Shown: positions 1 through 64,000 of the stretch, in pieces
How the letters are laid out: every line of letters starts with the position of its first letter
Position numbering within the stretch: position 1 is the stretch's first letter
Assembly (NCBI RefSeq): GCF_041468085.1
Contig: NZ_CP121014.1
Coordinates: 124,001 to 188,000 of the forward strand
DNA from: Tistrella mobilis
GTDB lineage: Bacteria > Pseudomonadota > Alphaproteobacteria > Tistrellales > Tistrellaceae
Direction: 5' to 3'
Length of the DNA stretch: 64,000 nt
Notes under the pieces: generated by a model
Databases searched by the model: none
Seen by the model: only the letters and a program-made list of their open reading frames with translations
What the model was told of the DNA's origin: nothing
Position numbers and translations under genes: made by a program

Positions 1-5
1 GTCGG

Positions 6-1295
6 ATGATCGTCACCATCGCTTTCCTGATCCTGTTCGCGCTGCTGCTGCTGCGCACACCGATCGCGGCCGCCACCGGCCTGGTCGGCATCGGCGGGCT
101 TGCGGTCTATCAGGGCATCGGCCCGGCGCTGTCGCAGATCGGCATCATCGCCACCGAGACGGTGCTCACCTATGAATTCGCGGTCATCCCGCTGTTCATC
201 CTGATGGGCGCCTTCATCAGCCGGTCGGGCATCGCCGAGGAGCTCTACCGGGCCTGCCATGCCCTGGTCGGCCATCGCCGGGGCGGGCTCGCGGTCGCCA
301 CCGTCGTCGCCTGCGGCGGCTTCGGGGCGGTCTGCGGCTCCAGCCTCGCCACCGCGGCCACCATGTCGCGGGTCGCCTATCCGCCGATGAAAAAATACGG
401 CTACAGCGATGCGCTGGCCTCGGGCTCGATCGCGGCCGGCGGCACGCTCGGCATCCTGATCCCGCCTTCGATCGCGCTGGTCTTCTACGGCATCCTGACC
501 GAGACCGATATCGGCCAGCTGTTCATCGCCGGGCTTCTGCCGGGTGTGGTCGGCATCCTGTTCTATGCCGCGGCGGTGGTGGCGGTCACCACGTTCGACC
601 GCACCGCCGGGCCGGCGGCGGACCGGATGCCGCTGGCTGAACGGCTGAGGGCGCTGCGCGATGTCTGGGCCACGGGTCTGCTGTTCTTCATCGTGATGGG
701 CGGCATCTATGGCGGGTTCTTCTCGCCCACCGAAAGCGCCGGCATCGGCGCGGTCGGCGCCCTGCTCATCACCGCCGCCCGTGGCCGGGCGACGTTCTCC
801 ATGATCCGCGATGCGCTGACCGATGCCGCCCATACCACCGTCGCCCTGATCGCGATCCTGATCGGCGCCTTCCTCTTCGCCAATCTGATCAATGTGGCAA
901 GCGTCCCCCAGGCGCTGGTCGCCTGGATCGGGGCTCTGGACGTGCCGCCGCTGGTGGTGATCCTGGCGATCATCGGCGTCTATCTGGTGCTGGGCTGCGT
1001 GCTGGAAAGCATGTCGATGATGCTGCTGACCGTGCCGGTGTTCTATCCGCTGGTCGCGAGCCTGGGCTACGACCTGATCTGGTTCGGCATCGTGGTGGTG
1101 GTGGTGACCGAGATCAGCCTGATCACCCCGCCGATCGGCCTCAACGTCTTCGTGCTGCGCGCGGTGCTGCCCGATGTCCGGCTGGCCTCGGTGTTCCGCG
1201 GGGTCATGCCCTTCATCGCCGCCGATATCGTCCGGCTTGCCCTCATCCTGTTCGTGCCCTGGCTGTCGCTGGCCCTGCCGCAGCTGATGCGCTAG
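6..1295 (+). CDS. TRAP transporter large permease, DctM family
   Basis: This is the large membrane subunit of a tripartite ATP-independent periplasmic transporter, which couples an ion gradient to uptake of substrates that are usually organic acids. The 429-residue protein is almost wholly hydrophobic and matches the usual DctM length. It carries the family stretches FILMGAFISRSGIAEELYRA, GSSLATAATMSRVAYPPM and GTLGILIPPSIALVFYGILT. The small permease (DctQ) and periplasmic binding protein (DctP) that must accompany it would lie left of the window edge. The aromatic degradation genes begin 81 bases downstream, so the carried substrate may be the aromatic acid degraded by them; that is inference from position only. 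The first ATG lies five bases from the window edge, so the true start cannot be checked. Confidence 0.93.
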   Translation: MIVTIAFLILFALLLLRTPIAAATGLVGIGGLAVYQGIGPALSQIGIIATETVLTYEFAVIPLFILMGAFISRSGIAEELYRACHALVGHRRGGLAVATVVACGGFGAVCGSSLATAATMSRVAYPPMKKYGYSDALASGSIAAGGTLGILIPPSIALVFYGILTETDIGQLFIAGLLPGVVGILFYAAAVVAVTTFDRTAGPAADRMPLAERLRALRDVWATGLLFFIVMGGIYGGFFSPTESAGIGAVGALLITAARGRATFSMIRDALTDAAHTTVALIAILIGAFLFANLINVASVPQALVAWIGALDVPPLVVILAIIGVYLVLGCVLESMSMMLLTVPVFYPLVASLGYDLIWFGIVVVVVTEISLITPPIGLNVFVLRAVLPDVRLASVFRGVMPFIAADIVRLALILFVPWLSLALPQLMR

Positions 1296-1376
1296 CCGAT
1301 CCTGCCCTTTGTCATGTCCCCGACCATGGGGTTGCGTCTCTTCCATACCTTCAGGTACTGAAAAGGAACTGCACAG

Positions 1377-2219
1377 ATGAATGCTCAGGCCCCTGCCGCC
1401 ATCCAGGTCGTGACCCGCACCATCCAGGCCCATGATCACCGCACCAATCTGCACGAGGCCGGCCAGGGCCGCCCGGTGGTGCTGCTCCACGGTTCCGGCG
1501 CCGGTGTCTCGGCCGCGGCCAACTGGTCGAAGGTGATCCCGGATCTCGCCCGGCATTTCCACGTCATCGCCCCCGATATCGCCGGTTTCGGCATGACCGA
1601 ACTCAAGCCCGATGCGCGCTACGACATCAAGCTCTGGGTTGCGCATTTCATCGGCATCCTGGATGCGCTGGGCCTTGAGAAGGTGAGCGTGGTGGGCAAT
1701 TCCTTCGGCGGCGCGCTGGGGCTTGCGACCGCGCTGTCGCATCCCGCCCGTATCGACCGGCTGGTCCTGCTCGGCACCCCCTGCGGCGAATTCCCGATGA
1801 CCGACGGCCTGCGGGCGCAGCTGGAATTCGACGGCACGATCGAGGGCATGCGCCGCGCGGTCAGCTTCTTCCCCTATGACGACAGCATCATCACCGAAGA
1901 GCTGATCCAGCGCCGGTTCGAGGCGGCCACCCAGCCGGGGGCGCTTGAAGCCTTCCGCAAGCTGATGCCGGCCCCCACCGGCGACGAGCGGCCGACGGTG
2001 CGGGGCATCCCGCTCAAGGCGCTGGCGACGCTCCGCCACCCTGCGCTGATCCTGCATGGCCGCGAAGACCGGGTGGTGCCGTTCGAGCGGGCGCTGGACA
2101 TGCACCGGTCGGTGCCGAATTCCGAGCTGCATTCCTTCGGCCAGTGCGGCCATTGGGTGCAGATCGAGCGCGAGGCCCGCTTCCTTGATCTCGTCACCGA
2201 ATTCATGGCCCGCGACTGA
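1377..2219 (+). CDS. Alpha/beta hydrolase, meta-cleavage product hydrolase type
   Basis: This is probably a C-C bond hydrolase that splits the ring-fission product of an extradiol dioxygenase into a 2-hydroxydienoate and a carboxylic acid, as MhpC, XylF and BphD do. The 280 residues match that family's length. The oxyanion region is LLHGSGAG at 36-43, the nucleophile elbow is GNSFGG with Ser109, the acid is Asp231 in HGREDRVVP, and the base is His259 in CGHWVQIE. AGG-type spacing precedes the ATG at 1377. The gene opens a run with the LigAB-type dioxygenase and the hydratase-aldolase-dehydrogenase set, which supports a meta-pathway role. Which acid is released depends on the unknown substrate. 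Confidence 0.88.
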   Translation: MNAQAPAAIQVVTRTIQAHDHRTNLHEAGQGRPVVLLHGSGAGVSAAANWSKVIPDLARHFHVIAPDIAGFGMTELKPDARYDIKLWVAHFIGILDALGLEKVSVVGNSFGGALGLATALSHPARIDRLVLLGTPCGEFPMTDGLRAQLEFDGTIEGMRRAVSFFPYDDSIITEELIQRRFEAATQPGALEAFRKLMPAPTGDERPTVRGIPLKALATLRHPALILHGREDRVVPFERALDMHRSVPNSELHSFGQCGHWVQIEREARFLDLVTEFMARD

Positions 2220-2252
2220 TCCGGCGGCCAGGCTTCAAGGAGGGCCACCCCC

Positions 2253-2552
2253 ATGAGCCGCGACGTGCTCGAAAAGCTGCTCTACGACCTGTCGACCAGC
2301 CGCCAGAACCGCGAGGCCTTTGCCGCGGATGCCGAAAAATATCTCGGCCGCTACCGGTTGAGCGCAGAGGAAAAGGCGCTGGTCCGCGACTACGACGTTC
2401 GCGCGCTGGCCGATCTTGGCGTCAACACCATGCTGACCTGGGGCTTCTGGCTCCAGGCCGGCCGGCGTAACCCCGATTACATTCGCGCCATGCAGGGCCG
2501 GGAGACGACCGGCCCGCGCGGCACCACCCCGACCGGAGGAGCCCCGTCATGA
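2253..2552 (+). CDS. Small (alpha, LigA-like) subunit of class III extradiol dioxygenase
   Basis: This short helical protein of 99 residues resembles the LigA/CarBa type small subunit that caps the active site of LigAB ring-cleaving dioxygenases. Visible family features are the N-terminal helix LYDLSTSRQNREAFAADAEK, the LSAEEKALVRDYDVRAL segment and a glycine-poor tail. A strong AAGGAGGG ribosome site lies eight bases or so before the ATG. It overlaps the LigB-like gene by four bases (ATGA), the arrangement expected for translationally coupled subunits. It has no catalytic residues of its own. The identification rests on the pairing as much as on the sequence. Confidence 0.82.
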   Translation: MSRDVLEKLLYDLSTSRQNREAFAADAEKYLGRYRLSAEEKALVRDYDVRALADLGVNTMLTWGFWLQAGRRNPDYIRAMQGRETTGPRGTTPTGGAPS

Positions 2553-3376
2553 GCCGGATCGTCGGCGGTTTCGTCGTCCCCCACGACCCCGTGATGTATG
2601 CCGCCCCCAAGGCCGCCAGCGAGGCCGAGGCCGCGGCGGTCTATGGCGCCTATGCGGCGATCGCCCGCCGGATCGGCGAGCTTCAGGCCACCACCGCCAT
2701 CGTCATCGGCTGCGACCACTACATCCTGTTCGGCACCGACTGCCTGCCGCAATACGTGATCGCGACCGGCGAGGTCGACGGGCCGATCGACCAGCTGCCC
2801 GGGCTGAAGCGCGGCCCCATCGAGAACCATAGCGATCTCGCCCGCCACATCGCCGAACAGGGCTTCGCCGAAGGGTTCGACTGGACGGTCGGCCGCTCGA
2901 TGCAGGTCGATCATTCGATCGCCATTCCGCATCAGCTGCTGATCGCCCCCAATGCGGGGGTGAAGACCGTGCCGGTGATGCTGGCCTGCGGCGTCGACCC
3001 CTATATCCACAAGCGCCGCGCCTTCGATCTGGGCCGCCAGATCGGCCGGGCGGTCGAAAGCCATCCCGGCGACGAACGGGTGGTGGTGATCGGCTCGGGC
3101 GGCATCTCCCATTGGGTCGGCACGGCCGAGATGGGGCGCATCAACCCCGATTTCGACCGGATGGTGCTGGATTGCGTCGCCCGCGGCGATGCCGAGGCGC
3201 TGATCGCGCTCGACGACGCCACCATCCTGGAACAGGGCGGCAATGGCGCCATGGAAATCCGCACCTTCATCTGCGCCATGGGGGCGGTGGGCGGCAGCCA
3301 TGCCCGGGTGATCGACTATCTGCCGGTTCCCGGCTGGATCACCGGCCTGGGTTTCGCCGAACTCGCCGCCGCCTGA
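2549..3376 (+). CDS. Catalytic (beta, LigB-like) subunit of class III extradiol ring-cleavage dioxygenase
   Basis: This subunit cleaves a catechol-type ring next to the two hydroxyls with O2 and a mononuclear Fe(II). The 275 residues contain the LigB-superfamily landmarks: His12 in VVPHDPVM and His57 in IGCDHY as probable metal ligands, Glu242 in NGAMEIRTF as the third ligand, and His188 in GSGGISHWVG as the acid-base residue. These positions follow the spacing of LigB (His12, His61, His195, Glu242 in that enzyme as I recall it). The start overlaps the small-subunit gene. Enzymes of this two-subunit kind include protocatechuate 4,5-dioxygenase and the aminobiphenyldiol dioxygenase CarBaBb. 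The presence of a hydrolase next door suits a substrate like the latter, giving a ketone-type ring-fission product. Confidence 0.88.
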   Translation: MSRIVGGFVVPHDPVMYAAPKAASEAEAAAVYGAYAAIARRIGELQATTAIVIGCDHYILFGTDCLPQYVIATGEVDGPIDQLPGLKRGPIENHSDLARHIAEQGFAEGFDWTVGRSMQVDHSIAIPHQLLIAPNAGVKTVPVMLACGVDPYIHKRRAFDLGRQIGRAVESHPGDERVVVIGSGGISHWVGTAEMGRINPDFDRMVLDCVARGDAEALIALDDATILEQGGNGAMEIRTFICAMGAVGGSHARVIDYLPVPGWITGLGFAELAAA

Positions 3377-3390
3377 GGAGGTCTCTCCCC

Positions 3391-3714
3391 ATGACCGACA
3401 CCACCCTGATCCGCCTCTGCGACGCCGCCGATCTTGCCGAAGGCGAGGTGCTGAAGATCGAGATCGACGGCCGCAAGCCGCTTGCTGCAACCCTGGTCGA
3501 CGGCGTGGTCCATGTCTTCGACGACACCTGCCCGCATGCCGAGGAATCGCTGTCGAAGGGCTGGGTGGAGGATGGCCGGGTGGTCTGCCCGGTTCATTTC
3601 GCGGAATTCGACCTGACCGACGGCAGCGTCCACAACGCGCCGGCGGGCTGCGGAAAGCTCCGCGCCTATGCGGCCGAACTGCGCGACGGCGCGGTTTTCG
3701 CCAGCCTCGGCTGA
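3391..3714 (+). CDS. Rieske [2Fe-2S] ferredoxin of the ring-hydroxylating dioxygenase
   Basis: This soluble electron carrier passes electrons from the ferredoxin reductase to the terminal oxygenase. The protein is 107 residues, the size of BphF/CarAc-type ferredoxins. The cluster is held by Cys47 and His49 (CPHA) and Cys66 and His69 (CPVHF), the classic Rieske C-x-H and C-x2-H pair. The same frame is open well upstream, but the ATG at 3391 follows a GAGGAGGT ribosome site and starts the conserved fold, so it is taken as the start. The oxygenase alpha gene follows after a 77-base gap that carries its own ribosome site. Confidence 0.93.
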   Translation: MTDTTLIRLCDAADLAEGEVLKIEIDGRKPLAATLVDGVVHVFDDTCPHAEESLSKGWVEDGRVVCPVHFAEFDLTDGSVHNAPAGCGKLRAYAAELRDGAVFASLG

Positions 3715-3791
3715 ACGGTCCCGACACGCGCGCCTGCGCCACAAAAAAACACAAGCTCTCCCATTCGGTCCGCCATTCGGAGGAACAAGTC

Positions 3792-5180
3792 ATGTGCGAC
3801 GCCAAGGCGCGCCCCGACATGCGGCCGGTCTATCCCAAGGCCGGCAGCTATCCCGATTTCGCCGATCTGGTCGACGACAGCCGCGCCCAGGTCGATCGCC
3901 GGGTCTTCATCGACCGCGCGATCTATGAAGCCGAGCTTCGGCAGATCTTCGGCCGGGCCTGGCTGTTCCTGGCCCATGAAAGCCAGATCCCCAATCCCGG
4001 CGATTTCGTGCGCACCTATATGGGCGAGGACGATGTCATCGTCGTCCGCCAGCGCAATGGCCGCATCGGCGCCTATCTCAATTCCTGCCCGCATCGCGGC
4101 AACCGGGTGTGCATGGTGGACAGCGGCAAAAAGGCCCGCGGCTTCATCTGCAACTATCACGGCTGGTCCTTCGGCATCGACGGCCGGCTGAACGGTACCG
4201 ACGGCAAGGTCTACGACAAGGATCCCGGTTTCGAGAAATCCGCCATCGGCCTGACCCCGGTCGCCCAGGTGGCAAGCTATAAGGGCCTGGTCTTCGGCAC
4301 CTTCGATCCCGAGGCGCCGTCGCTCGAAGACTATTTCGGGCCGTTCACCTGGTATCTCGACGTCATGCTCGACAATGACGAGGGCGGCACCGAATTCATC
4401 GGCGGCTGCGTGAAGTCCACCGTCGAGTGCAATTGGAAGTTCCCGGCCGAAAACTTCGTCGGCGACATCCTCCACGCCTTCTGGACCCATCAGTCGGGTG
4501 CCGAGGCGATCCTGGGCGGGGCCGTCGATCTGGGCTCGCGCTATGACGAGCGCGCCTTTCAGGCCAGCGTCTACGGCCATGGCATCGAGACCAATCTCGA
4601 CAAGGTCGGCAACACCCGCACGCTGGGCTTCCCCGAGCTGAACGACTATGTGCTGGGCCGCTACGAGGCGGTCAAGGCGCGGCTGGGCGAGGTCAGGGCG
4701 CGGATGGTGGGGGCCGTGTCGTCCTGCACCGTCTTCCCCAATTTCTCCTTCCTGCCCGGGCAGGCGACCTTCCGCGTCTGGCACCCCAAGGGGCCGGACC
4801 GGATCGATCTCTACACCTGGACGCTGGTGAACAAAAACATGCCCGAGCGGATCAAGGAGCTGTACCGCAAGGGCACCATGATCACCTTCTCGCCCGGCGG
4901 CGTGTTCGAGATGGATGACGGCGAGAACTGGGAATACTGCACCAAGGCCAATCAGGGCTGGGTGACCCGGCATCAGAAGCTGCATTACGGCCTGGGCCAG
5001 GACAGCGCCTGGTCCGAGTCGGACCTGCCCGGCCACATCCATCGCGGCTCGCTCAACGATGCCAATCAGCGCCAGTTCTACAAGCGCTGGGCCGAGTTCA
5101 TGCGCTTCGACAGCTGGGGCGATCTGCAGCGCGCCGAGACCGCGCCGCCGGCCAAACCGCTGCCCCAGGCGGCCGAGTGA
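3792..5180 (+). CDS. Aromatic ring-hydroxylating dioxygenase, large (alpha) subunit
   Basis: This is the catalytic subunit of a Rieske non-heme iron oxygenase that adds both atoms of O2 to an aromatic ring. It is 462 residues, the usual size for alpha subunits of the alpha3-beta3 type. The Rieske centre uses Cys99 and His101 (CPHRGNRV) and Cys120 and His123 (CNYHGWSF). The catalytic iron site is NFVGDILHAFWTH, with the bridging Asp225 and ligands His228 and His233. A GGAGG site precedes the ATG. The beta subunit follows 11 bases later, and the ferredoxin lies upstream, so this is a three-component system together with the reductase at 11.2 kb. The substrate is not readable from the sequence. 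Confidence 0.95.
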   Translation: MCDAKARPDMRPVYPKAGSYPDFADLVDDSRAQVDRRVFIDRAIYEAELRQIFGRAWLFLAHESQIPNPGDFVRTYMGEDDVIVVRQRNGRIGAYLNSCPHRGNRVCMVDSGKKARGFICNYHGWSFGIDGRLNGTDGKVYDKDPGFEKSAIGLTPVAQVASYKGLVFGTFDPEAPSLEDYFGPFTWYLDVMLDNDEGGTEFIGGCVKSTVECNWKFPAENFVGDILHAFWTHQSGAEAILGGAVDLGSRYDERAFQASVYGHGIETNLDKVGNTRTLGFPELNDYVLGRYEAVKARLGEVRARMVGAVSSCTVFPNFSFLPGQATFRVWHPKGPDRIDLYTWTLVNKNMPERIKELYRKGTMITFSPGGVFEMDDGENWEYCTKANQGWVTRHQKLHYGLGQDSAWSESDLPGHIHRGSLNDANQRQFYKRWAEFMRFDSWGDLQRAETAPPAKPLPQAAE

Positions 5181-5191
5181 GGGAGGCGAGG

Positions 5192-5734
5192 ATGACCGTG
5201 CAAACCGTTCCCATGCTGGACGAAACCCCCGTCGGCGATGCGCTGCTCCGCCGCATCGAGCGCTTCTATTACCGCGAGGCGCGGCTGCTCGACCGCGAGG
5301 CCTATGCCGACTGGCTGACCCTGCTCGACCCCGGCATCCGCTACTGGATGCCGGCGATGGAAACCCGCAAGCGCGGGGATCAGCGCGGCCCCTGGACCGA
5401 TGGCGAGATGTCCTATTTCGACGACGATTTCGCCATGCTCAAGGTCCGGGTCGCCCGCTATGAACAGCCCTCGGCCTGGGCCGACAACCCGGCGACCCGG
5501 CATCTGCACATCGTCACCAATATCGAGGCGATCGAGACCGGCACCCCCGGTCTGGTGCGCGCCTTCTCGTGCTTCGAGAACGTGCGCAATCGCAACGAGA
5601 AGGACCAGGACGTCATCCACGGCCGCCGCGAAGATCTGCTGAAGCTGGACGGCGATCGGATCACCCTGGCCGAACGCCGGATCCTGATCGTGCAGAACAT
5701 CCTGCTGTCCAAGAATCTGAACACCTTCTTCTGA
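5192..5734 (+). CDS. Aromatic ring-hydroxylating dioxygenase, small (beta) subunit
   Basis: This is the structural beta subunit of the terminal oxygenase, with the cone-shaped SnoaL-like fold. It is 180 residues from the ATG at 5192, which follows a GGGAGG ribosome site. A GTG at 5177 in the same frame overlaps the preceding stop codon and is less likely. Family features include LLRRIERFYYREARLLD near the N-terminus, YWMPAMETR in the middle and LLSKNLNTFF at the end, where beta subunits usually finish with a similar aromatic motif. It is translated right after the alpha subunit and lacks metal ligands. Confidence 0.93.
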   Translation: MTVQTVPMLDETPVGDALLRRIERFYYREARLLDREAYADWLTLLDPGIRYWMPAMETRKRGDQRGPWTDGEMSYFDDDFAMLKVRVARYEQPSAWADNPATRHLHIVTNIEAIETGTPGLVRAFSCFENVRNRNEKDQDVIHGRREDLLKLDGDRITLAERRILIVQNILLSKNLNTFF

Positions 5735-5767
5735 CACAATTTTTCCAATCTCTGGGAGGACGGCGTG

Positions 5768-6580
5768 ATGACGGGCATGGCCCTTGAAGGCGAGGCGGCG
5801 CTGGTCACCGGTGGCGGCAAGGGTATCGGCCGGGCGGTGGTCGACCGCTTCGTGGCCGAGGGTGCGCGGGTCGGCGTGCTCGTGCGCTCTGCGGCCGATG
5901 CCGATGATCTGGTCGGGGCGCATGGCGACCGGGTGGCCCCGGTGATCGGCGATGTCCGGTCCTGGGACGACAATCTCCGCGCGGTGACGACCGTGGTCGA
6001 CCGCTTCGGCAAGCTGGACGTGCTGGTGCCCAATGCCGGCGTCTACGACTTCTCGGTGCCGTTCGAGGATCAGACGGGACCCGAGATCGCCGAGCGCTTC
6101 GACGAGCTGGTGGCCGTCAACGTCAAGGGCTATCTGCTCGCCGCCCGGGCGGCGTTGGAACCGCTGCGGGCCGCGCGCGGGTCGATCGTCTTCACGCTGT
6201 CTTCCTCGTCCTTCTACGCCGGCGGCGGCGGGGTGCTCTACGTCACCTCGAAACATGCCCTTGTCGGCACGGTGCGCCAGCTCGCCTTCGAGCTGGCGCC
6301 CGAGATCCGGGTCAATGCCGTCGCCCCCGGCGGCACCCGCACCGGGCTTGGCGGTCTCGCCTCGGCCGGGGCGGAGGCCACCCGTCTGGATGCGGTCGAG
6401 GGCTTCGACCGCATGGTGGCCAAAACCGTGCCGCTGGGCTTCCTGTCCGAGCCGGAAGACCATGCCGCCGCCTATGTCCTGCTCGCCAGCCGCACGGCCT
6501 CGCGCTTCATGACCGCGGTGATCCTGCCCTCCGATGGCGGGCTGGAGGTGCGCGGCGGCGGGCGGCGCAAGCGCGGCTGA
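5768..6580 (+). CDS. Short-chain dehydrogenase, probable cis-dihydrodiol dehydrogenase (BphB/HcaB type)
   Basis: This NAD-dependent dehydrogenase probably oxidises the cis-dihydrodiol made by the dioxygenase to the catechol that the LigAB-type enzyme cleaves. The protein is 270 residues. The cofactor site is VTGGGKGIGRAVV near residue 15, the NAG motif is PNAGVYDF, and the catalytic Ser-Tyr-Lys series appears as SSSSF, then VLYVTSKHAL. PGGTRT follows as the usual turn. The length and the VLVPNAG and YVTSKHA segments are closer to BphB-like enzymes than to fatty-acid reductases. ATG 5768 is preceded by GGGAGG. A GTG one codon earlier is an alternative. Confidence 0.87.
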   Translation: MTGMALEGEAALVTGGGKGIGRAVVDRFVAEGARVGVLVRSAADADDLVGAHGDRVAPVIGDVRSWDDNLRAVTTVVDRFGKLDVLVPNAGVYDFSVPFEDQTGPEIAERFDELVAVNVKGYLLAARAALEPLRAARGSIVFTLSSSSFYAGGGGVLYVTSKHALVGTVRQLAFELAPEIRVNAVAPGGTRTGLGGLASAGAEATRLDAVEGFDRMVAKTVPLGFLSEPEDHAAAYVLLASRTASRFMTAVILPSDGGLEVRGGGRRKRG

Positions 6581-6611
6581 TCCGCCTCAATTGCAACCGG
6601 AGATCAAGAAA

Positions 6612-7634
6612 ATGACCAATGACCTGGCAAACCGGGTTGCATCGCTGAAGGACCAGCTGCGCCTGCCGGTGATCGTGGCGCCGATGTTCCTGGTGTCCGG
6701 CCCCGATCTGGTGGTCGAGGCCTGCCGGGCCGGGCTGATGGGCGCGCTGCCCGGGCCCAACGGCCGGACGATCGGGGATCTGCGCGCCTGGTTCACCGAT
6801 ATCGCCGCCCGGCTGGATGCCGCCCGCGCGGCGGGCGAGCGGCCGGCGCCCTGGGCCTTCAACATGATCACCCATCAGAGCTATGGCCGCTTCGACGAGG
6901 AGATCGCGCTGGTGCAGGAATTCCGGCCCGGCATGGTCATCACCGCGCTCGGCGGCCCGCATCGGGTGACCGATGCCGTGCACGGCTATGGCGGTCTGGT
7001 CTTCGCCGACGTCAATTCGGCGAGCTTCGCCCGCAAGGCGGTCGACAAGGGGGCCGACGGGCTGGTGCTGGTCTGTTCCGGCGCCGGCGGCCATACCGGC
7101 GAATATGCCATGCTCGCCTTCATCGACGAGGTGCGCAGCTTTTTCGACGGACCGATCGTGGTCGGTGGCGCCATCAGCCATGGCCGCAGCGTGCGTGCCG
7201 TCGAACTGCTCGGCGCCGATTTCGCCTATATGGGCACCCGGTTCATCGCCACCCCCGAAAGCCTGGTGTCCGACGACTACCGCGCGATGGTGGTCGACAG
7301 CCGGATGGAGGATCTGGTGGCGTCCCGCGCCATCACCGGCGCGCTCGGCAACTGGATGCGGGCCTCGATCGAAAAGGCCGGCATCCCGCTCGACGCCATG
7401 AAGGCCGAGGCGAAGATCGATTTCTCGGGCGACATGCATTCGGGCGTGAAGGCCTGGAAATACGTCTGGAGCGCCGGCCAGGGCGTCGGTTCCGCCGACC
7501 GGGTCGTCCCCGTGCGGGAACTGGCCGACCAGCTGGTCGCCGAATATCTCGCGGCCTTCCGGGCCGAACGCACCACCCATATCGCCTTCGCCCGCCGCAA
7601 TGGCTGGCAGGCCGCAGCGGATGCCGCAGAATGA
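6612..7634 (+). CDS. Nitronate monooxygenase / 2-nitropropane dioxygenase-like FMN protein
   Basis: This flavoprotein belongs to the NMO family of FMN-binding TIM barrels, whose members oxidise nitronates or act as related reductases. It is 340 residues from the ATG at 6612. The frame is open further upstream, inside the previous gene, but without a plausible start. Visible landmarks are the N-terminal LPVIVAPMFLVSGPDLVVEA, the glycine-rich VCSGAGGHTGEYAML segment carrying the family histidine, and the phosphate-binding region GGAISHGRSVRA followed by AYMGTRF. It overlaps the hydratase gene by four bases, so it is translated as part of the catabolic operon. A role in a standard catechol meta pathway is not established. 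It may handle a nitro- or amino-derived side product or act as a reductase on an unsaturated intermediate. Confidence 0.85.
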   Translation: MTNDLANRVASLKDQLRLPVIVAPMFLVSGPDLVVEACRAGLMGALPGPNGRTIGDLRAWFTDIAARLDAARAAGERPAPWAFNMITHQSYGRFDEEIALVQEFRPGMVITALGGPHRVTDAVHGYGGLVFADVNSASFARKAVDKGADGLVLVCSGAGGHTGEYAMLAFIDEVRSFFDGPIVVGGAISHGRSVRAVELLGADFAYMGTRFIATPESLVSDDYRAMVVDSRMEDLVASRAITGALGNWMRASIEKAGIPLDAMKAEAKIDFSGDMHSGVKAWKYVWSAGQGVGSADRVVPVRELADQLVAEYLAAFRAERTTHIAFARRNGWQAAADAAE

Positions 7635-8431
7635 CCCAGATCACCCCCGATATCCGGGCGGCGGCCGAAGCGATCTTCGCCGCCCGCGAGACCCTGACCC
7701 AGATCCCGCCGGTGCGGGAAAGCCACGGCATCGCCGATGTCGAGGCGGCCTATGCCGTACAGGCGCTGAACACCGCCCGCTGGATCGAGGCCGGCCGCCG
7801 CCCGGTCGGCGCCAAGATCGGCCTGACGTCGAAGGCCGTGCAGGACCAGCTGGGCGTGGGCGAGCCCGATTTCGGCACGCTCTGGGCCGATTACGCCTTC
7901 GGCGAGGGCGATGTCGTGCCGCTCCGCCGCTTCATGCAGCCCAAGGTGGAGGCCGAGATCGCCTTCGTCATCGGCCGGCGGCTCGATGATCCGCAGATCT
8001 CCCTCACCCGGCTGACCGGGGCGATCGACTGCGCCTATGCCGCGGTCGAAATCGTCGACAGCGCCATTGCCGCCTGGAACATCCGCCTCGCCGACACAGT
8101 CGCCGACAATGCCTCGGGCGGCGGCTTCGCGCTCGGCACCGAACCGCGGCGGATCGGCGATGTCGATCTGCGCCTGGGCGGCATGGTGCTGACCCTGAAC
8201 GGCCGCCCGGCCTCAATCGGCGTCGGTGCCGCCTGTCTCGGCCATCCGCTGAATGCCACGCTCTGGCTGGCCCGGCGCATGGCGGAGCTCGGCCGGCCGC
8301 TGGAGGCGGGCGACATCGTGCTCTCGGGCGCCCTGGGTCCCATGGTGCCGGTGGCGGCGGGCGATGTCTGCACCGTCGAGATCCAGGGCTTCGCGCCGCT
8401 TTCCTTCGTGTTCGGAGACAAACACCCATGA
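7631..8431 (+). CDS. mhpD: 2-hydroxypenta-2,4-dienoate hydratase (2-keto-4-pentenoate hydratase)
   Basis: This enzyme adds water to 2-hydroxypenta-2,4-dienoate to give 4-hydroxy-2-oxovalerate, the first step of the shared lower meta pathway. The 266 residues match MhpD/XylJ/BphH. Family features are [20 protein letters not shown], the metal-binding [12 protein letters not shown], and [10 protein letters not shown]. The start overlaps the preceding stop as ATGA, and its own stop overlaps the next ATG in the same way. The order hydratase, acylating aldehyde dehydrogenase, aldolase is the one seen in many mhp, xyl and car clusters. Confidence 0.93.
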
Positions 8432-9366
8432 CCAAGGTCAAATGCGCCATCATCGGTTCGGGCAATATCGGCACCGATCTGATGATCAAGATCATGCGCA
8501 TGTCGAAGACGCTGGAGATGGCGGCCATGGTCGGCATCGATCCCGAGAGCGACGGGCTGAAGCGCGCCGCGCGGCTCGGCGTCGCCACCACCCATGAGGG
8601 TATCGAGGGGCTGCAGGCCCTGCCGGTCTATCCTGAGATCGGCATCGTGTTCGATGCCACCTCGGCCGGCGCCCATGCCCGTCACGACCGGCTGCTTCAG
8701 GCCGACGGCAAGCAGGTGATCGACCTCACCCCGGCGGCGATCGGCCCCTATGTGGTGCCGCCGGTCAATCTCGATGCCATGCGCGATGCCCCCAACGTCA
8801 ACATGGTCACCTGCGGTGGCCAGGCCACGATCCCGATCGTGGCGGCGGTGGCGAGCGTCGCACCCGTGACCTATGCCGAGATCGTGGCCTCGATTTCCTC
8901 GCGCTCGGCCGGCCCCGGCACGCGCGCCAATATCGACGAGTTCACCGAGACCACTTCGCGTGCCATCCGCGAGGTCGGCGGTGCCGGTGCCGGCAAGGCG
9001 ATCATCGTGCTGAACCCGGCGGAGCCGCCGCTGATCATGCGCGACACGGTCTATTGCCTGGCGCAGACCCATGACCGCGAGGCGATCCGCACGGCGATCG
9101 AGAAGATGGTGGCCGAGGTTCAGGCCTATGTCCCCGGCTACCGGCTGAAGCAGGCGGTGCAGTTCGAGGTGATCGGCGACAACGCGCCGCTCCGCATCCC
9201 CGGCGTCGCCGAGGCGGCCACCGGCCTCAAGGTCAGCGTCTTCCTGGAGGTCGAAGGCGCCGGCCACTATCTGCCGGCCTATGCCGGCAATCTCGACATC
9301 ATGACCTCGGCGGCGCTGAAGACCGCCGAACGCCTGGTCGATCTGCGGCGCGAGAAGGCAGCCTGA
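8428..9366 (+). CDS. mhpF: Acetaldehyde dehydrogenase (acylating)
   Basis: This enzyme converts acetaldehyde, NAD and CoA into acetyl-CoA, taking the aldehyde through a channel from the partner aldolase. The 312 residues match MhpF/DmpF/BphJ. The N-terminal Rossmann motif is [12 protein letters not shown] and the nucleophile is Cys129 in [12 protein letters not shown]. The gene overlaps the hydratase by four bases and the aldolase starts three bases after it, as expected for subunits of a bifunctional complex. Confidence 0.95.
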
Positions 9367-9369
9367 CCC

Positions 9370-10428
9370 ATGACCGACATCATTGCGACCGACAGCACGG
9401 CGACCACCGCTCCCTTGCGTCTCTACGTCCAGGACGTCACGCTCCGCGACGGCATGCATGCCATCCGCCATCAGTACACGCTGGATCAGGTGACGGCGAT
9501 CGCCGCCGCGCTCGACCGGGCCGGCGTCGATGCGATCGAGATCGCCCATGGCGACGGGCTCGCGGGCTCGTCCTTCAATTACGGCTTCGGCCGCACCACC
9601 GATCTGGACTGGATCGAGGCCGCGGCCTCGGTGATCACCCGCGCGAAGCTCACCACCCTGCTGCTGCCCGGCATCGGCACCATTCATGATCTGGAGCGGG
9701 CCTTTGCCGCCGGCGTGCGCTCGGTCCGGGTCGCGACCCATTGCACCGAAGCCGATATCGCGAAGCAGCACATCGCCCATGCCCGCAAGCTGGGCATGGA
9801 CGTCTCGGGCTTCCTGATGATGAGCCATATGAACCCGCCCGATAAGCTGGCGGCGCAGGCGAAGCTGATGGAAGACTACGGCGCCCATTGCGTTTATGTG
9901 GTCGATTCGGGCGGTGCGCTCACCATGGCCGGTGTCGCCGACCGGGTGCGGGCTTTCCGCGAGGTGCTGGCGCCTGAAACCCAGATCGGCATCCATGCCC
10001 ATCACAACCTGTCGCTGGGCGTCGCCAATTCGGTGGTCGCGGTCGAATGCGGCGCGATCCGGGTCGATGCCTCGCTCGCGGGGCAGGGGGCCGGTGCCGG
10101 CAATGCGCCGCTGGAGGTGTTCATCGCCACCGCCGACCGCTATGGCTGGGCGCATGGCTGCGATCTGTATGCGCTGATGGATGCCGCCGACGATCTGGTC
10201 CGCCCGCTTCAGGACCGGCCGGTCAGGGTAGACCGCGAGACGCTGAGCCTCGGCTATGCCGGGGTCTATTCCAGCTTCCTGCGCCATGCCGAAACCGCCT
10301 CCGCCACCTATGGCGTCGATGTCCGCCGCATCCTGACCGAACTCGGCCGGCGCCGCATGGTCGGCGGCCAGGAGGACATGATCGTCGACGTGGCGCTGGA
10401 TCTGGCGCGCGAGGCGCCTCAGGGTTGA
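9370..10428 (+). CDS. mhpE: 4-hydroxy-2-oxovalerate aldolase
   Basis: This divalent-metal class II aldolase cleaves 4-hydroxy-2-oxovalerate into pyruvate and acetaldehyde, the last step of the meta pathway, and works in complex with the acylating dehydrogenase. The 352 residues match MhpE/DmpG/BphI. Landmarks are [14 protein letters not shown] (Asp and Arg of the active site) near residue 20, and the metal-binding [15 protein letters not shown]. The gene's last ten bases overlap the 3' end of a convergent TetR gene. Confidence 0.95.
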
Positions 10429-11084
10429 GATGGGCTGCTGGTGGCGCCGTCCGGTGTCGTCGCCGCGGGGGCCGTCAGCAGCTCCATCACCTTGTCGATA
10501 TAGTCCTGCTCCGCCACCTGGTCGCCCAGCGTCTTGTGCAGCACGCTGTCGCCCATCATCGCGCAATAGGCGATGTAGGACCGCTTGCGCGCCTCGGCCT
10601 CGTCGAAACCGTGGTCGCGAAAGATCTGCTCGAAAAAGCTCATGCGGATCTGGTCCACCTCCCAGATCGCCTTGCGCGGCATTTCCACCCGCCGCGCCCA
10701 GTCGCGGATGCTGGTCTCGATCGCGGCGAAGGCCTGGGATTTCGGGCGGCGGGGCAGGATCAGCAGGCGGCGCAGGCGTTCGATCCCGGCCGGGCCCGCC
10801 TTGGTGACGTTGCGGATGACGTTCAGCGTCATCCGGCTGCGCCAGGTGTTCAGCATCGCCGCCAGCAGGTCGCTGCGCTTCTTGAAGTGCCAGTAGAAGC
10901 TGCCCTTGGTGACGCCCAGCCTGTCGCACAGCTTGTGCAGCTGGATGCCGCGGACGTTCTCGTCCACCAGGATGTCGATCGCGGCCTCCACCCAGTCGGC
11001 CTCGGTCAAAGGCCGGTCCTTGACACGCTTCGTGGGGGCGCGGCGGCGCTTTTCGGGCGGGGCGGTCTCGCTGGTCTCGGCCAT
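10419..11084 (-). CDS. TetR family regulator within the aromatic cluster
   Basis: This is a one-domain repressor-type protein with an N-terminal helix-turn-helix ([31 protein letters not shown], shown here only as landmarks IQLHKL and GSFYWHF) and a helical ligand domain. The frame stays open further upstream, but the ATG at 11084 gives 221 residues, typical for the family, and starts with a charged linker ([15 protein letters not shown]). It is transcribed away from the ferredoxin reductase and converges with the aldolase gene, overlapping it by ten bases. It probably senses an aromatic pathway metabolite and controls this cluster. That is inference from position. A GGGGGC-A-GCCCCC inverted repeat at 11113-11125 lies in the divergent gap but is too GC-only to call an operator. 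Confidence 0.9.
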
Positions 11085-11241
11085 GTCTCGGGATATCCGG
11101 TGGTTCCGCAACGGGGGCAGCCCCCCTTGCACTGAAACAAGCCGCCACAATACCCCAGGGTCTTGCCGTGTCCATGGGGCAAAAGCGGGCCAGGGGTCGA
11201 AAGCGGGCGCCCACGTGCGCTCGCGACCAATTGAAAGGCAG

Positions 11242-12474
11242 ATGAAGATGAGCCAGATCGTGATCATCGGCGGCGGCCAGGCCGGTGGGGCCGCGGCATT
11301 GGCCCTCAGGCGCCATGGCGCGACCGGCCCCATCACCCTGATCGGTCGCGAAGCGCTGCCGCCCTATGAACGTCCGGCGCTCTCCAAGGGTCTGCTGCTG
11401 GGCGAGACCCCCTTCGACCGGCTGGTCGTGCTGTCCGAAGCCGTCGCGGCCGAACAGGCGATCACGCTCCGCCTCGGCACCACCGTTACCGCCATCGACC
11501 GGGCGGCGCAGACGGTGACCACCGATGCCGGCGACGTTCTGCCATACGGAACCCTGATCCTGGCCACCGGCGGTCGCGCCCGCGCGCTGCCGGGGCTTGC
11601 CCCCGATGGCCGCGACATCTTCGCCATCCGCACCGCCGCCGATGCCGGGGGGATCCGCGCGCGCATGGCCCGGTCCCGCTCCCTGCTCGTGATCGGCGGC
11701 GGCTGGCTGGGGCTGGAGGTCGCGGCCAGCGCCCGCAAGACGGGGCTCGACGTCACCCTGGTCGAGGCGGGCCCCCGGCTCTGCGGCCGGGTGCTGCCGC
11801 CCGTGGTTTCGGCCATCCTGGCCGATCTCCATACCCGCCGCGGGGTGGATCTGCGTCTTGGCGACGCCCCGGTCTCGCTGACCCCGGCCGATGGCGGCGT
11901 CTCGGCGCGTCTGGCCTCGGGCGCGGTTCTGGCCGCCGACATGGCCGTGGTCGCGGTCGGTCTGACGGTCGAGGACGATCTGGCCCGCGCCGCCGGTCTC
12001 GCCACCGCCGACGGCATCCTGACCGATCCGGCCGGCCGCACCGAAGACCCGGCGATTTTCGCCATCGGCGACGTGGCCCGCACCCCGCACCCCGCCCTGG
12101 GCAGCGCCGCCCGCCTGGAAAGCTGGCAGATGGCCAATCTCCAGGCCGAGACGGCGGCGCGCGCGATCCTGAATCTCCCGGTTCCGTCGGCCGAAACCCC
12201 CTGGTTCTGGTCGGATCAGTACGACGTCAACCTCCAGATCCTGGGCCTGCCCGACATGGCGGTGCAGCCCATCCGGCGCGGCAGTCCTGAAACCGGCCGC
12301 GGCAGCCTGCTCTGGCTGGACCCGGCCGAACGCCTCTGCGCCGTCATCGCCCTTAACGCCCCCCGCGACATCGCCATGGCCCGCCGCCTGATCGGCACCG
12401 GCCTGGTCATCGACCGCCCCCGCGCCGCCGATGCGGCGGTACCGCTGAAGGATGCGGTGTTCCGGGCGGCGTGA
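11242..12474 (+). CDS. Ferredoxin reductase (FAD/NADH) of the dioxygenase system
   Basis: This FAD- and NADH-dependent reductase feeds electrons to the Rieske ferredoxin at 3.4 kb. The 410 residues match BphA4/HcaD. The FAD motif is IVIIGGGQAGGAAALALRR at the N-terminus, the NADH motif is LLVIGGGWLGLEVAASARK near the middle, and IFAIGDVA is the second FAD-contact motif. The C-terminal reductase domain contains PWFWSDQYDVNLQILG. A second ATG lies two codons later (11248), and either is possible after the AAAGGCAG site. The gene is split from the oxygenase genes by an opposing TetR gene, so it must have its own promoter in the 157-base divergent gap. Confidence 0.93.
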   Translation: MKMSQIVIIGGGQAGGAAALALRRHGATGPITLIGREALPPYERPALSKGLLLGETPFDRLVVLSEAVAAEQAITLRLGTTVTAIDRAAQTVTTDAGDVLPYGTLILATGGRARALPGLAPDGRDIFAIRTAADAGGIRARMARSRSLLVIGGGWLGLEVAASARKTGLDVTLVEAGPRLCGRVLPPVVSAILADLHTRRGVDLRLGDAPVSLTPADGGVSARLASGAVLAADMAVVAVGLTVEDDLARAAGLATADGILTDPAGRTEDPAIFAIGDVARTPHPALGSAARLESWQMANLQAETAARAILNLPVPSAETPWFWSDQYDVNLQILGLPDMAVQPIRRGSPETGRGSLLWLDPAERLCAVIALNAPRDIAMARRLIGTGLVIDRPRAADAAVPLKDAVFRAA

Positions 12475-12588
12475 GGTGCCGGCAGGGCTTGCGGGGCGGG
12501 AGAACACGACGGATGATGTCGTCTCACTTTCCGGGACGATCTGTCGTGTCTTCTGCCGCTCCCCTGCCTTGCCCCGCATTGCTGCACC

Positions 12589-13377
12589 ATGGCTGAAGAT
12601 CTGCTCTTCGGCTTCGCACCCGCCGACCTCGCCCCCGCCGACCTCGCCGGCGCCGGCCTTGCCATCTTCGTGGCCGGGCTGCTGCGCGGCTTCACCGGTT
12701 TCGGTTTCGCACTTGCCGCCGTGCCGCTTGCGGGGCTGGTGCTGCCGCCCGGGATGATCGTGCCGGTGGTGATGCTCACCCAGCTGGTGATCGGCAGTGC
12801 CGATGCGGTGCGCGAAAGGCGGGCGGTGGACTGGCAGTTGATGGGCTGGCTGACCCTCGGGCTTGCCATCGCCACCCCGCTCGGCACCTGGGCACTGGTG
12901 GCGCTGCCGGGCGACATCACCCGGATCGTGATCGCCTGCATCGTGCTGCTCGGTGCCGCAGCCGCCTGGCGGCCGCCGCGGGCGGAAGCTGCGGGCAAGG
13001 GCGGCCTGTTGCATGCCCGCATCACCCGGCTGGGGGTCGGGCTGGTGGCGGGGCTGTTCACCGGGCTTGCCGCCATGCCCGGCCCGCCGGTGGTGGCCTA
13101 TATGCTGGCGGCGGAGCGGGATCCGCGGATCATCCGCGCGACGCTGATGGTGTTCTTCTTCTTCACCGCCATCACCGGCTGTGCCAGTGCCTGGTTCGCC
13201 GGGCTGATCGGCTGGCCGGAGCTGGTGATGTCTGCGGCCGCCCTGCCGCTGGTGGTGGGCGGCAGTGCGATCGGGGCGGCGGGTTTCCGCCGGGCCGATG
13301 CCCGCCACTACCGCCCGGCGGCGCTGGTGGTGCTGGTGGGGGCGGCCGTCGTGACCCTTGCGCGTGAGATCCTGTAA
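12589..13377 (+). CDS. TauE/SafE family membrane permease
   Basis: This integral membrane protein of 262 residues belongs to the TauE/SafE (sulfite exporter) family, with about eight predicted hydrophobic helices in two repeats. Typical stretches are AGLLRGFTGFGFALAAVPL near the N-terminus and GLFTGLAAMPGPPVVAYML in the second half, which correspond to the family's repeated glycine-rich motifs. Members move sulfite, sulfoacetate or other small organic anions. No substrate can be assigned. The ATG at 12589 has no strong ribosome site. It stands alone after a 114-base gap that follows the ferredoxin reductase and in which I see nothing. Confidence 0.85.
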   Translation: MAEDLLFGFAPADLAPADLAGAGLAIFVAGLLRGFTGFGFALAAVPLAGLVLPPGMIVPVVMLTQLVIGSADAVRERRAVDWQLMGWLTLGLAIATPLGTWALVALPGDITRIVIACIVLLGAAAAWRPPRAEAAGKGGLLHARITRLGVGLVAGLFTGLAAMPGPPVVAYMLAAERDPRIIRATLMVFFFFTAITGCASAWFAGLIGWPELVMSAAALPLVVGGSAIGAAGFRRADARHYRPAALVVLVGAAVVTLAREIL

Positions 13378-13492
13378 CTTCGGGGATCCCCGTCACGGCC
13401 GGCAAGCCGCTGGCTTCGCTGCGCCGGGCGGGCTATAAGCCGAAGATCGACGTTTCCGTCATCTCTCCGCAACCGACGCCGACGAGGCCGCC

Positions 13493-14659
13493 ATGCCTCT
13501 CGATCCCGACACCCTGTTGGCGAGCAGCATGTTCATCAACGCCTCGGGCGCCATCGTGTTCAGCCTGTTCTGGCTGGCCGATCGCCGCGCGCCGGAACTT
13601 GCACTCTGGGCGGCCGGCTATGTCCTGGTCTCGCTCGGCCTGCTCGGCATGATGCTGCTGCCCACCACCGAATACCCGTCCGCCTGGGCGGGTGGCGCGG
13701 TCTTCCTGCTCTGCGGCATCTCGCCCGCCTGTTTCTGGCTGGGCACGCGCTATTTCGACGGGATCCGCCCGGTCTGGCGGGGGCCGGCGCTGATCGTCGG
13801 GGCGATTCCCGGGCTGCACCACGTCGCGGCGACCGAACTCGGCCATCCGCCGGCCACCGTTGCGGCCACGTCCGCGCTTCTGCTGGCGGTGCTCTACGCC
13901 GTGAACACTCATGTTCTTGCGCGTGGCCTCGGTCGTGATGCCGGCCTGTCCGGGCGCTGGCCGGTCGCACGGTCGGTGATGACCCTCTGCATCGGTCTTT
14001 ACGGTCTCAGTTTCCTTGCCTCCGCGCTGGTCATCTGGCAGGGCGGCGGATCGGCGATGACGGCCGTGATCGTCATCGTTTCCGTGATCGACAACCTGCT
14101 GGGCGTGATCTCGTGCATCGCGCTTGCCGGCATGCTGTGGGAACGTGCCCGGGCCGACCTTGCCCGCGAAGCGCGGATCGATCCGTTGACCGGCCTGTTC
14201 AACCGCCGCGGCCTGCATGAAGGCGCCCGCCCCTGGCTGGCCCGCACCCGGCCGCTGGTCGTGATCATCGCCGATATCGACCGGTTCAAGCGGATCAACG
14301 ACGCCCACGGCCATGCCGGGGGCGACACCGTGCTCACCACCTTCGCCCATCTGATCCGCGATGTCTGCCCGGCCGAAGACAGCCTGCTGGCCCGGATCGG
14401 CGGCGAGGAATTCGTGATCCTGCTGCGCCATGCCGACCCCGATGCCGCCCGCCATTTCGCCGAACGGCTTCGCCGCGCGGTCGAAACCGGCAGCTTTCTG
14501 GTGGGGGGCGAACGGCTCGCGATCACCGTCAGCATCGGCCTCGCCTTCCCCGCGGCCGACGACACCGACCTCACCCCCGCCCTGGAACGCGCCGACCGCG
14601 CGCTTTATGCCGCCAAGCGCGGCGGGCGCAACCGGGTGGAAGAACTGGCCGCGGTCTGA
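13493..14659 (+). CDS. Membrane-anchored diguanylate cyclase (GGDEF)
   Basis: This protein probably makes cyclic di-GMP. The first half (about residues 1-220) has about six hydrophobic segments, such as ALIVGAIPGL and TLCIGLYGLSFLASALVIW. The second half is a GGDEF domain, with the active loop GGEEF at residues 303-307 and the metal site IADIDRFKRINDAHGHAGGD before it. The usual inhibitory RxxD site just ahead of the active loop is absent (the segment reads CPAEDSLLARI), so product inhibition through that site is not expected. The membrane part may sense a signal but matches no domain I can name. A 115-base gap upstream holds no obvious gene. Confidence 0.92.
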   Translation: MPLDPDTLLASSMFINASGAIVFSLFWLADRRAPELALWAAGYVLVSLGLLGMMLLPTTEYPSAWAGGAVFLLCGISPACFWLGTRYFDGIRPVWRGPALIVGAIPGLHHVAATELGHPPATVAATSALLLAVLYAVNTHVLARGLGRDAGLSGRWPVARSVMTLCIGLYGLSFLASALVIWQGGGSAMTAVIVIVSVIDNLLGVISCIALAGMLWERARADLAREARIDPLTGLFNRRGLHEGARPWLARTRPLVVIIADIDRFKRINDAHGHAGGDTVLTTFAHLIRDVCPAEDSLLARIGGEEFVILLRHADPDAARHFAERLRRAVETGSFLVGGERLAITVSIGLAFPAADDTDLTPALERADRALYAAKRGGRNRVEELAAV

Positions 14660-14669
14660 CCGGCCGGCC

Positions 14670-15860
14670 TCAGACCACCTGTCCTGCCGCCCAGCCCGAC
14701 GACCAGGCCCATTGGAAATTATAGCCGCCCAGCCAGCCGGTCACGTCGACCACCTCGCCGATGAAGTGCAGGCCGGGCAGTTTGCGCGCCATCATCGTCT
14801 TCTGGTCCAGATCGCGGGTGTCGATGCCGCCCAGCGTCACCTCGGCGGTACGATAGCCTTCGGTGCCGGCCGGGCGGATCCGCCAGGCGCCGACCGCATC
14901 GGCAAGCGCCTTCAGGCGCTTGTCCGCCAGATCCGCCAGCCGGGCCGTCTCCACCCCGTGATCCTCGGCGATGCGCTGCGCCAGCCGGCGTGGCAGCAGG
15001 CGCGAGAGCACCGTCACCGGCGCCTGCCGGCCGTTTTCCGCGCGGGCCTGGCGCAGCAGCTCGAAGACGTCGGTGCCGGGGGCCATGTCGACTACGATGT
15101 CGCGGCCGTCGCGCCAGAAGGACGAGATCTGCAGGATCGCCGGGCCGCTGAGCCCGCGATGGGTGAAGAGCAGTGCCTCGTCGAAACCCGTGCCGTCGCA
15201 GGCGACACGAGCCTCGACCGCAACCCCTGCGAGCGGCTTCACGCGGGCGAGATCCTCGGGTGCGAAGGTCAGCGGCACCAGCGCCGGCCGGGTCTCGGTC
15301 ACCCTCAACCCGAACCGGCGGGCCAGATCATAGCCGAAGCCGGTGGCGCCAATCTTGGGGATCGACAACCCGCCCGAGGCGATCACCAGCGAGGCGCAGC
15401 TGACGGTCTCGTTGCCGAGGCGCAGCCGGAAGCCGCCATCGGCTGCCGCCTCCACAGTCTCCACCCCGGTGGACAACGCCAGATCCACGCCGCCCGCCGC
15501 CATCTCGTCGGTCAGCATGGTGATGATCTGCATCGCGCTGTCATCGCAGAACAGCTGACCCAGGGTCTTTTCATGGAAGCCGATGCCGTGGCGGCGCACC
15601 AGGGCGATGAAATCCTGGCAGGTATAGCGCGACAGCGCTGAAATGCAGAAGCGCGGGTTGTTCGACAGGAAGTTCCGTGGTGCGGTATGAATATTGGTAA
15701 AATTGCACCGCCCGCCGCCCGAAATGCGGATCTTCTCACCCGGTGTCTGTGCATGATCGATGACCAGCACCCGGCGCCCCCGCCGCCCGGCCTCTGCCGC
15801 ACACATCATGCCGGCGGCACCGGCGCCGATGATCACCACGTCGCGATATCGCGTCTTCAT
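14670..15860 (-). CDS. BaiN/HI0933-type FAD-dependent oxidoreductase
   Basis: This flavoprotein of 396 residues belongs to the HI0933/BaiN/RdsA family. The FAD-binding motif VVIIGAGAAGMMCAAEAGRRG is at residues 8-28, GGGRCNFTN follows near 50, and the C-terminal LHFIGEVVDVTGWLGGYNFQWA is diagnostic for the family. The frame is open for 54 codons upstream, but the ATG at 15860 directly precedes the FAD fold and gives the family length. Enzymes of this group reduce unsaturated or aromatic compounds. The substrate here is unknown. It converges with the diguanylate cyclase gene, with ten bases between the stop codons, and diverges from the sensor kinase. Confidence 0.92.
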   Translation of the reverse strand: MKTRYRDVVIIGAGAAGMMCAAEAGRRGRRVLVIDHAQTPGEKIRISGGGRCNFTNIHTAPRNFLSNNPRFCISALSRYTCQDFIALVRRHGIGFHEKTLGQLFCDDSAMQIITMLTDEMAAGGVDLALSTGVETVEAAADGGFRLRLGNETVSCASLVIASGGLSIPKIGATGFGYDLARRFGLRVTETRPALVPLTFAPEDLARVKPLAGVAVEARVACDGTGFDEALLFTHRGLSGPAILQISSFWRDGRDIVVDMAPGTDVFELLRQARAENGRQAPVTVLSRLLPRRLAQRIAEDHGVETARLADLADKRLKALADAVGAWRIRPAGTEGYRTAEVTLGGIDTRDLDQKTMMARKLPGLHFIGEVVDVTGWLGGYNFQWAWSSGWAAGQVV

Positions 15861-16051
15861 TCCGGACGTCACCTCAAAGCTGAGGCTTTGCTCTACCACG
15901 AGCCTTGCGCCGGCTGAAGGGCCACCCTGCGGAAAACACGGCATCGTATGAGAATTTCTTAACCGCTTCCGGGTTACAAAACCGGGACAAAGGCCAGCCC
16001 TGCCGCGATGGTTTCCGGACAAAAGGGGGGCGAGAGAGGCGGGGCATCGGC

Positions 16052-19000
16052 ATGGCGCGTCGGTCTTGGTTGGGCAATAGGGAACGGGGGCACCGGCAAC
16101 GGATGCTCCGGTTGCCGTATGTCCGCATCGTGCCGCTCGTCGTGGTGTTCTCGGGGCTGCTTGTCGCGCTCAATGCCTGGTATGTCCAGCGCGACGAGAA
16201 CCGCGCCGAAACCCGGGCCCGGCTTGATATGGCGGCCGAAGAGGTCGTCGAGACGCTGACCGGCCGGCTGCGCAGCGTCGAACATGTGCTGCACGGCGCC
16301 CGTGGCGCCATGATCGCCGTGGGGTCGCGCGGCCTGGATGCGGAACGTTTCCGCCGCTTCGCCGAGGCGGTCGATCTTCGCGAGGAACTGCCGGGTGCGC
16401 TCGCCCTCGGCTTCGTGCGCCGGGTCGCAACGGCAGATCTCACCGCCTTCCAGGCCCGCGAGCACTGGGAAGGCCGCCACGATTTCCATATACAGCCGGT
16501 CCTGCCGGGGCGGCAGGGTGAGCATCTGATCGTGGAATACCTGTCTCCCGGGGCTGCCGCCGGGCTTGCCGCCGGGCAGGACCTGATGGCCGACCCGGCG
16601 ATCCGGGATGCGGCGCAGGCGGCGTTGGCGACCGGTGCGCCGACCCTCAGTGCCCCCCTGATCCTGCACCCGTCCGGATCGGACGACGAGATGACCGGCA
16701 TGATCATGGCCCTGCCGATGCGCAGCGCATCGCAGGGACCGGCGGATGCCCTGCTGATCATGTCCCTGGCGGTCGACCGTGTTCTCGGCCCGGGCCTTGG
16801 GCGCGACTGCAGCCTGATGGTGATGATTTCCGACGTCACCGACCATGCCGGCGGCGCGATCCTGCAGTTGAGCGGCCCGGCCGGGCTTGCCGACATGCGG
16901 GTCCGGCTGCCGGTGACCCTTTTCGGGCGGGACTGGCGTGTCGATGTTGTGCCGACCGCGGTCTTCGTCGACCGGTTGAACCTTCTGTCGCCCTGGTGGG
17001 TGGCGGCCAGCCATTTCGGCCTCGCGGTCATCGCCGGCCTGCTGGCCTATCTGCTTCTGGCCCGGCTGGAACGGCGGCTGCGCGATGATGCGCGCCGGCT
17101 GGCCGCAGCCGATGAGCTGGAGCGGCTGGTCGGGATGCGGACGGCCGAACTCCGCGAGCGTGAGGCACGTTTCCGCGCCATCACCGAATTGTCGGCCGAC
17201 TGGTACTGGCAGACCGATACCGACGGCCGGTTCACCGAGATTTCGGGCGGGATCGAGCGTCTGGGTCTGGGGGCCACGGACGCCATCGGCCGGAGCCGCC
17301 GGGAGATGGCGGTGGATCCGGATGATCCGGGCCTTGCGATCCATGACGCGCTGGTTGCCCGCCGCCGGCCCTTCCGCCGTGTCGCCTATCGTATCGCCGA
17401 TGGCAAGGGGGTGGTGCGCACCATCGAGATCAGCGGCGACCCGATCTTCGGGCCCGACGGCCGGTTCCAGGGCTATCGCGGATCGGGCCGCGACGTCACC
17501 GAAGACGTCGCTGCAAGGCGGGAGATCGAGCAGGCCTATGCCACCATCGCCGGCGTTCTGGATGCATCGCTGAACGCCGTTTTCGTCTATGTGGCCGAGC
17601 GTGACGAGGCGGGGCGGCTGATCGATCTGCGCCTCAGCATGATCAACGCGGCCGGCGAGGCGCTGTCGGGGGTGCGCGCCGAAAAAGTGATCGGCAACTC
17701 CCTGCGGGGGAGCCTGCTACCCGGCGAGGAAGAGATCTTCCGCCGTGCCCGCAGCGTGGTCGAAACCGGCCGTCCCGAGCGCCTTTATCAGCTGGTCCAC
17801 CGCGCAGGCCGCGACATCTGGGTCATGATCCAGACCGTCCGGCTGGGGGATGGTTGCGTGATCACGGCGGCCGACGTCACCGAAGCCCGGATCCGCGAGG
17901 CCCGGCTGCGCGAAAGCGAGGCGCGGTTGCAGGCGATGATCGGCACGGTGGGCGTGGGCATCGTCGTGCTGGATGGCGAGGGCCAGGTCACGATGATGAA
18001 CGCGGCCGGCGAGCGCCTGTTCGATCGCCGGGCCGATGAGGTGGTGGGCGAGAATTTCTGCCATCTGGTGCCGAGGCCCGAAGGGCTGGAGGCTGCCGGC
18101 GACAGTGAGTGCCGCGGCTCGATCGCTGATGGCTGCGGCAGGATCCATCAGGCGATCGCCCTCAGGGCCGACGGTGCTGCGGTGCCGGTCGAGGTTTCGA
18201 TCGGGTCTTTCGACACCGGTGACGGCCCGATGTATGTGGTCGCGATCGCCGACATGACCGAGCGCAACCGCTCCATGGCCGAGTTGCGCCGCGCGCGGGA
18301 AGAGGCGGATGCCGCCAATGCCGCCAAATCGGCCTTCCTCGCCAATATGAGCCACGAGATCCGCACGCCGATGAACGGTGTGACCGGCATGCTCCAGATC
18401 CTGCTCGGCACCCCCCTCGATGCCGATCAGCGGCGCTATGCCGAGGTTGCCCGCGACAGCGCCGACAGCCTGCTTGGGCTGATCGACGATATTCTCGACC
18501 TGTCCAAGCTTGAAGCCGGCCGCATGGAGCTGGAGCGCCTGCCCTTCGATCTGGAGGATCTGGTCGACGGGGTGGTGGCGATCCTGGCGCCGCGGGCGCG
18601 GGACCGCCGCATCGATCTGGCCGGCGTGGTCGACCCGTCGGCGGTCGGCAGCTGGATCGGCGATCCCACCCGTATCCGGCAGATCCTGGTCAATCTGGCA
18701 GGCAATGCGGTCAAGTTCACCGCCGCCGGCCATGTGTCGATCGAGGTCTCGGCCCTGGCCGATACGGAGGGGCGCGGGCGGTTGCGCTTCCGGGTGGAAG
18801 ATACCGGCGTCGGCATCGCGGCCGATCATCTGGAGCAGCTGTTCCGGCCCTTCTCCCAGGCCGATGCCTCCGTCACCCGCCGCTTCGGCGGCACGGGGCT
18901 GGGCCTTGCGATCTGCCGTGATCTGACCGCGCTGATGGGCGGCACGATCGGGGTCGAGAGCCGCGAGGGCGAGGGCTCGGTGTTCACGGTCGAGATCGGG

Positions 19001-20251
19001 CTGGAGCGCGCGGCCGATCCGGCGCGCATGGCGCCCGCCCTGCCGGTGTTGACCGGCAGGCGCGCGCTGGTGGTCGATGCGGTGGAGGTCACCCGCCGCA
19101 TGATCGCCCGGCAGATCGAGGCGCTGGGCATGGACTGCATCGAGGTGGGATCGGCCGGAGAGGCGCTGATCATCCTTGAGATGAGCGTTGCGGGCGAGCG
19201 GCCGGTCGATCTTGTGGTCACCGGCCTCAACCTCACCGGGCTCAGCGCGGCACGGCTGGCGCGCTGGGTGCGGCTCGATCCGGATCTGGCATCCGTGCGG
19301 ATCATCGCTGCCAGCTGCGGCACGCCCGTGCCGGACGAGGAGGTTTACGACGCGGTGATGGACAAGCCGATCCGTCGGCGGGAATTTGCCGGGCTCGTCC
19401 ACCGGCTGCTCGACCCCGCCGCCGCCGCTGCCCATCGCATGGCACCGGTGCCGGCCGAAGGGCCCGGCCATGGCCGCCGCCTGCTGCTGGTGGAAGACAA
19501 TGCCACCAACCGCACCGTGGCGACGGTGATGCTGGAACGCCAGGGCTATGCGGTCGAAACGGCGGGGAACGGCGAGGGGGTGGAGATGCGGGTTGTCGGG
19601 GGCAGCTTCGACGTGGTGCTGATGGACATCCAGATGCCGGTGGTGGACGGTATCGAGGCCACGCGCCGCATCCGCGCCGCCGAGGCGGCCGCCTGCCTGC
19701 CGCCGGTGCCGATCGTGGCGCTGACCGCCAACGCCATGGCGGGCATGCGCGAAGAATATCTGGCGGTCGGCATGAACGACTATCTTGCCAAGCCCTTCCG
19801 GGTGGACGACCTGCTGGCCGTGGTGGCGCGCTGGTGCACCGACCGTCCGGCCGAAGGCAGCCGGCGGAGCGCACCGGCCCCCCGGGCGGCTGCCGTACCC
19901 GTGCTCGATGAAACCGCGCTCGATCAGGTCGCCGCGGTGCTGTCGGCAGAGAAGTTCGACGATCTGGTCAAAAGCTTCGTCACGGCCGGCGTGGCGCAGC
20001 TCGACGAGGTGCGCGCGGCCTGCGCCGCCCGTGATCTCGATCGCCTGCGCCGCAGCGGCCACGACATCATCTCCACCGCCGGCAATTGCGGGCTGATGCA
20101 GCTGTCGGATGCCGGCCGCCGCCTGCAGGTCGCGGCCCGCGCCGGCGATCTGGACCAGGCGGTCGAAGTGGCCGGCGAAATCCTGGATGTCGGCCCGGCC
20201 GCGATCGAGGCCATCCGCAACCGCTTCGGCTCGCCGCGGTCGGCGGCCTGA
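16052..20251 (+). CDS. Hybrid sensor histidine kinase: CHASE-PAS-PAS-PAS-HisKA-HATPase-REC-REC-Hpt
   Basis: This is a 1399-residue membrane phosphorelay kinase. Two hydrophobic segments (about 25-45 and 310-340) enclose a periplasmic CHASE-like sensor. Three PAS-like units follow (about 370-490, 490-610 and 620-740). His768 in MSHEIRTPMNG is the phosphorylation site, and the ATPase domain has FGGTGLGLAIC. The first receiver (about 1003-1122) lacks the phosphoacceptor: Gly1058 stands where Asp should be, though the terminal Lys (MDKPI) remains. The second receiver (about 1142-1263) is intact, with Asp1192 in VLMDIQMPVVDG. The Hpt domain carries His1337 in GHDIISTAGNCG. The frame opens at 15905, but the ATG at 16052 follows a purine-rich site and precedes the first membrane helix. 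No cognate response regulator is in the window. Confidence 0.94.
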   Translation: MARRSWLGNRERGHRQRMLRLPYVRIVPLVVVFSGLLVALNAWYVQRDENRAETRARLDMAAEEVVETLTGRLRSVEHVLHGARGAMIAVGSRGLDAERFRRFAEAVDLREELPGALALGFVRRVATADLTAFQAREHWEGRHDFHIQPVLPGRQGEHLIVEYLSPGAAAGLAAGQDLMADPAIRDAAQAALATGAPTLSAPLILHPSGSDDEMTGMIMALPMRSASQGPADALLIMSLAVDRVLGPGLGRDCSLMVMISDVTDHAGGAILQLSGPAGLADMRVRLPVTLFGRDWRVDVVPTAVFVDRLNLLSPWWVAASHFGLAVIAGLLAYLLLARLERRLRDDARRLAAADELERLVGMRTAELREREARFRAITELSADWYWQTDTDGRFTEISGGIERLGLGATDAIGRSRREMAVDPDDPGLAIHDALVARRRPFRRVAYRIADGKGVVRTIEISGDPIFGPDGRFQGYRGSGRDVTEDVAARREIEQAYATIAGVLDASLNAVFVYVAERDEAGRLIDLRLSMINAAGEALSGVRAEKVIGNSLRGSLLPGEEEIFRRARSVVETGRPERLYQLVHRAGRDIWVMIQTVRLGDGCVITAADVTEARIREARLRESEARLQAMIGTVGVGIVVLDGEGQVTMMNAAGERLFDRRADEVVGENFCHLVPRPEGLEAAGDSECRGSIADGCGRIHQAIALRADGAAVPVEVSIGSFDTGDGPMYVVAIADMTERNRSMAELRRAREEADAANAAKSAFLANMSHEIRTPMNGVTGMLQILLGTPLDADQRRYAEVARDSADSLLGLIDDILDLSKLEAGRMELERLPFDLEDLVDGVVAILAPRARDRRIDLAGVVDPSAVGSWIGDPTRIRQILVNLAGNAVKFTAAGHVSIEVSALADTEGRGRLRFRVEDTGVGIAADHLEQLFRPFSQADASVTRRFGGTGLGLAICRDLTALMGGTIGVESREGEGSVFTVEIGLERAADPARMAPALPVLTGRRALVVDAVEVTRRMIARQIEALGMDCIEVGSAGEALIILEMSVAGERPVDLVVTGLNLTGLSAARLARWVRLDPDLASVRIIAASCGTPVPDEEVYDAVMDKPIRRREFAGLVHRLLDPAAAAAHRMAPVPAEGPGHGRRLLLVEDNATNRTVATVMLERQGYAVETAGNGEGVEMRVVGGSFDVVLMDIQMPVVDGIEATRRIRAAEAAACLPPVPIVALTANAMAGMREEYLAVGMNDYLAKPFRVDDLLAVVARWCTDRPAEGSRRSAPAPRAAAVPVLDETALDQVAAVLSAEKFDDLVKSFVTAGVAQLDEVRAACAARDLDRLRRSGHDIISTAGNCGLMQLSDAGRRLQVAARAGDLDQAVEVAGEILDVGPAAIEAIRNRFGSPRSAA

Positions 20252-20256
20252 CGGCG

Positions 20257-21096
20257 TCAGCCGGCCAGCCCGATCTCGCGCAGCCGCTCCGCCAGATAGT
20301 CGGCGGCGGTTCTCTCCGGTGCCAGCTGTACCTCAGGTCGCGGATGGATGAAGATCGGCATGGACTGGCGGGCGGTGTGGTCGCCCCGTGTCGGGTTGAC
20401 CACCCGATGGGTGGTGGCGGGCAGATAGCCGGCGGTGGCGAGTGCCAGCATGTCGCCGCCATTGACCGCGATCATGCCGGCATCGCAGGGCACGGCATGC
20501 CAGCGGCCGGCGGTATCGCGCGCTTCCAGCCCCGGTTCCGAGCCCGCGACCAGCAGGGTGATCAGGTTGATGTCTTCATGCGCCGCCGCCCGAACCGCCC
20601 CGGGTTCGGCATCCTCGCCGACCGGCGGGTAGTTCAGCACCCGGAACAGCGACCGGTCCGACCCCGCCACCATCGCCGGCAGCGGCTCCGACAGCTGGTC
20701 GCGGATCGCCGCCGGCAGTTCGTCCTGAAGCCAGCCGAGCAGGGTCGTCCCCAGATCGGACAGCTGCCGGTATATTTCCCGGGTGTCGTCTGTAACTTCT
20801 GGCGGCAGGGGCGTGCCGGGATAGACGTGGAAGAACTCCTTCAGGTCCTTCACCGCCACCCCCTTGGCATTCTCCGACCGGAAGGGGAAATAGCCGCTCT
20901 GGCTGCCCGGGGCGCGGGTCCAGCGATGTTTTGCGGGGTCGGCGAAGAACCGCGCCCAGCCGTCATGCAGCCGCCGGATCAGCGCCGCATCGATCGGATG
21001 GGCGCGGAGCACCGCAAAACCGGTATCGCGCAGAGAGGCGAGGAAGCGCGCCGGCGCCTGCGGGTCGGTCATATCGATGCTGTCGATGGCGAACAT
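20257..21096 (-). CDS. 2-oxoglutarate/Fe(II)-dependent dioxygenase, isopenicillin N synthase-like
   Basis: This soluble oxygenase of 279 residues belongs to the IPNS/2OG-Fe(II) family. The iron ligands are His173 and Asp175 (AAHEDINLITLL) and His230 (TTHRVVNP). The 2-oxoglutarate contact is Arg243 with Ser245 (ARQSMPIF), the usual RxS. The N-terminal DIOX_N-like part includes GFAVLRAHPID. The substrate is unknown; relatives hydroxylate small metabolites or make ethylene. It converges with the sensor kinase gene, five bases apart. Confidence 0.9.
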   Translation of the reverse strand: MFAIDSIDMTDPQAPARFLASLRDTGFAVLRAHPIDAALIRRLHDGWARFFADPAKHRWTRAPGSQSGYFPFRSENAKGVAVKDLKEFFHVYPGTPLPPEVTDDTREIYRQLSDLGTTLLGWLQDELPAAIRDQLSEPLPAMVAGSDRSLFRVLNYPPVGEDAEPGAVRAAAHEDINLITLLVAGSEPGLEARDTAGRWHAVPCDAGMIAVNGGDMLALATAGYLPATTHRVVNPTRGDHTARQSMPIFIHPRPEVQLAPERTAADYLAERLREIGLAG

Positions 21097-21196
21097 GGGC
21101 CAGCTCTCTTGGGCAGACGGGTCTCTTGGGCAGACGGGGCATATACCCTAGCTCTGGCCCGAACGCCGCCCGATCGCAAGTCGGAAAGTGACGGCC

Positions 21197-21802
21197 TCAG
21201 CGCGCCGCCACCACCGCCGCCGCCGCGATCATCAGGCTGCCGGCGCCGCGGTTCAGCGCGCGGATCCGGGCCGGGCGGTCCAGCAGGTTGCGGGCCTTCA
21301 TGCCGATCAGCACATGGCCGCCCACCACCACCACCTCGACCGCGGCGATGATCGCCAGCAGCAGGGCGGTATCGGCCACCCCCAGCGGCCGCACGCCAAG
21401 CGCGCCCGGAAGCAGTGCCAGATAAAAAATCGGCATCTTCGGGTTGCTGACATTGAGCAGGAAACCGGTGATGTACAGCCGGAATACCCCGCCCGAGGTC
21501 GCCCGCGGCTTGATCACGGGTGCGGCCCGCCACATGGAGATGCCCATCCAGACCAGATAGGCGGCGCCTGGATACTGCACGAAGGCCAGCTGTTCGTTCA
21601 TGGCCTGGGCGAGCGCGTTGAAGCCGATCGCAGCCAGGATCACGAAGCCGAAAATGCTGGTCACCACGCCCGCGCCATAGGCCAGGCCGTGGGCCGGGCC
21701 GTCTGCCACGGTCTTCGACAGGATCGTGACGTTGTCGGGGCCGGGGCTGGCGGCGAACACGAAAAAGGCGATGGTGAAGGTCAGGATGGTCTGCAGATCC
21801 AT
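21197..21802 (-). CDS. LysE family translocator (RhtB-like exporter)
   Basis: This inner-membrane exporter has 201 residues and about six helices. Family features are FVFAASPGPDNVTILSKTV near residue 15, with the characteristic PGPD, and GAAYLVWMGISMWR near 75. Members export amino acids or their analogues. It lies downstream of a LysR gene in the same orientation rather than divergent from one, so control by that regulator is uncertain. The 100-base gap before the 2OG oxygenase holds nothing obvious. Confidence 0.9.
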   Translation of the reverse strand: MDLQTILTFTIAFFVFAASPGPDNVTILSKTVADGPAHGLAYGAGVVTSIFGFVILAAIGFNALAQAMNEQLAFVQYPGAAYLVWMGISMWRAAPVIKPRATSGGVFRLYITGFLLNVSNPKMPIFYLALLPGALGVRPLGVADTALLLAIIAAVEVVVVGGHVLIGMKARNLLDRPARIRALNRGAGSLMIAAAAVVAAR

Positions 21803-21870
21803 GGTGCCCCTCCGTCAACTCCCGCCAGACTATGAACGGCCGCCCGGATATGAACGTCAAGAGGGTGCGA

Positions 21871-22791
21871 TCATGTCCCCCCATCGAACCGGTCCCAGAC
21901 CGGCACCCCGGCGAAACGGGCGACCAGGAAATCGATCAGCAGCCGCGACTTCGCCGCCAGATAGCGGTTGGGCGCATAGAGCGCGAAAATGTCGAGCGAT
22001 GTGGGCGGATGGTCGGGCAGCACCACCGCCAGCCGGCCGGCGGCGATGTCGGGGCCGGTGATGAAGCTGGGCAGCGAGGTGATGCCGTTGCCGGCAACGG
22101 CCGCCGCGCGCAGCACCTCGCCATTGTTGCAGCACATGGCGGCATTCACATCGGTGCGGATCGTGCCGCCGTCGGGGGCGGTCAGGGTCCATTTCTGCAG
22201 GCTGGTGCTGTGGCCATAGACCAGGCAGCGATGCCGGGCCAGATCGTCCGGGCTTTGGGGCACGCCATGGGCGGCCAGATAATCCGGGGCTGCGACCAGC
22301 AGCCGGCGGCAGGGGGCCAGCCTGCGGGCGATCAGGCTTGAATCCTCCAGCTGGCCGATGCGGATGGTGACGTCGACACCTTCCTCCAGCGGATTCACGA
22401 ACCGGTCCGACAGCACCATCTCGATCTTGAGATCGGGCCAGAGCCCGGCGAAGTCGGCGATCGCTTCGGCCAGATGCAGGGTGCCGAAGGACATGGGCGC
22501 GTTCAGCTTCAGCGTGCCGCGCGGCTGGTCGTGAAGCTGCGCCACCTGCAATTCGGTCTCGTCGATCGCGGCCAGGATGTCCAGGCAGCGTTCGTAATAG
22601 GCGCGGCCGGCATGGGTGGGGCTCACCCTGCGGGTGGTGCGGTCCAGAAGCCGGGCGCCCAGCAGATGTTCAAGCTCCGCCACCGCCTTGCTGATCGCGG
22701 ATCGGGTGAGGCCCAGCTTGCGCCCGGCTTCGGCGAAACTGCCGGTCGTCACCACCTTGGTGAAGGCCTGCATCGCATCCAGCTTGTCCAT
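21871..22791 (-). CDS. LysR family transcriptional regulator
   Basis: This regulator has 306 residues from the ATG at 22791. The N-terminal winged helix-turn-helix is MDKLDAMQAFTKVVTTGSFA followed by RKLGLTRSAISKAVAELE. The substrate-binding domain fills the rest. The frame stays open for 185 codons upstream inside the ABC gene, but the LysR fold begins at this methionine. It belongs to the CrgA/DsdC-like clade that starts with MD.L.AM..F. It sits between an ABC ATPase gene (65 bases upstream) and LysE (downstream), all in the same direction, so no divergent target is evident. Confidence 0.93.
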   Translation of the reverse strand: MDKLDAMQAFTKVVTTGSFAEAGRKLGLTRSAISKAVAELEHLLGARLLDRTTRRVSPTHAGRAYYERCLDILAAIDETELQVAQLHDQPRGTLKLNAPMSFGTLHLAEAIADFAGLWPDLKIEMVLSDRFVNPLEEGVDVTIRIGQLEDSSLIARRLAPCRRLLVAAPDYLAAHGVPQSPDDLARHRCLVYGHSTSLQKWTLTAPDGGTIRTDVNAAMCCNNGEVLRAAAVAGNGITSLPSFITGPDIAAGRLAVVLPDHPPTSLDIFALYAPNRYLAAKSRLLIDFLVARFAGVPVWDRFDGGT

Positions 22792-22856
22792 GAACGCCCT
22801 CGTCCGCGTGGGTCCCGCCCATGGGATAGCATCTCGGGGCGTCGCCTGCGAGCGGA

Positions 22857-23651
22857 TCAGCCCATGCCGAGCAGATGGTAGATGCGTTTTGTATAGGCGC
22901 CGAATTCCGGCGTTGCCTTCATGTCCAGCGTCCGCGGATGGGGCAGATCGATCGGGAAATGATCGGCCATCCGCGCAGGGCCGGCGGTCAGCACCGCGCA
23001 TTGCGAGCCCAGGAACACGGCCTCCTGGATCGAATGGGTCACGAAGATGATGGTCTTGCGGCTCTCCCCCCAGATCCGCAGCATCTCCAGATTCATCTTC
23101 TCGCGGGTCAGTGCGTCCAGCGCACCGAAGGGTTCGTCCATCAGGATCAGCTTGGGGTCGTGGACCAGCGCCCGGGCGATGGCCGCGCGCTGCTGCATGC
23201 CGCCCGACAGCTCGTAAGGGTATTTGGTCTCGAAGCCCGACAGGCCGACCATGGCCAGCAGCTCGCGCGCCCGCGCCTCGGCCTCGCGCCGGGGCAGGCC
23301 CAGGATCTGCGCCGGCAGGATCACGTTCTGCAGGATGGTGCGCCATTTCAGCAGCAGGGCCTGCTGGAACACCATGCCGACATCGCGGCCGGGGGTGAAG
23401 GCGGAGGTGGCGTTGCCGATGCGGACCTCGCCCTCTTCGGCATCATGCAGCCCCGCCAGGATCTTGAGCAGGGTGCTCTTGCCGCAGCCCGAGGGGCCGA
23501 CCAGCGAGACCATCTCGCCCTCGTTCACATCCATGGTCACATCCGAGACCGCGACGAATTCGCGGGTGCCGGTGCGATAGACCTTGCGCACACCCTTCAG
23601 CCGGATCAGCGGCTCGGGCGTGGTGTCGATGCGGGCGGCGTTTGCGGTCAT
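22857..23651 (-). CDS. ABC transporter ATP-binding protein (nitrate/sulfonate/NMT1 class)
   Basis: This is the ATPase of the first NMT1/SsuA-type importer in the window. In its 264 residues are Walker A GPSGCGKST, the signature LSGGMQQR, Walker B LILMDEPFGALD and the switch histidine in VTHSIQEA. The start overlaps the stop of the DapA-like gene as ATGA, so it is translated last of a five-gene leftward operon: permease, epimerase, GNAT, DapA-like, ATPase. The matching binding protein is encoded divergently at 28.4 kb. Confidence 0.93.
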   Translation of the reverse strand: MTANAARIDTTPEPLIRLKGVRKVYRTGTREFVAVSDVTMDVNEGEMVSLVGPSGCGKSTLLKILAGLHDAEEGEVRIGNATSAFTPGRDVGMVFQQALLLKWRTILQNVILPAQILGLPRREAEARARELLAMVGLSGFETKYPYELSGGMQQRAAIARALVHDPKLILMDEPFGALDALTREKMNLEMLRIWGESRKTIIFVTHSIQEAVFLGSQCAVLTAGPARMADHFPIDLPHPRTLDMKATPEFGAYTKRIYHLLGMG

Positions 23652-24709
23652 GACAGCCAGCGCTCCAGGTTTTCGGCCACGAAGGCATCGTCGGACAGAT
23701 CGGCATGCATCCGGCACACCCGGTCGAGTTCCGCGGCCTGGCCCGGGCTCAGCCCCTCTTCCGGGTCCAGGCACCAGATGCCGTCCAGCAGGCCCTGGCG
23801 GCGCAGGATCTCGTGACAGCCGGCGATGCAGCCGTGGAAGTCGTTCGCGACGTCGAAGAAGGCGGCGTTGCAGTCGGTGACGCGGGAATCGAGCGCCAGC
23901 AGATCGGCCGGCACGTCGCCGCCATCGGCTGCGGCCTTCAGACGCTCCAGCATCAAAACCGCCTGCCTGGTCCAGACCGACCAATGGCCCAGCAGCCCGC
24001 CGCGGAAGCGCAGCGTCACCGGCGCGCCGTCGCGCATCACCGTGAACGGGGTCAGCAGGTCGAGCACGATATGGTCGTCATTGCCGGTATAGAGCGTCAC
24101 CCGATCTTCCGCCCGCGCCGCGACCACGCCGCGGATCACGTCGAGCGTGCGATAGCGGTTGAAGGGGGCGACCTTGATCGCGATCACATTGTCGATCGCC
24201 GCGAACCGCGACCAGAAATCGGCATCCAACGACATGCCGCCGACCGCAGGTTGCAGGTAGAAGCCGATCAGCGGGATCTCTTCCGCAACCCGGGCGCAAT
24301 GGGCGATCAGCGCGTCGGTGTCCTGGCCCGCCATCGCCGCCAGGCTCAACAGCCCGGCATGATAGCCCAGCCCCGCCGCCGTCCGTGCCTCGGCCACCGC
24401 CTGACCGGTGGGGCCGGCCAGGCCCGCCACCATCACCAGCGGCCGGTCGGTCCAGGCCCGCGCATCGGCCATGGCCGCACTCAGCACCGGTTCGTACAGC
24501 CCCACATCGCGGATCGCGAACTGGGTGGTGTGCACGCCGACCGCCAGCCCGCCGGCGCCGGCATCGACATAATAGCGGGTCAGCGCCCGCTGGCGGCGCC
24601 GGTCGAAACGCCGGTCACGGTCCAGCGCCAGCGGGTGCGCCGGAATCGCGGTGCCGGTCCGGATCCGCTCCAGGATCTCCGGCGGCAGGGTCGAGCGGTG
24701 CAGGGTCAT
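23648..24709 (-). CDS. Dihydrodipicolinate synthase (DapA) family lyase
   Basis: This is a class I (Schiff-base) aldolase-type TIM barrel of 353 residues, somewhat longer than DapA (about 290). The probable Schiff-base lysine is Lys179 in VIAIKVAPFNRY, with the catalytic tyrosine Tyr151 in LIGFYLQPAVGG. The usual N-terminal GTTGE-like loop is replaced by GVHTTQF. An additional C-terminal helical part ends in ENLERWLS. Family members act on 2-oxo acids from sugars or on lysine precursors. Because it is embedded in an ABC operon with an epimerase-like gene, a catabolic role on the imported compound is more likely than lysine synthesis. The substrate is unknown. Confidence 0.87.
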   Translation of the reverse strand: MTLHRSTLPPEILERIRTGTAIPAHPLALDRDRRFDRRRQRALTRYYVDAGAGGLAVGVHTTQFAIRDVGLYEPVLSAAMADARAWTDRPLVMVAGLAGPTGQAVAEARTAAGLGYHAGLLSLAAMAGQDTDALIAHCARVAEEIPLIGFYLQPAVGGMSLDADFWSRFAAIDNVIAIKVAPFNRYRTLDVIRGVVAARAEDRVTLYTGNDDHIVLDLLTPFTVMRDGAPVTLRFRGGLLGHWSVWTRQAVLMLERLKAAADGGDVPADLLALDSRVTDCNAAFFDVANDFHGCIAGCHEILRRQGLLDGIWCLDPEEGLSPGQAAELDRVCRMHADLSDDAFVAENLERWLS

Positions 24710-24734
24710 CGGACGTCATCCTCGAAGGAGGCCA

Positions 24735-25589
24735 TTACCCGAATTCGGGGCCGGCGGCAGCATAAAGGTGAGCGGGGGTGCCAAGCGGCGTCGCCTGGGC
24801 CAGCGCCATGCGCAGGAACGGGCGGCGGGGCGTGAAGCCCCGGGCTCGCAGCAGGTCGGCGAGGCCGGCATGATGGTCGGCAAGATCGATGATCACCGGG
24901 CCCGAGACGGCCGCGATGGCCGCCTCGATCAGCCGCGCCGCCGTGCTCTCGTCCTCCGCGACCACCGGCCCGATCTGGGTGGCGATCCGGCCGGGGCGGC
25001 CCAGGGCGAAGCCGCTGCCCGCCTCTGCGATCAGCGCCGGTGCGCCGCTGGCGGCAAGCCCGGCGAGCAGGGCCGGGCGGGGGGCACCGAGCGCCGCGGC
25101 ATCGGCCTCTGCGATCCGGGGCAGGTCGGCAGGGCCGATGTTGCGCATCCCCCCGGCCGCCCTGCCGCCGCCGGCGCCGTCCCATCGGGTCAGGCCGAAC
25201 CAGGGCAGGAAGCCCAGCGGGCGGTAGACCCGTTCCCCTGCCGGTGTTGCATCCAGCACCGGCAGCAGGCCCCGTGCGCGGCAATGGTCCAGGCAGACCT
25301 TCAGGATCTGCGTGCCGAGCCCGCCGCCCCGCCGGTCGCCCCGGACCAGCACCATGCCGATCCAGGCGACCCGCGGCCCATGGGCGATCACCGCGCCGGT
25401 TGCGACCGGCGTTCCGCCCTCGGTGATGCCGAAAACCGTGCCCGACCGGAAGAAGGTCATCCAGTCGGCGGCGGTCTGGTTCCAGCCGGCCTCGGCCGAG
25501 AGCGCCCGGCAGTCATCAAGGGCGTGGGGGGCAAGTGCGTGGGGGGCAGGGGCGTGGGGGGTGAGCGGCGCCGGCTCAGTAGGTGCCAT
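24735..25589 (-). CDS. GNAT family N-acetyltransferase
   Basis: This is an acetyl-CoA-dependent acyltransferase-like protein of 284 residues. The acetyl-CoA loop region is [21 protein letters not shown], with R/Q-x2-G-x-G/A spacing. A second GNAT-like half follows ([17 protein letters not shown]). The N-terminus contains PHA-type pentapeptide repeats made by a 15-base tandem repeat at 25521-25565, so the true start may be one of the later in-frame codons, although the ATG at 25589 overlaps the upstream epimerase gene by 14 bases as expected in this operon. The acceptor substrate is unknown. Confidence 0.82.
25521..25565 (-). repeat. Three-copy 15-bp tandem repeat in the GNAT gene
   Basis: Three 15-base units (core GCGTGGGGGG on the plus strand) stand head to tail. 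Because 15 is a multiple of three, they add five-residue units to the N-terminus of the GNAT protein ([15 protein letters not shown]) without shifting the frame. Copy number could vary by slippage. Confidence 0.85.
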
Positions 25590-26619
25590 CCCGCACCTCG
25601 AACCGGGTCGGCTTGCCGAAGGCCGGGCGTTCCGCCGCCACCCAGTCCGCCACCCAGTCGATCATCCGGCTGAGCGGCACCAGCGGGTAACCGAACAGGC
25701 CGGCCGCCTGTGCCGTGTTGGTGAGCCAGGCGGTCGGCGCCTCGCAGCCGGTGATCACCGCGTCGCGGCCCAGCCGTTCGGCGAAGCTGCGCGCCAGCCA
25801 GCGCACCGCGATGGTCTCGGGCCCCGAGACGTTGATCGGGCTGGTGGGATCGGTGCAATGGGCCAGGCAGCGCAGCGCCTGGGCATTGGCATCGCCCTGC
25901 CAGATCACGTTGACATGGCCCATGGTCACGTCGACCGGCTCGCCGTCGCGGACCTTGCGGGCCACGTCGAACAGCACGCCATAGCGCAGATCCACGGCAT
26001 AGTTCAGCCGGAACAGCCGGCCCGGGGTGCCGTAGCGTTCCGAGAAATGGCCGAAGATCCGCTCGCGCCCGATGCAGGAAAAGGCGTATTCGCCGGGCGG
26101 GTTCAGGATGCTGTCTTCCGTCGAGCCCTGGCTCGACACGTCGACGAAGGGATAGACGCAGCCGGTGGAGAAGGCGACGATCCGGCTGTCGCGGAAATGT
26201 TCGGCCACCATCGACGGCACATGGACGTTCATCGCCCAGGTCAGGTTGGCGGAGCCGGTGGCGCCGAATTTGCGGCCGGCCATGAACACCACATTGCGCA
26301 GCCGGGGCAGGGCGGCGATGGCGTCGCGGTCCATCAGATCGCAGGCGATCGTCTCGACGCCATGGGCTTCAAGGCTGTCGCGCAGGCCCGGCTCGCTGAA
26401 CCGGGCGACGCCGATCACGCGCTTGTCCGGTGCGGCATTGCGGGCGAGGCGGGCGAGCGTCGGGCCCATCTTGCCGCCGACGCCCAGCACCATGATGTCG
26501 CCGTCGATCGAGGCGAGGTCGGCGCCGAGCGCACGCGACGGGCGGGTCAGGAAGTCGTCCAGCGCCTCGGGGCCGTCGAAACGGTCGGGGAAGGCGGCGT
26601 CGTCGAGCCAGACGGTCAT
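25576..26619 (-). CDS. NAD-dependent epimerase/dehydratase family protein
   Basis: This Rossmann-fold protein has 347 residues. The nucleotide motif is [16 protein letters not shown] at about residues 45-60, unusually far from the N-terminus. [10 protein letters not shown] and [12 protein letters not shown] correspond to the later strands of extended SDR enzymes. The usual YxxxK appears to be YAFSCIGRE, where the lysine is not obvious, so catalysis by the normal route is uncertain. The start overlaps the permease stop by four bases. It presumably processes the imported compound together with the DapA-like lyase. Confidence 0.8.
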
Positions 26620-27437
26620 TTCATCCTCGCATCCTTGGGGAGGAACAGGTGTTCGGCGGCGAGCACCGCGAGATAAAGGGCGAGGCCGAGCAGGGTCAGC
26701 ATCACCACCGCCATGAACATGGCGGGCGTGTCGAGCGAGGCCTGAACCTGGATCATCAGATAGCCGAGGCCGCGTTCCGAGGCGATGAATTCACCCACCA
26801 CCGCGCCGGCCACGGCCAGGATCGCGGCCACCTTCATGCCCGAGAACAGATAGGGCAGGGCGCCCGGCAGCTGGATGTAGCGGAAGGCCTGCCAGCGCGA
26901 GCCCTTAAGCGAGCGCACCAGGTCGAGCAGGTCGGGCTCCACTTCCTTCAGGCCGCGCGCGGTGGTCAGCAGGATCGGGAAGAAGCAGAGCAGGAAGGTG
27001 ATGAGGATGTTGGTGCCGATGCCGTAGCTGAACCAGACGATCACCAGCGGCCCCAGCGCCACCTTGGGGATCATGTTCAGCGTCACCAGCAGCGGAAACA
27101 CCAGCAGGGTCAGCGGTTTCGACCACGAGAAGGCGAGGGCGAGCGCCACCCCCACCACCACCGACAGCGCATAGCCGCCGAAGATCTCGGCCGCGGTCAC
27201 CGCCGTATTGCCGAGCCAGTCATAGCCCTCGCCGCCGAGCGTGGCGAGGACGGCAGCCGGGGACGGCAGGATGAAGGCGGGCAGGTCTGCCAGGCGGACC
27301 GTCAGCTCCCAGAGCGCGATCGCGCCCAGATGGACGGCGACGACCGCCGCCTGGCGCCGGCGTGCCGCCGCCCGTTCGGCCTTCACCTCGGCCGCCGCAC
27401 CCGCGCTGCGGGCGTCCTCCTCCACGAGGCTGGTCAT
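26616..27437 (-). CDS. ABC transporter permease (SsuC/NMT1 class)
   Basis: This inner-membrane permease has 273 residues, with about six helices, and contains the BPD-type EAA loop around [20 protein letters not shown]. The start at 27437 is chosen because [11 protein letters not shown] begins a charged cytoplasmic tail, whereas the open frame further upstream runs through the promoter. It is the first gene of the leftward operon. A candidate promoter (27525-27553) and a TetR-type palindrome (27548-27567) lie 88-130 bases upstream. Confidence 0.9.
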
Positions 27438-27524
27438 GACATGCGTCCCTCTTCGAACAGGAGCTGGCCCATGGCGACGGGGCGTCCGGTTCCCTCGGCC
27501 CCCGCATCCCTCGACCACGGATCG

Positions 27525-27553
27525 AGGCTAAAACGGCCCGGTTATCGAGTCAA
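27525..27553 (-). promoter_or_regulatory. Candidate promoter of the leftward ABC/DapA-like operon
   Basis: On the minus strand TTGACT (27553-27548) is followed after 17 bases by TAGCCT (27530-27525). The -35 box lies inside the left arm of the palindrome at 27548-27567, so a bound repressor would block it. The -10 is a modest match. Confidence 0.5.
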
Positions 27554-27567
27554 CTAAACAGTTGACT
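27548..27567. promoter_or_regulatory. Palindromic operator candidate, copy 1
   Basis: A perfect inverted repeat with arms AGTCAAC and GTTGACT is separated by six bases (TAAACA). It shares the pattern TCAAC-N6-GTTGA, including a matching spacer (YAAMCA), with the palindrome at 28265-28282. It overlaps the last codons of the TetR gene and the -35 box of the ABC operon promoter, so it is a likely binding site for that TetR protein. Confidence 0.75.
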
Positions 27568-28246
27568 GAATCTCACGAGGTGCGGCCGGCACCGGCCGCA
27601 GGGCGGAGAGCACGAAATCGATGACATGCCGCCGCCGCCTGGAGACCTCGCGGGCCGAATCCAGATTGGTGCCGAAGATGGCGGACAATGTGTGGTTGTT
27701 GGCAAAGAAGAAATAAGCGAGGCCGGCGATCGAGATATAGACGTTGATCGCATCCATGTCGTCGCGGAACACGCCGTCACGGGCGCCGCGGGTCAGGGTT
27801 TCTTCAATCATCACGATCAAGGGCGAATGCATTGCCTGAATCTGGGGGGCATCCTTGATATGCCGGGCCTGGTGGCGGTTCTCGTCGTTGAGCAGGGCGA
27901 CCAGTTCGGGATGTTCGGCCAGATGATCGAAGGAGAAGCCGACCAGGCGTTCCATCGCCGCCACCGCCGGCAGGTCGGCCAGATGCAGCGCCTGTTCACG
28001 CGCGCGGATCTCGCCATAGACCTGTTCCAGCGCGGCGCGGAACAGGTCTTCCTTATTGCCGAAGTGATGATAAACCAATTGCTTGTTGACCCCGGCCCGC
28101 TGCGCGATCTCGTCGACCCGCGATCCGGCCAGGCCCTTGTCGGCGAATTCGGCGATCGCGGCGCTGAGCAAAGCGCGCCGTGTCGCCTCGGGATCGCGCT
28201 TCTGGCGAGCGGGGCGCTTGTCGTTCATCCGCGGGGAGTCGTTCAT
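27554..28246 (-). CDS. TetR family regulator of the ABC/DapA-like locus
   Basis: This is a one-component repressor-type protein of 230 residues from ATG 28246; ATG 28228 and 28273 are alternatives. The helix-turn-helix is SRVDEIAQRAGVNKQLVYHH, followed by FGNKEDLF. The C-terminal domain contains NVYISIAGLAYFFFANNHTL, typical of the TetR clade with large hydrophobic ligand pockets. It lies between the leftward ABC operon and the rightward binding-protein gene. Two near-identical palindromes flank it, one over each promoter region, so it probably represses both arms and itself until its ligand, perhaps the imported compound, appears. Confidence 0.92.
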   Translation of the reverse strand: MNDSPRMNDKRPARQKRDPEATRRALLSAAIAEFADKGLAGSRVDEIAQRAGVNKQLVYHHFGNKEDLFRAALEQVYGEIRAREQALHLADLPAVAAMERLVGFSFDHLAEHPELVALLNDENRHQARHIKDAPQIQAMHSPLIVMIEETLTRGARDGVFRDDMDAINVYISIAGLAYFFFANNHTLSAIFGTNLDSAREVSRRRRHVIDFVLSALRPVPAAPREIQSTV

Positions 28247-28264
28247 CGGGGCCACTTCCAGATT

Positions 28265-28282
28265 ATCAACCAACCAGTTGAT
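28265..28282. promoter_or_regulatory. Palindromic operator candidate, copy 2
   Basis: A perfect inverted repeat has arms ATCAAC and GTTGAT with the six-base spacer CAACCA. It lies 19 bases upstream of the TetR start and 140 bases upstream of the divergent binding-protein gene. The core TCAAC-N6-GTTGA is the same as in copy 1 at 27548-27567. Confidence 0.75.
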
Positions 28283-28421
28283 TTAACATTGCCCGGCGCC
28301 GGGGTGAAGCGCTAAGCTCGTCCGCGACAGGGCCGTAATGCCTTCCTTAGCACAATGGAAGCGGCGGTGCCGATCAGGGAAAAGTCTGGCCTCACCGGGA
28401 AAAGTCAGGGAGTTGAAGGGC

Positions 28422-29423
28422 ATGAAGATCACGGAGACCTCCGCAGCCGTTGCCGTCGCCATGGTCGCGACGGTCTGGGCACAGCCGGCCGCGGCGGCGG
28501 AACAGGTCGATCTGGTGCTGAACTGGGTGCCGACCGCCGACCATTCGCCCTATTACTACGCCAAGGCCCAGGGCTGGTATGAAGAGGCGGGCATCGATCT
28601 CGACATCCAGACCGGCAAGGGCTCGGGCGTTTCGGCCCAGCGTGTCGGCGCCGGGGCGTCGAAGATCGGCATCGCCGACATGGCGACGGCCCTGCTGGCG
28701 AAAAGCAAGGGCGCCGATCTCACCGCGGTGATGGTGGTCTATGCCAACTCCCCGCAAGGGTTCTACTGGTTGAAAAGCCGCGGCATCACCGGCCCTGCCG
28801 ACTTTCCCGGCCACAAGATCGGCAACCCGCCGAGCGATGCCTCGCGGGTGATGTGGCCGGCCTTCGCGCAGAAGGTGGGGATCGATCCCGGCTCGGTCAG
28901 CTTCGTGAATGTCAGCCCGCAGGCCAAGATGGCCTCGCTCAAGAGCGGCGCGATCGACGTCACCACCGATTTCTATAACGAGCACGACCTGAAGCTGCGC
29001 GAGTTCGGCGATGATCTGGGCTTCGTGGCCTGGCGCGATATCGGCATCAACCCCTATGGCAATGCGATCATCGTCAATGGCGGTTTCCTGAAGGACAAGC
29101 CCGAGGTGGTGAAGGCCTTCACCCGGGTCAGCCAGCGTGCCTTCGCCGCCTGCGTCCAGGACGTCACCCCCTGCCTTCAGGCCCTGCTGGCCGCCGCATC
29201 GGGGTTGACCGAAGCCAATCAGCGCGACCAGTGGAACCGGGTGAAAGAACTGATGCGCGACCCGACCACCACCGGCACGGCACTCGGCGCCTTCAGCCCT
29301 GAGCGGGTTGCGGCCGACTACCAGCTGGTCGAGACCTATTTCGGCATCGAAAAGCCCTTCGACGTGACCAGCGCCTATACCAACGACTTCCTGGACCCCG
29401 GGATCCGCATGACCGCGGAGTGA
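28422..29423 (+). CDS. ABC transporter substrate-binding protein, NMT1/THI5-like
   Basis: This is the periplasmic binding protein of the first ABC system. It is 333 residues, with a signal peptide at about 1-26 (MKITETSAAVAVAMVATVWA, then QPAAAA as the likely cleavage region). The mature start VDLVLNWVPTADHSPYYYAK is diagnostic of the NMT1/THI5 family, which binds pyrimidine-type and other small molecules. It is transcribed away from the permease-ATPase operon on the far side of the TetR gene, and the two transcripts probably respond to the same repressor. The frame is open from 28338, but the ATG at 28422 begins the signal peptide. Confidence 0.92.
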   Translation: MKITETSAAVAVAMVATVWAQPAAAAEQVDLVLNWVPTADHSPYYYAKAQGWYEEAGIDLDIQTGKGSGVSAQRVGAGASKIGIADMATALLAKSKGADLTAVMVVYANSPQGFYWLKSRGITGPADFPGHKIGNPPSDASRVMWPAFAQKVGIDPGSVSFVNVSPQAKMASLKSGAIDVTTDFYNEHDLKLREFGDDLGFVAWRDIGINPYGNAIIVNGGFLKDKPEVVKAFTRVSQRAFAACVQDVTPCLQALLAAASGLTEANQRDQWNRVKELMRDPTTTGTALGAFSPERVAADYQLVETYFGIEKPFDVTSAYTNDFLDPGIRMTAE

Positions 29424-29552
29424 CCGGCACGATTGTATCCATTTCAGACGCAGTCCGGCCGAAATCGGCCGGATTGTGGGATGTGGTGGTCGGGTCTATC
29501 TTCCTCTCAACGGTCCCGCGGTGGACCTCCCGCAAGCAGGGGAAACAGGATC

Positions 29553-30254
29553 ATGACCACCATCATCCGTCGTGCAGAAGACCGGGGCCATGTCGATTTC
29601 GGCTGGCTGAACAGCCATCACAGCTTCTCCTTCGGGCATTATTTCGACCCGAACCACATGGGCTTCGGCCCGCTGCGGGTGATCAACGACGACCGGGTGG
29701 CCCCGGCCGGCGGCTTCCCCACCCATCCGCATCGCGACATGGAGATCATCTCCTATGTTCTGGAGGGCGGGCTTGAGCATCGCGACAGCCTGGGCACCGG
29801 CTCGGTGATCCGCCCGGGCGACGTGCAGAGGATGAGCGCGGGCACCGGCATCCGGCACAGCGAGTTCAACGCCTCGCGCACCGAGCCGGTGCATTTCCTG
29901 CAGATCTGGATCATCCCCGAGGCCGAGGGGCTGGCCCCCGGCTACGAACAGAAGACCTTTGCCGAGGCCGAGAAGACCGGCCGGCTGCGTCTGGTCGGCT
30001 CCCGCACCGGCCGCGAGGGCTCCATCACCATCCATCGTGATGTCGACCTCTATGCCGGGCTTCTGCCGGAAGGCGCCGCCGCCAGCCATGATCTGGCCCA
30101 GGGCCGCATCGCCTGGGTCCAGGTCGCCCGCGGCAGGGTGAAGCTGGGCGACGAGGTGCTGAAGGAAGGCGACGGCGCCGCCATCACCGGCGGCCGCATC
30201 GACCTTGCCGGGCTCGACGGCGCCGAGGTGCTGGTCTTCGACATGGCGGCGTGA
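29553..30254 (+). CDS. Pirin family protein (YhhW-like bicupin)
   Basis: This cupin protein of 233 residues starts at the ATG at 29553, after a GGAAACAGGA site. Metal-binding histidines are seen in GFPTHPHRDMEIISYVLEG (two His and the Glu/Asp region) and in GTGIRHSEFN. Pirins of this type have quercetin dioxygenase-like or stress-related roles. The natural substrate is not known. The 129-base gap before it holds an AT-mixed stretch without a clear promoter. Confidence 0.92.
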   Translation: MTTIIRRAEDRGHVDFGWLNSHHSFSFGHYFDPNHMGFGPLRVINDDRVAPAGGFPTHPHRDMEIISYVLEGGLEHRDSLGTGSVIRPGDVQRMSAGTGIRHSEFNASRTEPVHFLQIWIIPEAEGLAPGYEQKTFAEAEKTGRLRLVGSRTGREGSITIHRDVDLYAGLLPEGAAASHDLAQGRIAWVQVARGRVKLGDEVLKEGDGAAITGGRIDLAGLDGAEVLVFDMAA

Positions 30255-30394
30255 CGCCGGGCATATCATGGCGCCCGCCCCGAATCGGGAACGGGTCGGA
30301 TCGTGCAATCCGGCGCGGGCGTCTTCTTGCGTGTTGCGGGCCATGATCCGGACCGGGGGCTTCGAAAATCGGCCGCGGCGGGTCATGAATGGAA

Positions 30395-30423
30395 TTGAAG
30401 CGCGGCGACCCGGCTTACATAGT
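30395..30423 (+). promoter_or_regulatory. Candidate promoter of ilvD
   Basis: TTGAAG (30395-30400) and CATAGT (30418-30423) are spaced by 17 bases in the 272-base gap between the pirin gene and ilvD. A GGTATACC palindrome follows at 30426-30433. I see no leader peptide or hairpin attenuator in the rest of the gap. The match is modest. Confidence 0.35.
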
Positions 30424-30526
30424 GTGGTATACCGTGCCCGCCGTCCCCGGGGCCGATTTCCGGGGCGGTACACAAGAAGCCCATATGCGCGCCCGTCTCC
30501 GCGCGCCGCGTCCTTGAGGATCCCCC

Positions 30527-32368
30527 ATGCCCGCCTATCGTTCCCGCACCACCACCCATGGCCGCAACATGGCCGGCGCCCGCGGCCTGTGGCGCGCGAC
30601 CGGCATGAAGGACGAGGATTTCGGCAAGCCGATCATTGCCGTGGTCAACTCCTTCACCCAGTTCGTGCCCGGCCATGTGCACCTCAAGGATCTGGGGCAG
30701 ATGGTGGCGCGCGAGATCGAAAGCGCGGGCGGTGTCGCCAAGGAATTCAACACCATCGCGGTCGATGACGGTATCGCCATGGGCCATGACGGCATGCTGT
30801 ATTCGCTGCCCTCGCGCGAGCTGATCGCCGACAGCGTCGAATACATGGTCAATGCCCATTGCGCCGATGCGATGGTCTGCATCTCCAACTGCGACAAGAT
30901 CACCCCCGGCATGCTGATGGCGGCGCTGCGCCTCAACATTCCGGTGGTCTTCGTCTCGGGCGGGCCGATGGAGGCCGGCAAGGTGGTGCTGGGCGGCGAG
31001 AAGAAGGCGCTGGATCTGGTCGATGCCATGGTCGCCGCCGCCGACGACCGGATTTCGGAAGAGGACGTCAAGGTCATCGAGCGGTCGGCCTGCCCGACCT
31101 GCGGGTCGTGCTCGGGCATGTTCACCGCCAATTCGATGAACTGCCTGACCGAGGCGCTGGGCCTGTCGCTGCCGGGCAACGGCTCGACGCTCGCCACCCA
31201 TGCCGACCGCAAGCGGCTGTTCCTGGAAGCCGGCCATCTGATCGTCGATCTGGCCCGGCGCTATTACGAACAGGACGATGCCACCGCTCTGCCGCGCAGC
31301 ATCGCCACCCGGGCGGCGTTCGAGAATGCCATGACGCTGGACATCGCCATGGGCGGGTCGACCAACACCGTGCTGCACCTGCTGGCCGCCGCACAGGAAG
31401 GCGAGGTCGATTTCACCATGGCCGATATCGACCGGCTGTCGCGGCGGGTGCCGGTGCTGTGCAAGGTGGCGCCCGCCGTCAGCCATGTGCATATGGAAGA
31501 CGTCCACCACGCCGGCGGCATCATGGCGATCCTGGGCGAGCTGGACCGTGCGGGCCTGCTGGATACCTCGGTGCCGACGGTCCATGCCGAGACGCTGGGC
31601 CATGCGCTCGACCGCTGGGACGTGAAGCGGACAGATGCCGTCTCGGTGCATGATTTCTACCGTGCCGCCCCCGGCGGCGTGCCGACCCAGACCGCCTTCA
31701 GCCAGGATCGCCGCTTCGATGCCGTCGATCTGGATCGCGCGGCCGGCGTCATCCGCGATGTCGACCATGCCTATTCGAAGGATGGCGGCCTGGCGGTGCT
31801 GTTCGGCAACATCGCGCTCGACGGCTGCATCGTGAAGACGGCGGGTGTGGACGAGTCTATCCTCACCTTCAAGGGCCCGGCGCGGATCTTCGAAAGCCAG
31901 GATGCGGCGGTGTCCGGCATTCTGGGCGGCAGGGTTGCCGCCGGCGATGTGGTGCTGATCCGCTATGAAGGCCCGCGCGGCGGCCCGGGCATGCAGGAAA
32001 TGCTCTATCCGACCAGCTACCTCAAGTCCAAGGGCCTGGGCAAGACCTGCGCGCTGGTGACCGATGGCCGGTTCTCGGGCGGGTCCTCGGGCCTGTCGAT
32101 CGGCCATGTCTCGCCGGAAGCGGCCGAAGGCGGCGCCATCGGCCTGGTGGAAGAAGGCGACATCATCGAGATCGACATCCCCGCCCGCCGCATCCATCTG
32201 GCGGTCGACGACGACACCCTGGCCGCGCGGCGTGCGGCGCAGGAGGCGAAGGGCTGGAAGCCCGCCCAGCCGCGCGCCCGCAAGGTGTCGAAGGCGCTGC
32301 AGGCCTATGCCATGCTGACCACCAGCGCAGCCCGGGGGGCGGTGCGCCGGATCCCCGCCGCGGACTGA
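30527..32368 (+). CDS. ilvD: Dihydroxy-acid dehydratase
   Basis: This Fe-S enzyme dehydrates 2,3-dihydroxy-isovalerate and -methylvalerate in branched-chain amino acid synthesis. At 613 residues it is close to the E. coli enzyme. It starts with the typical [19 protein letters not shown]. The cluster cysteines are in [12 protein letters not shown] and [18 protein letters not shown], and the C-terminal [19 protein letters not shown] is the substrate-binding segment. It is monocistronic here, followed by a strong hairpin at 32396. Confidence 0.97.
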
Positions 32369-32395
32369 TCCCTCCGCCCGGTCCTGACGGCTGCG

Positions 32396-32427
32396 AACCC
32401 CCGCCATCGGCTGCGATGGCGGGGGTT
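32396..32427 (+). terminator. Strong stem-loop after ilvD
   Basis: A perfect 13-bp stem (AACCCCCGCCATC with GATGGCGGGGGTT) closes a six-base loop, 28 bases after the ilvD stop. No long T tract follows, as is common in GC-rich genomes. Confidence 0.75.
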
Positions 32428-32469
32428 CCTGCGTCTGTCGCCGGATCATTCTGCGATATGTATAGGCAA

Positions 32470-32499
32470 TTGACGCCGGGCGATCCGCTGTGCTGCTAT
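32470..32499 (+). promoter_or_regulatory. Candidate promoter of the second ABC operon
   Basis: TTGACG (32470-32475) and TGCTAT (32494-32499) are separated by 18 bases, about 100 bases before the binding-protein start. The rest of the gap holds no other feature I recognise. Confidence 0.4.
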
Positions 32500-32596
32500 G
32501 AGTTTACGCAAAGCAACGACCCGCGGCACGATCCGCGGGCGCAGGGGTGACCGGGTCAGGACCATCAGTGTCCGTTCACATACGGGGGACCAGTTC

Positions 32597-33559
32597 ATGA
32601 AGCTTCGTCGGACTATCGGCATGGCCGCCGCCATGGCCGGTCTGGCGGCCGTGGCGATCGCCGCGCCCGCCTCCGCCGAGACCACAAAGGTGACCATCGG
32701 CCTGTCGGGCTGGACCGGCTTCGCGCCGCTGACGCTGGCGAAAGAGGCCGGCATCTTCGAAAAGCACGGGCTGGACGTCACCCTGAAGAAGATCCCGCAG
32801 GCCAGCCGGCATCTGGCGCTCGCCTCGGGCGACATCCAGTGCGCGGCGACGACCGTTGAGACCTGGATCGTGTGGAATGCCAACGGCGTGGCTGCGAAGC
32901 AGATCTTCCAGATGGACAAGTCCTATGGCGCCGACGGCATCGCGGTGCGTGGTGGCGTGAACGGGTTCGCCGATCTGAAGGGCAAGACGGTCGCGGCCTC
33001 GGCGCCCGGCACCTCGCCCTATTTCCTGCTCGCCTGGATGCTGCACAAGAACGGCATGAAGATGTCGGATGTGAAGGTGGTGAACATGGAGCCGGGGCCG
33101 GCGGCCCAGGCCTTCGTCGCCGACCAGAACGATGCGGCGATGACCTACGAGCCCTATCTCTCCACCGTCCGCAACGCCCCCGACAAGGGCAAGATCCTGG
33201 CGACCACGCTGGATTATCCGGCGGTGATGGATACCGTCGGCTGCACCCCGGCCTTCCTGTCGGAAAACCCCGCCGCCGGCAAGGCGCTGGCCGACAGCTA
33301 TTTCGCGGCGCTTGAGATGATCGCGGCCGAGAAGGACAAGGCCTATGGCATCATGGGCGCCGATGTGAAGCAGACCGCCGAGGCCTTCGGCAATTCGGCG
33401 CAGTATCTGCGCTGGCAGGACAAGGCGGCGAACCAGGCCTTCTTCGAGGGCGAGTTCAAGACCTTCTCGGCCGAGGCGGCCGATCTGCTGCTCGAAATCG
33501 GCGTGATCAAGCAGAAGCCGGATCTCGACGCCATCGTCGACACCAGCTACATCAAGTAA
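32597..33559 (+). CDS. ABC transporter substrate-binding protein (nitrate/sulfonate/taurine class)
   Basis: This periplasmic protein of 320 residues has a clear signal peptide (MKLRRTIGMAAAMAGLAAVA, cleavage probably after the following ASA near residue 27). The mature protein has VTIGLSGWTGFAPLTLAKEA and SGDIQCAATTVETWIVW, typical of the SsuA/TauA/NrtA class. The permease and ATPase genes follow, completing an import system. The substrate cannot be told apart within the class (sulfonates, nitrate, cyanate, thiamine precursors). The frame is open from 32498, but the signal peptide fixes the ATG at 32597. Confidence 0.92.
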   Translation: MKLRRTIGMAAAMAGLAAVAIAAPASAETTKVTIGLSGWTGFAPLTLAKEAGIFEKHGLDVTLKKIPQASRHLALASGDIQCAATTVETWIVWNANGVAAKQIFQMDKSYGADGIAVRGGVNGFADLKGKTVAASAPGTSPYFLLAWMLHKNGMKMSDVKVVNMEPGPAAQAFVADQNDAAMTYEPYLSTVRNAPDKGKILATTLDYPAVMDTVGCTPAFLSENPAAGKALADSYFAALEMIAAEKDKAYGIMGADVKQTAEAFGNSAQYLRWQDKAANQAFFEGEFKTFSAEAADLLLEIGVIKQKPDLDAIVDTSYIK

Positions 33560-33678
33560 CACGTGGCCGGTGATTCGCGGGGGGGTGATCCGCGGGGGGG
33601 TGGGGGCACGGCCCTCCGCCCCCTCCATCCGCGGCCTCCGTCGCTGTCTCTCTCCGACCCAAAGACCTGGTTGAACCC

Positions 33679-34455
33679 ATGCTCCGACCTTTCGAGCCGG
33701 TCAGCCCGCGCACGCGGATCCTGCTCGGCATCGGCTTTTTCGTGCTGTTCACGGCCGGCTGGGCGGTGGCGACCTTCGGCGGCTTCGTCTCGCCGACCTT
33801 CCTTGCCGATCCGCTCACCATGCTCGCCGATGGCTGGTCGCTGCTGGCCGACCAGGGCTTCCTGTCCGATATCGGCATGACCGTCTGGCGGGTGGTGGGC
33901 GGCTTCGCCATGGCCGCCGTCATCGCCGTGCCGCTCGGCATCGCCATGGGCGCCTACAAGCCGATCGAGGCGCTGTTCGAGCCTTTCGTCTCCTTTGCCC
34001 GCTATTTGCCGGCCTCGGCCTTCGTGCCGCTGCTGATCCTCTGGGCCGGCATCGGCGAGATGCAGAAGCTGCTGGTGATCTTCATCGGCTCGGTCTTCCA
34101 GATCACCCTGATGGTGGCGGTGCAGGTCGGCGCCACCCGGCGTGATCTGGTCGAAGCGGCCTATACCCTGGGTGCGCGTGACCGCGGCATCCTCCGCCGG
34201 GTGCTGCTGCCGGCCAATGCCCCCGACATCGCCGAGACCCTGCGCCTGGTGCTGGGCTGGGCCTGGACCTATGTCATCGTGGCCGAGCTGATCGGCGCCT
34301 CCTCGGGCATCGGTTACATGATCATCAACTCCCAGGCGCTGATGGCCACCGGCCAGATCATCTTCGGCATCATCGTCATCGGCGTGATCGGGCTGATTTC
34401 CGACGTGTTGTTCAAGCTGGCGAATCGCCGTCTCTTCGCATGGCGGCTGGCATGA
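33679..34455 (+). CDS. ABC transporter permease (SsuC/TauC class)
   Basis: This inner-membrane permease of 258 residues has about six helices. The BPD EAA loop is VGATRRDLVEAAYTLGARDRG, shown here by its core DLVEAAYTLGA. The last codons overlap the ATPase start. The 119-base gap before it is purine-poor and holds a GGGGGGGTG-rich stretch without other features. Confidence 0.92.
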   Translation: MLRPFEPVSPRTRILLGIGFFVLFTAGWAVATFGGFVSPTFLADPLTMLADGWSLLADQGFLSDIGMTVWRVVGGFAMAAVIAVPLGIAMGAYKPIEALFEPFVSFARYLPASAFVPLLILWAGIGEMQKLLVIFIGSVFQITLMVAVQVGATRRDLVEAAYTLGARDRGILRRVLLPANAPDIAETLRLVLGWAWTYVIVAELIGASSGIGYMIINSQALMATGQIIFGIIVIGVIGLISDVLFKLANRRLFAWRLA

Positions 34456-35240
34456 GCGGCGGGCTGATCGTCGAGAACGTCAGCCGCACCTTTCCGGGTG
34501 TGCGCGGCGGCAAGCCGACGCTGGCGCTCCAGCCCACCGATCTGGTGGTGCCGGACAATGATTTCGTGTCGATCCTGGGGCCGTCGGGCTGCGGCAAGTC
34601 GACCCTGCTCAGGATCATCGCCGGGCTCGACCGGCCGTCGACCGGGCGGGTGACGCTCGACGGGCGTGAGATCACCGGCCCCGGCGCCGATCGGGGCATG
34701 GTCTTCCAGTCCTACACTCTGTTTCCCTGGCTGACCGTCGAACAGAATATCGGCTTCGGCCTGCGCGAGAAGGGCATGGCAGAGGCGGAGCGGCGCGAGA
34801 TCGTCGGGCGCTTCATCGATCAGGTCGGGTTGCGCGGCTTCGAAAATCACTGGCCCAAGCAGCTCTCGGGCGGCATGCAGCAGCGCACCGCCATCGCGCG
34901 GGCGCTGGCCAACGACCCCAAGATCCTGCTGCTCGACGAGCCCTTCGGCGCGCTCGACAACCAGACCCGCGGGCTGATGCAGGAACTCCTTCTCGGCATC
35001 TGGGAAAGCGCCCGCAAGACCGTCATCTTCGTCACCCACGACATCGAAGAGGCGATCTTCGTGGGCTCGCGCGTCATCACCATGTCGGCCCGCCCCGGCC
35101 GGATCAAGGCGATCACGCCGGTGCCGCTCGCCCATCCGCGCCATTACACCGTCAAATCCAGCCCGGACTTCAGCGAACTCCGCGCAAAGCTGACCGAGGA
35201 GATCCGGGCGGAGGCGATCCGGGCGGCGGGGGATCATTGA
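34452..35240 (+). CDS. ABC transporter ATP-binding protein (SsuB/TauB class)
   Basis: This is the ATPase of the second import system, with 262 residues from the ATG at 34452, which overlaps the permease stop as ATGA. An ATG at 34440 is an alternative. Walker A is GPSGCGKST, the signature LSGGMQQR, Walker B ILLLDEPFGALD and the switch histidine VTHDIEEA. The terminator-like hairpin at 35245-35266 ends the operon. Confidence 0.94.
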   Translation: MSGGLIVENVSRTFPGVRGGKPTLALQPTDLVVPDNDFVSILGPSGCGKSTLLRIIAGLDRPSTGRVTLDGREITGPGADRGMVFQSYTLFPWLTVEQNIGFGLREKGMAEAERREIVGRFIDQVGLRGFENHWPKQLSGGMQQRTAIARALANDPKILLLDEPFGALDNQTRGLMQELLLGIWESARKTVIFVTHDIEEAIFVGSRVITMSARPGRIKAITPVPLAHPRHYTVKSSPDFSELRAKLTEEIRAEAIRAAGDH

Positions 35241-35244
35241 TCGC

Positions 35245-35266
35245 AGCCCCCGTTACCGGGGGGGCT
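35245..35266 (+). terminator. Hairpin after the second ABC operon
   Basis: AGCCCCC and GGGGGCT form a 7-bp stem around an eight-base loop, five bases after the ATPase stop. A short CTTGTC follows. Confidence 0.6.
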
Positions 35267-35292
35267 TGTCGTGGAGCGCGGGCGAGCTTATT

Positions 35293-35310
35293 GTCATTCA
35301 AGTGAATGAC
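35293..35310. promoter_or_regulatory. Palindromic operator of the RelB/ParE pair
   Basis: A perfect inverted repeat, GTCATTCA and TGAATGAC with a two-base centre, lies 29 bases before the antitoxin start. Ribbon-helix-helix antitoxins usually bind such sites to repress their own operon, so this is the probable autoregulation site. Confidence 0.75.
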
Positions 35311-35338
35311 ACCCGGCCTCTCGCGGCAGGAGGATAGA

Positions 35339-35641
35339 ATGGCGGTCACGGCTCTGGTTCAGGCGCGCATCGACGCCGAGGTGAAGGAGAAGGCGAGTGC
35401 GGTGCTCGACGGTGTCGGGCTCACCCTCTCGGATGTCGTGCGCATCGTCCTGACCCGGGTGGCGCGGGAAGGGGCATTGCCCCCCGGCCTCGTCACCGAT
35501 CCGGCCACCCATGATGCCTGGTTCCGCGCCCGGGTGCAGGAGGCGCTCGACGACACGGCCGGCGATCTCTCTCATGACGAGGTGAACGCCCGTCTTGCCG
35601 CCCGCCGGGAGGCAGCGCTCCGGCGGGCCGGCGGCGCGTGA
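35339..35641 (+). CDS. RelB/DinJ family antitoxin
   Basis: This is a small ribbon-helix-helix antitoxin of 100 residues. It begins AVTALVQARIDAEVKEKASAV, the classic RelB/DinJ N-terminus, followed by LGLTLSDVVRI-like residues (GVGLTLSDVVRIVLTRVA). The C-terminal part, rich in Asp, Ala and Arg, should wrap the toxin. The ATG at 35339 follows AGGAGG. The toxin gene overlaps it by four bases (GTGA). Confidence 0.92.
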   Translation: MAVTALVQARIDAEVKEKASAVLDGVGLTLSDVVRIVLTRVAREGALPPGLVTDPATHDAWFRARVQEALDDTAGDLSHDEVNARLAARREAALRRAGGA

Positions 35642-35925
35642 GGATCATCTGGTCCCGCTTCGCGGCCCTGGACCGCGAGCGGATTTTCGACCGCATCGCC
35701 GCGCATGATCTTGGCGCGGCGATCGGTATCGATGAACGAATTCAGCAGCAGTCGTCGGATCTGGCCCGGTTCCCGCAGCGGGGCCGGCCGGGCAGGATCC
35801 CCGGGACCCGCGAACTGGTCATCCACGGCACGCCTTACATCCTGGCCTATCGGCCGGGTGAAGAGACCGTCCGGCTCCTGCGCCTGCTGCACGGCGCCCA
35901 GCTCTGGCCCGACGAGCTGGAGTAA
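35638..35925 (+). CDS. RelE/ParE family toxin
   Basis: This 95-residue toxin starts with GTG, overlapping the antitoxin stop. The pattern DLARFPQRGRPGRIPGTREL, then YILAYR and LLRLLHGAQLWP, is that of ParE/RelE toxins, with the conserved Arg-rich middle and the VLRVLH.A...P end. ParE-like members inhibit gyrase and RelE-like members cleave mRNA; which applies here is open. The genes sit between an ABC operon and a convergent TPP enzyme gene. Confidence 0.9.
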   Translation: MRIIWSRFAALDRERIFDRIAAHDLGAAIGIDERIQQQSSDLARFPQRGRPGRIPGTRELVIHGTPYILAYRPGEETVRLLRLLHGAQLWPDELE

Positions 35926-35949
35926 CGGCCCGTCGCGCGATTGCCGTCG

Positions 35950-37731
35950 TCACTTCCGCCCCGCCTCGATCATCGTCCGCAGCGGCTCGGCCGCAAGAGC
36001 GGCTTCGATCTTTTCCCGGCCGGGGGTTTCGGGCAGGGCCTCGCGCAGATTGCGGGCATGGGCTTCGGGCAGGCGCGGCGGCATCATCGGCTCGTAAGGG
36101 TCGACGATCGCATCGATGACCACCGGGCCGGGGGTGGCGAGTGCCTGGTCCAGCACCGCATCCACCTGGTCCGGGTCGGATATCGTGAAGCCACGCCCGC
36201 CCATGGCCTCGGCGGCTTTGGCGAAATCGATCGGCTGCAGCTCGCAGGCGAATTGCGGATTGCCCAGGAACATCATCTGCTCCCAGGCGATCTGGTTGAG
36301 CATGCCGTTGCGGATCACCAGCAGCTTCAGGTTCAGCCCGTGGCGCACGGCGGTGGAGAACTCGCCCAGCTGCATGGCGAAGCCGCCATCGCCGACGATC
36401 GCGAAAACCGGCCGGTCGGGATAGGCCAGACCGGCCGCAATGGCATAGGGCAGGCCGCAGGCCATGGAGGCGAGCGTGCCCGAGACGGCGTAATCCTGCC
36501 CGGGACCCAGCGGCACATGCCGGGCGGCAAGCTCGGTGTTCTGGCCGCTGTCACTGGTCAGGATCGCCTCGGGCGGCAGCCGCCGGCCCAGCGCGCCCAC
36601 CACCACCTGCGGCTTCATCGGCACGTCGTCCTGGCGCTCGGCCGCGCGCATCATCTCGCGCCAGCGCGCCATGCCGTCCTGGGCGCGTTTCAGGAAGCTG
36701 CGATCCTGCTTGCGCTCCAGCTTCTGGTTCAGCAGATGCAGGCTTTCGGCCGCATCCCCCACCAGCCCGGCCTCCACCGGATAGCGCAGGCCGATGCGCT
36801 CGCCGTCGCGATCGATCTGCACCGCCCGTGCCTGGCCCGGTTCCGGATAGTATTCGATATAGGGAAAGGTCGATCCCACGATCAGCAGGGCATCGCAGCC
36901 CTCCATCGCTTCCTCGGACGGCAGGGTGCCGAGCATGCCGATGCCGCCGGTCGAATGCGGGTGGTCGTCGGGCAGGATCGCCTTGCCCAGCAGCGCCTTG
37001 GCTACCGGCGCGGCCAGCAGGTCGGCGGTCTTTTCAAGCTCTGAAACCGCACCGGCGGCCCCCTGGCCGACCAGGATCATCACCCGTTCCGCCCGGTTCA
37101 GGACCGAGGCCGCCAGCTCCACCTGATCGGGATCGGGCAGGCTGCGGCCGTGGAAGCGGCGGTTCGACACATGGCCCGGCCGGTTGCGCGACGATCGCGG
37201 GCTGTCTTCCAGCCTCTGACCCTGCATGTCGGCCGGGATCGACAGATGGGCGACGCCGCGGCGGGTCAGCGCCGCGCGGCAGGCGAGACCGGCCACCGTC
37301 TCCATATGCGCGGCATCGGCGACCCTGGTGTCGAAGACCGCGATATTGCCGATCATCCGCGTGAGGTCGATATCCTGCTGGGTGAAGCTGTCGATCAGGT
37401 CATGGGCCTGCATGCCGGTGATCGCCAGCACCGGCGCCTGATCGAGCGCCGCATCGCACAGCCCGGTGATCAGATGGGTGCCGCCGGGACCGGAGGTCGC
37501 CAGGCAGACGCCGAGCTTCCCGGTGAATTTGGCATGGGCGGACGCCATGAAGGCGGCGCTTTCTTCATGCCGGGTCTGGATGAAGCGGATCCTGTCCTGA
37601 CGGGTGCGCAGCGCCTCCATGACGCCGTTGATGCCGTCGCCCGGCAGGCCGAAGACGGTATCCACCTCCCAGGCGATCAGGGTCTCGACCAGGATGTCGG
37701 CGGCGGTGAGGGCGGGGGAGGGGGCGGTCAT
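35950..37731 (-). CDS. Thiamine-pyrophosphate enzyme, pyruvate oxidase/acetolactate synthase superfamily
   Basis: This TPP-dependent enzyme has 593 residues. The N-terminal PYR domain has DTVFGLPGDGINGVMEAL and the activating glutamate in TRHEESAAFMA. The central domain includes VMILVGQGAAGA. The C-terminal PP domain has the TPP/Mg motif VGDGGFAMQLGEFSTAV, ending in NQIAWE. The GLPGDGIN start and lack of an FAD-domain signature resemble PoxB-like pyruvate dehydrogenases (quinone) or benzoylformate decarboxylase relatives. The exact reaction is not fixed. ATG 37731 is chosen over the open upstream frame because MTAPSPALTAADILVE begins the fold. Confidence 0.87.
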   Translation of the reverse strand: MTAPSPALTAADILVETLIAWEVDTVFGLPGDGINGVMEALRTRQDRIRFIQTRHEESAAFMASAHAKFTGKLGVCLATSGPGGTHLITGLCDAALDQAPVLAITGMQAHDLIDSFTQQDIDLTRMIGNIAVFDTRVADAAHMETVAGLACRAALTRRGVAHLSIPADMQGQRLEDSPRSSRNRPGHVSNRRFHGRSLPDPDQVELAASVLNRAERVMILVGQGAAGAVSELEKTADLLAAPVAKALLGKAILPDDHPHSTGGIGMLGTLPSEEAMEGCDALLIVGSTFPYIEYYPEPGQARAVQIDRDGERIGLRYPVEAGLVGDAAESLHLLNQKLERKQDRSFLKRAQDGMARWREMMRAAERQDDVPMKPQVVVGALGRRLPPEAILTSDSGQNTELAARHVPLGPGQDYAVSGTLASMACGLPYAIAAGLAYPDRPVFAIVGDGGFAMQLGEFSTAVRHGLNLKLLVIRNGMLNQIAWEQMMFLGNPQFACELQPIDFAKAAEAMGGRGFTISDPDQVDAVLDQALATPGPVVIDAIVDPYEPMMPPRLPEAHARNLREALPETPGREKIEAALAAEPLRTMIEAGRK

Positions 37732-37891
37732 CGGGCGATCTCCGATCTGCGGGGATGTCCCGGGCGAACGCCCGGGGGCCGCGCATGTTCCTCGAAATGT
37801 TCTCTGGAAACCTTCCGGCATATGTGGCGTTCTGTCGTCGTGCCCGCCGTATCGCTGACCGCCCCGTTATGTCATCGGAAAGGACGACGCC

Positions 37892-38422
37892 ATGCCGTCA
37901 CAGATCCACGGCTTTACCGCAGCCCTCACTGCGATGCTGATGATCGCGGCCGCCCCCGCCATTGCCGCCGAGGCCGAGACCATCCGCGCGAAAGCGCGTT
38001 TCATCGGCCTCTCGGGCGAAGAAACCGGCACCGCCACCCTCACCGGCACTGCGCGCGGCGTGCTGATCCAGGCCGAGGTCCGGGACCTGCCGGCCGGGCA
38101 GTGGGTCGCCTTTCACATCCATGAAGGCGGGACCTGCGATGCGGCCGACCACCACAAATCGGCCGGCGGCCATTTCAACCCGGGCAACACGGCCCATGGT
38201 TTCCTGGCCGAAGGCGGGCCGCATGCCGGCGACATGCCCAACCAGATGGTCGGCGCCGACGGCACGCTTCACGCCGAGGCCTTCAACCCGATGGTCCGGC
38301 TCGACGACGGCCCGAACGGCATTCGCGGCCGGACGCTGATGATCCATGCCGGCCGCGACGACCACCGCAGCCAGCCCTCGGGCAATGCCGGCGACCGGCT
38401 GGCCTGTGCGGTGATTGAGTGA
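37892..38422 (+). CDS. sodC: Periplasmic Cu,Zn superoxide dismutase
   Basis: This exported enzyme of 176 residues dismutates superoxide. A signal peptide covers about residues 1-26. Copper ligands are His75 and His77 (FHIHEGGTC), His94 and His152 (IHAGRDD). Zinc ligands are His94, His102, His111 and Asp114 (GGPHAGDMPN). Cys82 and Cys172 form the usual disulfide, and the C-terminal PSGNAGDRLAC is diagnostic. The stop lies six bases from the convergent end of the phage tail module. Confidence 0.96.
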   Translation: MPSQIHGFTAALTAMLMIAAAPAIAAEAETIRAKARFIGLSGEETGTATLTGTARGVLIQAEVRDLPAGQWVAFHIHEGGTCDAADHHKSAGGHFNPGNTAHGFLAEGGPHAGDMPNQMVGADGTLHAEAFNPMVRLDDGPNGIRGRTLMIHAGRDDHRSQPSGNAGDRLACAVIE

Positions 38423-38428
38423 CGCGCG

Positions 38429-39526
38429 TCACCCATAGACGACAATCGTCACAGGAATGGCCGTGCTCGTGGACCCGGTGCCAAAGCCGTACATCATAAT
38501 CTCGATTTCCACCCAGTCGGTGGTTTTCGTGATAGCCAGCATCGGGATCTGAGGGTTGGCGTCGGGGCTCGAATCGAGATAGATGCCTGGCGCCTGGGCT
38601 TGCACGACATAGTTGGTGTTCGGCCTTGGGTTCGTGAATATCGCTCGAACCTTGCCGCTGACTCGGGAAATCGACGAGAAGCCCAACCGGTAGTCATCCG
38701 GATCGGTGGATCCAACCGCCGTCACCGGCGACAGGGCGTTGATGGCGGCCTTCACCCCGGCTGGCGTGGCAAGCTTCGTCGCATTCGTCCCGGTCTGCAT
38801 CTCGGCCGTGGTGGCGAGCCGGGCATCGATGGCGCCCTTCACGCGGCGCGGTGTTGCGACGCTGGCGGCTGCGGTTCCCGCCGTCATCTCGGCCGCGGTC
38901 GCCTCGGTCACGGTAACGGTCACGTCGCCGCCGAGCGCGCCCCCGCCGGTGACCAGGCCGCCTGCGATCACCCGGCGACTGTCGGGCACGTGATCGGCCA
39001 GCAGGGTGTCGCGGGTCACGGCCCGGAGTGCATTTTCTGCCGTATCGTGCACCAGCAGCCGCGTGCTGCCGGTGGTATCGGCGGCCGTCGGGGTGCCGGC
39101 AATGTCCACGCTGAGCGTGCGATCAGCGTCCAGGCTGCCGCCGCCGGTGAGCCCCGCCCCGGTATCCACCCGGCGGGTGCGCGGCACCGGCGTGACCAGA
39201 TCGGCGCCGGCCAGGGCACCACTCTCGTCCACATACACCGCCCGCGAAGCCGGCAGCACCGAGAAGACCAGCTTCTCGCCGGCCGGCAGGTTGATCAGCC
39301 CGGTGGTGCCGTTGGAATTCGACAGCACCGTCACCCGTTCCAGCTGGTTGCCGGTCACGATGCCCTGGCCGATTTCCCAGATCCCGTCTTCGGGGGCCAG
39401 GATCTCGTAGAACACCGGACCGTCGCCGCGGGCGGACAGCGGGGCAAGGCCGGTGGGCGGGGGCAGCAGCTGCAGTGCCCCGGTGCCCTCGGTGGTGGTG
39501 GTCTGATAGCCGCGATCGACAAGCAT
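38429..39526 (-). CDS. Phage tail fibre-like protein
   Basis: This 365-residue protein is the last gene of the tail module. The middle has two copies of a fibre-type motif, TAAEMTAGTAAASVATPRRV and TAEMQTGTNATKLATPAGVK, each followed by (K)AAI-like helices, which is common in tail fibres. The region RRVDTGAGLTGGGSLDADRT is a shaft-like glycine repeat. The C-terminus (about 100 residues, ITKTTDWVEIEIMMYGFGTG) may be the receptor-binding tip. The ATG overlaps the previous stop (TGATG). The function in host binding is inferred from motif and place. Confidence 0.85.
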   Translation of the reverse strand: MLVDRGYQTTTTEGTGALQLLPPPTGLAPLSARGDGPVFYEILAPEDGIWEIGQGIVTGNQLERVTVLSNSNGTTGLINLPAGEKLVFSVLPASRAVYVDESGALAGADLVTPVPRTRRVDTGAGLTGGGSLDADRTLSVDIAGTPTAADTTGSTRLLVHDTAENALRAVTRDTLLADHVPDSRRVIAGGLVTGGGALGGDVTVTVTEATAAEMTAGTAAASVATPRRVKGAIDARLATTAEMQTGTNATKLATPAGVKAAINALSPVTAVGSTDPDDYRLGFSSISRVSGKVRAIFTNPRPNTNYVVQAQAPGIYLDSSPDANPQIPMLAITKTTDWVEIEIMMYGFGTGSTSTAIPVTIVVYG

Positions 39527-40320
39527 CACAGAAGCTCCCGGATGGTCAGGGACGTGGAATGGAACAGGGGATCGGTGCGGATGAAGCCGCCATGGGCGGC
39601 GATGCGTCCGATCATGCCCTCGCGCGGCCAGTCGCCGAGCGGGGCCGGCACGCACAGCACCGGCCGGGTCAGGCCGCGGTCGAACAGCCGATCGATGGCG
39701 GCCTGCCGGTCGCCGGCGGTCATAGAGAAGTCGAACACCAGGCTGCGGCGCTTCGGGCCCTGATCGACCCATTCGGCGCCAGAGGCTTCGGCGACGGCGA
39801 TGCGGCTTGCATCCTCCATCTCAAGCCGCCAGCCATAGGCCATGTTGGCTTCGGGCCGGTCGCCCGGGCCGATCCAGATCAGGCCGATATCGACATGCGG
39901 TGCGGCGGGCGCCGTGGTCACCGTCATGCGCAGATGGCGGGCCACCAGCCCGGCCGGGGCCAGGGCCAGATGAAAGCCGATGCCGGTGCGGGCGCCGGGG
40001 ACCGCCGGGCCCTGCCAGAGATCGTCGCCGCCGCGCAGCGTACCCGCCGACCAGGCGACCATGTCACCCGGGCCAAGGCTGGTGCGGGCCAGGGCAAGCG
40101 CGCCCACCGGCTTCTCGTCCCCCAGATCGATGTCGATCGAGAACGAGGCCGCGGCAATGCGTGCCACCCGTGCCGGCCAGGCGTCCAGCATGTTCGCCAG
40201 CGGCAGCCCCGCGGCAACCGGCGCCGTGCAGCGCAGATCAGAGGCCGCAAGGCCGGCGGTGTGGTTGACGTGATCGACGATGATCCGCCGATCGCTGTCG
40301 GGAGAGAGGGATCCGCTCAT
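39526..40320 (-). CDS. Tail module protein, possible minor tail component
   Basis: I do not recognise a named family in this 264-residue protein. It looks like a beta-rich module, with ASFSIDIDLGDEKPVGALAL and ARHLRMTVTTAPAAPHVDIG resembling discoidin-like tail proteins, and a C-terminal part GDWPREGMIGRIAAHGGFIR. Both ends overlap its neighbours (TGATG), so it is translated between the giant tail-tip protein and the fibre. A minor tail or tip role is inferred from that position. Confidence 0.7.
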   Translation of the reverse strand: MSGSLSPDSDRRIIVDHVNHTAGLAASDLRCTAPVAAGLPLANMLDAWPARVARIAAASFSIDIDLGDEKPVGALALARTSLGPGDMVAWSAGTLRGGDDLWQGPAVPGARTGIGFHLALAPAGLVARHLRMTVTTAPAAPHVDIGLIWIGPGDRPEANMAYGWRLEMEDASRIAVAEASGAEWVDQGPKRRSLVFDFSMTAGDRQAAIDRLFDRGLTRPVLCVPAPLGDWPREGMIGRIAAHGGFIRTDPLFHSTSLTIRELL

Positions 40321-43300
40321 CAGGCGACCTGTTCATCTTGAAGGTTGGGGGACCAGAGGGTCAGCACCAGCCGCCCGCGGTCCCACTGTTCCGAGGTGGC
40401 GATCACCACCATGTCGCGGCCCCGGGCCAGGCCGTGGCGCGGGTGGGTCACCCGCACCGTGGCGCCGATCCGCACCGGCCGCACGAAGCGGATACGGCCC
40501 TCGGGCGTCAGCTCTTCGGCAAGCAGGGCCGGCATCGCCAGCGAGATCATCAGCCCCGGCCGGCCATAAAGATCCAGCAGCCGCCGGGCATGGGCTTCGG
40601 CATCGGCGGCGGTGTCGAACCAGCTGTCGACCGGCTCCACATCCTGTGCCGCCGCACGGCCGACCAGAACGCCCAGATCCGCCGCCGAGGCCACGCGCCA
40701 GGTCTCGGCCGCGAAACTGCGGTCGAGCGCGGTTTCCACATCCGAGGGTGGCAAATCCGATGCTGTCATCGGCCGCCAGTTGCGGGTGTGATTGACTCGC
40801 CGCCGCCAGGCGGCGCGGGCGGTGCTGCCCGGCATTTCCAGCCGTTCCGGCGCTTCCAGGATCATGGTCGGATCGATGACCAGCGACGGCGTGGCCGCAG
40901 GGGCGCGGACCATGCCGATGCCGATCCGCCCGGTGCCGTCTTCGCCCCACCAGCCATTGATGCCGCGCAGGATTTCCGACGCCGCCTCGCCGGCCGTGGC
41001 GGTGCCGTCGCTGCCCTGCCACCAGCCGATCACGCCCGGGCAATCGGCGGCGATGGCGGCGAAGCCCGTGGGATCCAGCCGGTCGGCGGGCAGGCTCGCG
41101 AAGTCGAGCATGATCCGCCGCACGATGCCGGCGGTGTCGGACACGAAACCACCTTCGGCATCGCCGTCGAAATCCACCGTCACCACGCCCACCGGCGGGG
41201 TGGTGCCCAGCCGGATCAACCCTTCGGCCAGGCAGGTGGCGAAATGCCCCGGCGGCACGTCCAATGCCGCCAGCGCCGTCAGATCCGCCACATCCTGTCC
41301 CGAGGGGGCGATCGGCAGGCCACGGTCATAGACCGCATGCACCGCCTGGATCCGCCGTGCGCTCAGCTGCAGGATGCCGAGCGCGGGTGCCACCGCCACG
41401 GGTTCCACATTGCGCAGGCGGCCGAAGCCCATCGGCATGCGCTTGCCGATCAGATCGGGCGAGACCTCGATTGCCGGATGCTCAGCATAAAGCCGCGTCG
41501 TCAGCGGTCGGTCGAGCAGGCCGGCCATGCCCTGCACCGTCAGGGCCACGGCGTTGCGGGTGCCGGTCAGTTCGTCGCCGACACCGTCGAACAGCAGGGC
41601 GAAATCGCGATGCCGGGCGCCTGCGACGTCGCGATGTCCGGCCCGGACCACCACCCGCCGCCGGGCGACGTCGTAGACGTCCGGCACCTGGTCCAGTGCG
41701 CCGTCGGCGTTGATCAGATCGATCCGGCCGATCTGAAGGATGGCGCGATCCCGCGATTCCGGCGCGATCGGCATCGAGCGTTCGATCACCAGCGGCACCG
41801 CGCCGCGCGGATCGAACCAGGTGCTGGCCGGCTGGTCGTCGGGCACGGTGGCGAAGGCCTTGTCGGTATAGCGCAGCACCACCACCGGCACCCGGCCGTC
41901 AGAGGCCCCGGCCCCGTTTTTGGCGCCCCCGTTCTCGGGCGGCAATGTCGCCCAGGGCAGCGCCGCCCAGGCGGCCGCCAGGCGCGGCCGGCCGCGGGGC
42001 GCCGCCAGATCGGCGGCCTGCACCTCCACCGTCACCACCTGGTCGACCGCCGGCCGGAAGGGCAGGCGGATCACACCGTCCAGCCCGAACATGTCGAGCG
42101 CGGCAGCGGTGGCCATGGCCGCATCGGGATAGGCCTCGCCATAGCGGGCGGTGGGGGAATAGGTCGCGGCCGAGGGTTCGGCCGCATCCCAGTTCCAGCC
42201 ATACAGAAAGGCGCCGGCCCCCTGCCGGAACAGCACGTGATTGAGATAGGCCCGCATGTCGTCGAGCGACCGGCGGGCGCCGGTATCGGTGTGCGGCGGG
42301 GTGAAGCCCCATTCCGGCGGCCCGACCCGCAGGCCGATATGCAGGGCCGTGTCCGGAAACCAGTGCCGATAGGCGTCGTAGGCGACCATGGGCTCGTAAT
42401 CGAGCCCCGCGTCATAGGTCATGATGTTGATGTAGTCCAGCGCCGCCCGGGCTTCGGGGTCGCGGGCCAGCGCCAGGGCATAGCCGCCGTTCCAGCCGCC
42501 GCCCACAGGTCTGGCCGTCGCGAAGGGCGGCTCGCCGAAGCAGCCGACATGCATGCCGGCCCAGCCGAGTTCGTAGCCCAGATCGCGGGGAAACCAGCGC
42601 CGGAAGCGCTTGATCACCGTGACCAGTTCGGCATCGGTATAGCAGACGCGGCGACCGTTTTCGTCGGTCCGGCAATGGGTTTCCAGCCCGGGCAGTTCCG
42701 AGATGCACTCATAGTCCACATCCACCCCGTCCAGCCCCAGATCGTCGACCATCCGGCGCAGCGCCGCCATGTCGGCTTCGGTCTGGCCACCGAACCCGTC
42801 GGGGTGATAGGGCTCGGGCATCCACTGCTCGCCATACTGCATCACCACCAGGATCAGCCGGGTTGCGGGATGCCGGCGGCGGAACCGGTCCAGCACCCGG
42901 CGCAGCTGCCGGCCGGTGCAGGGGATGGGCAGCCCGCCGGTCTGGTCCAGCCGGTCGTCGGGCCCGGCATAGCTGCAGCGCGGCTTCGCCGTGTGCAGGA
43001 ACACCCGGGCCGTGCCGTTGGGCACGCGCATCAACCGCATGGCGTCGATCGCCACCGGGTCGTCGTAATCGGCGGGGATGTCGAACCAACTCTCCCAATA
43101 GACGTTCCAGCTCTGCCCTGAGGGCACCAGCCGGCGGCTGGTCAGGCCGGCCGCAACCGCCGCCGTTACCGGCGTCGGCAGCGCGGCCTCGGCGGTGATC
43201 CGGCCGCTCTCCTGGTCCTGGACGGCCGCGGTCAGCTCCAGCGCCAGAATGAACTGGGTCGAATAGGCGGTGTCGCGCACCAGGTCGAAGCCGATCCGGC

Positions 43301-44561
43301 CGCCGCCCGGACGGGTGAACAGGCGGGCGCCGGCATGCTCGCCCACCGCCTCGGCCGGTTTGCTCCAGCCGGGCGCCGTGAAGCCCGCCGTAGCCCCCCA
43401 GGGGTTGAACACGAAAGCCAGAAGCAGGCTGTCGAGATGGGTGTCCTCAAGCGGGACACGGGTGGTCGCATCGGTCGACACCAGGGCGGTGCGCGCCTCG
43501 ATACAGCCGGTCACACCCGACAGCGCGACGGCGGTCAGGGTCACGATGCCGACGAATCGGTCCTCGGCGGCGGCCTCCAGCAGGTTCGGTCCGGCGGGCG
43601 GGTCGGCCAGGATGGCCAGGCGAAACCGCCCGGTCTCGTCCATATCGGCGTCGAAGCCGTTCACATAGCGCAGGCGCCGGCCGCCATAGACCAGGGCCGG
43701 TGGCGGATCGGCATGGGTATAGCCCACGGCCACCAGCAGCAGATCGGCGCCGGTGCCGTCGATGATGCCGCCCTCGGGGCCCGCGGCCGGGGTGCTGCCG
43801 AAGGTCACGCCGCGCATGGTCTGGTCCAGCGCGCCCAGATAGAAGCTCTCGGCCGCCGTCACCTCGATCGGCTTGCGCGGCCGGCCGCGCGGCGGCACCG
43901 AAATGGCGGCGGCCAGCAATGCGATATCGGCCCAGGGGGTGCGCGCCACCAGATGCGGTGGGCCCGCCTCTGCGGCATCGGCCAGGCTGCGCGACAGGGC
44001 GGCGACCCGCGCCCAGCCCTGGCCTGCCACGCCATGGGCCGTCCAGCCGGCGGCAGGGATGTCGCCCGTGTCGTTGTAGAAGCCCGTGGCCACCGCCAGC
44101 AGCAGCCCGTCCTCGCCGATGCCCGGCGGTTCGATGCCGGGCAGGGTGATCGCGGTGGTGCTGTCCGCCCCTTCCACCGCCTCGGCCTTCACGATGCCGA
44201 TCCGGCCGGCGGTGCCCGCCAGCGCGAACACCGCAACCTCGGTAGAGCCGATCCAGTAGGGGGCGGTGATCGCCAGTTCCTGCGGCCCGGCCGCCGGCCG
44301 CGCCAGATGGAACACGGCGACGGTGCCGAAGCTCTCGTGATTGACCAGCGGCTCAGGATAGTCCTTGGCCATGGGCGTGCCGGCGAAGCTCACCGCCGGG
44401 CCCAGGTCGTAGACCGTGCCCTGGTTCTGCGGGTCATAGAAGCTGAACGGCACCATGACCACCAGCAGGTCGGCGCCGGTGGCGTCCACGGTCATGGTCC
44501 GGGTCGTGCCGTTCAGCACGCCGAAGGCCTGAACCGCTGTGCCGATGATCTGCACGCTCAT
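40320..44561 (-). CDS. Giant tail-tip/baseplate protein with internal GH18 chitinase-like domain
   Basis: This 1413-residue protein follows the tape measure in the tail operon. Residues 1-225 and about 236-460 are two related beta-rich units (compare DATGADLLVVMV and DGTGADLLLVAV). Residues about 485-820 form a glycosyl hydrolase family 18 barrel: WNVYWESW at the first strand, the catalytic DGVDVDYE at 611-618 (42708-42731) with Glu618 as acid, INIMTYDAG for the sixth strand and GAFLYGWNWD for the eighth. The rest (about 880-1413) resembles a tail hub, with VVLRYTDKAFATVP and a C-terminal RVTHPRHGLARGRDMVV. The start at 44561 overlaps the previous stop as ATGA. The enzyme part may cut chitin- or peptidoglycan-like glycans at the target cell. 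Confidence 0.88.
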   Translation of the reverse strand: MSVQIIGTAVQAFGVLNGTTRTMTVDATGADLLVVMVPFSFYDPQNQGTVYDLGPAVSFAGTPMAKDYPEPLVNHESFGTVAVFHLARPAAGPQELAITAPYWIGSTEVAVFALAGTAGRIGIVKAEAVEGADSTTAITLPGIEPPGIGEDGLLLAVATGFYNDTGDIPAAGWTAHGVAGQGWARVAALSRSLADAAEAGPPHLVARTPWADIALLAAAISVPPRGRPRKPIEVTAAESFYLGALDQTMRGVTFGSTPAAGPEGGIIDGTGADLLLVAVGYTHADPPPALVYGGRRLRYVNGFDADMDETGRFRLAILADPPAGPNLLEAAAEDRFVGIVTLTAVALSGVTGCIEARTALVSTDATTRVPLEDTHLDSLLLAFVFNPWGATAGFTAPGWSKPAEAVGEHAGARLFTRPGGGRIGFDLVRDTAYSTQFILALELTAAVQDQESGRITAEAALPTPVTAAVAAGLTSRRLVPSGQSWNVYWESWFDIPADYDDPVAIDAMRLMRVPNGTARVFLHTAKPRCSYAGPDDRLDQTGGLPIPCTGRQLRRVLDRFRRRHPATRLILVVMQYGEQWMPEPYHPDGFGGQTEADMAALRRMVDDLGLDGVDVDYECISELPGLETHCRTDENGRRVCYTDAELVTVIKRFRRWFPRDLGYELGWAGMHVGCFGEPPFATARPVGGGWNGGYALALARDPEARAALDYINIMTYDAGLDYEPMVAYDAYRHWFPDTALHIGLRVGPPEWGFTPPHTDTGARRSLDDMRAYLNHVLFRQGAGAFLYGWNWDAAEPSAATYSPTARYGEAYPDAAMATAAALDMFGLDGVIRLPFRPAVDQVVTVEVQAADLAAPRGRPRLAAAWAALPWATLPPENGGAKNGAGASDGRVPVVVLRYTDKAFATVPDDQPASTWFDPRGAVPLVIERSMPIAPESRDRAILQIGRIDLINADGALDQVPDVYDVARRRVVVRAGHRDVAGARHRDFALLFDGVGDELTGTRNAVALTVQGMAGLLDRPLTTRLYAEHPAIEVSPDLIGKRMPMGFGRLRNVEPVAVAPALGILQLSARRIQAVHAVYDRGLPIAPSGQDVADLTALAALDVPPGHFATCLAEGLIRLGTTPPVGVVTVDFDGDAEGGFVSDTAGIVRRIMLDFASLPADRLDPTGFAAIAADCPGVIGWWQGSDGTATAGEAASEILRGINGWWGEDGTGRIGIGMVRAPAATPSLVIDPTMILEAPERLEMPGSTARAAWRRRVNHTRNWRPMTASDLPPSDVETALDRSFAAETWRVASAADLGVLVGRAAAQDVEPVDSWFDTAADAEAHARRLLDLYGRPGLMISLAMPALLAEELTPEGRIRFVRPVRIGATVRVTHPRHGLARGRDMVVIATSEQWDRGRLVLTLWSPNLQDEQVA

Positions 44562-44965
44562 GGCAGGGCCATCCTGAAACTGGTCACCTGGATGAAATGC
44601 CCGATCTCCACCGGGCCCGCCGCCAGCACCAGGTCGCCGGCCGGGGCGTCGGGCAGGGCAGGGGCCAGCGACACATCGCCGTCGAAGGCGGTGGTCCCGT
44701 CGCGAAGCACCATGCGGAACCAGGCGGGCATGCCCGCGGCACGGGCAGTGCCGGTCCATTCCCCGGTCATCGCAGCACCCGTGGCATCTGCGGGTTTGAA
44801 CGGCACCTCCGGCAGGCGCAGCACGGCCAGCAGATTACCGGCGGGTGCCGCGATGTCCGGGCTGGCCGGCCGCACGCCCTGATAAAGGTGCAGGCGGGCA
44901 TCGGCGAGCAGGGCGGCCACCGCATCGGTGGCGGCCCGGCGCATCGGCAGGGAATGGACGATCAT
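44558..44965 (-). CDS. Small tail module protein
   Basis: This 135-residue protein of unknown family lies between the tape measure and the tail-tip gene, overlapping both by four bases. The sequence is rich in beta-forming stretches (LLAVLRLPEVPFKP and AGDLVLAAGPVEIGHFIQV). In siphophages this place is often held by a distal tail or tip-adaptor protein, which is a guess here. No motif is diagnostic. Confidence 0.72.
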   Translation of the reverse strand: MIVHSLPMRRAATDAVAALLADARLHLYQGVRPASPDIAAPAGNLLAVLRLPEVPFKPADATGAAMTGEWTGTARAAGMPAWFRMVLRDGTTAFDGDVSLAPALPDAPAGDLVLAAGPVEIGHFIQVTSFRMALP

Positions 44966-47900
44966 GCGACCCTCATCTTCTGAAGCAGCAGACCGCGCTC
45001 TTCAAGCCGGCGCAGTTCGCGCAGCTCTTCGGTCTGGGTGACGATGGCGCCGACGGTGCCCTCGGCGCCGGACGCGATCTGCCGCCCCACCGCCTGGGTG
45101 TCGTTGCGCAGCGCGGTCAGCACCTCGCGCAGCGCGCGGACCTCGCCGATCAGCGCGTCGTTGCGTGCCGTTTCCGCGACCTGGGCTGCAACCGCGCCGC
45201 CGGCCGTGGCATTGGCGCTTGCGGCGGGTGCCGCAGCCGCGGCGGGTGCCGCAGCCGCGGCGGGTGCCGCGGCGGTGGCGGCAGCGGTGCCGGTACCGGA
45301 TGCGGCCGTCACCGTGCCGCCCACCGATCCCTGCAGCAGCTGGTTCAGGGCCGCGATCGCCTCGGCCAGCGCGGCCTCGTCGTTGCCGGCATCGGTCAGT
45401 GCCGGCAGGCCGGCCAGGCTGCTGCGCACCATGTCGACCAGGGCCGCCTGGCGCACGCCCGATCCGTTGATCTCGCGACCAAGGCCCAGCAGCGTATCGG
45501 CACTGGCGGTGATCCGGCCCAGCGCCGCTGCATCCCCCGTGCGTGCCGCGGCCAGATCGGCGGCGAAGGCGCTCTGTGCCGCCTGGAAGCGGCTGGTGGC
45601 ATTGCCGCCGCCGGCCTCGCTCTGGTCCAGCGCCGCCAGCCAGTCGCGAATGCCGCCGGTCGCGGTATCGGTGTCCACCGCCACCCGGCGGATCATCTCC
45701 GCCAGGTCGGGGAAGCGGGCGGCCAGGGCATCGATCGCCTCGGCCGACAGGCCCGCGCCATCCACCATATTGCGGATTTCAAGGCCCAGCGCTTCCGACA
45801 ACTTCGAAACCCCGGCACTGCCCGCGGCGGTGAAGGCATCGCGCGCTGCGGTTTCCGCCGCGGTGATCATGTCGGCGACCTGGTCCACCACCCCCAGCCC
45901 GCGGGCGCTGCGGATGCGCCGGTCCAGCCCTTCGCTGTAGTCATTGGCGATCTTCTCGCGCGCGGCGGCCAGCGCATCGGCCACCTGGGCCGCGGTCAGG
46001 CCGAAATCGGCGGCCGATTTCGCATAGGTCGCGAAGGTCTCCTCGACCGTGATCATGGCCTGGGAGAACTCGGTCACCGCCGGTGCCTGATCGCGGATGC
46101 CCAGCAGCCGCTCGACGAAGCCGGTCAGCGCCGCGTTCACCGGCTCCATGTCCTGGTTCAGCCGTTCCGCGGTCTCGCGGAAGCTTTCCAGCTGGTCGAT
46201 CTGCGCTTCGGCCGCCTCGCGCGCCCGCTTGGCGGCGTTGTCGTTCAGGTCCAGCCCCTCGTTCAGCCATTTCAGCGTGTCGGCCAGGCTGGTCGCGAAG
46301 GTGATGTCCTGAAAGGCCTTGTCGAGGTCGGACCAGTCGATCTTGTCGACGGCACGGGTCAGGGCCTCGGGGATTTCGCCGGTCAGTTCCGACACAAGGT
46401 CGCGGGCGATGTAGGTGAGGGCCTTTTCCGGATCGTCGCTGTCGGCGATGCGTCTCTTGCTGCCATGGCTGGTGCCGTACTGGATGCCGTCGCGGCTGCC
46501 GACATCGATCTGGCGGCGCACATGGTCCAGGCTGCCGCCGGTGATGTCTTCAAGCAGCGTGCCCACCTGGAAGATCGCGTCGATCAGCTGGTCACGGGCC
46601 TCCACATTGCGCTGGTCGCGGGTATAGCCCGATCGCTCGATCTCTCCGGTGCCGGGCTGGATGGTGGCCCAGGCGGCATAATTGCTGGGCTTCTTCTTGC
46701 CGATCAGCCCGCCCAGGGCCGCGCCCGCCACAAGCCCGATCCCGGGCAGCGCCAGCCCGCCCAGGGCGGTTGCGATGCCGGTGCCGGCAATGCCCGGCAC
46801 GCCGGCCAGGATCGCACCACCCGCCGCCCCCAGCCCGCCGCCGATCGATCCACCCAGCTGGTTGCCGCCGAACAGCCCGGCCAGCGGCCCGCCCAGGGTG
46901 AAGCCGATGCCGGCGGCACCCAGGGCCGAGCCGAGTGAGGTTGCCGTCCAGCCGCCCGTGCCCATCGGCAGCTGCGCCGTGCCGGTGAAGCCCGCCGCTT
47001 CCGCGGCGGCAAGCTGGCCCAGGCTGGCCGCCGAGGTGCTGGCGCCCGCCTGGAACATGCCGAGCGACCGGCCGATCACGTCGATCGGCCCGGCCAGGCT
47101 GCCGAAGGTCTGCGTGCCCAGATTGCCCAGGTTAAGCGAGCCGTTCGCCTTGCTCAGCACCGACCACAGCCCGCCGAGCAGGCTGCCGTCATTGCCGGCC
47201 ACCGTGGTGACGGCCGATCCACCGCGCGTGAACAGCCCGCTGAAGCGGCCCAGGAGATTGCCCGCCAGTCCCTGCAGGGCGCCACCCAGATCCTTCACCA
47301 GCGGGTCGAGAACCCTGCTTTTCAGGCCCTTGGTGATCTCGCTGCCGACATCTTTCAACAGGGTCCGGCCGGTCTGTTTCAGCCCGCCGAAATCGCCCGA
47401 GACCAGCTTGTCGACGGCCTCCTCAAAGGCGGTTTCGAAATGCTTCGAAATCTCCGGCCAGAAGCCGTCATCGGGCGTGGTCCGCCCGGGCGTCTGCGGC
47501 GTGGTCGTCGGCTGATCCGTCTTGTCGACCACGGTGGTGCGCTCCACCGCCCGGTCGCACTGGCAGGGCATGGCGGTCGCTACCGGCTGGGTGGCGATGG
47601 TGGCGATCGACGTGCCGCCGCCGGTCACCACCTGCGCGGCCGCGGACGGCTGCCCCGGCGGCACGGTCCCGGAGGCCTTGAGCCGGGCTTCCGCCTCCTT
47701 CTTCTTGCGCTCCTTCTCCTTTTCCGCGGCCAGGACCATGGCATCCAGCGTCGGCGCGACCATGTCGCCCAGATCCGATGCCAGATCGGTCAGCTGTGTC
47801 GCCATCGCGTCTCGCATGCCGCCGATATAGTCGGTGGTCAGCGCGGCATGGATCGTCTTCTGCAGCCGCTCGCCCAGGCCCGCGAAGCCGTAGGCGTTCT

Positions 47901-49269
47901 CCGCCCCGTCCTCATAGGCCTTGCCGATCGCCTGCGCGGCGCCCTTGAAATCGCCGTCCATCAGGCGATCCCACACATTGCCCACGGCCTCGATGCTCTT
48001 GTTGAAGCGCTCGATCACCGCATGATAGATCGTGTTGCCGACCTCGATCGCGGCGCCGCCGATCGCGGCGAACAGGCCGATCGCGGTGTTGTACACGCTC
48101 TTCATCGTGTCGCCGAAGCTGCCGATGGCCCGGCCGATCCAGGCGAAGGCCTTGCCCATCGCGCCGGTGATGTTCGTCCAGATGTCGCCCGCAAACAGCT
48201 TCATCTGGTCCCAGACCACGTCGGCGAGATCGGCAAGCGTCACCATGCTGTCGGTCACCGGACGGATGTCGTCGGCAAAGGCGACAAGTGCCGCGCCGGC
48301 CAGCACGACCGCGGTGGTGATGGCGCCGAGCGGCGTGAACAGCAGTGTGGCGTTCAGCGCCATAAAGGCGGTTCGCGCCACGGTGATGCCGGTTTCGATG
48401 CCGCCCAACATGGCGGCAAGCGTGCCGCCGGCCACCACCAGCGGGCCGATATTGTCCGCCGCGACCAGCATGGCGGCCGCCATCCGCTCGGTGATGCCGA
48501 AGGTCTGGTCGATCCGGCCGACCAGCGTGGTGAACGAGGTCTCAAGCGCCGAAAGCGCGCCGCCGATGCGTGGCGGCAGGGCGTCGAAAGCCTCGGCGAT
48601 CGCCGGGGCCCGGCTTTCCAGTGCCGCAAAGACATCGGCAGAGGCAAGCCGGCCTTCGCGGGCCAGCGCGATCATGTTGTCGGTGCTGATGCCCAGGCTT
48701 TGCGCCAGCATCTCGGCCAGGCGCGGGCTTTCGGTCATGGTCTCGGTGAAGCTGCGGCCGTCCACCGCGGCCCTGGCCAGCGATCCGGCCAGCCGGCCGG
48801 CCGCGGCGTCCAGGTCGCGGCCGGCGGCGCCCGACAGCGCCATGCCCTGGGCGATGGCCCGGGAAACGCCGACCGCCCGGTCCAGCCCGCCGCCGAACCG
48901 GTCCATGTCGCGGGCAAGCCCGGTGAAGATGCCGGCCATGGCGCCCAGAGAGGTCTGGCTGTCCTGCGCCGCGCGGGCGATTTCCTGCTGAAGCGGCGCC
49001 ACTTCGGCGGTGGCGCCGGCCACGCCGGCGATCCGGGCTTCGACGCCCGCCCATGCATCGGCAAGGCCCAGCAGCCGGCCAGCCACCGAGGCGACGGTGC
49101 CGGCGGCGCCGGCGACGGTCTGCCGGGCGTCGTCCAGCGCTCTGGCGGCGGCCGCGGCGGGGTCGTCCTGCCGGGTGGTGCTCTTCGTGGCCGTGCCGGC
49201 CATTTTCATCTCGGCCGCCGCTCCGGCGCCCGGCGCCTGGAGCACGAGCCGCAAGCTGATGTCGGTCAT
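44962..49269 (-). CDS. Phage tail tape measure protein
   Basis: This 1435-residue protein sets tail length. The N-terminal tape measure domain is clear: SLARAAVDGRSFTETMTESP, then RLAEMLAQSLGI, DNMIALAREGRLASADVFAAL and a short turn. Several hydrophobic segments occur at about 290-330 (LLFTPLGAITTAVVLAGAAL) and around 850-900, rich in Gly and Ala (LGAAGGAILAGVPGIAG). Long helical stretches fill the remainder. An Ala/Pro repeat lies near the C-terminus. The ATG at 49269 begins MTDISLRLVLQ; the open frame upstream is not supported. The start is 91 bases after the frameshift product's stop. Confidence 0.93.
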   Translation of the reverse strand: MTDISLRLVLQAPGAGAAAEMKMAGTATKSTTRQDDPAAAAARALDDARQTVAGAAGTVASVAGRLLGLADAWAGVEARIAGVAGATAEVAPLQQEIARAAQDSQTSLGAMAGIFTGLARDMDRFGGGLDRAVGVSRAIAQGMALSGAAGRDLDAAAGRLAGSLARAAVDGRSFTETMTESPRLAEMLAQSLGISTDNMIALAREGRLASADVFAALESRAPAIAEAFDALPPRIGGALSALETSFTTLVGRIDQTFGITERMAAAMLVAADNIGPLVVAGGTLAAMLGGIETGITVARTAFMALNATLLFTPLGAITTAVVLAGAALVAFADDIRPVTDSMVTLADLADVVWDQMKLFAGDIWTNITGAMGKAFAWIGRAIGSFGDTMKSVYNTAIGLFAAIGGAAIEVGNTIYHAVIERFNKSIEAVGNVWDRLMDGDFKGAAQAIGKAYEDGAENAYGFAGLGERLQKTIHAALTTDYIGGMRDAMATQLTDLASDLGDMVAPTLDAMVLAAEKEKERKKKEAEARLKASGTVPPGQPSAAAQVVTGGGTSIATIATQPVATAMPCQCDRAVERTTVVDKTDQPTTTPQTPGRTTPDDGFWPEISKHFETAFEEAVDKLVSGDFGGLKQTGRTLLKDVGSEITKGLKSRVLDPLVKDLGGALQGLAGNLLGRFSGLFTRGGSAVTTVAGNDGSLLGGLWSVLSKANGSLNLGNLGTQTFGSLAGPIDVIGRSLGMFQAGASTSAASLGQLAAAEAAGFTGTAQLPMGTGGWTATSLGSALGAAGIGFTLGGPLAGLFGGNQLGGSIGGGLGAAGGAILAGVPGIAGTGIATALGGLALPGIGLVAGAALGGLIGKKKPSNYAAWATIQPGTGEIERSGYTRDQRNVEARDQLIDAIFQVGTLLEDITGGSLDHVRRQIDVGSRDGIQYGTSHGSKRRIADSDDPEKALTYIARDLVSELTGEIPEALTRAVDKIDWSDLDKAFQDITFATSLADTLKWLNEGLDLNDNAAKRAREAAEAQIDQLESFRETAERLNQDMEPVNAALTGFVERLLGIRDQAPAVTEFSQAMITVEETFATYAKSAADFGLTAAQVADALAAAREKIANDYSEGLDRRIRSARGLGVVDQVADMITAAETAARDAFTAAGSAGVSKLSEALGLEIRNMVDGAGLSAEAIDALAARFPDLAEMIRRVAVDTDTATGGIRDWLAALDQSEAGGGNATSRFQAAQSAFAADLAAARTGDAAALGRITASADTLLGLGREINGSGVRQAALVDMVRSSLAGLPALTDAGNDEAALAEAIAALNQLLQGSVGGTVTAASGTGTAAATAAAPAAAAAPAAAAAPAASANATAGGAVAAQVAETARNDALIGEVRALREVLTALRNDTQAVGRQIASGAEGTVGAIVTQTEELRELRRLEERGLLLQKMRVA
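45221..45274 (-). repeat. 18-bp tandem repeat in the tape measure gene
   Basis: Two identical 18-base units (GCGGCGGGTGCCGCAGCC) and a third copy differing at the last positions stand in tandem. They encode a hexapeptide repeat of Ala and Pro (APAAAA type) near the C-terminus, probably a flexible linker. Confidence 0.85.
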
Positions 49270-49360
49270 ATCGGGGTGTCCATCTGAAGCGGATCGAAGA
49301 AGGGGAGCGGGCGAAGACGGGGATGGGCCGGCCGCAACGGATGAAGGCGGCACGCCCGCG

Positions 49361-49726
49361 TCACCGGCGCCGGGCGCGCCAGACGTCGAGGGCGGCCGCC
49401 TCCATGGCCTGGATGTCGTCGAGGAGATCCGGCGTCACACGGCAGCGTTCGACACGGGCCACGAAGGCGAGTGCCGTGTAGTCCAGGCCGATGGGCTGGC
49501 CGGCCGGCCCGGCGGTGCGCCACTGGGTCGCCACCCGCCGGAACAGGGACCAGGGCTTCAGATTCTGGGGCCAGATTTCGATGCCGTCCGGGCCGGCGAG
49601 CAGCCGCCGGCGCGCTTTCAGCGCCGCCGCCTGCTCGCCGGTGATGCCCAGCATCGCCAGGTCCTGGTCCTGATCGTCTTCGGCCGCATCGTCGCCCGCC
49701 GCCCAGGCGCGGGCGACGTCGGTCAG
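49361..49726 (-). CDS. Tail assembly chaperone extension read by -1 frameshift (DUF1799-like)
   Basis: This frame is the second half of a gpG/gpGT-type chaperone. It is open from the slippery site at 49726 without a stop to 49361 and, joined to the 120 residues before it, gives a 241-residue fusion. The later part (from MLGITGEQAAALKARRRLLA, which could also be a separate start at 49654) resembles the DUF1799 family found between chaperone and tape measure genes, with VATQWRTAGPAGQPIGLDYT. No ribosome site of note precedes 49654. Fusion through the frameshift signal is therefore preferred over separate initiation. Confidence 0.8.
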   Translation of the reverse strand: MTDVARAWAAGDDAAEDDQDQDLAMLGITGEQAAALKARRRLLAGPDGIEIWPQNLKPWSLFRRVATQWRTAGPAGQPIGLDYTALAFVARVERCRVTPDLLDDIQAMEAAALDVWRARRR

Positions 49727-49732
49727 TTTTTT
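49690..49732 (-). promoter_or_regulatory. Programmed -1 ribosomal frameshift signal
   Basis: The slippery heptamer A AAA AAC (49732-49726) stands in the exact zero-frame phase, directly before the TGA of the chaperone gene (49725-49723). Seven bases after the heptamer begins a perfect 10-bp GC stem (49718-49709 with 49699-49690, arms CGTCGCCCGC and GCGGGCGACG) around a nine-base loop. Spacer and stem are as expected for a stimulatory structure. Slipping back one base enters the frame that ends at 49361. Confidence 0.88.
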
Positions 49733-50085
49733 CGCCGGATCATGCCGTTGGAGATCGAGGCGAAATAGGCATGGGCCACGGCATTGCGCACCGGCAGCAG
49801 CGCGAGCAGCAGGTCGCGATTGTCGTCCGAGAAGGGGATCGGCTCGCCCGACTCTGCATCCTGCAGGTCGCTTTCCCAGCCGATCAGGGCGCGGCGCATC
49901 AGGGCCTTGTCCTCGTTCTCGCCGGCTTCCTGCGCGCTGCGCCGGATCGCGTCGATCTCGGTATCGGGCAGCATTTCGAAGCGGGCGGTGAACGAGGCCC
50001 GGTCGAAGCCGCCCCGTTCATTGGGCATTTCGACCGAGACACGGGCGGTGAATTCCAGCCGGTCGGCGATGCGGAGCTTCAGCAT
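49723..50085 (-). CDS. Phage tail assembly chaperone, short form (gpG-like)
   Basis: This 120-residue protein is placed directly between the tube and tape measure genes, as tail chaperones are. It begins MLKLRIADRLEFTARVSVEM and ends SNGMIRRKN. The slippery AAAAAAC lies in its last codons, so most ribosomes stop here and a fraction continue into the DUF1799-like frame. Short and long forms together are thought to coat the tape measure during tail assembly in lambda-like phages. The start lies nine bases after the tube stop. Confidence 0.87.
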   Translation of the reverse strand: MLKLRIADRLEFTARVSVEMPNERGGFDRASFTARFEMLPDTEIDAIRRSAQEAGENEDKALMRRALIGWESDLQDAESGEPIPFSDDNRDLLLALLPVRNAVAHAYFASISNGMIRRKN

Positions 50086-50094
50086 GACCGGTCC

Positions 50095-51021
50095 TCAGCG
50101 CACGGTGATGGCGAATTCGCTGGCGACCAGCGTCGGCAGCAGGGCCAGCTGCATCTGCAGGCCCACCGTGCCCGAAATCTCCTGATAGGTGATGTCGGTG
50201 ATCTGGACCTTGCGCAGCGTCAGCCCGACCTTGGCGCCATCCTCGGTGCCGTGGTTGATGCTGATCACGCCGGTGGTGTTGGCGGCGGCATCGCTGAAGA
50301 AATTGCGCGTCGCCAGCTGCGGCATCTGGGCGGTGATCGTTGCGGTGCCGCTGCGGGCGACGCGTTCGATCTTCTCGGCATCGGTCAGGGCCACGTACTG
50401 GACGTCGTTGCCCATATTCAGTTCCAGCGACTGCATGCCCAGCGAAACGGCATCGAAGGCGACCGCCGTCGCAACCGGGCCCACCGGCACCGGGGTGGTG
50501 AAGCCGTTGAGCGACACGGCCGGCATTGCTTCGGCGGTCACGGGCACGAACAGGCCGATGAAGGTGAACGACAGATAGGGGATCTGGTCGACCGTCATCC
50601 GGATCGCGAGGTTGCCGCGGGCGCCGGTCACGGCATGACGCACGCCGTCGACATTGACATAAAGCGTGGCCGAGGGCGGCGTGTCGTCGGTCGGGGCATA
50701 GGCGACGCTTTCGTCGGTGACGATGTCTTCCGACATGCCGCAGGCCTTGAGCAGGCTGCCATAGGCGGGCACGGTACCGGCCTCGCCCGCGCCGGCGAAG
50801 GCGACGTCGAAGGTGACCTGCACATTGCGGCCGACCATGAAACCGCCGCGATTGCCCAGGCGGCCGTCATCGATATTGCGTTCGGCCAGGCCGTGCTGAA
50901 GCGGGGTGATCGCCAGATTCTCGGTCTCGATCGCGTCGCTGGTACCGTTGGGCGCGGCGTCGAGGGCGTAGCCGCTCTCCAGTTTGGCGAGAATCGTCTT
51001 GCGGCGCCAGGTATAGGCCAT
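50095..51021 (-). CDS. Phage tail tube protein
   Basis: This 308-residue protein is the major tube subunit of a long non-contractile tail. The N-terminus (WRRKTILAKLESGYALDAAP, then NLAITPLQ) is typical of the Phage_tube_2 type, where a Y/Gx2-PTG-like turn precedes the first strand. The rest is beta-rich, with KVQITDITYQEISGTVG near the C-terminus. There is no sheath gene, so the tail should be siphovirus-like. It is the first gene of the leftward tail operon. Confidence 0.88.
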   Translation of the reverse strand: MAYTWRRKTILAKLESGYALDAAPNGTSDAIETENLAITPLQHGLAERNIDDGRLGNRGGFMVGRNVQVTFDVAFAGAGEAGTVPAYGSLLKACGMSEDIVTDESVAYAPTDDTPPSATLYVNVDGVRHAVTGARGNLAIRMTVDQIPYLSFTFIGLFVPVTAEAMPAVSLNGFTTPVPVGPVATAVAFDAVSLGMQSLELNMGNDVQYVALTDAEKIERVARSGTATITAQMPQLATRNFFSDAAANTTGVISINHGTEDGAKVGLTLRKVQITDITYQEISGTVGLQMQLALLPTLVASEFAITVR

Positions 51022-51360
51022 GGGTTTGATCTCCGGGGAAAATCAGGATGCTCCGGAGGTGGAGCGGTATGCTGCATGACATGCAACAGCACACCGCCGA
51101 GCGTATTTTGCCGCGGAAGATTCTGCATCACAAGTTATGTTGCCACACGGTTGCACCATGCGGCCGCGTTTCCGGATGTGCCGCGAAACGGGTGGATGAT
51201 GAATATCGTCAGTGGTGTGTCGGTAAACGGAATATCATTTTCAATTGAAAAATTCTGGCCGGCATTTCGTCTGCCATGCCCAAATGTCCGAAGGCCGGCA
51301 CATGACGCCACATCACGTGGAGGTGGTGCACCACCGGTCGATGCAGGAGAGGACGAGACC
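51022..51360. other. Intergenic region between tail operon and sulfatase pseudogene
   Basis: This 339-base divergent gap has no credible gene. It holds three palindromes: TGCAT-GAC-ATGCA at 51072-51084, TTTTCAATTGAAAA at 51238-51251 in an AT-rich stretch, and GGTGGTGCACCACC at 51322-51335 just before the sulfatase ATG. The promoter of the tail operon must lie here or further right; I could not pick convincing -35 and -10 boxes. Confidence 0.6.
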
Positions 51361-52453
51361 ATGACCCGGCCCGTGCCCGGCCGGCGCCCGAATTTCCTGG
51401 TCCTGATGGTGGACGAGATGCGCCATCCGCCGGTCTATGAAAGCGCCGCGACCAGGGCCTTTCGTGCCGCGCGTCTGCACATTCAGCCGGCACGGCCTGC
51501 CGTCCTACACCGCCGACGGGGCGCCCGATCCGCAGAAGATGGCGCTTTATCGGGCCGCGAACCGGCTGGATCCCTATGGTTTCGACGCCTGGATCGGGCC
51601 GGAGCCCCACGGGTCGAATCCGCTCAACAGCGGCTCGTCCGCCAGGGATGCCCGCGGGCGTGATGTCGCCTGTCGCGACGAGGCGGTGGCGACGCTGAAG
51701 GCGCTGGATGCCGCCGAGGACGATACCCCCTGGCTGATGGTCGCCTCGTTCGTGAACCCGCACGACATCACCCTTTACGGCCTGGCCGCCCGTCTGGGTG
51801 GCGGCTTCTCCTTTCCCGTGGGCGAGGACGTGCCCCGGGATCTGTTCGACGAGAGCTTCAAGGCGTCGCGCTTCGAGGATCTGTCGACCAAGCCTTCCGC
51901 CCAGGCGAGCTATGCCGAGAGCTACCGGCAGTGGATGCAGCCGATCGTCGACAAGGAATTCTACCAGCGCCTCTGTTATCAGCTGCAGCAGACGGTCGAT
52001 GCCGATCTGATGGCGGTCTACGAGACGCTGATGCAGAGCCGCTTTGCGGACGATACCATCGTGATTTTCACCTCCGACCATGGCGACCTGCTCGACGCCC
52101 ACGGCCATATGCACCAGATCTGGAGCACCCCGGGCCGGCCGGGCAATCCGAATGTGAATGTCGAAGACATCGTGACCAGCCCGGTGGGCACGCCGCCCGA
52201 CACCGACGGCACGATCCAGTGGCCTTACGACTACACGGTCAAGCACCAGCCGGTGGCCGAGGAATACGAGATGTACGAACTCACCTCCGACCCGCTGGAG
52301 CTGAACAATCTGGCCGGCCAGCCGCAATGGGCCGACCGGCAGGCGCAGCTTGCCGCATTGCTGGCCGAACAAAGCGCCGCCAAGCGCACAATTCCCCGGA
52401 GCGGCCGCGTTCCCGGCCAGCCCCTGCCGATCCCGGCCGGCCAGATGGGATAA
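51361..52453 (+). pseudogene. Sulfatase pseudogene lacking the catalytic segment
   Basis: The first part (from ATG 51361, RPNFLVLMVDEMRHPPVYES) is the N-terminus of an alkaline-phosphatase-fold sulfatase with its first metal aspartate. The frame then fails at about 51450-51490, and a different frame continues to 52453 with LPSYTADGAPDP, TIVIFTSDHGDLLDAHGHMH (the second metal site) and a C-terminal part. The C/S-x-P-x-R motif that is converted to formylglycine, normally within the first 100 or so residues, is missing. The gene has therefore suffered an internal deletion plus frame change and cannot be active. A plain sequencing error would not remove the motif. Confidence 0.87.
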
Positions 52454-52490
52454 GGCCAGATGGGCTGAGACGAGATGGGTTCAGCGCCGG

Positions 52491-53882
52491 TCAGGTTACC
52501 AGGAAATCGGCGGCGGTGAGCGCCAGGCCCTTGCCCAGCAGGGCGATCTGCACCGCCGCCCCTGATCCGCTGCCATCGGCATCATAGAACAGCCCGCCGG
52601 TGGCCCTGTCGTAGAAGACATGATCATTGGCGTCGGCGGCCTTGGTGCCGATCCGGAAGTTCGCCGCGGCCAGTACGCCGGTCTTGGTCAGCCTGGTGAA
52701 GATGGCGTTCTCCAGCTGGATCGTGTCGTCCGCCACCACGTAATCGGTGATGACGTCGCGATTGCCGCTGCCGGGGGCGGTGTCGAAGCGGAAGATGTCG
52801 CGGCCGCTGCCGCCGGTCAGGCTGTCCGCGCCGGCGCCGCCGGCAAGCAGATCATGGCCCGTGCCGCCCTTCAGCACGTCGTTGCCGCCCAGCCCGTAGA
52901 GGAAATCATCGCCGGCGCCGCCGTCCAGCGTGTTGGCGGCGCCGTTGCCGGTGATCGTATTGCCGAGCCCGTTGCCGGTGCCGTTGATCGCGGCGGTGCC
53001 GGTCAGGCTCAGCTTCTCGACGAAACTGCCCAGCGCCCACGACACCGACGACCTGACCTCGTCCGTGCCGCCGGCATTGGTCGACGAGGTGGTCGAGGTG
53101 GTCTCGTAGACCCGGTCGCGGGTATTGTCGACGATATAGATGTCATTGCCGCCCATCCCCAGCATGACATCCGCACCGCCCTTACCGTCCAGCATATTGG
53201 CGGCGGCATTGCCCTTCAGCGTGTTGGCGAGCCCGTTGCCGGTGGCATTGATGGCCGCGGTGCCGGTCAGGGTCAGCTTTTCGACGAAGCTGCCCAATGT
53301 CCACGACACCCGCGACTGCACCTCGTCGATGCCGCCGGCATCGCTGCCCGATGCCATCGACAGGGTCTCGAAGACCCGGTCGCCGGCGCTGTCCACGACA
53401 TAGACATCGTTGCCGGCGCCGCCCAGCATGGCATCATTGCCGCTGCCGCCCTCAAGCCGGTCATTGCCCGACCCGCCTTCCAGGCGGTCATTGCCGCCAT
53501 TGCCGTAGAGTTGATCATCGCCGGCATAGCTTTTCATGACGTCGCCGCCCGACGAGCCGTTCATCCGGTCGTTGCCGTTCAGCACATAGGCATAAAGCCC
53601 CGCCACGTCGCCGCGGTCCATATAGCCGACCACCCTGACCGCATCATGGCGGGCACCCGTCACCTCGAAGACCTTGGCACCGTTGAAGAGCTGCACGGTG
53701 CCGGTCATGGTGCCGCTCTTGATCGTGCCGAGGCGCATGTCGTAGGTGAAGGAGCCGGTATAAATCTGGCTGAGCGACCCGCTACGCACCTGGATTATGG
53801 AGGCGGTCGCCTGGACCACCGTCCCATACCCGAAATAGCCGTCGCCCATGTCGATGGGCTGATGGGCGGTGACCGTGGCCAT
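52491..53882 (-). CDS. RTX-type calcium-binding repeat protein
   Basis: This 463-residue protein is probably secreted by a type I system. The N-terminal 110 residues are beta-rich and unrecognised. From about residue 115 come glycine-aspartate nonapeptides such as GGNDRLEGGSGNDRLEGGSG, then two long tandem units (see the repeat entry), another RTX block (GGAGDDFLYGLGGNDVLKGG) and a C-terminal domain, SGRDIFRFDTAPGSGNRDVI, of the kind that follows RTX repeats. No catalytic domain is visible. No type I secretion genes are in the window. Confidence 0.88.
   Translation of the reverse strand: MATVTAHQPIDMGDGYFGYGTVVQATASIIQVRSGSLSQIYTGSFTYDMRLGTIKSGTMTGTVQLFNGAKVFEVTGARHDAVRVVGYMDRGDVAGLYAYVLNGNDRMNGSSGGDVMKSYAGDDQLYGNGGNDRLEGGSGNDRLEGGSGNDAMLGGAGNDVYVVDSAGDRVFETLSMASGSDAGGIDEVQSRVSWTLGSFVEKLTLTGTAAINATGNGLANTLKGNAAANMLDGKGGADVMLGMGGNDIYIVDNTRDRVYETTSTTSSTNAGGTDEVRSSVSWALGSFVEKLSLTGTAAINGTGNGLGNTITGNGAANTLDGGAGDDFLYGLGGNDVLKGGTGHDLLAGGAGADSLTGGSGRDIFRFDTAPGSGNRDVITDYVVADDTIQLENAIFTRLTKTGVLAAANFRIGTKAADANDHVFYDRATGGLFYDADGSGSGAAVQIALLGKGLALTAADFLVT
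52895..53415 (-). repeat. Two tandem ~260-bp units in the RTX gene
   Basis: Two consecutive units of roughly 87 residues are near copies. Each begins GND(V/I)Y(V/I)VD, passes through SW(T/A)LGSFVEKL(T/S)LTGTAAIN and ends N(M/T)LDG. The approximate limits are 53155-53415 and 52895-53154. They are an RTX-associated beta repeat duplicated in tandem. Confidence 0.8.
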
Positions 53883-54005
53883 GGCCTGGTTCTCCGATGG
53901 AGAGGGGGGCAGGCAGAGCATAGGTCACCGCATATATGCGGTCATCGGTAATCCGCTCAACCACTGCAAAATGCCGGGCATCCCCCTTCGTCCGCTGCGC
54001 GCATC

Positions 54006-54794
54006 CTATGCGGTCGGCACCGTGCCGCCGTCGACGGTGATCTCGGCACCGTGGATGGCCGAGGCGCGGTCCGATGCCAGGAAGGCGATCACTTCGGCGA
54101 TCTCGTCGGGGCGGGCGGGCCGGCCGATCGGGATGCCGCCCAGCGCGTCCAGAATGCTCTGGCGTGCGGCCTCCTCGGTCGAGCCCGATCCGGCGGCAAT
54201 CCGCTTGACCATGGCGTCGGCGGCATCGGTATAGATCCAGCCGGGCGAGACGACATTCACCCTCAGCCCGCGTGGCCCGATCTCCTTGGACAATGCCTTG
54301 CTGTAGGTGACCAGCGCGGCCTTGGCCGCGGCATAGGCGGTGGTTGACTCATGCAGCGGCAACCGGTGCTGGATCGAGGCGGTGTGGATGACGACGCCCC
54401 GGCCGCCTGCGATCATCTCGGGCAGCAGCGCGCGATCCAGACGCACCGCGCTGAGCAGGTTGAGATTGAGTTCGGCCGCCCAGCAGGCCTCGTCCAGCGC
54501 CGCGAAGCCGCCGCCGGGCGAGGCCGATCCGCCGAGCACATGGACGATGATATCCACCCCGCCCAGGCGGTCGGTGGCGGCATCGGCAAGGGCCGCGACG
54601 CCCTCGGGCGTGGTCAGGTCGGCCTGAACGAAAGCCTGTGGCGGTACGAAATCGGGGCGGGTGGCGCGGGCCGCGGTGATCAGTGTGGCGCCGCCCGCGG
54701 CAAATCGCTGAAATGCCGCCGCGCCGGCCCCCCTGGTTCCGCCGGTGACGACCACGCGCTTGCCGCGGAATTCGGACGGATCGATCGACATCAT
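54006..54794 (-). CDS. Short-chain dehydrogenase/reductase
   Basis: This NAD(P)-dependent oxidoreductase has 262 residues. Cofactor motif: VVVTGGTRGAGAAAFQRF. The active-site series is Ser in HTASIQHRLPLHE, then the Tyr-x3-Lys of AYAAAKAALV. The C-terminal GAEITVDGGTVPTA is typical. The substrate is unknown. It is divergent from an HxlR regulator, 100 bases apart, which probably controls it. An AAGGAG site precedes ATG 54794. Confidence 0.9.
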   Translation of the reverse strand: MMSIDPSEFRGKRVVVTGGTRGAGAAAFQRFAAGGATLITAARATRPDFVPPQAFVQADLTTPEGVAALADAATDRLGGVDIIVHVLGGSASPGGGFAALDEACWAAELNLNLLSAVRLDRALLPEMIAGGRGVVIHTASIQHRLPLHESTTAYAAAKAALVTYSKALSKEIGPRGLRVNVVSPGWIYTDAADAMVKRIAAGSGSTEEAARQSILDALGGIPIGRPARPDEIAEVIAFLASDRASAIHGAEITVDGGTVPTA

Positions 54795-54865
54795 CAGGCG
54801 GTCTCCTTTGGATCTCGGAGGTGATTGACCGTTTCCGATATGCCGCTAAGCTGAAGAAAAGGGAA

Positions 54866-54873
54866 GTACGTAC
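54866..54873. promoter_or_regulatory. GTACGTAC palindrome, possible HxlR operator
   Basis: The perfect 8-base palindrome GTACGTAC lies in the divergent gap between the SDR and HxlR genes, 22 bases before the HxlR ATG. HxlR/YodB-type regulators commonly bind GTAC-containing dyads. The site is short, so chance is possible. Confidence 0.45.
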
Positions 54874-54894
54874 AAAAAAGTGAGGGACCTACTT

Positions 54895-55251
54895 ATGAGT
54901 AAGCGGCCCGACTACACGCCGCATAGCGGTGCGCAGGGCATTCAGAACGCCCTGCGCATTCTGGAAGGGCGCTGGAAACTGGTCATCCTGTTCCAGTTGT
55001 TCGGCGGAAAGACCCTGCGTTTCTCGGAACTCGAACGCTCGATAGCCGGTGTGTCGCAGAAGATGCTGATCCAGCAATTGCGCCAGCTGGAGACGGACGG
55101 CGTGGTAGAGCGCATCGTCCATGCCGAGGTGCCGCCCCGCGTCGAATATCGTCTGACCGGTTGGGGCCAGTCCCTCTGCCCGGCGCTCGATGCTCTTCTG
55201 CTCTGGGCCGAGGCGGCGCCGGACGAGATCCGCACCCGGTTGATCCCATAG
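54895..55251 (+). CDS. HxlR family winged-helix regulator
   Basis: This small regulator has 118 residues. The pattern RILEGRWKLVILFQLFGGKT, then LRFSELERSIAGVSQKMLIQ, QLRQLETDGVVER and YRLTGWGQSLCPALDAL is diagnostic of the HxlR fold. The usual N-terminal redox cysteine of YodB-like members is absent near the start; the only cysteine is near the C-terminus in SLCPAL. ATG 54895 follows GAGGG. A GTG at 54880 is an alternative. It probably regulates the divergent SDR gene. Confidence 0.92.
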   Translation: MSKRPDYTPHSGAQGIQNALRILEGRWKLVILFQLFGGKTLRFSELERSIAGVSQKMLIQQLRQLETDGVVERIVHAEVPPRVEYRLTGWGQSLCPALDALLLWAEAAPDEIRTRLIP

Positions 55252-55275
55252 CCTCTCCCGGCGGTGGCGGGGGGC

Positions 55276-56148
55276 TTACCCGCCGCCCGAGGCATCGGAC
55301 ATCCACTGCGCGAACACCGCCATGGCCCGGGTCTGCGGCCGATCCGACGGCCAGGCCAGGAAGTATCGCCCGGCCGATACGGTGATCGTGAAGGGCCGGA
55401 CCAGTCGCCCCTGGCGGATCTGGCGGGTGAACATGGCGACCGGCAGCAAGGCGACGCCGAAGCCGTCGGCCGCCAGTTCCGCAAGCGCCACCGAGCTGTC
55501 GAAGATCGGGCCGGTCACGGGCGGGCAGGGGGTTCGGGCGGCCGCGAACCATTGCGGCCATTCCGTGGCGCGATAGCTGCGCAGCAGGATCGTCTTGCCC
55601 AGATCGGCCGGCTCCCGCAGCTGCGCGGCCGCTGCCGGTGCGCAAAGCGGCGCCAGCGGTGCCTCCATCAGCGGCACGGTCTCATGTCCGGTCCAGCCGC
55701 CGGTGCCGAAGCGGATGGCCATGTCCAGCCCTTCGCGCAGGATTTCCACGCGGTTGTTGTTGGTGGCGATGCGCAGCTCGATCTCGGGATGCGCCGCACG
55801 GAATCCGTCCAGCCTTGCCATCAGCCAGCCCAGGGCGAAGGTGGTGTTCACGCCGACATTCAGCACCTCGACATCCCGCCTGCCGTGCAGCCTGTCCAGC
55901 ACCCGGCCGATGGCGTCGAAACTGTGTTCCAGCACCGGCGCCAGAAGCCGGCCTTCATCCGTCGGCACCAGGCCTTGCGAGGTGCGCTGGAATAGGGTGG
56001 TGCCCAACAGATCCTCCAGCCGGGCGATCTGATGGCTGACCGCCGCCTGGGTCACGCGCAGCTCGATCGCCGCCTTGGTGAAGCTGCCCTGGCGCATGGC
56101 GACCTCGAAGACGCGCAGCGCGTTCAGGGGGATGTCCGGGCGATCCAT
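55276..56148 (-). CDS. LysR family regulator, GcvA/AmpR-like
   Basis: This 290-residue regulator has an N-terminus of the AmpR/GcvA clade, IPLNALRVFEVAMRQGSFTK, then AAIELRVTQAAVSHQIARLE. It is divergent from a class A beta-lactamase gene 103 bases away, the classic ampR-bla layout, so it probably activates the lactamase in response to muropeptides. A LysR-type dyad lies in the gap. No ampG or amidase gene is in the window to support the muropeptide route. Confidence 0.9.
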   Translation of the reverse strand: MDRPDIPLNALRVFEVAMRQGSFTKAAIELRVTQAAVSHQIARLEDLLGTTLFQRTSQGLVPTDEGRLLAPVLEHSFDAIGRVLDRLHGRRDVEVLNVGVNTTFALGWLMARLDGFRAAHPEIELRIATNNNRVEILREGLDMAIRFGTGGWTGHETVPLMEAPLAPLCAPAAAAQLREPADLGKTILLRSYRATEWPQWFAAARTPCPPVTGPIFDSSVALAELAADGFGVALLPVAMFTRQIRQGRLVRPFTITVSAGRYFLAWPSDRPQTRAMAVFAQWMSDASGGG

Positions 56149-56150
56149 CG

Positions 56151-56167
56151 CATAACCTCAGCTTATG
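56151..56167. promoter_or_regulatory. LysR-type dyad in the ampR-like/bla gap
   Basis: CATAA and TTATG are separated by seven bases, giving a T-N11-A LysR box just upstream of the regulator start. A second CATAAG follows at 56223. It is a likely binding site for the divergent LysR protein. Confidence 0.55.
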
Positions 56168-56251
56168 GCGGCCAGCAGGATTTGTCTTCTGGGCGGCCGA
56201 TGCAAGCCGGATTAAGAGAGCGGCATAAGAAAATCTTGAGGAGATCTCATA

Positions 56252-57157
56252 ATGCCGACCGCTCTTCCGCGTCTGCCGCGTCTGCCGCGTCTGGCGGGGC
56301 TTGCCCTCGGGCTGTTGCTGGCGACGCCGGCCCTTGCCGAAACACCGAAGACCCATATGGCCGAGACCCGGCTTGCCGACACCGTCAGCCGCATCGAAGA
56401 TCAGCTCGACGCGCGCATCGGCCTTGTGCTGCACGATACCGGCCGCGGCTGGAGCTGGGATCACCGCGCCGACGAGCGCTTTCTGATGAACAGCACCGTC
56501 AAGATGCCGATCTGTGGCGCGATCCTCGCCGGGGTCGATGCCGGGCGCATCTCACTGGACGAAACCCTTCCCATCCGACGGGCCGATCTGCTGTCCTATG
56601 CGCCGGTCACCGAACCGCGTGCGGGCACGGCGATGTCGATCGCCGATCTCTGCTTCGCCACCCTGGACCAGAGCGACAACACCGCCGCCAATCTTCTGAT
56701 CGCCCGTCTCGGCGGCCCGGCTGCGGTCACGCAGTTCTTCCGCAGCATCGGCGACCCGGTCAGCCGGCTCGACCGGCTCGAACCCGATCTGAACAGCGCG
56801 CCTCCCGGCGACCCCCGCGACACCACCAGCCCGGCGGCCATGGCGGCCACGATGGAAACCCTGCTTCTCGGCCATGGCCTGACCCCCGCCTCCCGGGCGC
56901 AGCTGACCGAATGGATGCGCCATGGCGGCGTCACCGGCGCCCTGCTGCGCAAATCCGCCCCGGCCGACTGGCAGATCGCCGATAAATCCGGTGCCGGTGA
57001 CACCACCCGCAACCTGGTGGCCCTGATCACCCCGCCCGATCGGGCGCCCTGGATCGCGGCGATCTACCTGGCGGACGCCGAGACGGATTTCGCGACGCGC
57101 AACAAGGCGCTGGCCGAGATCGGCGCAGCGGTGGTGGCCGTCATCAAGGGGCGGTGA
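56252..57157 (+). CDS. Class A beta-lactamase
   Basis: This periplasmic serine enzyme has 301 residues that hydrolyse penicillin-type antibiotics. Signal peptide: about residues 1-29. Motifs: Ser81-Thr-Val-Lys84 (S-x2-K), Ser141-Asp-Asn143 (SDN), Glu177 in RLEPDLN, and Lys245-Ser-Gly (KSG in IADKSGAGD). Cys88 and Cys134 match the Cys77-Cys123 disulfide of TEM-type enzymes. All catalytic residues are intact. The substrate range cannot be read from sequence. The N-terminus carries a 9-base tandem repeat. A GAGGAG site precedes the ATG. Confidence 0.95.
   Translation: MPTALPRLPRLPRLAGLALGLLLATPALAETPKTHMAETRLADTVSRIEDQLDARIGLVLHDTGRGWSWDHRADERFLMNSTVKMPICGAILAGVDAGRISLDETLPIRRADLLSYAPVTEPRAGTAMSIADLCFATLDQSDNTAANLLIARLGGPAAVTQFFRSIGDPVSRLDRLEPDLNSAPPGDPRDTTSPAAMAATMETLLLGHGLTPASRAQLTEWMRHGGVTGALLRKSAPADWQIADKSGAGDTTRNLVALITPPDRAPWIAAIYLADAETDFATRNKALAEIGAAVVAVIKGR
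56267..56293 (+). repeat. 9-bp tandem repeat in the lactamase signal region
   Basis: Three copies of CCGCGTCTG in tandem encode three Pro-Arg-Leu triplets ahead of the hydrophobic signal core. It adds basic residues to the signal n-region. Confidence 0.8.
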
Positions 57158-57162
57158 CCGGC

Positions 57163-57735
57163 TCAACGCCGGCCGATACCGTCCAGGAACAGGTCCGTCA
57201 GATGGCGGACGCGCGGCGGTGACGCGCCTGCCTGTTCCGGGGCGCCCTCCTGTTCCAGGACGAGCGAGATCGCCGTCACCACGCAGACCAGATCCTGGAA
57301 GCGCACATCCGGGCGGACGGCGCCGGATGCCTGCGCCTGGCGCAGCAGGCGCTCACCCTCTTCGGTGGTGGCATGGCAGCCGGGTGTCCCGCTCTGCAGA
57401 ACCGTGCCGATCGCGGTGGCAAACCCGCGATAGAGCGTCGTGCCGGTCACCAGGTCTTCGAGATAGGCCCTGAGCGCGCCGGCCGGATCACGCCCGTCAT
57501 CCCGCGCCCGGCTCGCCGCGGCAAGCGACAGGAAGCGGGCATTATAGGTGGCGGCCAGCAGGGCCTCTCGCGTCGGGAAGCGCCGATACAGCGTGCCGAT
57601 ACCCACGCCCGCGCGCTTCGCCACATCCTCCAGCGCGGCGCCGGCGCCCTGTTCCAGAAACACCGCCTCGGCCGCGGCCAGGATGCGCTCGCGGTTTCGC
57701 CGGGCATCGGCGCGCAGCGCGCCCTCCTGGTTCAT
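57163..57735 (-). CDS. TetR family regulator
   Basis: This is a helix-turn-helix repressor-type protein of 190 residues if started at ATG 57735, or 209 from ATG 57792. The DNA-binding part is ALEDVAKRAGVGIGTLYRRF with PTREALLAATY after it. The C-terminal domain ends in LTDLFLDGIGRR. This clade often controls a divergent SDR or drug-related gene. The SDR gene at 57838 diverges from it, and two palindromes lie between them. If 57792 is the start, one palindrome falls inside the gene, which favours 57735. Confidence 0.9.
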   Translation of the reverse strand: MNQEGALRADARRNRERILAAAEAVFLEQGAGAALEDVAKRAGVGIGTLYRRFPTREALLAATYNARFLSLAAASRARDDGRDPAGALRAYLEDLVTGTTLYRGFATAIGTVLQSGTPGCHATTEEGERLLRQAQASGAVRPDVRFQDLVCVVTAISLVLEQEGAPEQAGASPPRVRHLTDLFLDGIGRR

Positions 57736-57777
57736 GCTGTCTTCGTTCACGGTCTTCTCCGGGAACACTTGCCAAAC

Positions 57778-57818
57778 GGAGGATGCCTCCATATTTTAAG
57801 TGGAGCAATCCTCCACTT
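57778..57818. promoter_or_regulatory. Double palindrome between TetR and SDR genes
   Basis: GGAGG-ATG-CCTCC (57778-57790) and AAGTGGAG-N5-CTCCACTT (57798-57818) stand 7 bases apart in the divergent gap. The second is a perfect 8-bp-arm operator and the first shares the GGAG/CTCC core. They probably are TetR binding sites controlling both directions. Confidence 0.7.
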
Positions 57819-57837
57819 ATGACATGGGGCATGACAG

Positions 57838-58611
57838 ATGGGCTTCGCGCAGCGATCTGAGAACAGGTTCGGGAACCGGTTTGAGAACAAGGTGGTGGTG
57901 ATCACCGGCGGCAGTGACGGCATCGGCCTGGCCACGGCGCAGCATTTCGCCGCCGAAGGTGCCCATGTCTACGTCACCGGGCGGCGGCCGGCGGCGCTGG
58001 ACGCGGCCGTGGTCGCCATCGGTCATGGCGCCGTCGGCGTGCCGGGGGATGTCGCCGACCCGGCGGATCTGGACCGGCTCTACGACCGCATCCGCCGCGA
58101 CCATGGCCGCATCGACATCGTCTTCGCCAATGCCGGGATCTCCGAATCCGCCGGCCTCGACGCCATCGACGCGGCCCATATCGACCGCCTGTTCGGCGTC
58201 AACCTCAAGGGCACGGTCTTCACCGTGCAAAAGGCCCTGCCGCTGATGACGACGGGCGGCGCCATCATCCTCGCCGGCTCGGCCGCCGGCAGCAAGGGCC
58301 TGCCGGGGCTCTCGATCTACAGCGCCACCAAGGCCGCCATCCGCTCCTTCGCCCGCACCTGGACCACCGACCTCAAAACCCGCGGCATCCGCGTGAACGT
58401 GGTCTCCCCCGGCATGATCCTGACCCCGTCCATGGACAGATACCTCACCGCCCAGCCCGGCGCGGAAGACGCCCTGAAACAGATGACCCCCTTCGCCCGC
58501 CTCGGCACCGCCGACGAGGTCGCAAAAGCGGTGCTGTTCCTGGCCTCGGAGGACAGCAGTTTTGTGGCGGGGGACGAGGTGTTTGTGGATGGGGGGGTGA
58601 TGGCGGTTTGA
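57838..58611 (+). CDS. Short-chain dehydrogenase/reductase, TetR-linked
   Basis: This SDR has 257 residues. Motifs: VVITGGSDGIGLATAQHF near residue 20, FANAGISESAG for NAG, Ser in AGSAAGSKG, and the catalytic Tyr-Lys in SIYSATKAAIRSF. It ends in DSSFVAGDEVFVDGGVMAV. Such TetR-paired SDRs often reduce reactive carbonyls; the substrate here is unknown. The stop overlaps the start of a transposase remnant's open frame. Confidence 0.92.
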   Translation: MGFAQRSENRFGNRFENKVVVITGGSDGIGLATAQHFAAEGAHVYVTGRRPAALDAAVVAIGHGAVGVPGDVADPADLDRLYDRIRRDHGRIDIVFANAGISESAGLDAIDAAHIDRLFGVNLKGTVFTVQKALPLMTTGGAIILAGSAAGSKGLPGLSIYSATKAAIRSFARTWTTDLKTRGIRVNVVSPGMILTPSMDRYLTAQPGAEDALKQMTPFARLGTADEVAKAVLFLASEDSSFVAGDEVFVDGGVMAV

Positions 58612-58964
58612 TCGACCGCCTGCTCGGCCCACGCGGCCCCCATCCCAACCGCGTGTCCCCGGAGGGGGAGTCGGCAGTGCTGGACGATGCCCTGGCTCAT
58701 CCCTGCCACGGCTCCCTGCGGGTGGCCCAGGAACTGGCGAAGCGAAACATCCGGGTGTCGTCCGGCGGCGTGCGAGGCGTATGGCAGCGCCACAACCTGC
58801 TGACCAGGCACGACCGCCTGCTTTGCCGGGAAAAGAGCACCGCGGAACGCAGGCTAACCCTGTCGGACGAGCACATCCGCGTTGAAGGCCATCGCATCTG
58901 GTTCGATACCATCGAGGAGATGCAGGTCGTGCTCGACCAGAACTTGGTCATCCACAATACCTGA
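58608..58964 (+). pseudogene. IS481-like transposase remnant, internally deleted
   Basis: An open frame of 118 codons joins two separate pieces of a transposase. The first (from about 58644, NRVSPEGESAVLDDALAHPC to RRLTLSDEHIR) is the helix-turn-helix N-terminus of IS481-type elements. The second (about 58880-58964, IWFDTIEEMQVVLDQNLVIH) is close to their C-terminal end (ETVEEMQTVLD..L). The whole DDE catalytic core between them is missing, so it cannot be active. The first residues (MIDRLLGPRG) run in from the SDR stop and are probably chance. Confidence 0.82.
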
Positions 58965-59054
58965 TTACCTCACAAGAGGGTGTGACTGTCAGCGGATAAT
59001 CAACTCTGCACACATATATGCAGCTCGCCCAGATGCTGCCTTGATACGCCACAG

Positions 59055-60434
59055 TTATATTTCAGCAGGACGTCCGCGATCATTTTCCTTTTGCTCCATA
59101 AATTTCGGCGTTGCTGAAATCTTAGGATATGTGGCGTCGTGGTGTTCTTTGATTGATGAACAGACTTTATCGTACAGCCCGCCAAGCCGTTCTACATTAA
59201 CCATATCTCGCGCGATATTTCGGAAGATCCTGGAGAAAGGCCTATTCTTATAGGGGCGAAAGAGTTGATTAAGTTTAGAGCTGACGCTCACGTTGACCCC
59301 GGTCAAGCCAACCGATAAAGAGAACTGCACTCCGTTATCAGTTGAAACGCCATACTTTCGCATAAGCCGAGCGCACGATTGTTCCAGATACTTCAGAATG
59401 CCATTCATTTCTTGAACTCTATCCGCTGTGGACAGGTGGTCTAGATTATGAAGGATCGTGCGACAATCCCGAAATTCGCTTGCATTTCGCATGGAAAGGG
59501 CAAGCTCTATGCACTGTTTTGGATTATCAGCCTTCGATATACAGTATGCTGTAAAAAACGGCAAGCGTATCGCAAATTTAGCGCGCCCAGTTGGTTCAAG
59601 AATTGAAGCTAGCGTTTCTTGTGATTTTGACCTCAGTGTCTCCAATAGGGCATTCACTTGCGAAGGGTACTCGATCCTACAGCAGCTCTCACAAAAGGCA
59701 TCTCGGAGCGGTGCAAGATAAGCGTCCGCTCCTTCCTGCTGTGCAACCGCATTATAGAAATGCGAGCGCTCTGCGGCCCATCCGTAGCCAAATATTATCC
59801 GTTGCAGGGCGCTTCTTGAGTCAAAGCCAGCATAGTTTGGATTGCCGGTTGATAGCGCGTGCACCAGATCCTTCACATCTGTGATGTCCGCGCGGTTTGC
59901 GACAGTCACGGTAGGAGCATGATCCATCCCCCTCGCAACCAAGCTGCGATCGACATCCTCGTTTCGGAAAACGCTATCAACCGAGCGTTCATAGCGAGTG
60001 TCTTCTGGATCTTTTACAAGATAAGATAATGTTAAATATTCACTTGAAGACCATATGTCCCATCGTAGTTGTGGATCGATCTTAAGCGCCTCAAAAAAGC
60101 TAACGACATCGCCCGCGGGCTTTGACCCCTCGAACGAAAAAGCCATGCTTTTTGCAAAATTTGCTGCATCTGTCGTGAGAGCAGCGTAGTCTGCTTCATC
60201 AATCTTCTTAAAGGAGACAAAATCAAAATTTCTAAGTCTGCGAGAGCGATATCCGTCTTTGTAATCATCGACACCGATTAGTTTATCGCTGAACAGGATT
60301 GCGGTGATCAATTTCTCCAGGCAAAGAATATCATTATCAGTATTATTCAGATTTTTAGTTTGGCTAACGCCGATAATGCGCTCCACGCCACTTAGCGTTG
60401 CGTTATCGACCAAAATTTGACGATTTGTGCTCAT
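59055..60434 (-). CDS. AT-rich hypothetical protein, family not recognised
   Basis: I do not recognise this 459-residue protein. It has no clear signal peptide or membrane segment and is mostly helical. Blocks that look ordered include LVARGMDHAPTVTVANRADI, QRIIFGYGWAAERSHFYNAV, the cysteine pair in DAFCESCCRIEYP, and IRLPFFTAYCISKADNPKQC. The C-terminal part is positively charged (KNRPFSRIFRNIARDMVNVE). The base composition is plainly lower in GC than every neighbour, with many A/T third positions, so it was probably acquired recently. It lies between an IS481 remnant and an IS5 remnant and close to toxin-antitoxin genes. A role in defence or mobility would be guesswork. Confidence 0.75.
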   Translation of the reverse strand: MSTNRQILVDNATLSGVERIIGVSQTKNLNNTDNDILCLEKLITAILFSDKLIGVDDYKDGYRSRRLRNFDFVSFKKIDEADYAALTTDAANFAKSMAFSFEGSKPAGDVVSFFEALKIDPQLRWDIWSSSEYLTLSYLVKDPEDTRYERSVDSVFRNEDVDRSLVARGMDHAPTVTVANRADITDVKDLVHALSTGNPNYAGFDSRSALQRIIFGYGWAAERSHFYNAVAQQEGADAYLAPLRDAFCESCCRIEYPSQVNALLETLRSKSQETLASILEPTGRAKFAIRLPFFTAYCISKADNPKQCIELALSMRNASEFRDCRTILHNLDHLSTADRVQEMNGILKYLEQSCARLMRKYGVSTDNGVQFSLSVGLTGVNVSVSSKLNQLFRPYKNRPFSRIFRNIARDMVNVERLGGLYDKVCSSIKEHHDATYPKISATPKFMEQKENDRGRPAEI

Positions 60435-60488
60435 GTTAGGCCCATCTCAAATGTGTTGCGCGCAAAAATGGCTAGGCTCCAGACCCAA

Positions 60489-60891
60489 TCACACCCAGAA
60501 CGCGATGATGGCCGCAAGAGCCGCTGCCGACAAGACATTGACCGTTAGCTTATCCTAGCGGGCTGCGACACGCCTGAAGTCATGTGCTGAACGATGGGCT
60601 CTCACATGGGGCGATCGCTATCGATTTCGTCAGGGCTCCGGATGCCGCCGAAGCCTCCGCCAGGCCCGCTCAGAAACGACGCCCGCACCACCGGTGGAAG
60701 CGGTTGTGGATAATTGTCGAGGACCCCTATCCCGCCGGGCAGTCACACCATCGACACCGGGTCCGCAGCATGTAGATGATTCCCGAAGTCATCCGGCGGT
60801 CATCCACACGTCGGGCACCCAGCTGGTTCTTGGGCAGGTGCGGCTCAAGTTGCCCCCACCGTTGGTCCGACAACCAGATAAACTGAAACAT
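60489..60891 (-). pseudogene. IS5-family transposase remnant
   Basis: Read on the minus strand from ATG 60891, this is the N-terminus of an IS5-type transposase (MFQFIWLSDQRWGQLEPHLP, later SGIIYMLRTRCRW and TIIHNRFHRW). It then carries stops at codons where conserved residues should be (after CDCPAG and after GRRF). At the other end FRRVAAR, a TAG, then DKLTVNVLSAAALAAIIAFW is the usual IS5 C-terminus (FRRVATRYDK). The middle with the DDE residues is missing. It is dead by several stops and a deletion. I could not place inverted repeat ends. Confidence 0.82.
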
Positions 60892-60965
60892 CGTGTTCCT
60901 CGCGGTTATGGGCCGCTGGAATCACATGAGGATCTCATTATCAAAAGGTTGGTTGGGTTGTGACC

Positions 60966-61298
60966 TTAGAGCGTGACATCCCCATCAATCTCGGCATCAA
61001 GGTTGACGTCCATGTCTCCGACAAGTGCCGCCATGCGATCGCGCAGGCTGGCGGGCAGTGCGGCGATGGATGTGCCCGGATGTTTGCGCATGTCCTGCGC
61101 CAGAAATGCGAGGAAGCGGTCCACGACCGGATCACTTGCCTCTTCCGTTACCTTCTCGACATAAACCCGATGCTGATCGTCCACAAAGAAGGCGATGCGT
61201 CCGCCGTAGTCCACGTCCAAAGCCTGCCGCACGCTCTTGGGCACAGTGGTCTGGCCGTTGGCGGTGATCGTGCATTCTTCTCTCAGCAGCGTGCCCAT
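60966..61298 (-). CDS. Orphan PrlF-type (AbrB-fold) antitoxin
   Basis: This 110-residue protein has a swapped-hairpin AbrB N-terminus (MGTLLREECTITANGQTTVP, then KSVRQALDVDYGGRIAFFVD) and a C-terminal part (DPVVDRFLAFLAQDMRKHPG, then LRDRMAALVGDMDVNLDAEI), the composition of PrlF antitoxins. Normally a YhaV RNase toxin gene overlaps its 3' end, but downstream there are only 74 bases before the IS5 remnant, so no toxin is present. It starts at ATG 61298. The open frame further upstream is not supported. Confidence 0.85.
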   Translation of the reverse strand: MGTLLREECTITANGQTTVPKSVRQALDVDYGGRIAFFVDDQHRVYVEKVTEEASDPVVDRFLAFLAQDMRKHPGTSIAALPASLRDRMAALVGDMDVNLDAEIDGDVTL

Positions 61299-61363
61299 GA
61301 TCGGCTCCCATCTGATTTCTGATGCTGGCCGACACTGCCACCAATCATGCCTAGGACCTGACA

Positions 61364-61666
61364 TCAGATAATGGCCTGCAACCCCTTGTCCGCAATGACG
61401 TTCAGCAGCTTGAGCGCCGGGCCGGTGGGGCGGGTCGCGCCCTGCTCCCACTTGCGCACGGTCGACGCGGTGGTGTGCAGGTGATGTGCGAACACCGGCT
61501 GGCTGAACTTCAGGCTTTCGCGCAGACGCTTGATCTCCATGGGGCTGAACTCCCGAACCGGGGCCGGGCAGATCTGGCCGAACTCGCGCAGCGTCACCTT
61601 ATTGATGGCGCCTGCGTCGTGGAGCGCAGCCAGGTCCTCGCGCAGCGATTCAATGATTTTGCTCAC
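61364..61666 (-). CDS. HTH antitoxin of a HigBA2-like pair
   Basis: This 100-residue antitoxin starts at GTG 61666, which has a strong GGTGGAGG site. The track of residues SPMEIKRLRESLKFSQPVFA, then HHLHTTASTVRKWEQGATRP, is the XRE-type helix-turn-helix of COG2944-like HigA2/NadS antitoxins. The start overlaps the toxin's last 17 bases. It follows the toxin, as in higBA modules. Confidence 0.9.
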   Translation of the reverse strand: MSKIIESLREDLAALHDAGAINKVTLREFGQICPAPVREFSPMEIKRLRESLKFSQPVFAHHLHTTASTVRKWEQGATRPTGPALKLLNVIADKGLQAII

Positions 61667-62033
61667 AATGCACCTCCACCAGAACACCCGACTGTAACGC
61701 CTTGGTCACGGCATCTCCGGTCAGTTCAAGGAAGACTTTGCCGGCGAACTGCAGCGCCTTCTTTTCGTCTCCTGTGATGTTCGCCTTGTCGTTTTTCGCG
61801 AACCCATGCAGGAATACATAGCGACTGCCGATCCGCGCCGCCAGAAGCGTCCGAAAGCCGCCGCTCTTCCCGCCGCCAGGACGGGGCACGCGCTTCTTGT
61901 AGAGCAGGCCGCCCAGATCGGCATCAATCAAGCCGCTTTCCATTTCCTTGATCGCCTTGCACAGGGCGGCATCGGGCAGCTTCTCGGCGGCTTGCCACCT
62001 GGCGAAGCTCTTCCGCTTGAGGATGCGCGTCAC
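61650..62033 (-). CDS. RelE/HigB2-like toxin
   Basis: This 127-residue toxin probably cleaves mRNA at the ribosome. It has the COG4737 pattern FARWQAAEKLPDAALCKAIK, then EMESGLIDADLGGLLYKKRV, PRPGGGKSGGFRTLLA and FLHGFAKNDKANI, with the basic residues expected at the active surface. A GTG at 62033, five bases after GGAGG, is taken as start. A TTG at 62045 in the same frame is weaker. A palindrome lies 17 bases upstream. Confidence 0.9.
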   Translation of the reverse strand: MTRILKRKSFARWQAAEKLPDAALCKAIKEMESGLIDADLGGLLYKKRVPRPGGGKSGGFRTLLAARIGSRYVFLHGFAKNDKANITGDEKKALQFAGKVFLELTGDAVTKALQSGVLVEVHCEQNH

Positions 62034-62049
62034 CTCGACCTCCAAAATA

Positions 62050-62064
62050 TACCCGAAACGGGTA
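62050..62064. promoter_or_regulatory. Palindromic operator of the HigBA2-like pair
   Basis: TACCCG and CGGGTA flank a three-base centre in front of the toxin gene. It is the probable binding site of the HTH antitoxin. A TATATT overlaps the gene-proximal edge on the minus strand and may be the -10. Confidence 0.7.
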
Positions 62065-62068
62065 GGGT

Positions 62069-62248
62069 CGGGCCAGCGTTAACCCGACATCCGGGGGGCA
62101 GGGCAGAGAAGCCGGTCAGCGACCTCGGCTTGCAGCCTGATGGCCGATACGTGTTTGAATGTGGCCGGTTTTTCCGCTTCGGCATCGTTGAAGCGTTCTT
62201 CACGCTGACACGCGGGTCAGGCTGATTGCATACGGGCCGAGATACCCC
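62069..62248. other. Gap between toxin-antitoxin operon and GntR gene
   Basis: I see no gene in these 180 bases. A plus-strand open frame ending at 62225 (with FECGRFFRFGIVEAFFTLTR) looks like the end of something but has no recognisable family and no start, and may be an integration scar. Confidence 0.5.
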
Positions 62249-63037
62249 TCACCCCCCATCCCTCTTAATCCGCATCGTATAACTATACCGATCCGCCGGA
62301 TGATCATTCACCGAGGCGATCAGCGGCCGGCCCTTGCGGTCCAGATAGCGGCGGACGACGCGCAGGACGTGGGCTTCGGGGCGGTGGTCGTCGAAAAGGG
62401 TGCGGCTTTCGGGGGGCATGGGCAGGGCGGTGATGGTTTGCAGGGTTTCCATCACCGTCACCCGGGCGCGCTGTTCGATCAGGGCGTAGAAGGGGCCGTG
62501 GCAGTTGGGGAATTCGTCCTTCAGCCAGGCGAAGCGTTCGGGTACGAAGACTTCGGTATAGCTGATCGGCGCGCCGTCGCCCTGGGCGGAGCGGACGCCG
62601 TGGATGTGCAGCCAGGGCTCGGCCGGCTCGGTGCCGATCAGCCGGGCGGTGGGCTCGTCCAGCCGTTCCATCTCCATGCGCTGAATGCGGAAATCGGTAT
62701 CCAGCGCATACTGGAACAGTTCCGACAGAGACCGCATCGACTGGCTGAAGATCGAGCCCGGCTCGGCCGAGAGCACATGGGTGCCCGATCCCTGCCGGCG
62801 CTCCACATAGCCCTGTTCGACCAGGCGGCGCAGCGCCTCGCGCACGGTATAGCGGCTGACGGCGAATTCCGCGCACAGCTCCGCCTCGGTCGGCACCAGG
62901 CTGCCGACCGGGTAGAGACCTTCGGAAATCCGGTCGCGGATCTCCTGGAAGACCTGAAGATAGCGGGGGATTTCCGGGCCGTCCGCCGTGGCGGCTGCCG
63001 GGTCCCGGGTCAGATCTGCCGCCTGATCCTGCTCCAT
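62249..63037 (-). CDS. GntR family regulator, HutC/UTRA type
   Basis: This 262-residue regulator has an N-terminal winged helix (IPRYLQVFQEIRDRISEGLY, then AEFAVSRYTVREALRRLVEQ and GSGTHV) and a C-terminal UTRA ligand domain (AWLKDEFPNCHGPFYALIEQ and RYSYTMRI). The start at 63037 lies inside the CoA-transferase gene's end (28-base overlap), in the same direction, so the two are probably co-transcribed and the GntR protein probably controls this locus. Confidence 0.92.
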   Translation of the reverse strand: MEQDQAADLTRDPAAATADGPEIPRYLQVFQEIRDRISEGLYPVGSLVPTEAELCAEFAVSRYTVREALRRLVEQGYVERRQGSGTHVLSAEPGSIFSQSMRSLSELFQYALDTDFRIQRMEMERLDEPTARLIGTEPAEPWLHIHGVRSAQGDGAPISYTEVFVPERFAWLKDEFPNCHGPFYALIEQRARVTVMETLQTITALPMPPESRTLFDDHRPEAHVLRVVRRYLDRKGRPLIASVNDHPADRYSYTMRIKRDGG

Positions 63038-64000
63038 GCGCGTTCCAGCTCCCCTTGAAATTCGGGCGCGGCCACGGCGATCAGGCGTTCCGCCCGCATG
63101 TCGAGGTCGCACCCGCGCAGATCCGCACAGCCGTATTCGGTGACGACGATGTCGATATCCGCGCGCTGGATGGATACAACAGTTCCACTCTCCAGAACAG
63201 GGACGATCCTGGATCGTGCGCCGCCCGCAGCGGTGGATGCAAGGGCAACCACCGCTTTCCCGCCGGCCGAGCGGCGCGCGCCGCGCAGGAAATCGACCAG
63301 CCCGCCCTGGCCGCTGATCTGGCGGCCGCCGATCATCTCGGCCGAGGCCTGGCCGAACAGATCGACCTCGATCGCCCCGTTCACCGCCACCAGCCGGGGC
63401 AGGGCGCCCAGCCGTGCGATGTCGTGGGTCTCGGCCACCGGCCGGAAGCGCACGTGCTCCGCCCGGGCGATGCGCTGGTGGAAATCGGGCGTGCCCAGGG
63501 CCACGCCGGTGGTGATGCCGCGGCTCGCCACACCCGCCTCCAGCAGCTCCAGCCCCGCCGCCGTCACCATCCCGGCATGCAGCCCCAGATCCCGGTGATC
63601 CTTCAGCGACCGCAGCAGCGCCGCCGGCGCGGCGCCGATGCCGGTCTGGATGGTGGCGCCGTCGTCGATCAGCCCGGCGATGTGCGCGCCGATCCGGCTC
63701 TGGACCGGGTCGTCGCGATCGGGCGGCAGACCGGCGGGCAGGCCGTCGCTTTCGATCAGCCCCGAAAACCGGTCGATCGGGATCCGGATGCCGTCGAGCG
63801 GCTCCGGCAGGTCGGGCAGGATCACCCCATAGAGCCGTGCGCGGCCGGCTGCCACCGCCGGGGTGAAATCATGGGCCATGGCGAGCGACACCATGCCGTC
63901 GCGCGGCGGCGCCACGGTGAACAGCCCCGCGTCGATCTCTGCTCTTTGCAGGTGATGGTATGTATCGACATAGGCGAGCGGCAGATGCCGCACCCGCCCG
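63010..64000 (-). CDS. Acetyl-CoA hydrolase/CoA-transferase family protein, 5' truncated
   Basis: The gene runs off the right edge of the window; 330 codons are visible of a family usually about 430 long. Landmarks are IQTGIGAAPAALLRSLK, GQASAEMIGGRQISGQGG, GGKAVVALASTAAGG, SRIVPVLESGTVVS and the C-terminal VVTEYGCADLRG. This is the pattern of 4-hydroxybutyrate CoA-transferase and acetyl-CoA hydrolase relatives. The catalytic glutamate is in the VNGAIEVDLFGQA segment. It moves CoA between short acids; which ones is unknown. Confidence 0.9.
   Translation of the reverse strand, partial: GRVRHLPLAYVDTYHHLQRAEIDAGLFTVAPPRDGMVSLAMAHDFTPAVAAGRARLYGVILPDLPEPLDGIRIPIDRFSGLIESDGLPAGLPPDRDDPVQSRIGAHIAGLIDDGATIQTGIGAAPAALLRSLKDHRDLGLHAGMVTAAGLELLEAGVASRGITTGVALGTPDFHQRIARAEHVRFRPVAETHDIARLGALPRLVAVNGAIEVDLFGQASAEMIGGRQISGQGGLVDFLRGARRSAGGKAVVALASTAAGGARSRIVPVLESGTVVSIQRADIDIVVTEYGCADLRGCDLDMRAERLIAVAAPEFQGELERAWSRIRRQI

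Follow-up and report, generated by a model that had tools for sequence, protein, structure and literature searches.

Mu-like siphophages of the B3/RcapMu type, including a prophage of Tistrella mobilis KA081020-065, have TG..CA ends and a short target duplication. Alphaproteobacterial gene transfer agents use phage-derived tail genes as well, and the tip of RcGTA includes a TIM-barrel-type enzyme domain. F-type tailocins (F-pyocins, monocins) are encoded by siphovirus-like tail genes that form one operon without head genes, are apparently selected, and descend from a lambda-like ancestor; known tailocins are released by lysis (PMC12090994). Finally, domesticated or "grounded" defective prophages have lost replication, packaging and lysis functions while keeping a tail under purifying selection; incomplete prophages show an excess of tail fibre genes, and co-option of tail genes by the host has already been proposed in print (PMC7744054).

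The window, i.e., the whole stretch of 64,000 nucleotides analysed here, comprises bases 124001-188000 of a 740-kb replicon in a Tistrella genome of 6.3 Mb (four contigs). It carries a tail module whose gene set, gene order and A_AAA_AAC site match those of Mu-like siphophages; by contrast with these phages, the module lacks a MuA-type transposase, B, Mor, lysis genes, terminase, portal, MuF, protease, capsid and terminator, and neither phage end was found. With F-type tailocins it shares siphovirus-like tail genes, the absence of head genes, a single operon and apparent selection, but it has a Mu-like rather than a lambda-like ancestor and no adjoining lysis cassette, regulator or terminator. 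While domesticated defective prophages show similar losses, a similarly kept tail and purifying selection, here nothing but the whole tail operon is left, its limits falling almost exactly on the first and the last gene of the tail. As in gene transfer agents, the tail genes are phage-derived and the tip holds an enzyme domain of TIM-barrel type; however, no capsid, portal or protease accompanies the module, and a gene transfer agent was ruled out because the HK97-capsid (PF05065) and portal (PF04860) families are absent from all three Tistrella genomes compared. The reading we favour, with a probability of about 0.5, is that the module is the tail operon of a Mu-like siphophage, kept by selection in Tistrella and most likely still making a headless flexible tail.

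Gene layout and chromosomal site

The features of the module and its immediate neighbours are as follows.

37892..38422, plus strand: sodC, an intact host gene at the module edge (NCBIfam SodC models, below the curated cut-off)
38429..39526, minus strand: tail fibre, 365 aa (phrog_21962, 2.8e-6)
39526..40320, minus strand: p264 minor tail protein (phrog_8610, 1e-16; 44% to the T. mobilis prophage)
40320..44561, minus strand: tail tip/hub protein, 1413 aa; GH18-like hydrolase domain in the centre, phrog_8917 domain at the C-terminus (phrog_8917, 2e-89)
42075..43214, minus strand: GH18-like glycoside hydrolase domain within the tip, catalytic motif DGVDVDYE intact (four-sequence profile against PDB)
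44558..44965, minus strand: p135, tail-tip-proximal structural protein (phrog_3758, 1.2e-21; 35% to the T. mobilis prophage)
44962..49353, minus strand: tape measure protein (PF20155, 1.7e-31)
49361..49654, minus strand: DUF1799 protein, or C-terminal part of the frameshifted chaperone (PF08809, 3.4e-15)
49723..50085, minus strand: tail assembly chaperone, 120 aa (phrog_569, 2.6e-13)
49726..49732, minus strand: -1 programmed frameshift site A_AAA_AAC, chaperone to DUF1799 (heptamer at the end of the chaperone ORF)
50095..51021, minus strand: tail tube protein, 308 aa (PF18906, 5.5e-13)
51022..51101, minus strand: candidate operon control region (imperfect palindrome at 51070-51088)
51359..52453, plus strand: sulfatase gene, broken by two internal losses and a frame change (tblastn with the intact T. 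mobilis sulfatase)

On the minus strand, eight open, tightly packed ORFs occupy the stretch from 51021 to 38429 (ORF check), in the order tube, chaperone, DUF1799, tape measure, p135, tip, p264 and fibre (Pfam and PHROGs), in agreement with an initial annotation that described all module genes as open and in one leftward operon. The resemblance to a phage tail greatly exceeds anything that chance would produce. The tube is 33% identical to the tubes of RcapMu and of the T. mobilis Mu-like prophage and 96% identical to that of L048, a second copy of the module; the tip and the N-terminal part of the fibre show 49% and 42% identity, respectively, to their T. mobilis prophage counterparts. The tape measure, the only TMP_3 protein genome-wide, probably starts at 49269 (MTDISLRL), and the listed ORF starts of the tip and the fibre appear to lie too far upstream, 44561 and 39526 being more likely. 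The chaperone frameshift that had been reported is right at sequence level; the heptamer A_AAA_AAC is common to the window, L048 and the T. mobilis prophage, the -1 frame after it is open through DUF1799 to 49361, and frameshifting is presumably in use. The 80 bases before the tube are identical to L048 at 78 of 80 positions versus 167 of 200 further upstream, which suggests a conserved control region; no sigma-70 match was found in 51022-51101. One stretch of 31 bp in the upstream region matched a site in front of urease genes with E 0.16, which was put down to chance.

At the fibre end, sodC stops at 38422 and the fibre at 38429, with the six bases between them that had been noted. BLAST similarity to T. 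mobilis stops at 38420, in the sodC stop codon, and resumes at 51377; the corresponding sodC-sulfatase interval of T. mobilis is ~0.8 kb long and holds no tail gene. A perfect 12-bp palindrome, TGACGCGCGTCA (38420-38431), lies exactly at this host/phage edge and takes in both stop codons, that of sodC and that of the fibre. The neighbouring sulfatase gene is not intact but broken: tblastn of the T. mobilis sulfatase (619-aa ORF), the gene for which is intact there, matched residues 2-44 in frame 3 and residues 136-350 and 485-592 in frame 1, residues 45-135 and 351-484 being lost here.

Upstream of sodC, the cytochrome P450 gene that T. mobilis carries between a TPP enzyme gene and sodC (L031:6040-7408) is absent (37797-37846), and this absence, together with the tail module, the broken sulfatase and an RTX gene, marks the sodC region as a gain-and-loss hotspot. 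Elsewhere in the window, a class A beta-lactamase gene (RCP-like, NF033103 above cut-off) is divergent from a PenR/GcvA-like LysR regulator gene (55276-57157), and a low-GC island (58600-60960; 56-58% versus 67-70%) without similarity to T. mobilis contains a 459-aa ORF (59055-60434, minus strand) that matches phrog_13435, of unknown function, at 1e-46 and gave no Pfam hit.

Origin from a Mu-like siphophage and extent of the loss

In T. mobilis KA081020-065, the same eight genes occur in the same order, with ~32-57% protein identity over matched stretches, and form the end of a complete Mu-like prophage. This prophage also encodes a transposase, a B-like ATPase, a late activator, an endolysin, a small and a large terminase, a portal, MuF, a gpG-like protein, a protease, a major capsid and a tail terminator; the portal and the B-like ATPase were named from position and sequence and the remaining genes by family hits. 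Its length (~36.5 kb; G002:C1:2630269-2666824, L007-L034) and ends (TGTGAGG... and ...GCGCGCTACA) are defined by the matching empty site in the window's genome, the insertion being in a thiolase-like gene (named from its sequence). RcapMu, a Vibrio Mu-like phage and Thiobacimonas phage P1 likewise show the order capsid, small genes including the terminator, tube, chaperone and tape measure. Among the 387 alphaproteobacterial genomes sampled, 29 have relatives of the tip C-terminus; five of the 20 loci read out (G011, G365, G235, G117 and G052) have a tube of the module's type with Mu-like head genes just upstream of it, and the terminator directly precedes the tube in G365 and G235. In two further loci (L079 and L089) the tube matched weakly, and the head-gene panel used detected no head gene. 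No clear stand-alone counterpart of the module was seen in the 20 loci read out, and exact peptide patterns found no close relatives in GTDB genome contigs. On gene content and order, the module is shown to be the tail operon of a Mu-like transposable siphophage, and since the T. mobilis prophage and the five class relatives have head genes upstream, its ancestor is read as a Mu-like siphophage with a head.

The genes that adjoin 38429-51021 include none for head, lysis or transposition and no phage regulator. A search of the module's own genome with concatenated T. mobilis TerL, portal, capsid, transposase, MuF, protease, endolysin and B sequences gave no match. The initial description, a siphovirus tail module that stands alone and lacks genes for head, integration and lysis, is borne out genome-wide for the Mu-like and HK97 families tested. 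With regard to lysis, no cassette was found among the genes beside the module and the Mu-like endolysin is absent from the genome. The terminator lies just upstream of the tube in relatives and is missing from that position here; PF23840, the one terminator family looked for, is absent genome-wide, and a decayed terminator upstream of the tube was rejected as no similarity was found. Neither phage ends nor a target duplication (no TG..CA ends, no CA+TTGAG duplication) were recognised at the module edges; both ends and everything upstream of the tube are thus read as lost, in a cut that is almost gene-exact from tube to fibre. An intact Mu-like right end at 38420 (TGACGCG after sodC) was considered because phage DNA there begins with TG, and was rejected because no matching duplication was found and because nothing here corresponds to the right end of the T. 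mobilis prophage, which lies ~570 bp past the fibre of that prophage.

The initial annotation had raised the possibility that a prophage elsewhere in the genome contains the missing genes. No split-off head locus was found, and a split prophage was ruled out by the lack of any match to Mu-like head genes, PF05065 or PF04860 and by the single TMP_3 protein. It is also very improbable that the module is one half of a split or satellite-like element that supplies tails to the heads of a visiting phage: complete related Mu-like prophages do exist in the genus, but the window's genome has no head locus, a tail without terminator should not join a head (PMC11784142), and the T. mobilis prophage has a tail of its own, at ~32-57% identity.

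A second copy and purifying selection

L048, an IMG/VR contig of 7314 bp (IMG genome 2744054543) that ends inside the tip gene, is 94.3% identical at the DNA level to 51301-43960 and was the sole further copy found in the viral collection. The 280 bp that take the terminator's place upstream of the tube are shared by both copies, and this common headless edge suggests that terminator and head were most likely lost before the two separated. The comparison with related genomes that had been proposed for the sodC-tail-sulfatase arrangement showed a tail-free site in T. mobilis.

The dN/dS analysis that had likewise been proposed gave 0.22 (dS 0.134) over 2378 codons shared by this one pair of copies, from the tube to the first part of the tip. 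Gaps were in-frame only and stops or frameshifts numbered 0, while ~16.6 stops would be expected if the genes were neutral (minimum 7 in 500 trials); the stops or relaxed selection in close relatives that had been named as a counter-indication were therefore not seen in this one close relative. By gene, dN/dS was 0.087 for the tube, 0.069 for the chaperone, 0 for DUF1799, and 0.26 for both the tape measure and p135; the first 266 codons of the tip ORF gave 0.77, the tip N-terminus being nearly identical between copies. Host genes of the window's genome compared with T. mobilis KA081020-065 have dS of 0.12-0.22 and dN/dS of 0.03-0.27, and the module, whose values resemble these, thus evolves as a typical host gene does at the divergence between species. 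Purifying selection on the module is shown in the one available sequence comparison, which covers the module up to its 3' third. As divergence between the copies is patchy, recombination with phages is likely and could have imported part of the purifying signal.

These data bear on two further explanations. An inert, well-preserved remnant, left when a recent deletion spared the tail operon by chance and still to decay, would be in keeping with the missing terminator, lysis gene and regulator, the absence of tail genes from the T. mobilis site, the many gains and losses in the neighbourhood, and a patchy divergence that permits recent recombination. We nevertheless consider it unlikely, as the two copies, truncated at the same edge, are as far apart as Tistrella species, with 0 stops in 2378 codons and a dN/dS of 0.22, and as the loss ended almost exactly at the tube start and the fibre stop. 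It is more doubtful still that selection acts on one or two proteins rather than on a particle, e.g., on the tip or fibre as an exopolysaccharide hydrolase or a phage receptor-masking protein; while the GH18-like domain is intact and related to a chromosomal exopolysaccharide-locus hydrolase, and the terminator is missing, the tube and chaperones, useless for such a role, have the lowest dN/dS (0 to 0.09), and the sequenced N-terminal part of the tip has the highest (0.77). We return, then, to a tail operon kept by selection; as selection has kept the tail proteins working, the bacterium probably uses them for something.

Probable product and biological meaning

The tip contains the GH18-like domain. 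A four-sequence profile of this domain retrieves chitinases from PDB (best E 2.3e-6), although single sequences fall below the Pfam cut-off, and single-sequence structure prediction was too low for use (mean pLDDT 37). Its nearest cellular relatives are GH18-like hydrolases in two Tistrella genomes (L006:1387-2472 and L005:1501-2406), probably secreted, which share the DGVDVDYE motif; the T. mobilis homologue adjoins a gene for an exopolysaccharide-type sugar transferase (functions of neighbouring genes taken from their sequences), and the window's genome yielded no second copy.

The sequence of events we propose is that the genes for head, lysis, transposition and terminator, together with both phage ends, disappeared from a Mu-like siphophage, and that the remaining tail operon was then kept by selection in Tistrella, steps for which the evidence is given above with its caveats. 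A headless flexible tail would most likely still be made, and a headless particle with a GH18-like hydrolase at its tip is the likeliest predicted product. At about 0.15 nm per residue, the tape measure of 1463 aa would give a tail roughly 0.2 micrometre long. Fibre and tip may bind a related cell, where the GH18-like domain, by homology to the hydrolase in the Tistrella exopolysaccharide locus, would cut surface polysaccharide; given where its relatives are encoded, the tail would bind and open a Tistrella-type polysaccharide coat. More speculatively, it might act like an F-type tailocin or a contact device and be released by stress lysis or by a lysis function encoded elsewhere. Assembly, target and release are all predicted from the genes.

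Of the initial suggestion that the module encodes a domesticated, R/F-pyocin-like tail particle, domestication is genuinely strengthened by the dN/dS of 0.22 against a copy with the same headless edge, and we judge the module to be a domesticated tail operon. The likeness to pyocins was not established, as no lysis cassette or terminator was found and the ancestor was a Mu-like and not a lambda-like phage; with lysis genes and terminator missing, the label tailocin is not yet justified. Without its terminator lambda makes endless polytails, while SPP1 makes tails of normal length that are unable to join heads (PMC11784142). Tails of the module may over-polymerise as in lambda; the SPP1 case makes terminator loss compatible with a headless device and is no proof of one. 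We suggest, tentatively and at less than even odds, that the module represents a new lineage of non-contractile tail device, built from a Mu-like tail operon without terminator, which would be required only for joining a head, with an exopolysaccharide-type GH18 domain in the tip, and acting against or between Tistrella kin.

As tail-fibre enrichment and co-option by hosts have been described (PMC7744054), a locus of this kind is already known; what is new is the phage it came from and the lack of a terminator. Broken prophages often contain more tail genes than expected, and whether this reflects chance or use can be tested directly here, because a single genus offers the ancestral form as a complete prophage, a site without the tail, and a headless second copy that has diverged. 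If particles are made, they would be an alphaproteobacterial non-contractile tail device of new phage origin and would provide a test of whether a terminator is dispensable once there is no head to attach.

Follow-up and report, generated by a model that had tools for sequence, protein, structure and literature searches.

We find that a gene on the minus strand of the window (positions 59055 to 60434) belongs to the phrog_13435 family, and our analysis suggests that it may well act as a single-gene anti-phage factor. The window is the whole 64,000-nt stretch of Tistrella mobilis contig NZ_CP121014.1 from 124,001 to 188,000, in the genome labelled G000 here. The argument is one of location: in some Escherichia coli prophages, members of the family occupy a site of phage P2 that is known for defence genes, which points to a one-gene phage defence. 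Among the chief places where new immune genes of bacteria turn up are hotspots of prophage cargo, and one such hotspot houses members of this family. Its carriers include E. coli O157:H7 and P2-like prophages, which lend themselves to work in laboratory strains, and neither Pfam nor NCBIfam nor PADLOC has a name for it. Read in this way, an uncharacterised protein from a soil- or water-dwelling bacterium would gain a directly testable function, and an alphaproteobacterial island gene would be tied to coliphage biology.

The gene is an open frame that runs from an ATG to its stop codon without internal stops and encodes a 459-residue protein predicted to be soluble. It had originally been described as an orphan of no recognisable family. 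That description fell once profiles were searched, as residues 7-447 match positions 4-463 of the 472 in the phrog_13435 profile (PHROGs v4, E 1e-46), and all 13 members of our alignment A1 match the same profile. PHROGs gives the function of this family as unknown, and we found no mention of phrog_13435 or WP_000220361 in the open-licence literature. Neither Pfam nor NCBIfam nor PADLOC yielded a match for the window protein, with no PADLOC-DB 2.0.0 family reaching even E 1. Across 17 members, PADLOC gave three weak hits, each in a single member: NsnC (E 0.0015, over 80 residues in L014), Cas6 (E 0.013, L017) and Csn2 (E 0.017, L009). A clear match to a housekeeping family had been named as something that would refute the original prediction; profile searches returned none for the window protein in Pfam or NCBIfam, or for the family members in Pfam.

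The family is rare and scattered. One protein search of genome contigs returned ten alphaproteobacterial loci with near full-length relatives at 58-70% identity, from Tagaea, Bradyrhizobium, Methylorubrum, Cohaesibacter, Mesorhizobium, two Aureimonas and three MAGs (Hyphomicrobiaceae, Sphingomonadales and Xanthobacteraceae). With the window protein as query, 3 of 385 genomes of the class contain the family, and a search of the phylum with the PHROGs profile found it in 2 of 398, namely the window's own genome and, again, the Sphingomonadales MAG. In a second class, which we take to be the Gammaproteobacteria, 5 of 369 genomes matched: three strongly (E 1e-191 or better), one (G766) over the full length at greater distance, and one (G1005) so weakly (E 1.9e-4, with two internal stops) that it was excluded from the family. 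Also set aside were L020 (genome G517), which duplicates L009 frame for frame, and, from the alignments, L005 (NZ_CP095921.1, a Pseudomonas aeruginosa plasmid), whose copy is interrupted. Among viruses, four family queries found no match in 50,697 phage records; of six scans of viral contigs, four were without a match, and the matching contigs are L030 and L031-L033.

Family proteins are 439-475 residues long and homologous from end to end. They form three clades: an alphaproteobacterial one that includes the window protein, a coliphage-type clade of 470-475 residues at 24-27% identity, and a clade of 443-444 residues at 16-21%. The last clade has two members, which come from different classes and share 63% identity, an argument for transfer across class boundaries. 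Five of the 14 inner branches of the family tree are well supported, and we make no claim about the finer order. Twenty-three positions are invariant in all 18 aligned members, down to 16% identity, among them Asp10, Asn11, Arg19, Asp50, Tyr58, Arg66, Trp125, Ser130, Trp219, Arg244 and Arg325; Asp56 and Asp162 are nearly invariant in the 17-sequence alignment.

The case for phage defence comes from E. coli, where two alleles can be followed. The protein of viral contigs L031-L033 has a match of at least 99% in 316 of 5,426 complete genomes, always on the chromosome, and the strains are largely O157:H7 and O55:H7 among the matches listed. In O157:H7 Sakai the copy is ECs_3238, in cryptic prophage Sp16 beside the tRNA gene argW, with a resolvase and a 58-residue gene (ECs_3239) upstream; in strain JNE120393 the resolvase, the 58-residue gene and the family gene stand together next to a different phage remnant. 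This trio (L034:13709-16413) is kept beside argW in two E. coli strains whose other prophage genes differ. The partner check at the gammaproteobacterial loci was confined to ECs_3239 and ECs_3240, and ECs_3239 was rejected as a partner, since just one of 21 searched sequences, its own prophage, contains it.

The second allele, WP_000220361.1 or a close variant (query L030), is present in 7 of the 5,426 genomes. In all seven, it stands in a P2-like prophage with the tail fibre assembly gene (G) on one side and the tail sheath gene (FI) on the other, with no further annotated gene between these two, and it is inverted relative to them. Host neighbours of these P2-like prophages differ (yegQ in two and pflB in one of three long views). 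Phage P2 has fun(Z) at that position, annotated as a nonessential gene of lysogenic conversion that blocks T5 growth when cloned. In the passages of Vassallo et al. 2022 (PMC9519451) on this site, it is a second defence-enriched locus of P2, where fun and three systems described by these authors are located; the other hotspot, between gpA and gpQ, was studied by Rousset et al. 2022 (PMC9122126), in the part concerned with P2. The window copy itself lies outside any recognised prophage, and the G-FI site holds for its E. coli relative. The original prediction had guessed that the gene might serve defence or stabilisation. Location, in seven of seven E. coli genomes, is what favors the first half of that guess; the second half is not supported by the neighbouring toxin-antitoxin genes, as described below.

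The same P2 site also holds a gene that counters the argument from location. In strain CFT073, a P2-like prophage carries neaT at moron position 2; this acyltransferase gene promotes host fitness and, in the passages on it, is not shown to act in defence (PMC3573123). Like our family, neaT is A+T-rich and scattered among phages. By analogy, the phrog_13435 genes could be morons that alter the physiology or surface of the host to the benefit of the lysogen, in fitness or niche, and have nothing to do with phage defence. It fits this alternative that, in one study, ECs3238 is listed among the hypothetical genes changed in plant extracts, with values of 11.80 and -2.29 (PMC4940412). Against it, no membrane-like stretch appears in 18 copies (highest 19-residue hydropathy means of 1.08-1.69), which makes a direct action on the envelope less likely, and the family also persists at stand-alone loci in unrelated Alphaproteobacteria. 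We consider a host-fitness role unlikely.

The surroundings of the gene bear on whether it serves its bacterial host or the elements that carry it. We compared 20 loci, each counted once and without the window (L005-L017, L026-L030, L034, which stands for the element of L031-L033, and L056). A transposase, resolvase, viral contig, plasmid or prophage is found at the gene in 11 of them. The family gene is lower in G+C than its own stretch in 19 of 19 cases, by at least 0.09 in 14 (with the interrupted L005 left out and the window added). Copies in prophages, on one plasmid and, in three contexts, next to resolvases would suit a gene that works for the mobile element, through anti-restriction or other anti-defence, control of superinfection by the prophage, or maintenance of the element. 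However, 9 of the 20 loci are chromosomal with no recognised element nearby, by our own tally over the part of the frames that was scanned, and the window copy is under selection beside dead insertion sequences. We judge such an element-serving role quite unlikely.

The neighbours themselves are diverse. No recurrent partner gene was found in 14 compared loci, counted apart from the window and its own G033 locus; the features that recur in them are frames lying antisense to the family gene, ABC-ATPase frames (four loci, at varying distances), IS66 (two loci) and the pair L009/L011. Several copies stand directly behind housekeeping genes, including GMP synthase (L008) and an ABC1/UbiB-type kinase (L026). 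Other neighbours are an HEPN_LA2681 protein (L012), a protein kinase (L013), an AAA_13 protein (L015), and an SLFN-type helicase with an HNH protein (L017). At L014, a gap of 51 bp separates the end of the family gene from that of a PIN_12-domain protein encoded on the opposite strand (11431-12366, minus strand, E 7.7e-13). Below the Pfam cut-off, HEPN appears near the L028 copy and PIN-TPR-GreABC near the L005 copy. By an uncontrolled reading, these neighbourhoods look like defence regions. On viral contig L030, two frames that we read as UmuC-like polymerases (4378-5643 and 9140-10402) and an 8xMP membrane protein (PF24838) follow the family gene downstream. In L005 and two other P. aeruginosa plasmid records, the copy is split by an insert with frames for a DDE transposase and for a group II intron-type reverse transcriptase, and resistance genes are nearby.

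In the window, the gene had been placed with an orphan antitoxin and a toxin-antitoxin pair, and both are there. A PrlF-like antitoxin gene lies at 60966-61301 (minus strand; PF15937, E 2.3e-23). The genome has just two matches to the YhaV toxin, both on contig C4, and because none is on the window's contig (C1), the PrlF-like gene is an orphan antitoxin at this place. Beyond it, on the same strand, an HTH antitoxin-like protein (61364-61687; PF13560/PF01381) and a RelE toxin (61650-62045; PF06296, E 4.8e-43) form a toxin-antitoxin-like pair. We regard all three as neighbours outside the proposed system. All three genomes of the genus, including G162, which does not have the window gene, retain the PrlF-like gene, and RelE is absent here from both congeners (61660-62243 is unmatched in G033 and 61704-62243 in G162). 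As the PrlF-like gene is in G162 without the window gene and RelE is missing from the gene-bearing G033, the window gene and its toxin-antitoxin neighbours vary independently. We thus rejected the idea of a toxin-antitoxin island that moves as a single unit, and the stabilisation link of the original prediction finds no support. In place of RelE, G162 has a different A+T-rich frame of 325 residues (L042:5563-6540, minus strand) with no Pfam match above the cut-off (DUF2207_C, E 0.0081); it seems that cargo has been swapped between species at the RelE site. That the window gene is itself a self-contained toxin or addiction element, akin to the genes around it, is suggested by its distance of 531 bp from the PrlF-like gene and its nearness to the RelE pair. 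This same independent distribution speaks against it, as do the alphaproteobacterial set, in which the family gene has no fixed adjacent partner, and the restriction of ECs_3239 to one sequence, and we hold it to be very unlikely.

The proposed anti-phage gene appears to have been acquired, and it has been maintained. The base composition was predicted to depart sharply from that of its neighbours, and this is so: the gene has a G+C content of 0.463, compared to 0.676 for the whole window, and none of 1,044 sliding windows (1,380 bp in 60-bp steps) is at or below 0.463, the lowest ones overlapping the gene. The same prediction put the gene between two dead insertion sequences. On the right, this is borne out by the remnant of an IS4/IS5-family transposase (60500-60930, minus strand), in which an open 64-residue piece (60730-60921) matches PF13340 (E 5e-13) and every frame of 60500-60940 contains stops. 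On the left, it is likely: a truncated transposase-like frame (58608-58964, plus strand), which we take to be IS481-like, had no match in a Pfam scan, and its counterpart in the congener G033 is about 380 bp longer with stops in the three frames examined. A search of 56000-64000 found no RNA family at the gathering score. Promoter and terminator counts at the locus were the same as in shuffled sequence, and we therefore claim no promoter for the gene.

Two of the three genomes of the genus, G000 and G033, have the gene in the same place at 97% identity. In the third, G162, the match to the window breaks off after 58609 and resumes at 60969, and 38 unrelated-looking bases fill the place of the intervening stretch. 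The gene and the insertion sequence remnants on its two sides are therefore one unit that is present or absent as a whole. This variable segment (58610-60968) is in G000 and, with the longer left flank, in G033. The sequence comparison thus supports an acquired gene, as the island of the original prediction implied, both because the segment is missing from G162 and because relatives are scattered over unrelated hosts; G162 either never had the gene or lost it.

The comparison with G033 shows 18 synonymous changes in the gene against 13 nonsynonymous ones (dN/dS 0.21, binomial P 2.4e-5), which is close to the dN/dS of 0.19 for GntR and 0.15 for SDR next door. Its dS of 0.060 is close to those of GntR (0.066) and SDR (0.084), and we infer that the gene was already in place when the lineages of the two species split; divergence is greater in TetR, at a larger distance from the gene (dS 0.31). 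The Aureimonas pair of family copies has a dN/dS of 0.108. Frequent disruption in close relatives was another outcome looked for, and the sole close relative with the gene, G033, has an intact copy. Farther away, the copy in the Sphingomonadales MAG (L009:10001-11320) is missing 20 residues in frame, within an otherwise well-conserved helical part. From these substitution patterns, we conclude that the gene is under purifying selection, although the insertion sequence copies that flank it decay. A decaying passenger without function, as its A+T-richness, its place between dead insertion sequences, the interrupted copies on the three P. aeruginosa plasmid records and the gap in L009 might suggest, is scarcely credible, being largely refuted by the substitution pattern and by 23 positions that stay invariant in 18 of 18 members.

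How an anti-phage protein of this family might work was approached through structure prediction. A first model was too weak (mean pLDDT 51.0); one built from 17 sequences reached a mean pLDDT of 60.5, with 200 of 459 residues below 50. Its better parts are residues 1-97 and about 290-375, and 98-215 is left unresolved by the model. The predicted order is a strand (6-9), Asp10, helices, a strand (51-55), a helix, a strand (73-76), helices, an insert, a helix (209-233) and a strand (236-239), which is suggestive of a PIN-like fold that carries an insert. Codons 1-10 (60405-60434, minus strand) end at the invariant Asp10 just after the first strand, with Asn11 next. When the weak model was compared to the PDB with VIA-align, the best match was 1w8i (139 of 155 residues), at a Z of 5.9, and a Z below 8 may reflect a common arrangement; the next row had a Z of 4.2. 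Lower rows include protein-only RNase P and flap endonucleases (Z 2.2-3.5), which share the PIN-like fold, and 1w8i is, we assume, a PIN-domain protein. Of the three or four acidic residues that PIN nucleases gather in one pocket, Asp10, Asp50, Asp56 and Asp162 would be the candidates here, and the last conserved acid of PIN sites would presumably fall near the invariant Arg244.

Other searches did not repeat this likeness. Foldseek gave no match at E 0.001 or better in the PDB and BFVD, and short-chain dehydrogenases fill much of its lists. The window protein matched no solved structure by sequence at E 1, and by profile the hits were at chance level (E 0.59 and 1.3). Pfam has no domain for it, and when 13 members were scanned their weak Pfam hits did not include PIN. 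A canonical VapC-type PIN domain was rejected by sequence, as hhalign against ten PIN sequences gave a probability of 0.1 with and without the helical insert. The model weakly suggests an N-terminal domain similar to PIN and flap nucleases.

On this basis, we can sketch how the anti-phage protein could function. The window gene would descend from a moron borne by prophages and islands, and its product would act alone; we infer that, like Fun and the other defence genes reported from that site, it protects a lysogen or an island-bearing cell against other phages. The soluble protein might be inactive until its helical middle and C-terminal part sense a phage product or nucleic acid, and the N-terminal alpha/beta PIN/flap-like domain (Asp10-Asn11, Asp50) would then cut nucleic acid. 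Infection would thereby be stopped, probably at the cell's cost. A nucleic-acid-cutting N-terminal domain held in check by the helical remainder until sensing occurs is, given the model behind it, a tentative and somewhat unlikely arrangement. It is conceivable, though we rather doubt it, that the family as a whole is a new single-gene anti-phage family that is unrelated in sequence to catalogued defence proteins, moves through P2-like and P22-like prophages and through islands in the chromosomes of two or more proteobacterial classes, and is built as a split PIN/flap-like nuclease with a long helical sensor insert.

Several known systems resemble parts of this picture. The PIN/flap-nuclease fold is similar in the predicted order of strands and helices over residues 1-97 and 209-245 and in the weak top match to 1w8i, but differs in that the comparison with ten PIN sequences lends it no sequence support. 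NeaT shares the moron site, the inverted orientation, the A+T-richness and the scattered distribution; in the passages that describe it, however, it is a membrane-localised acyltransferase (PF01757) (PMC3573123), whereas the phrog_13435 proteins are soluble and have no Pfam match. The defence genes of the fun locus, in the passages of Vassallo et al. 2022 that concern it, are alike in location, and what may set our family apart from them is PADLOC 2023, which may hold them and gave no match beyond weak single hits. The E. coli members that link the family to this locus are about 25% identical to the alphaproteobacterial clade of the window. As for P2 Fun(Z) itself (NP_046777.1), homology was rejected (hhalign probability 0.1, BLASTP E 0.50), and Fun differs in its length of 528 residues and in a GEKGTGKT motif that we read as P-loop-like. 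The likeness to Fun is that of position: each is a single, inverted, A+T-rich gene (G+C of 0.328 for fun and 0.379 for the relative) between G and FI.
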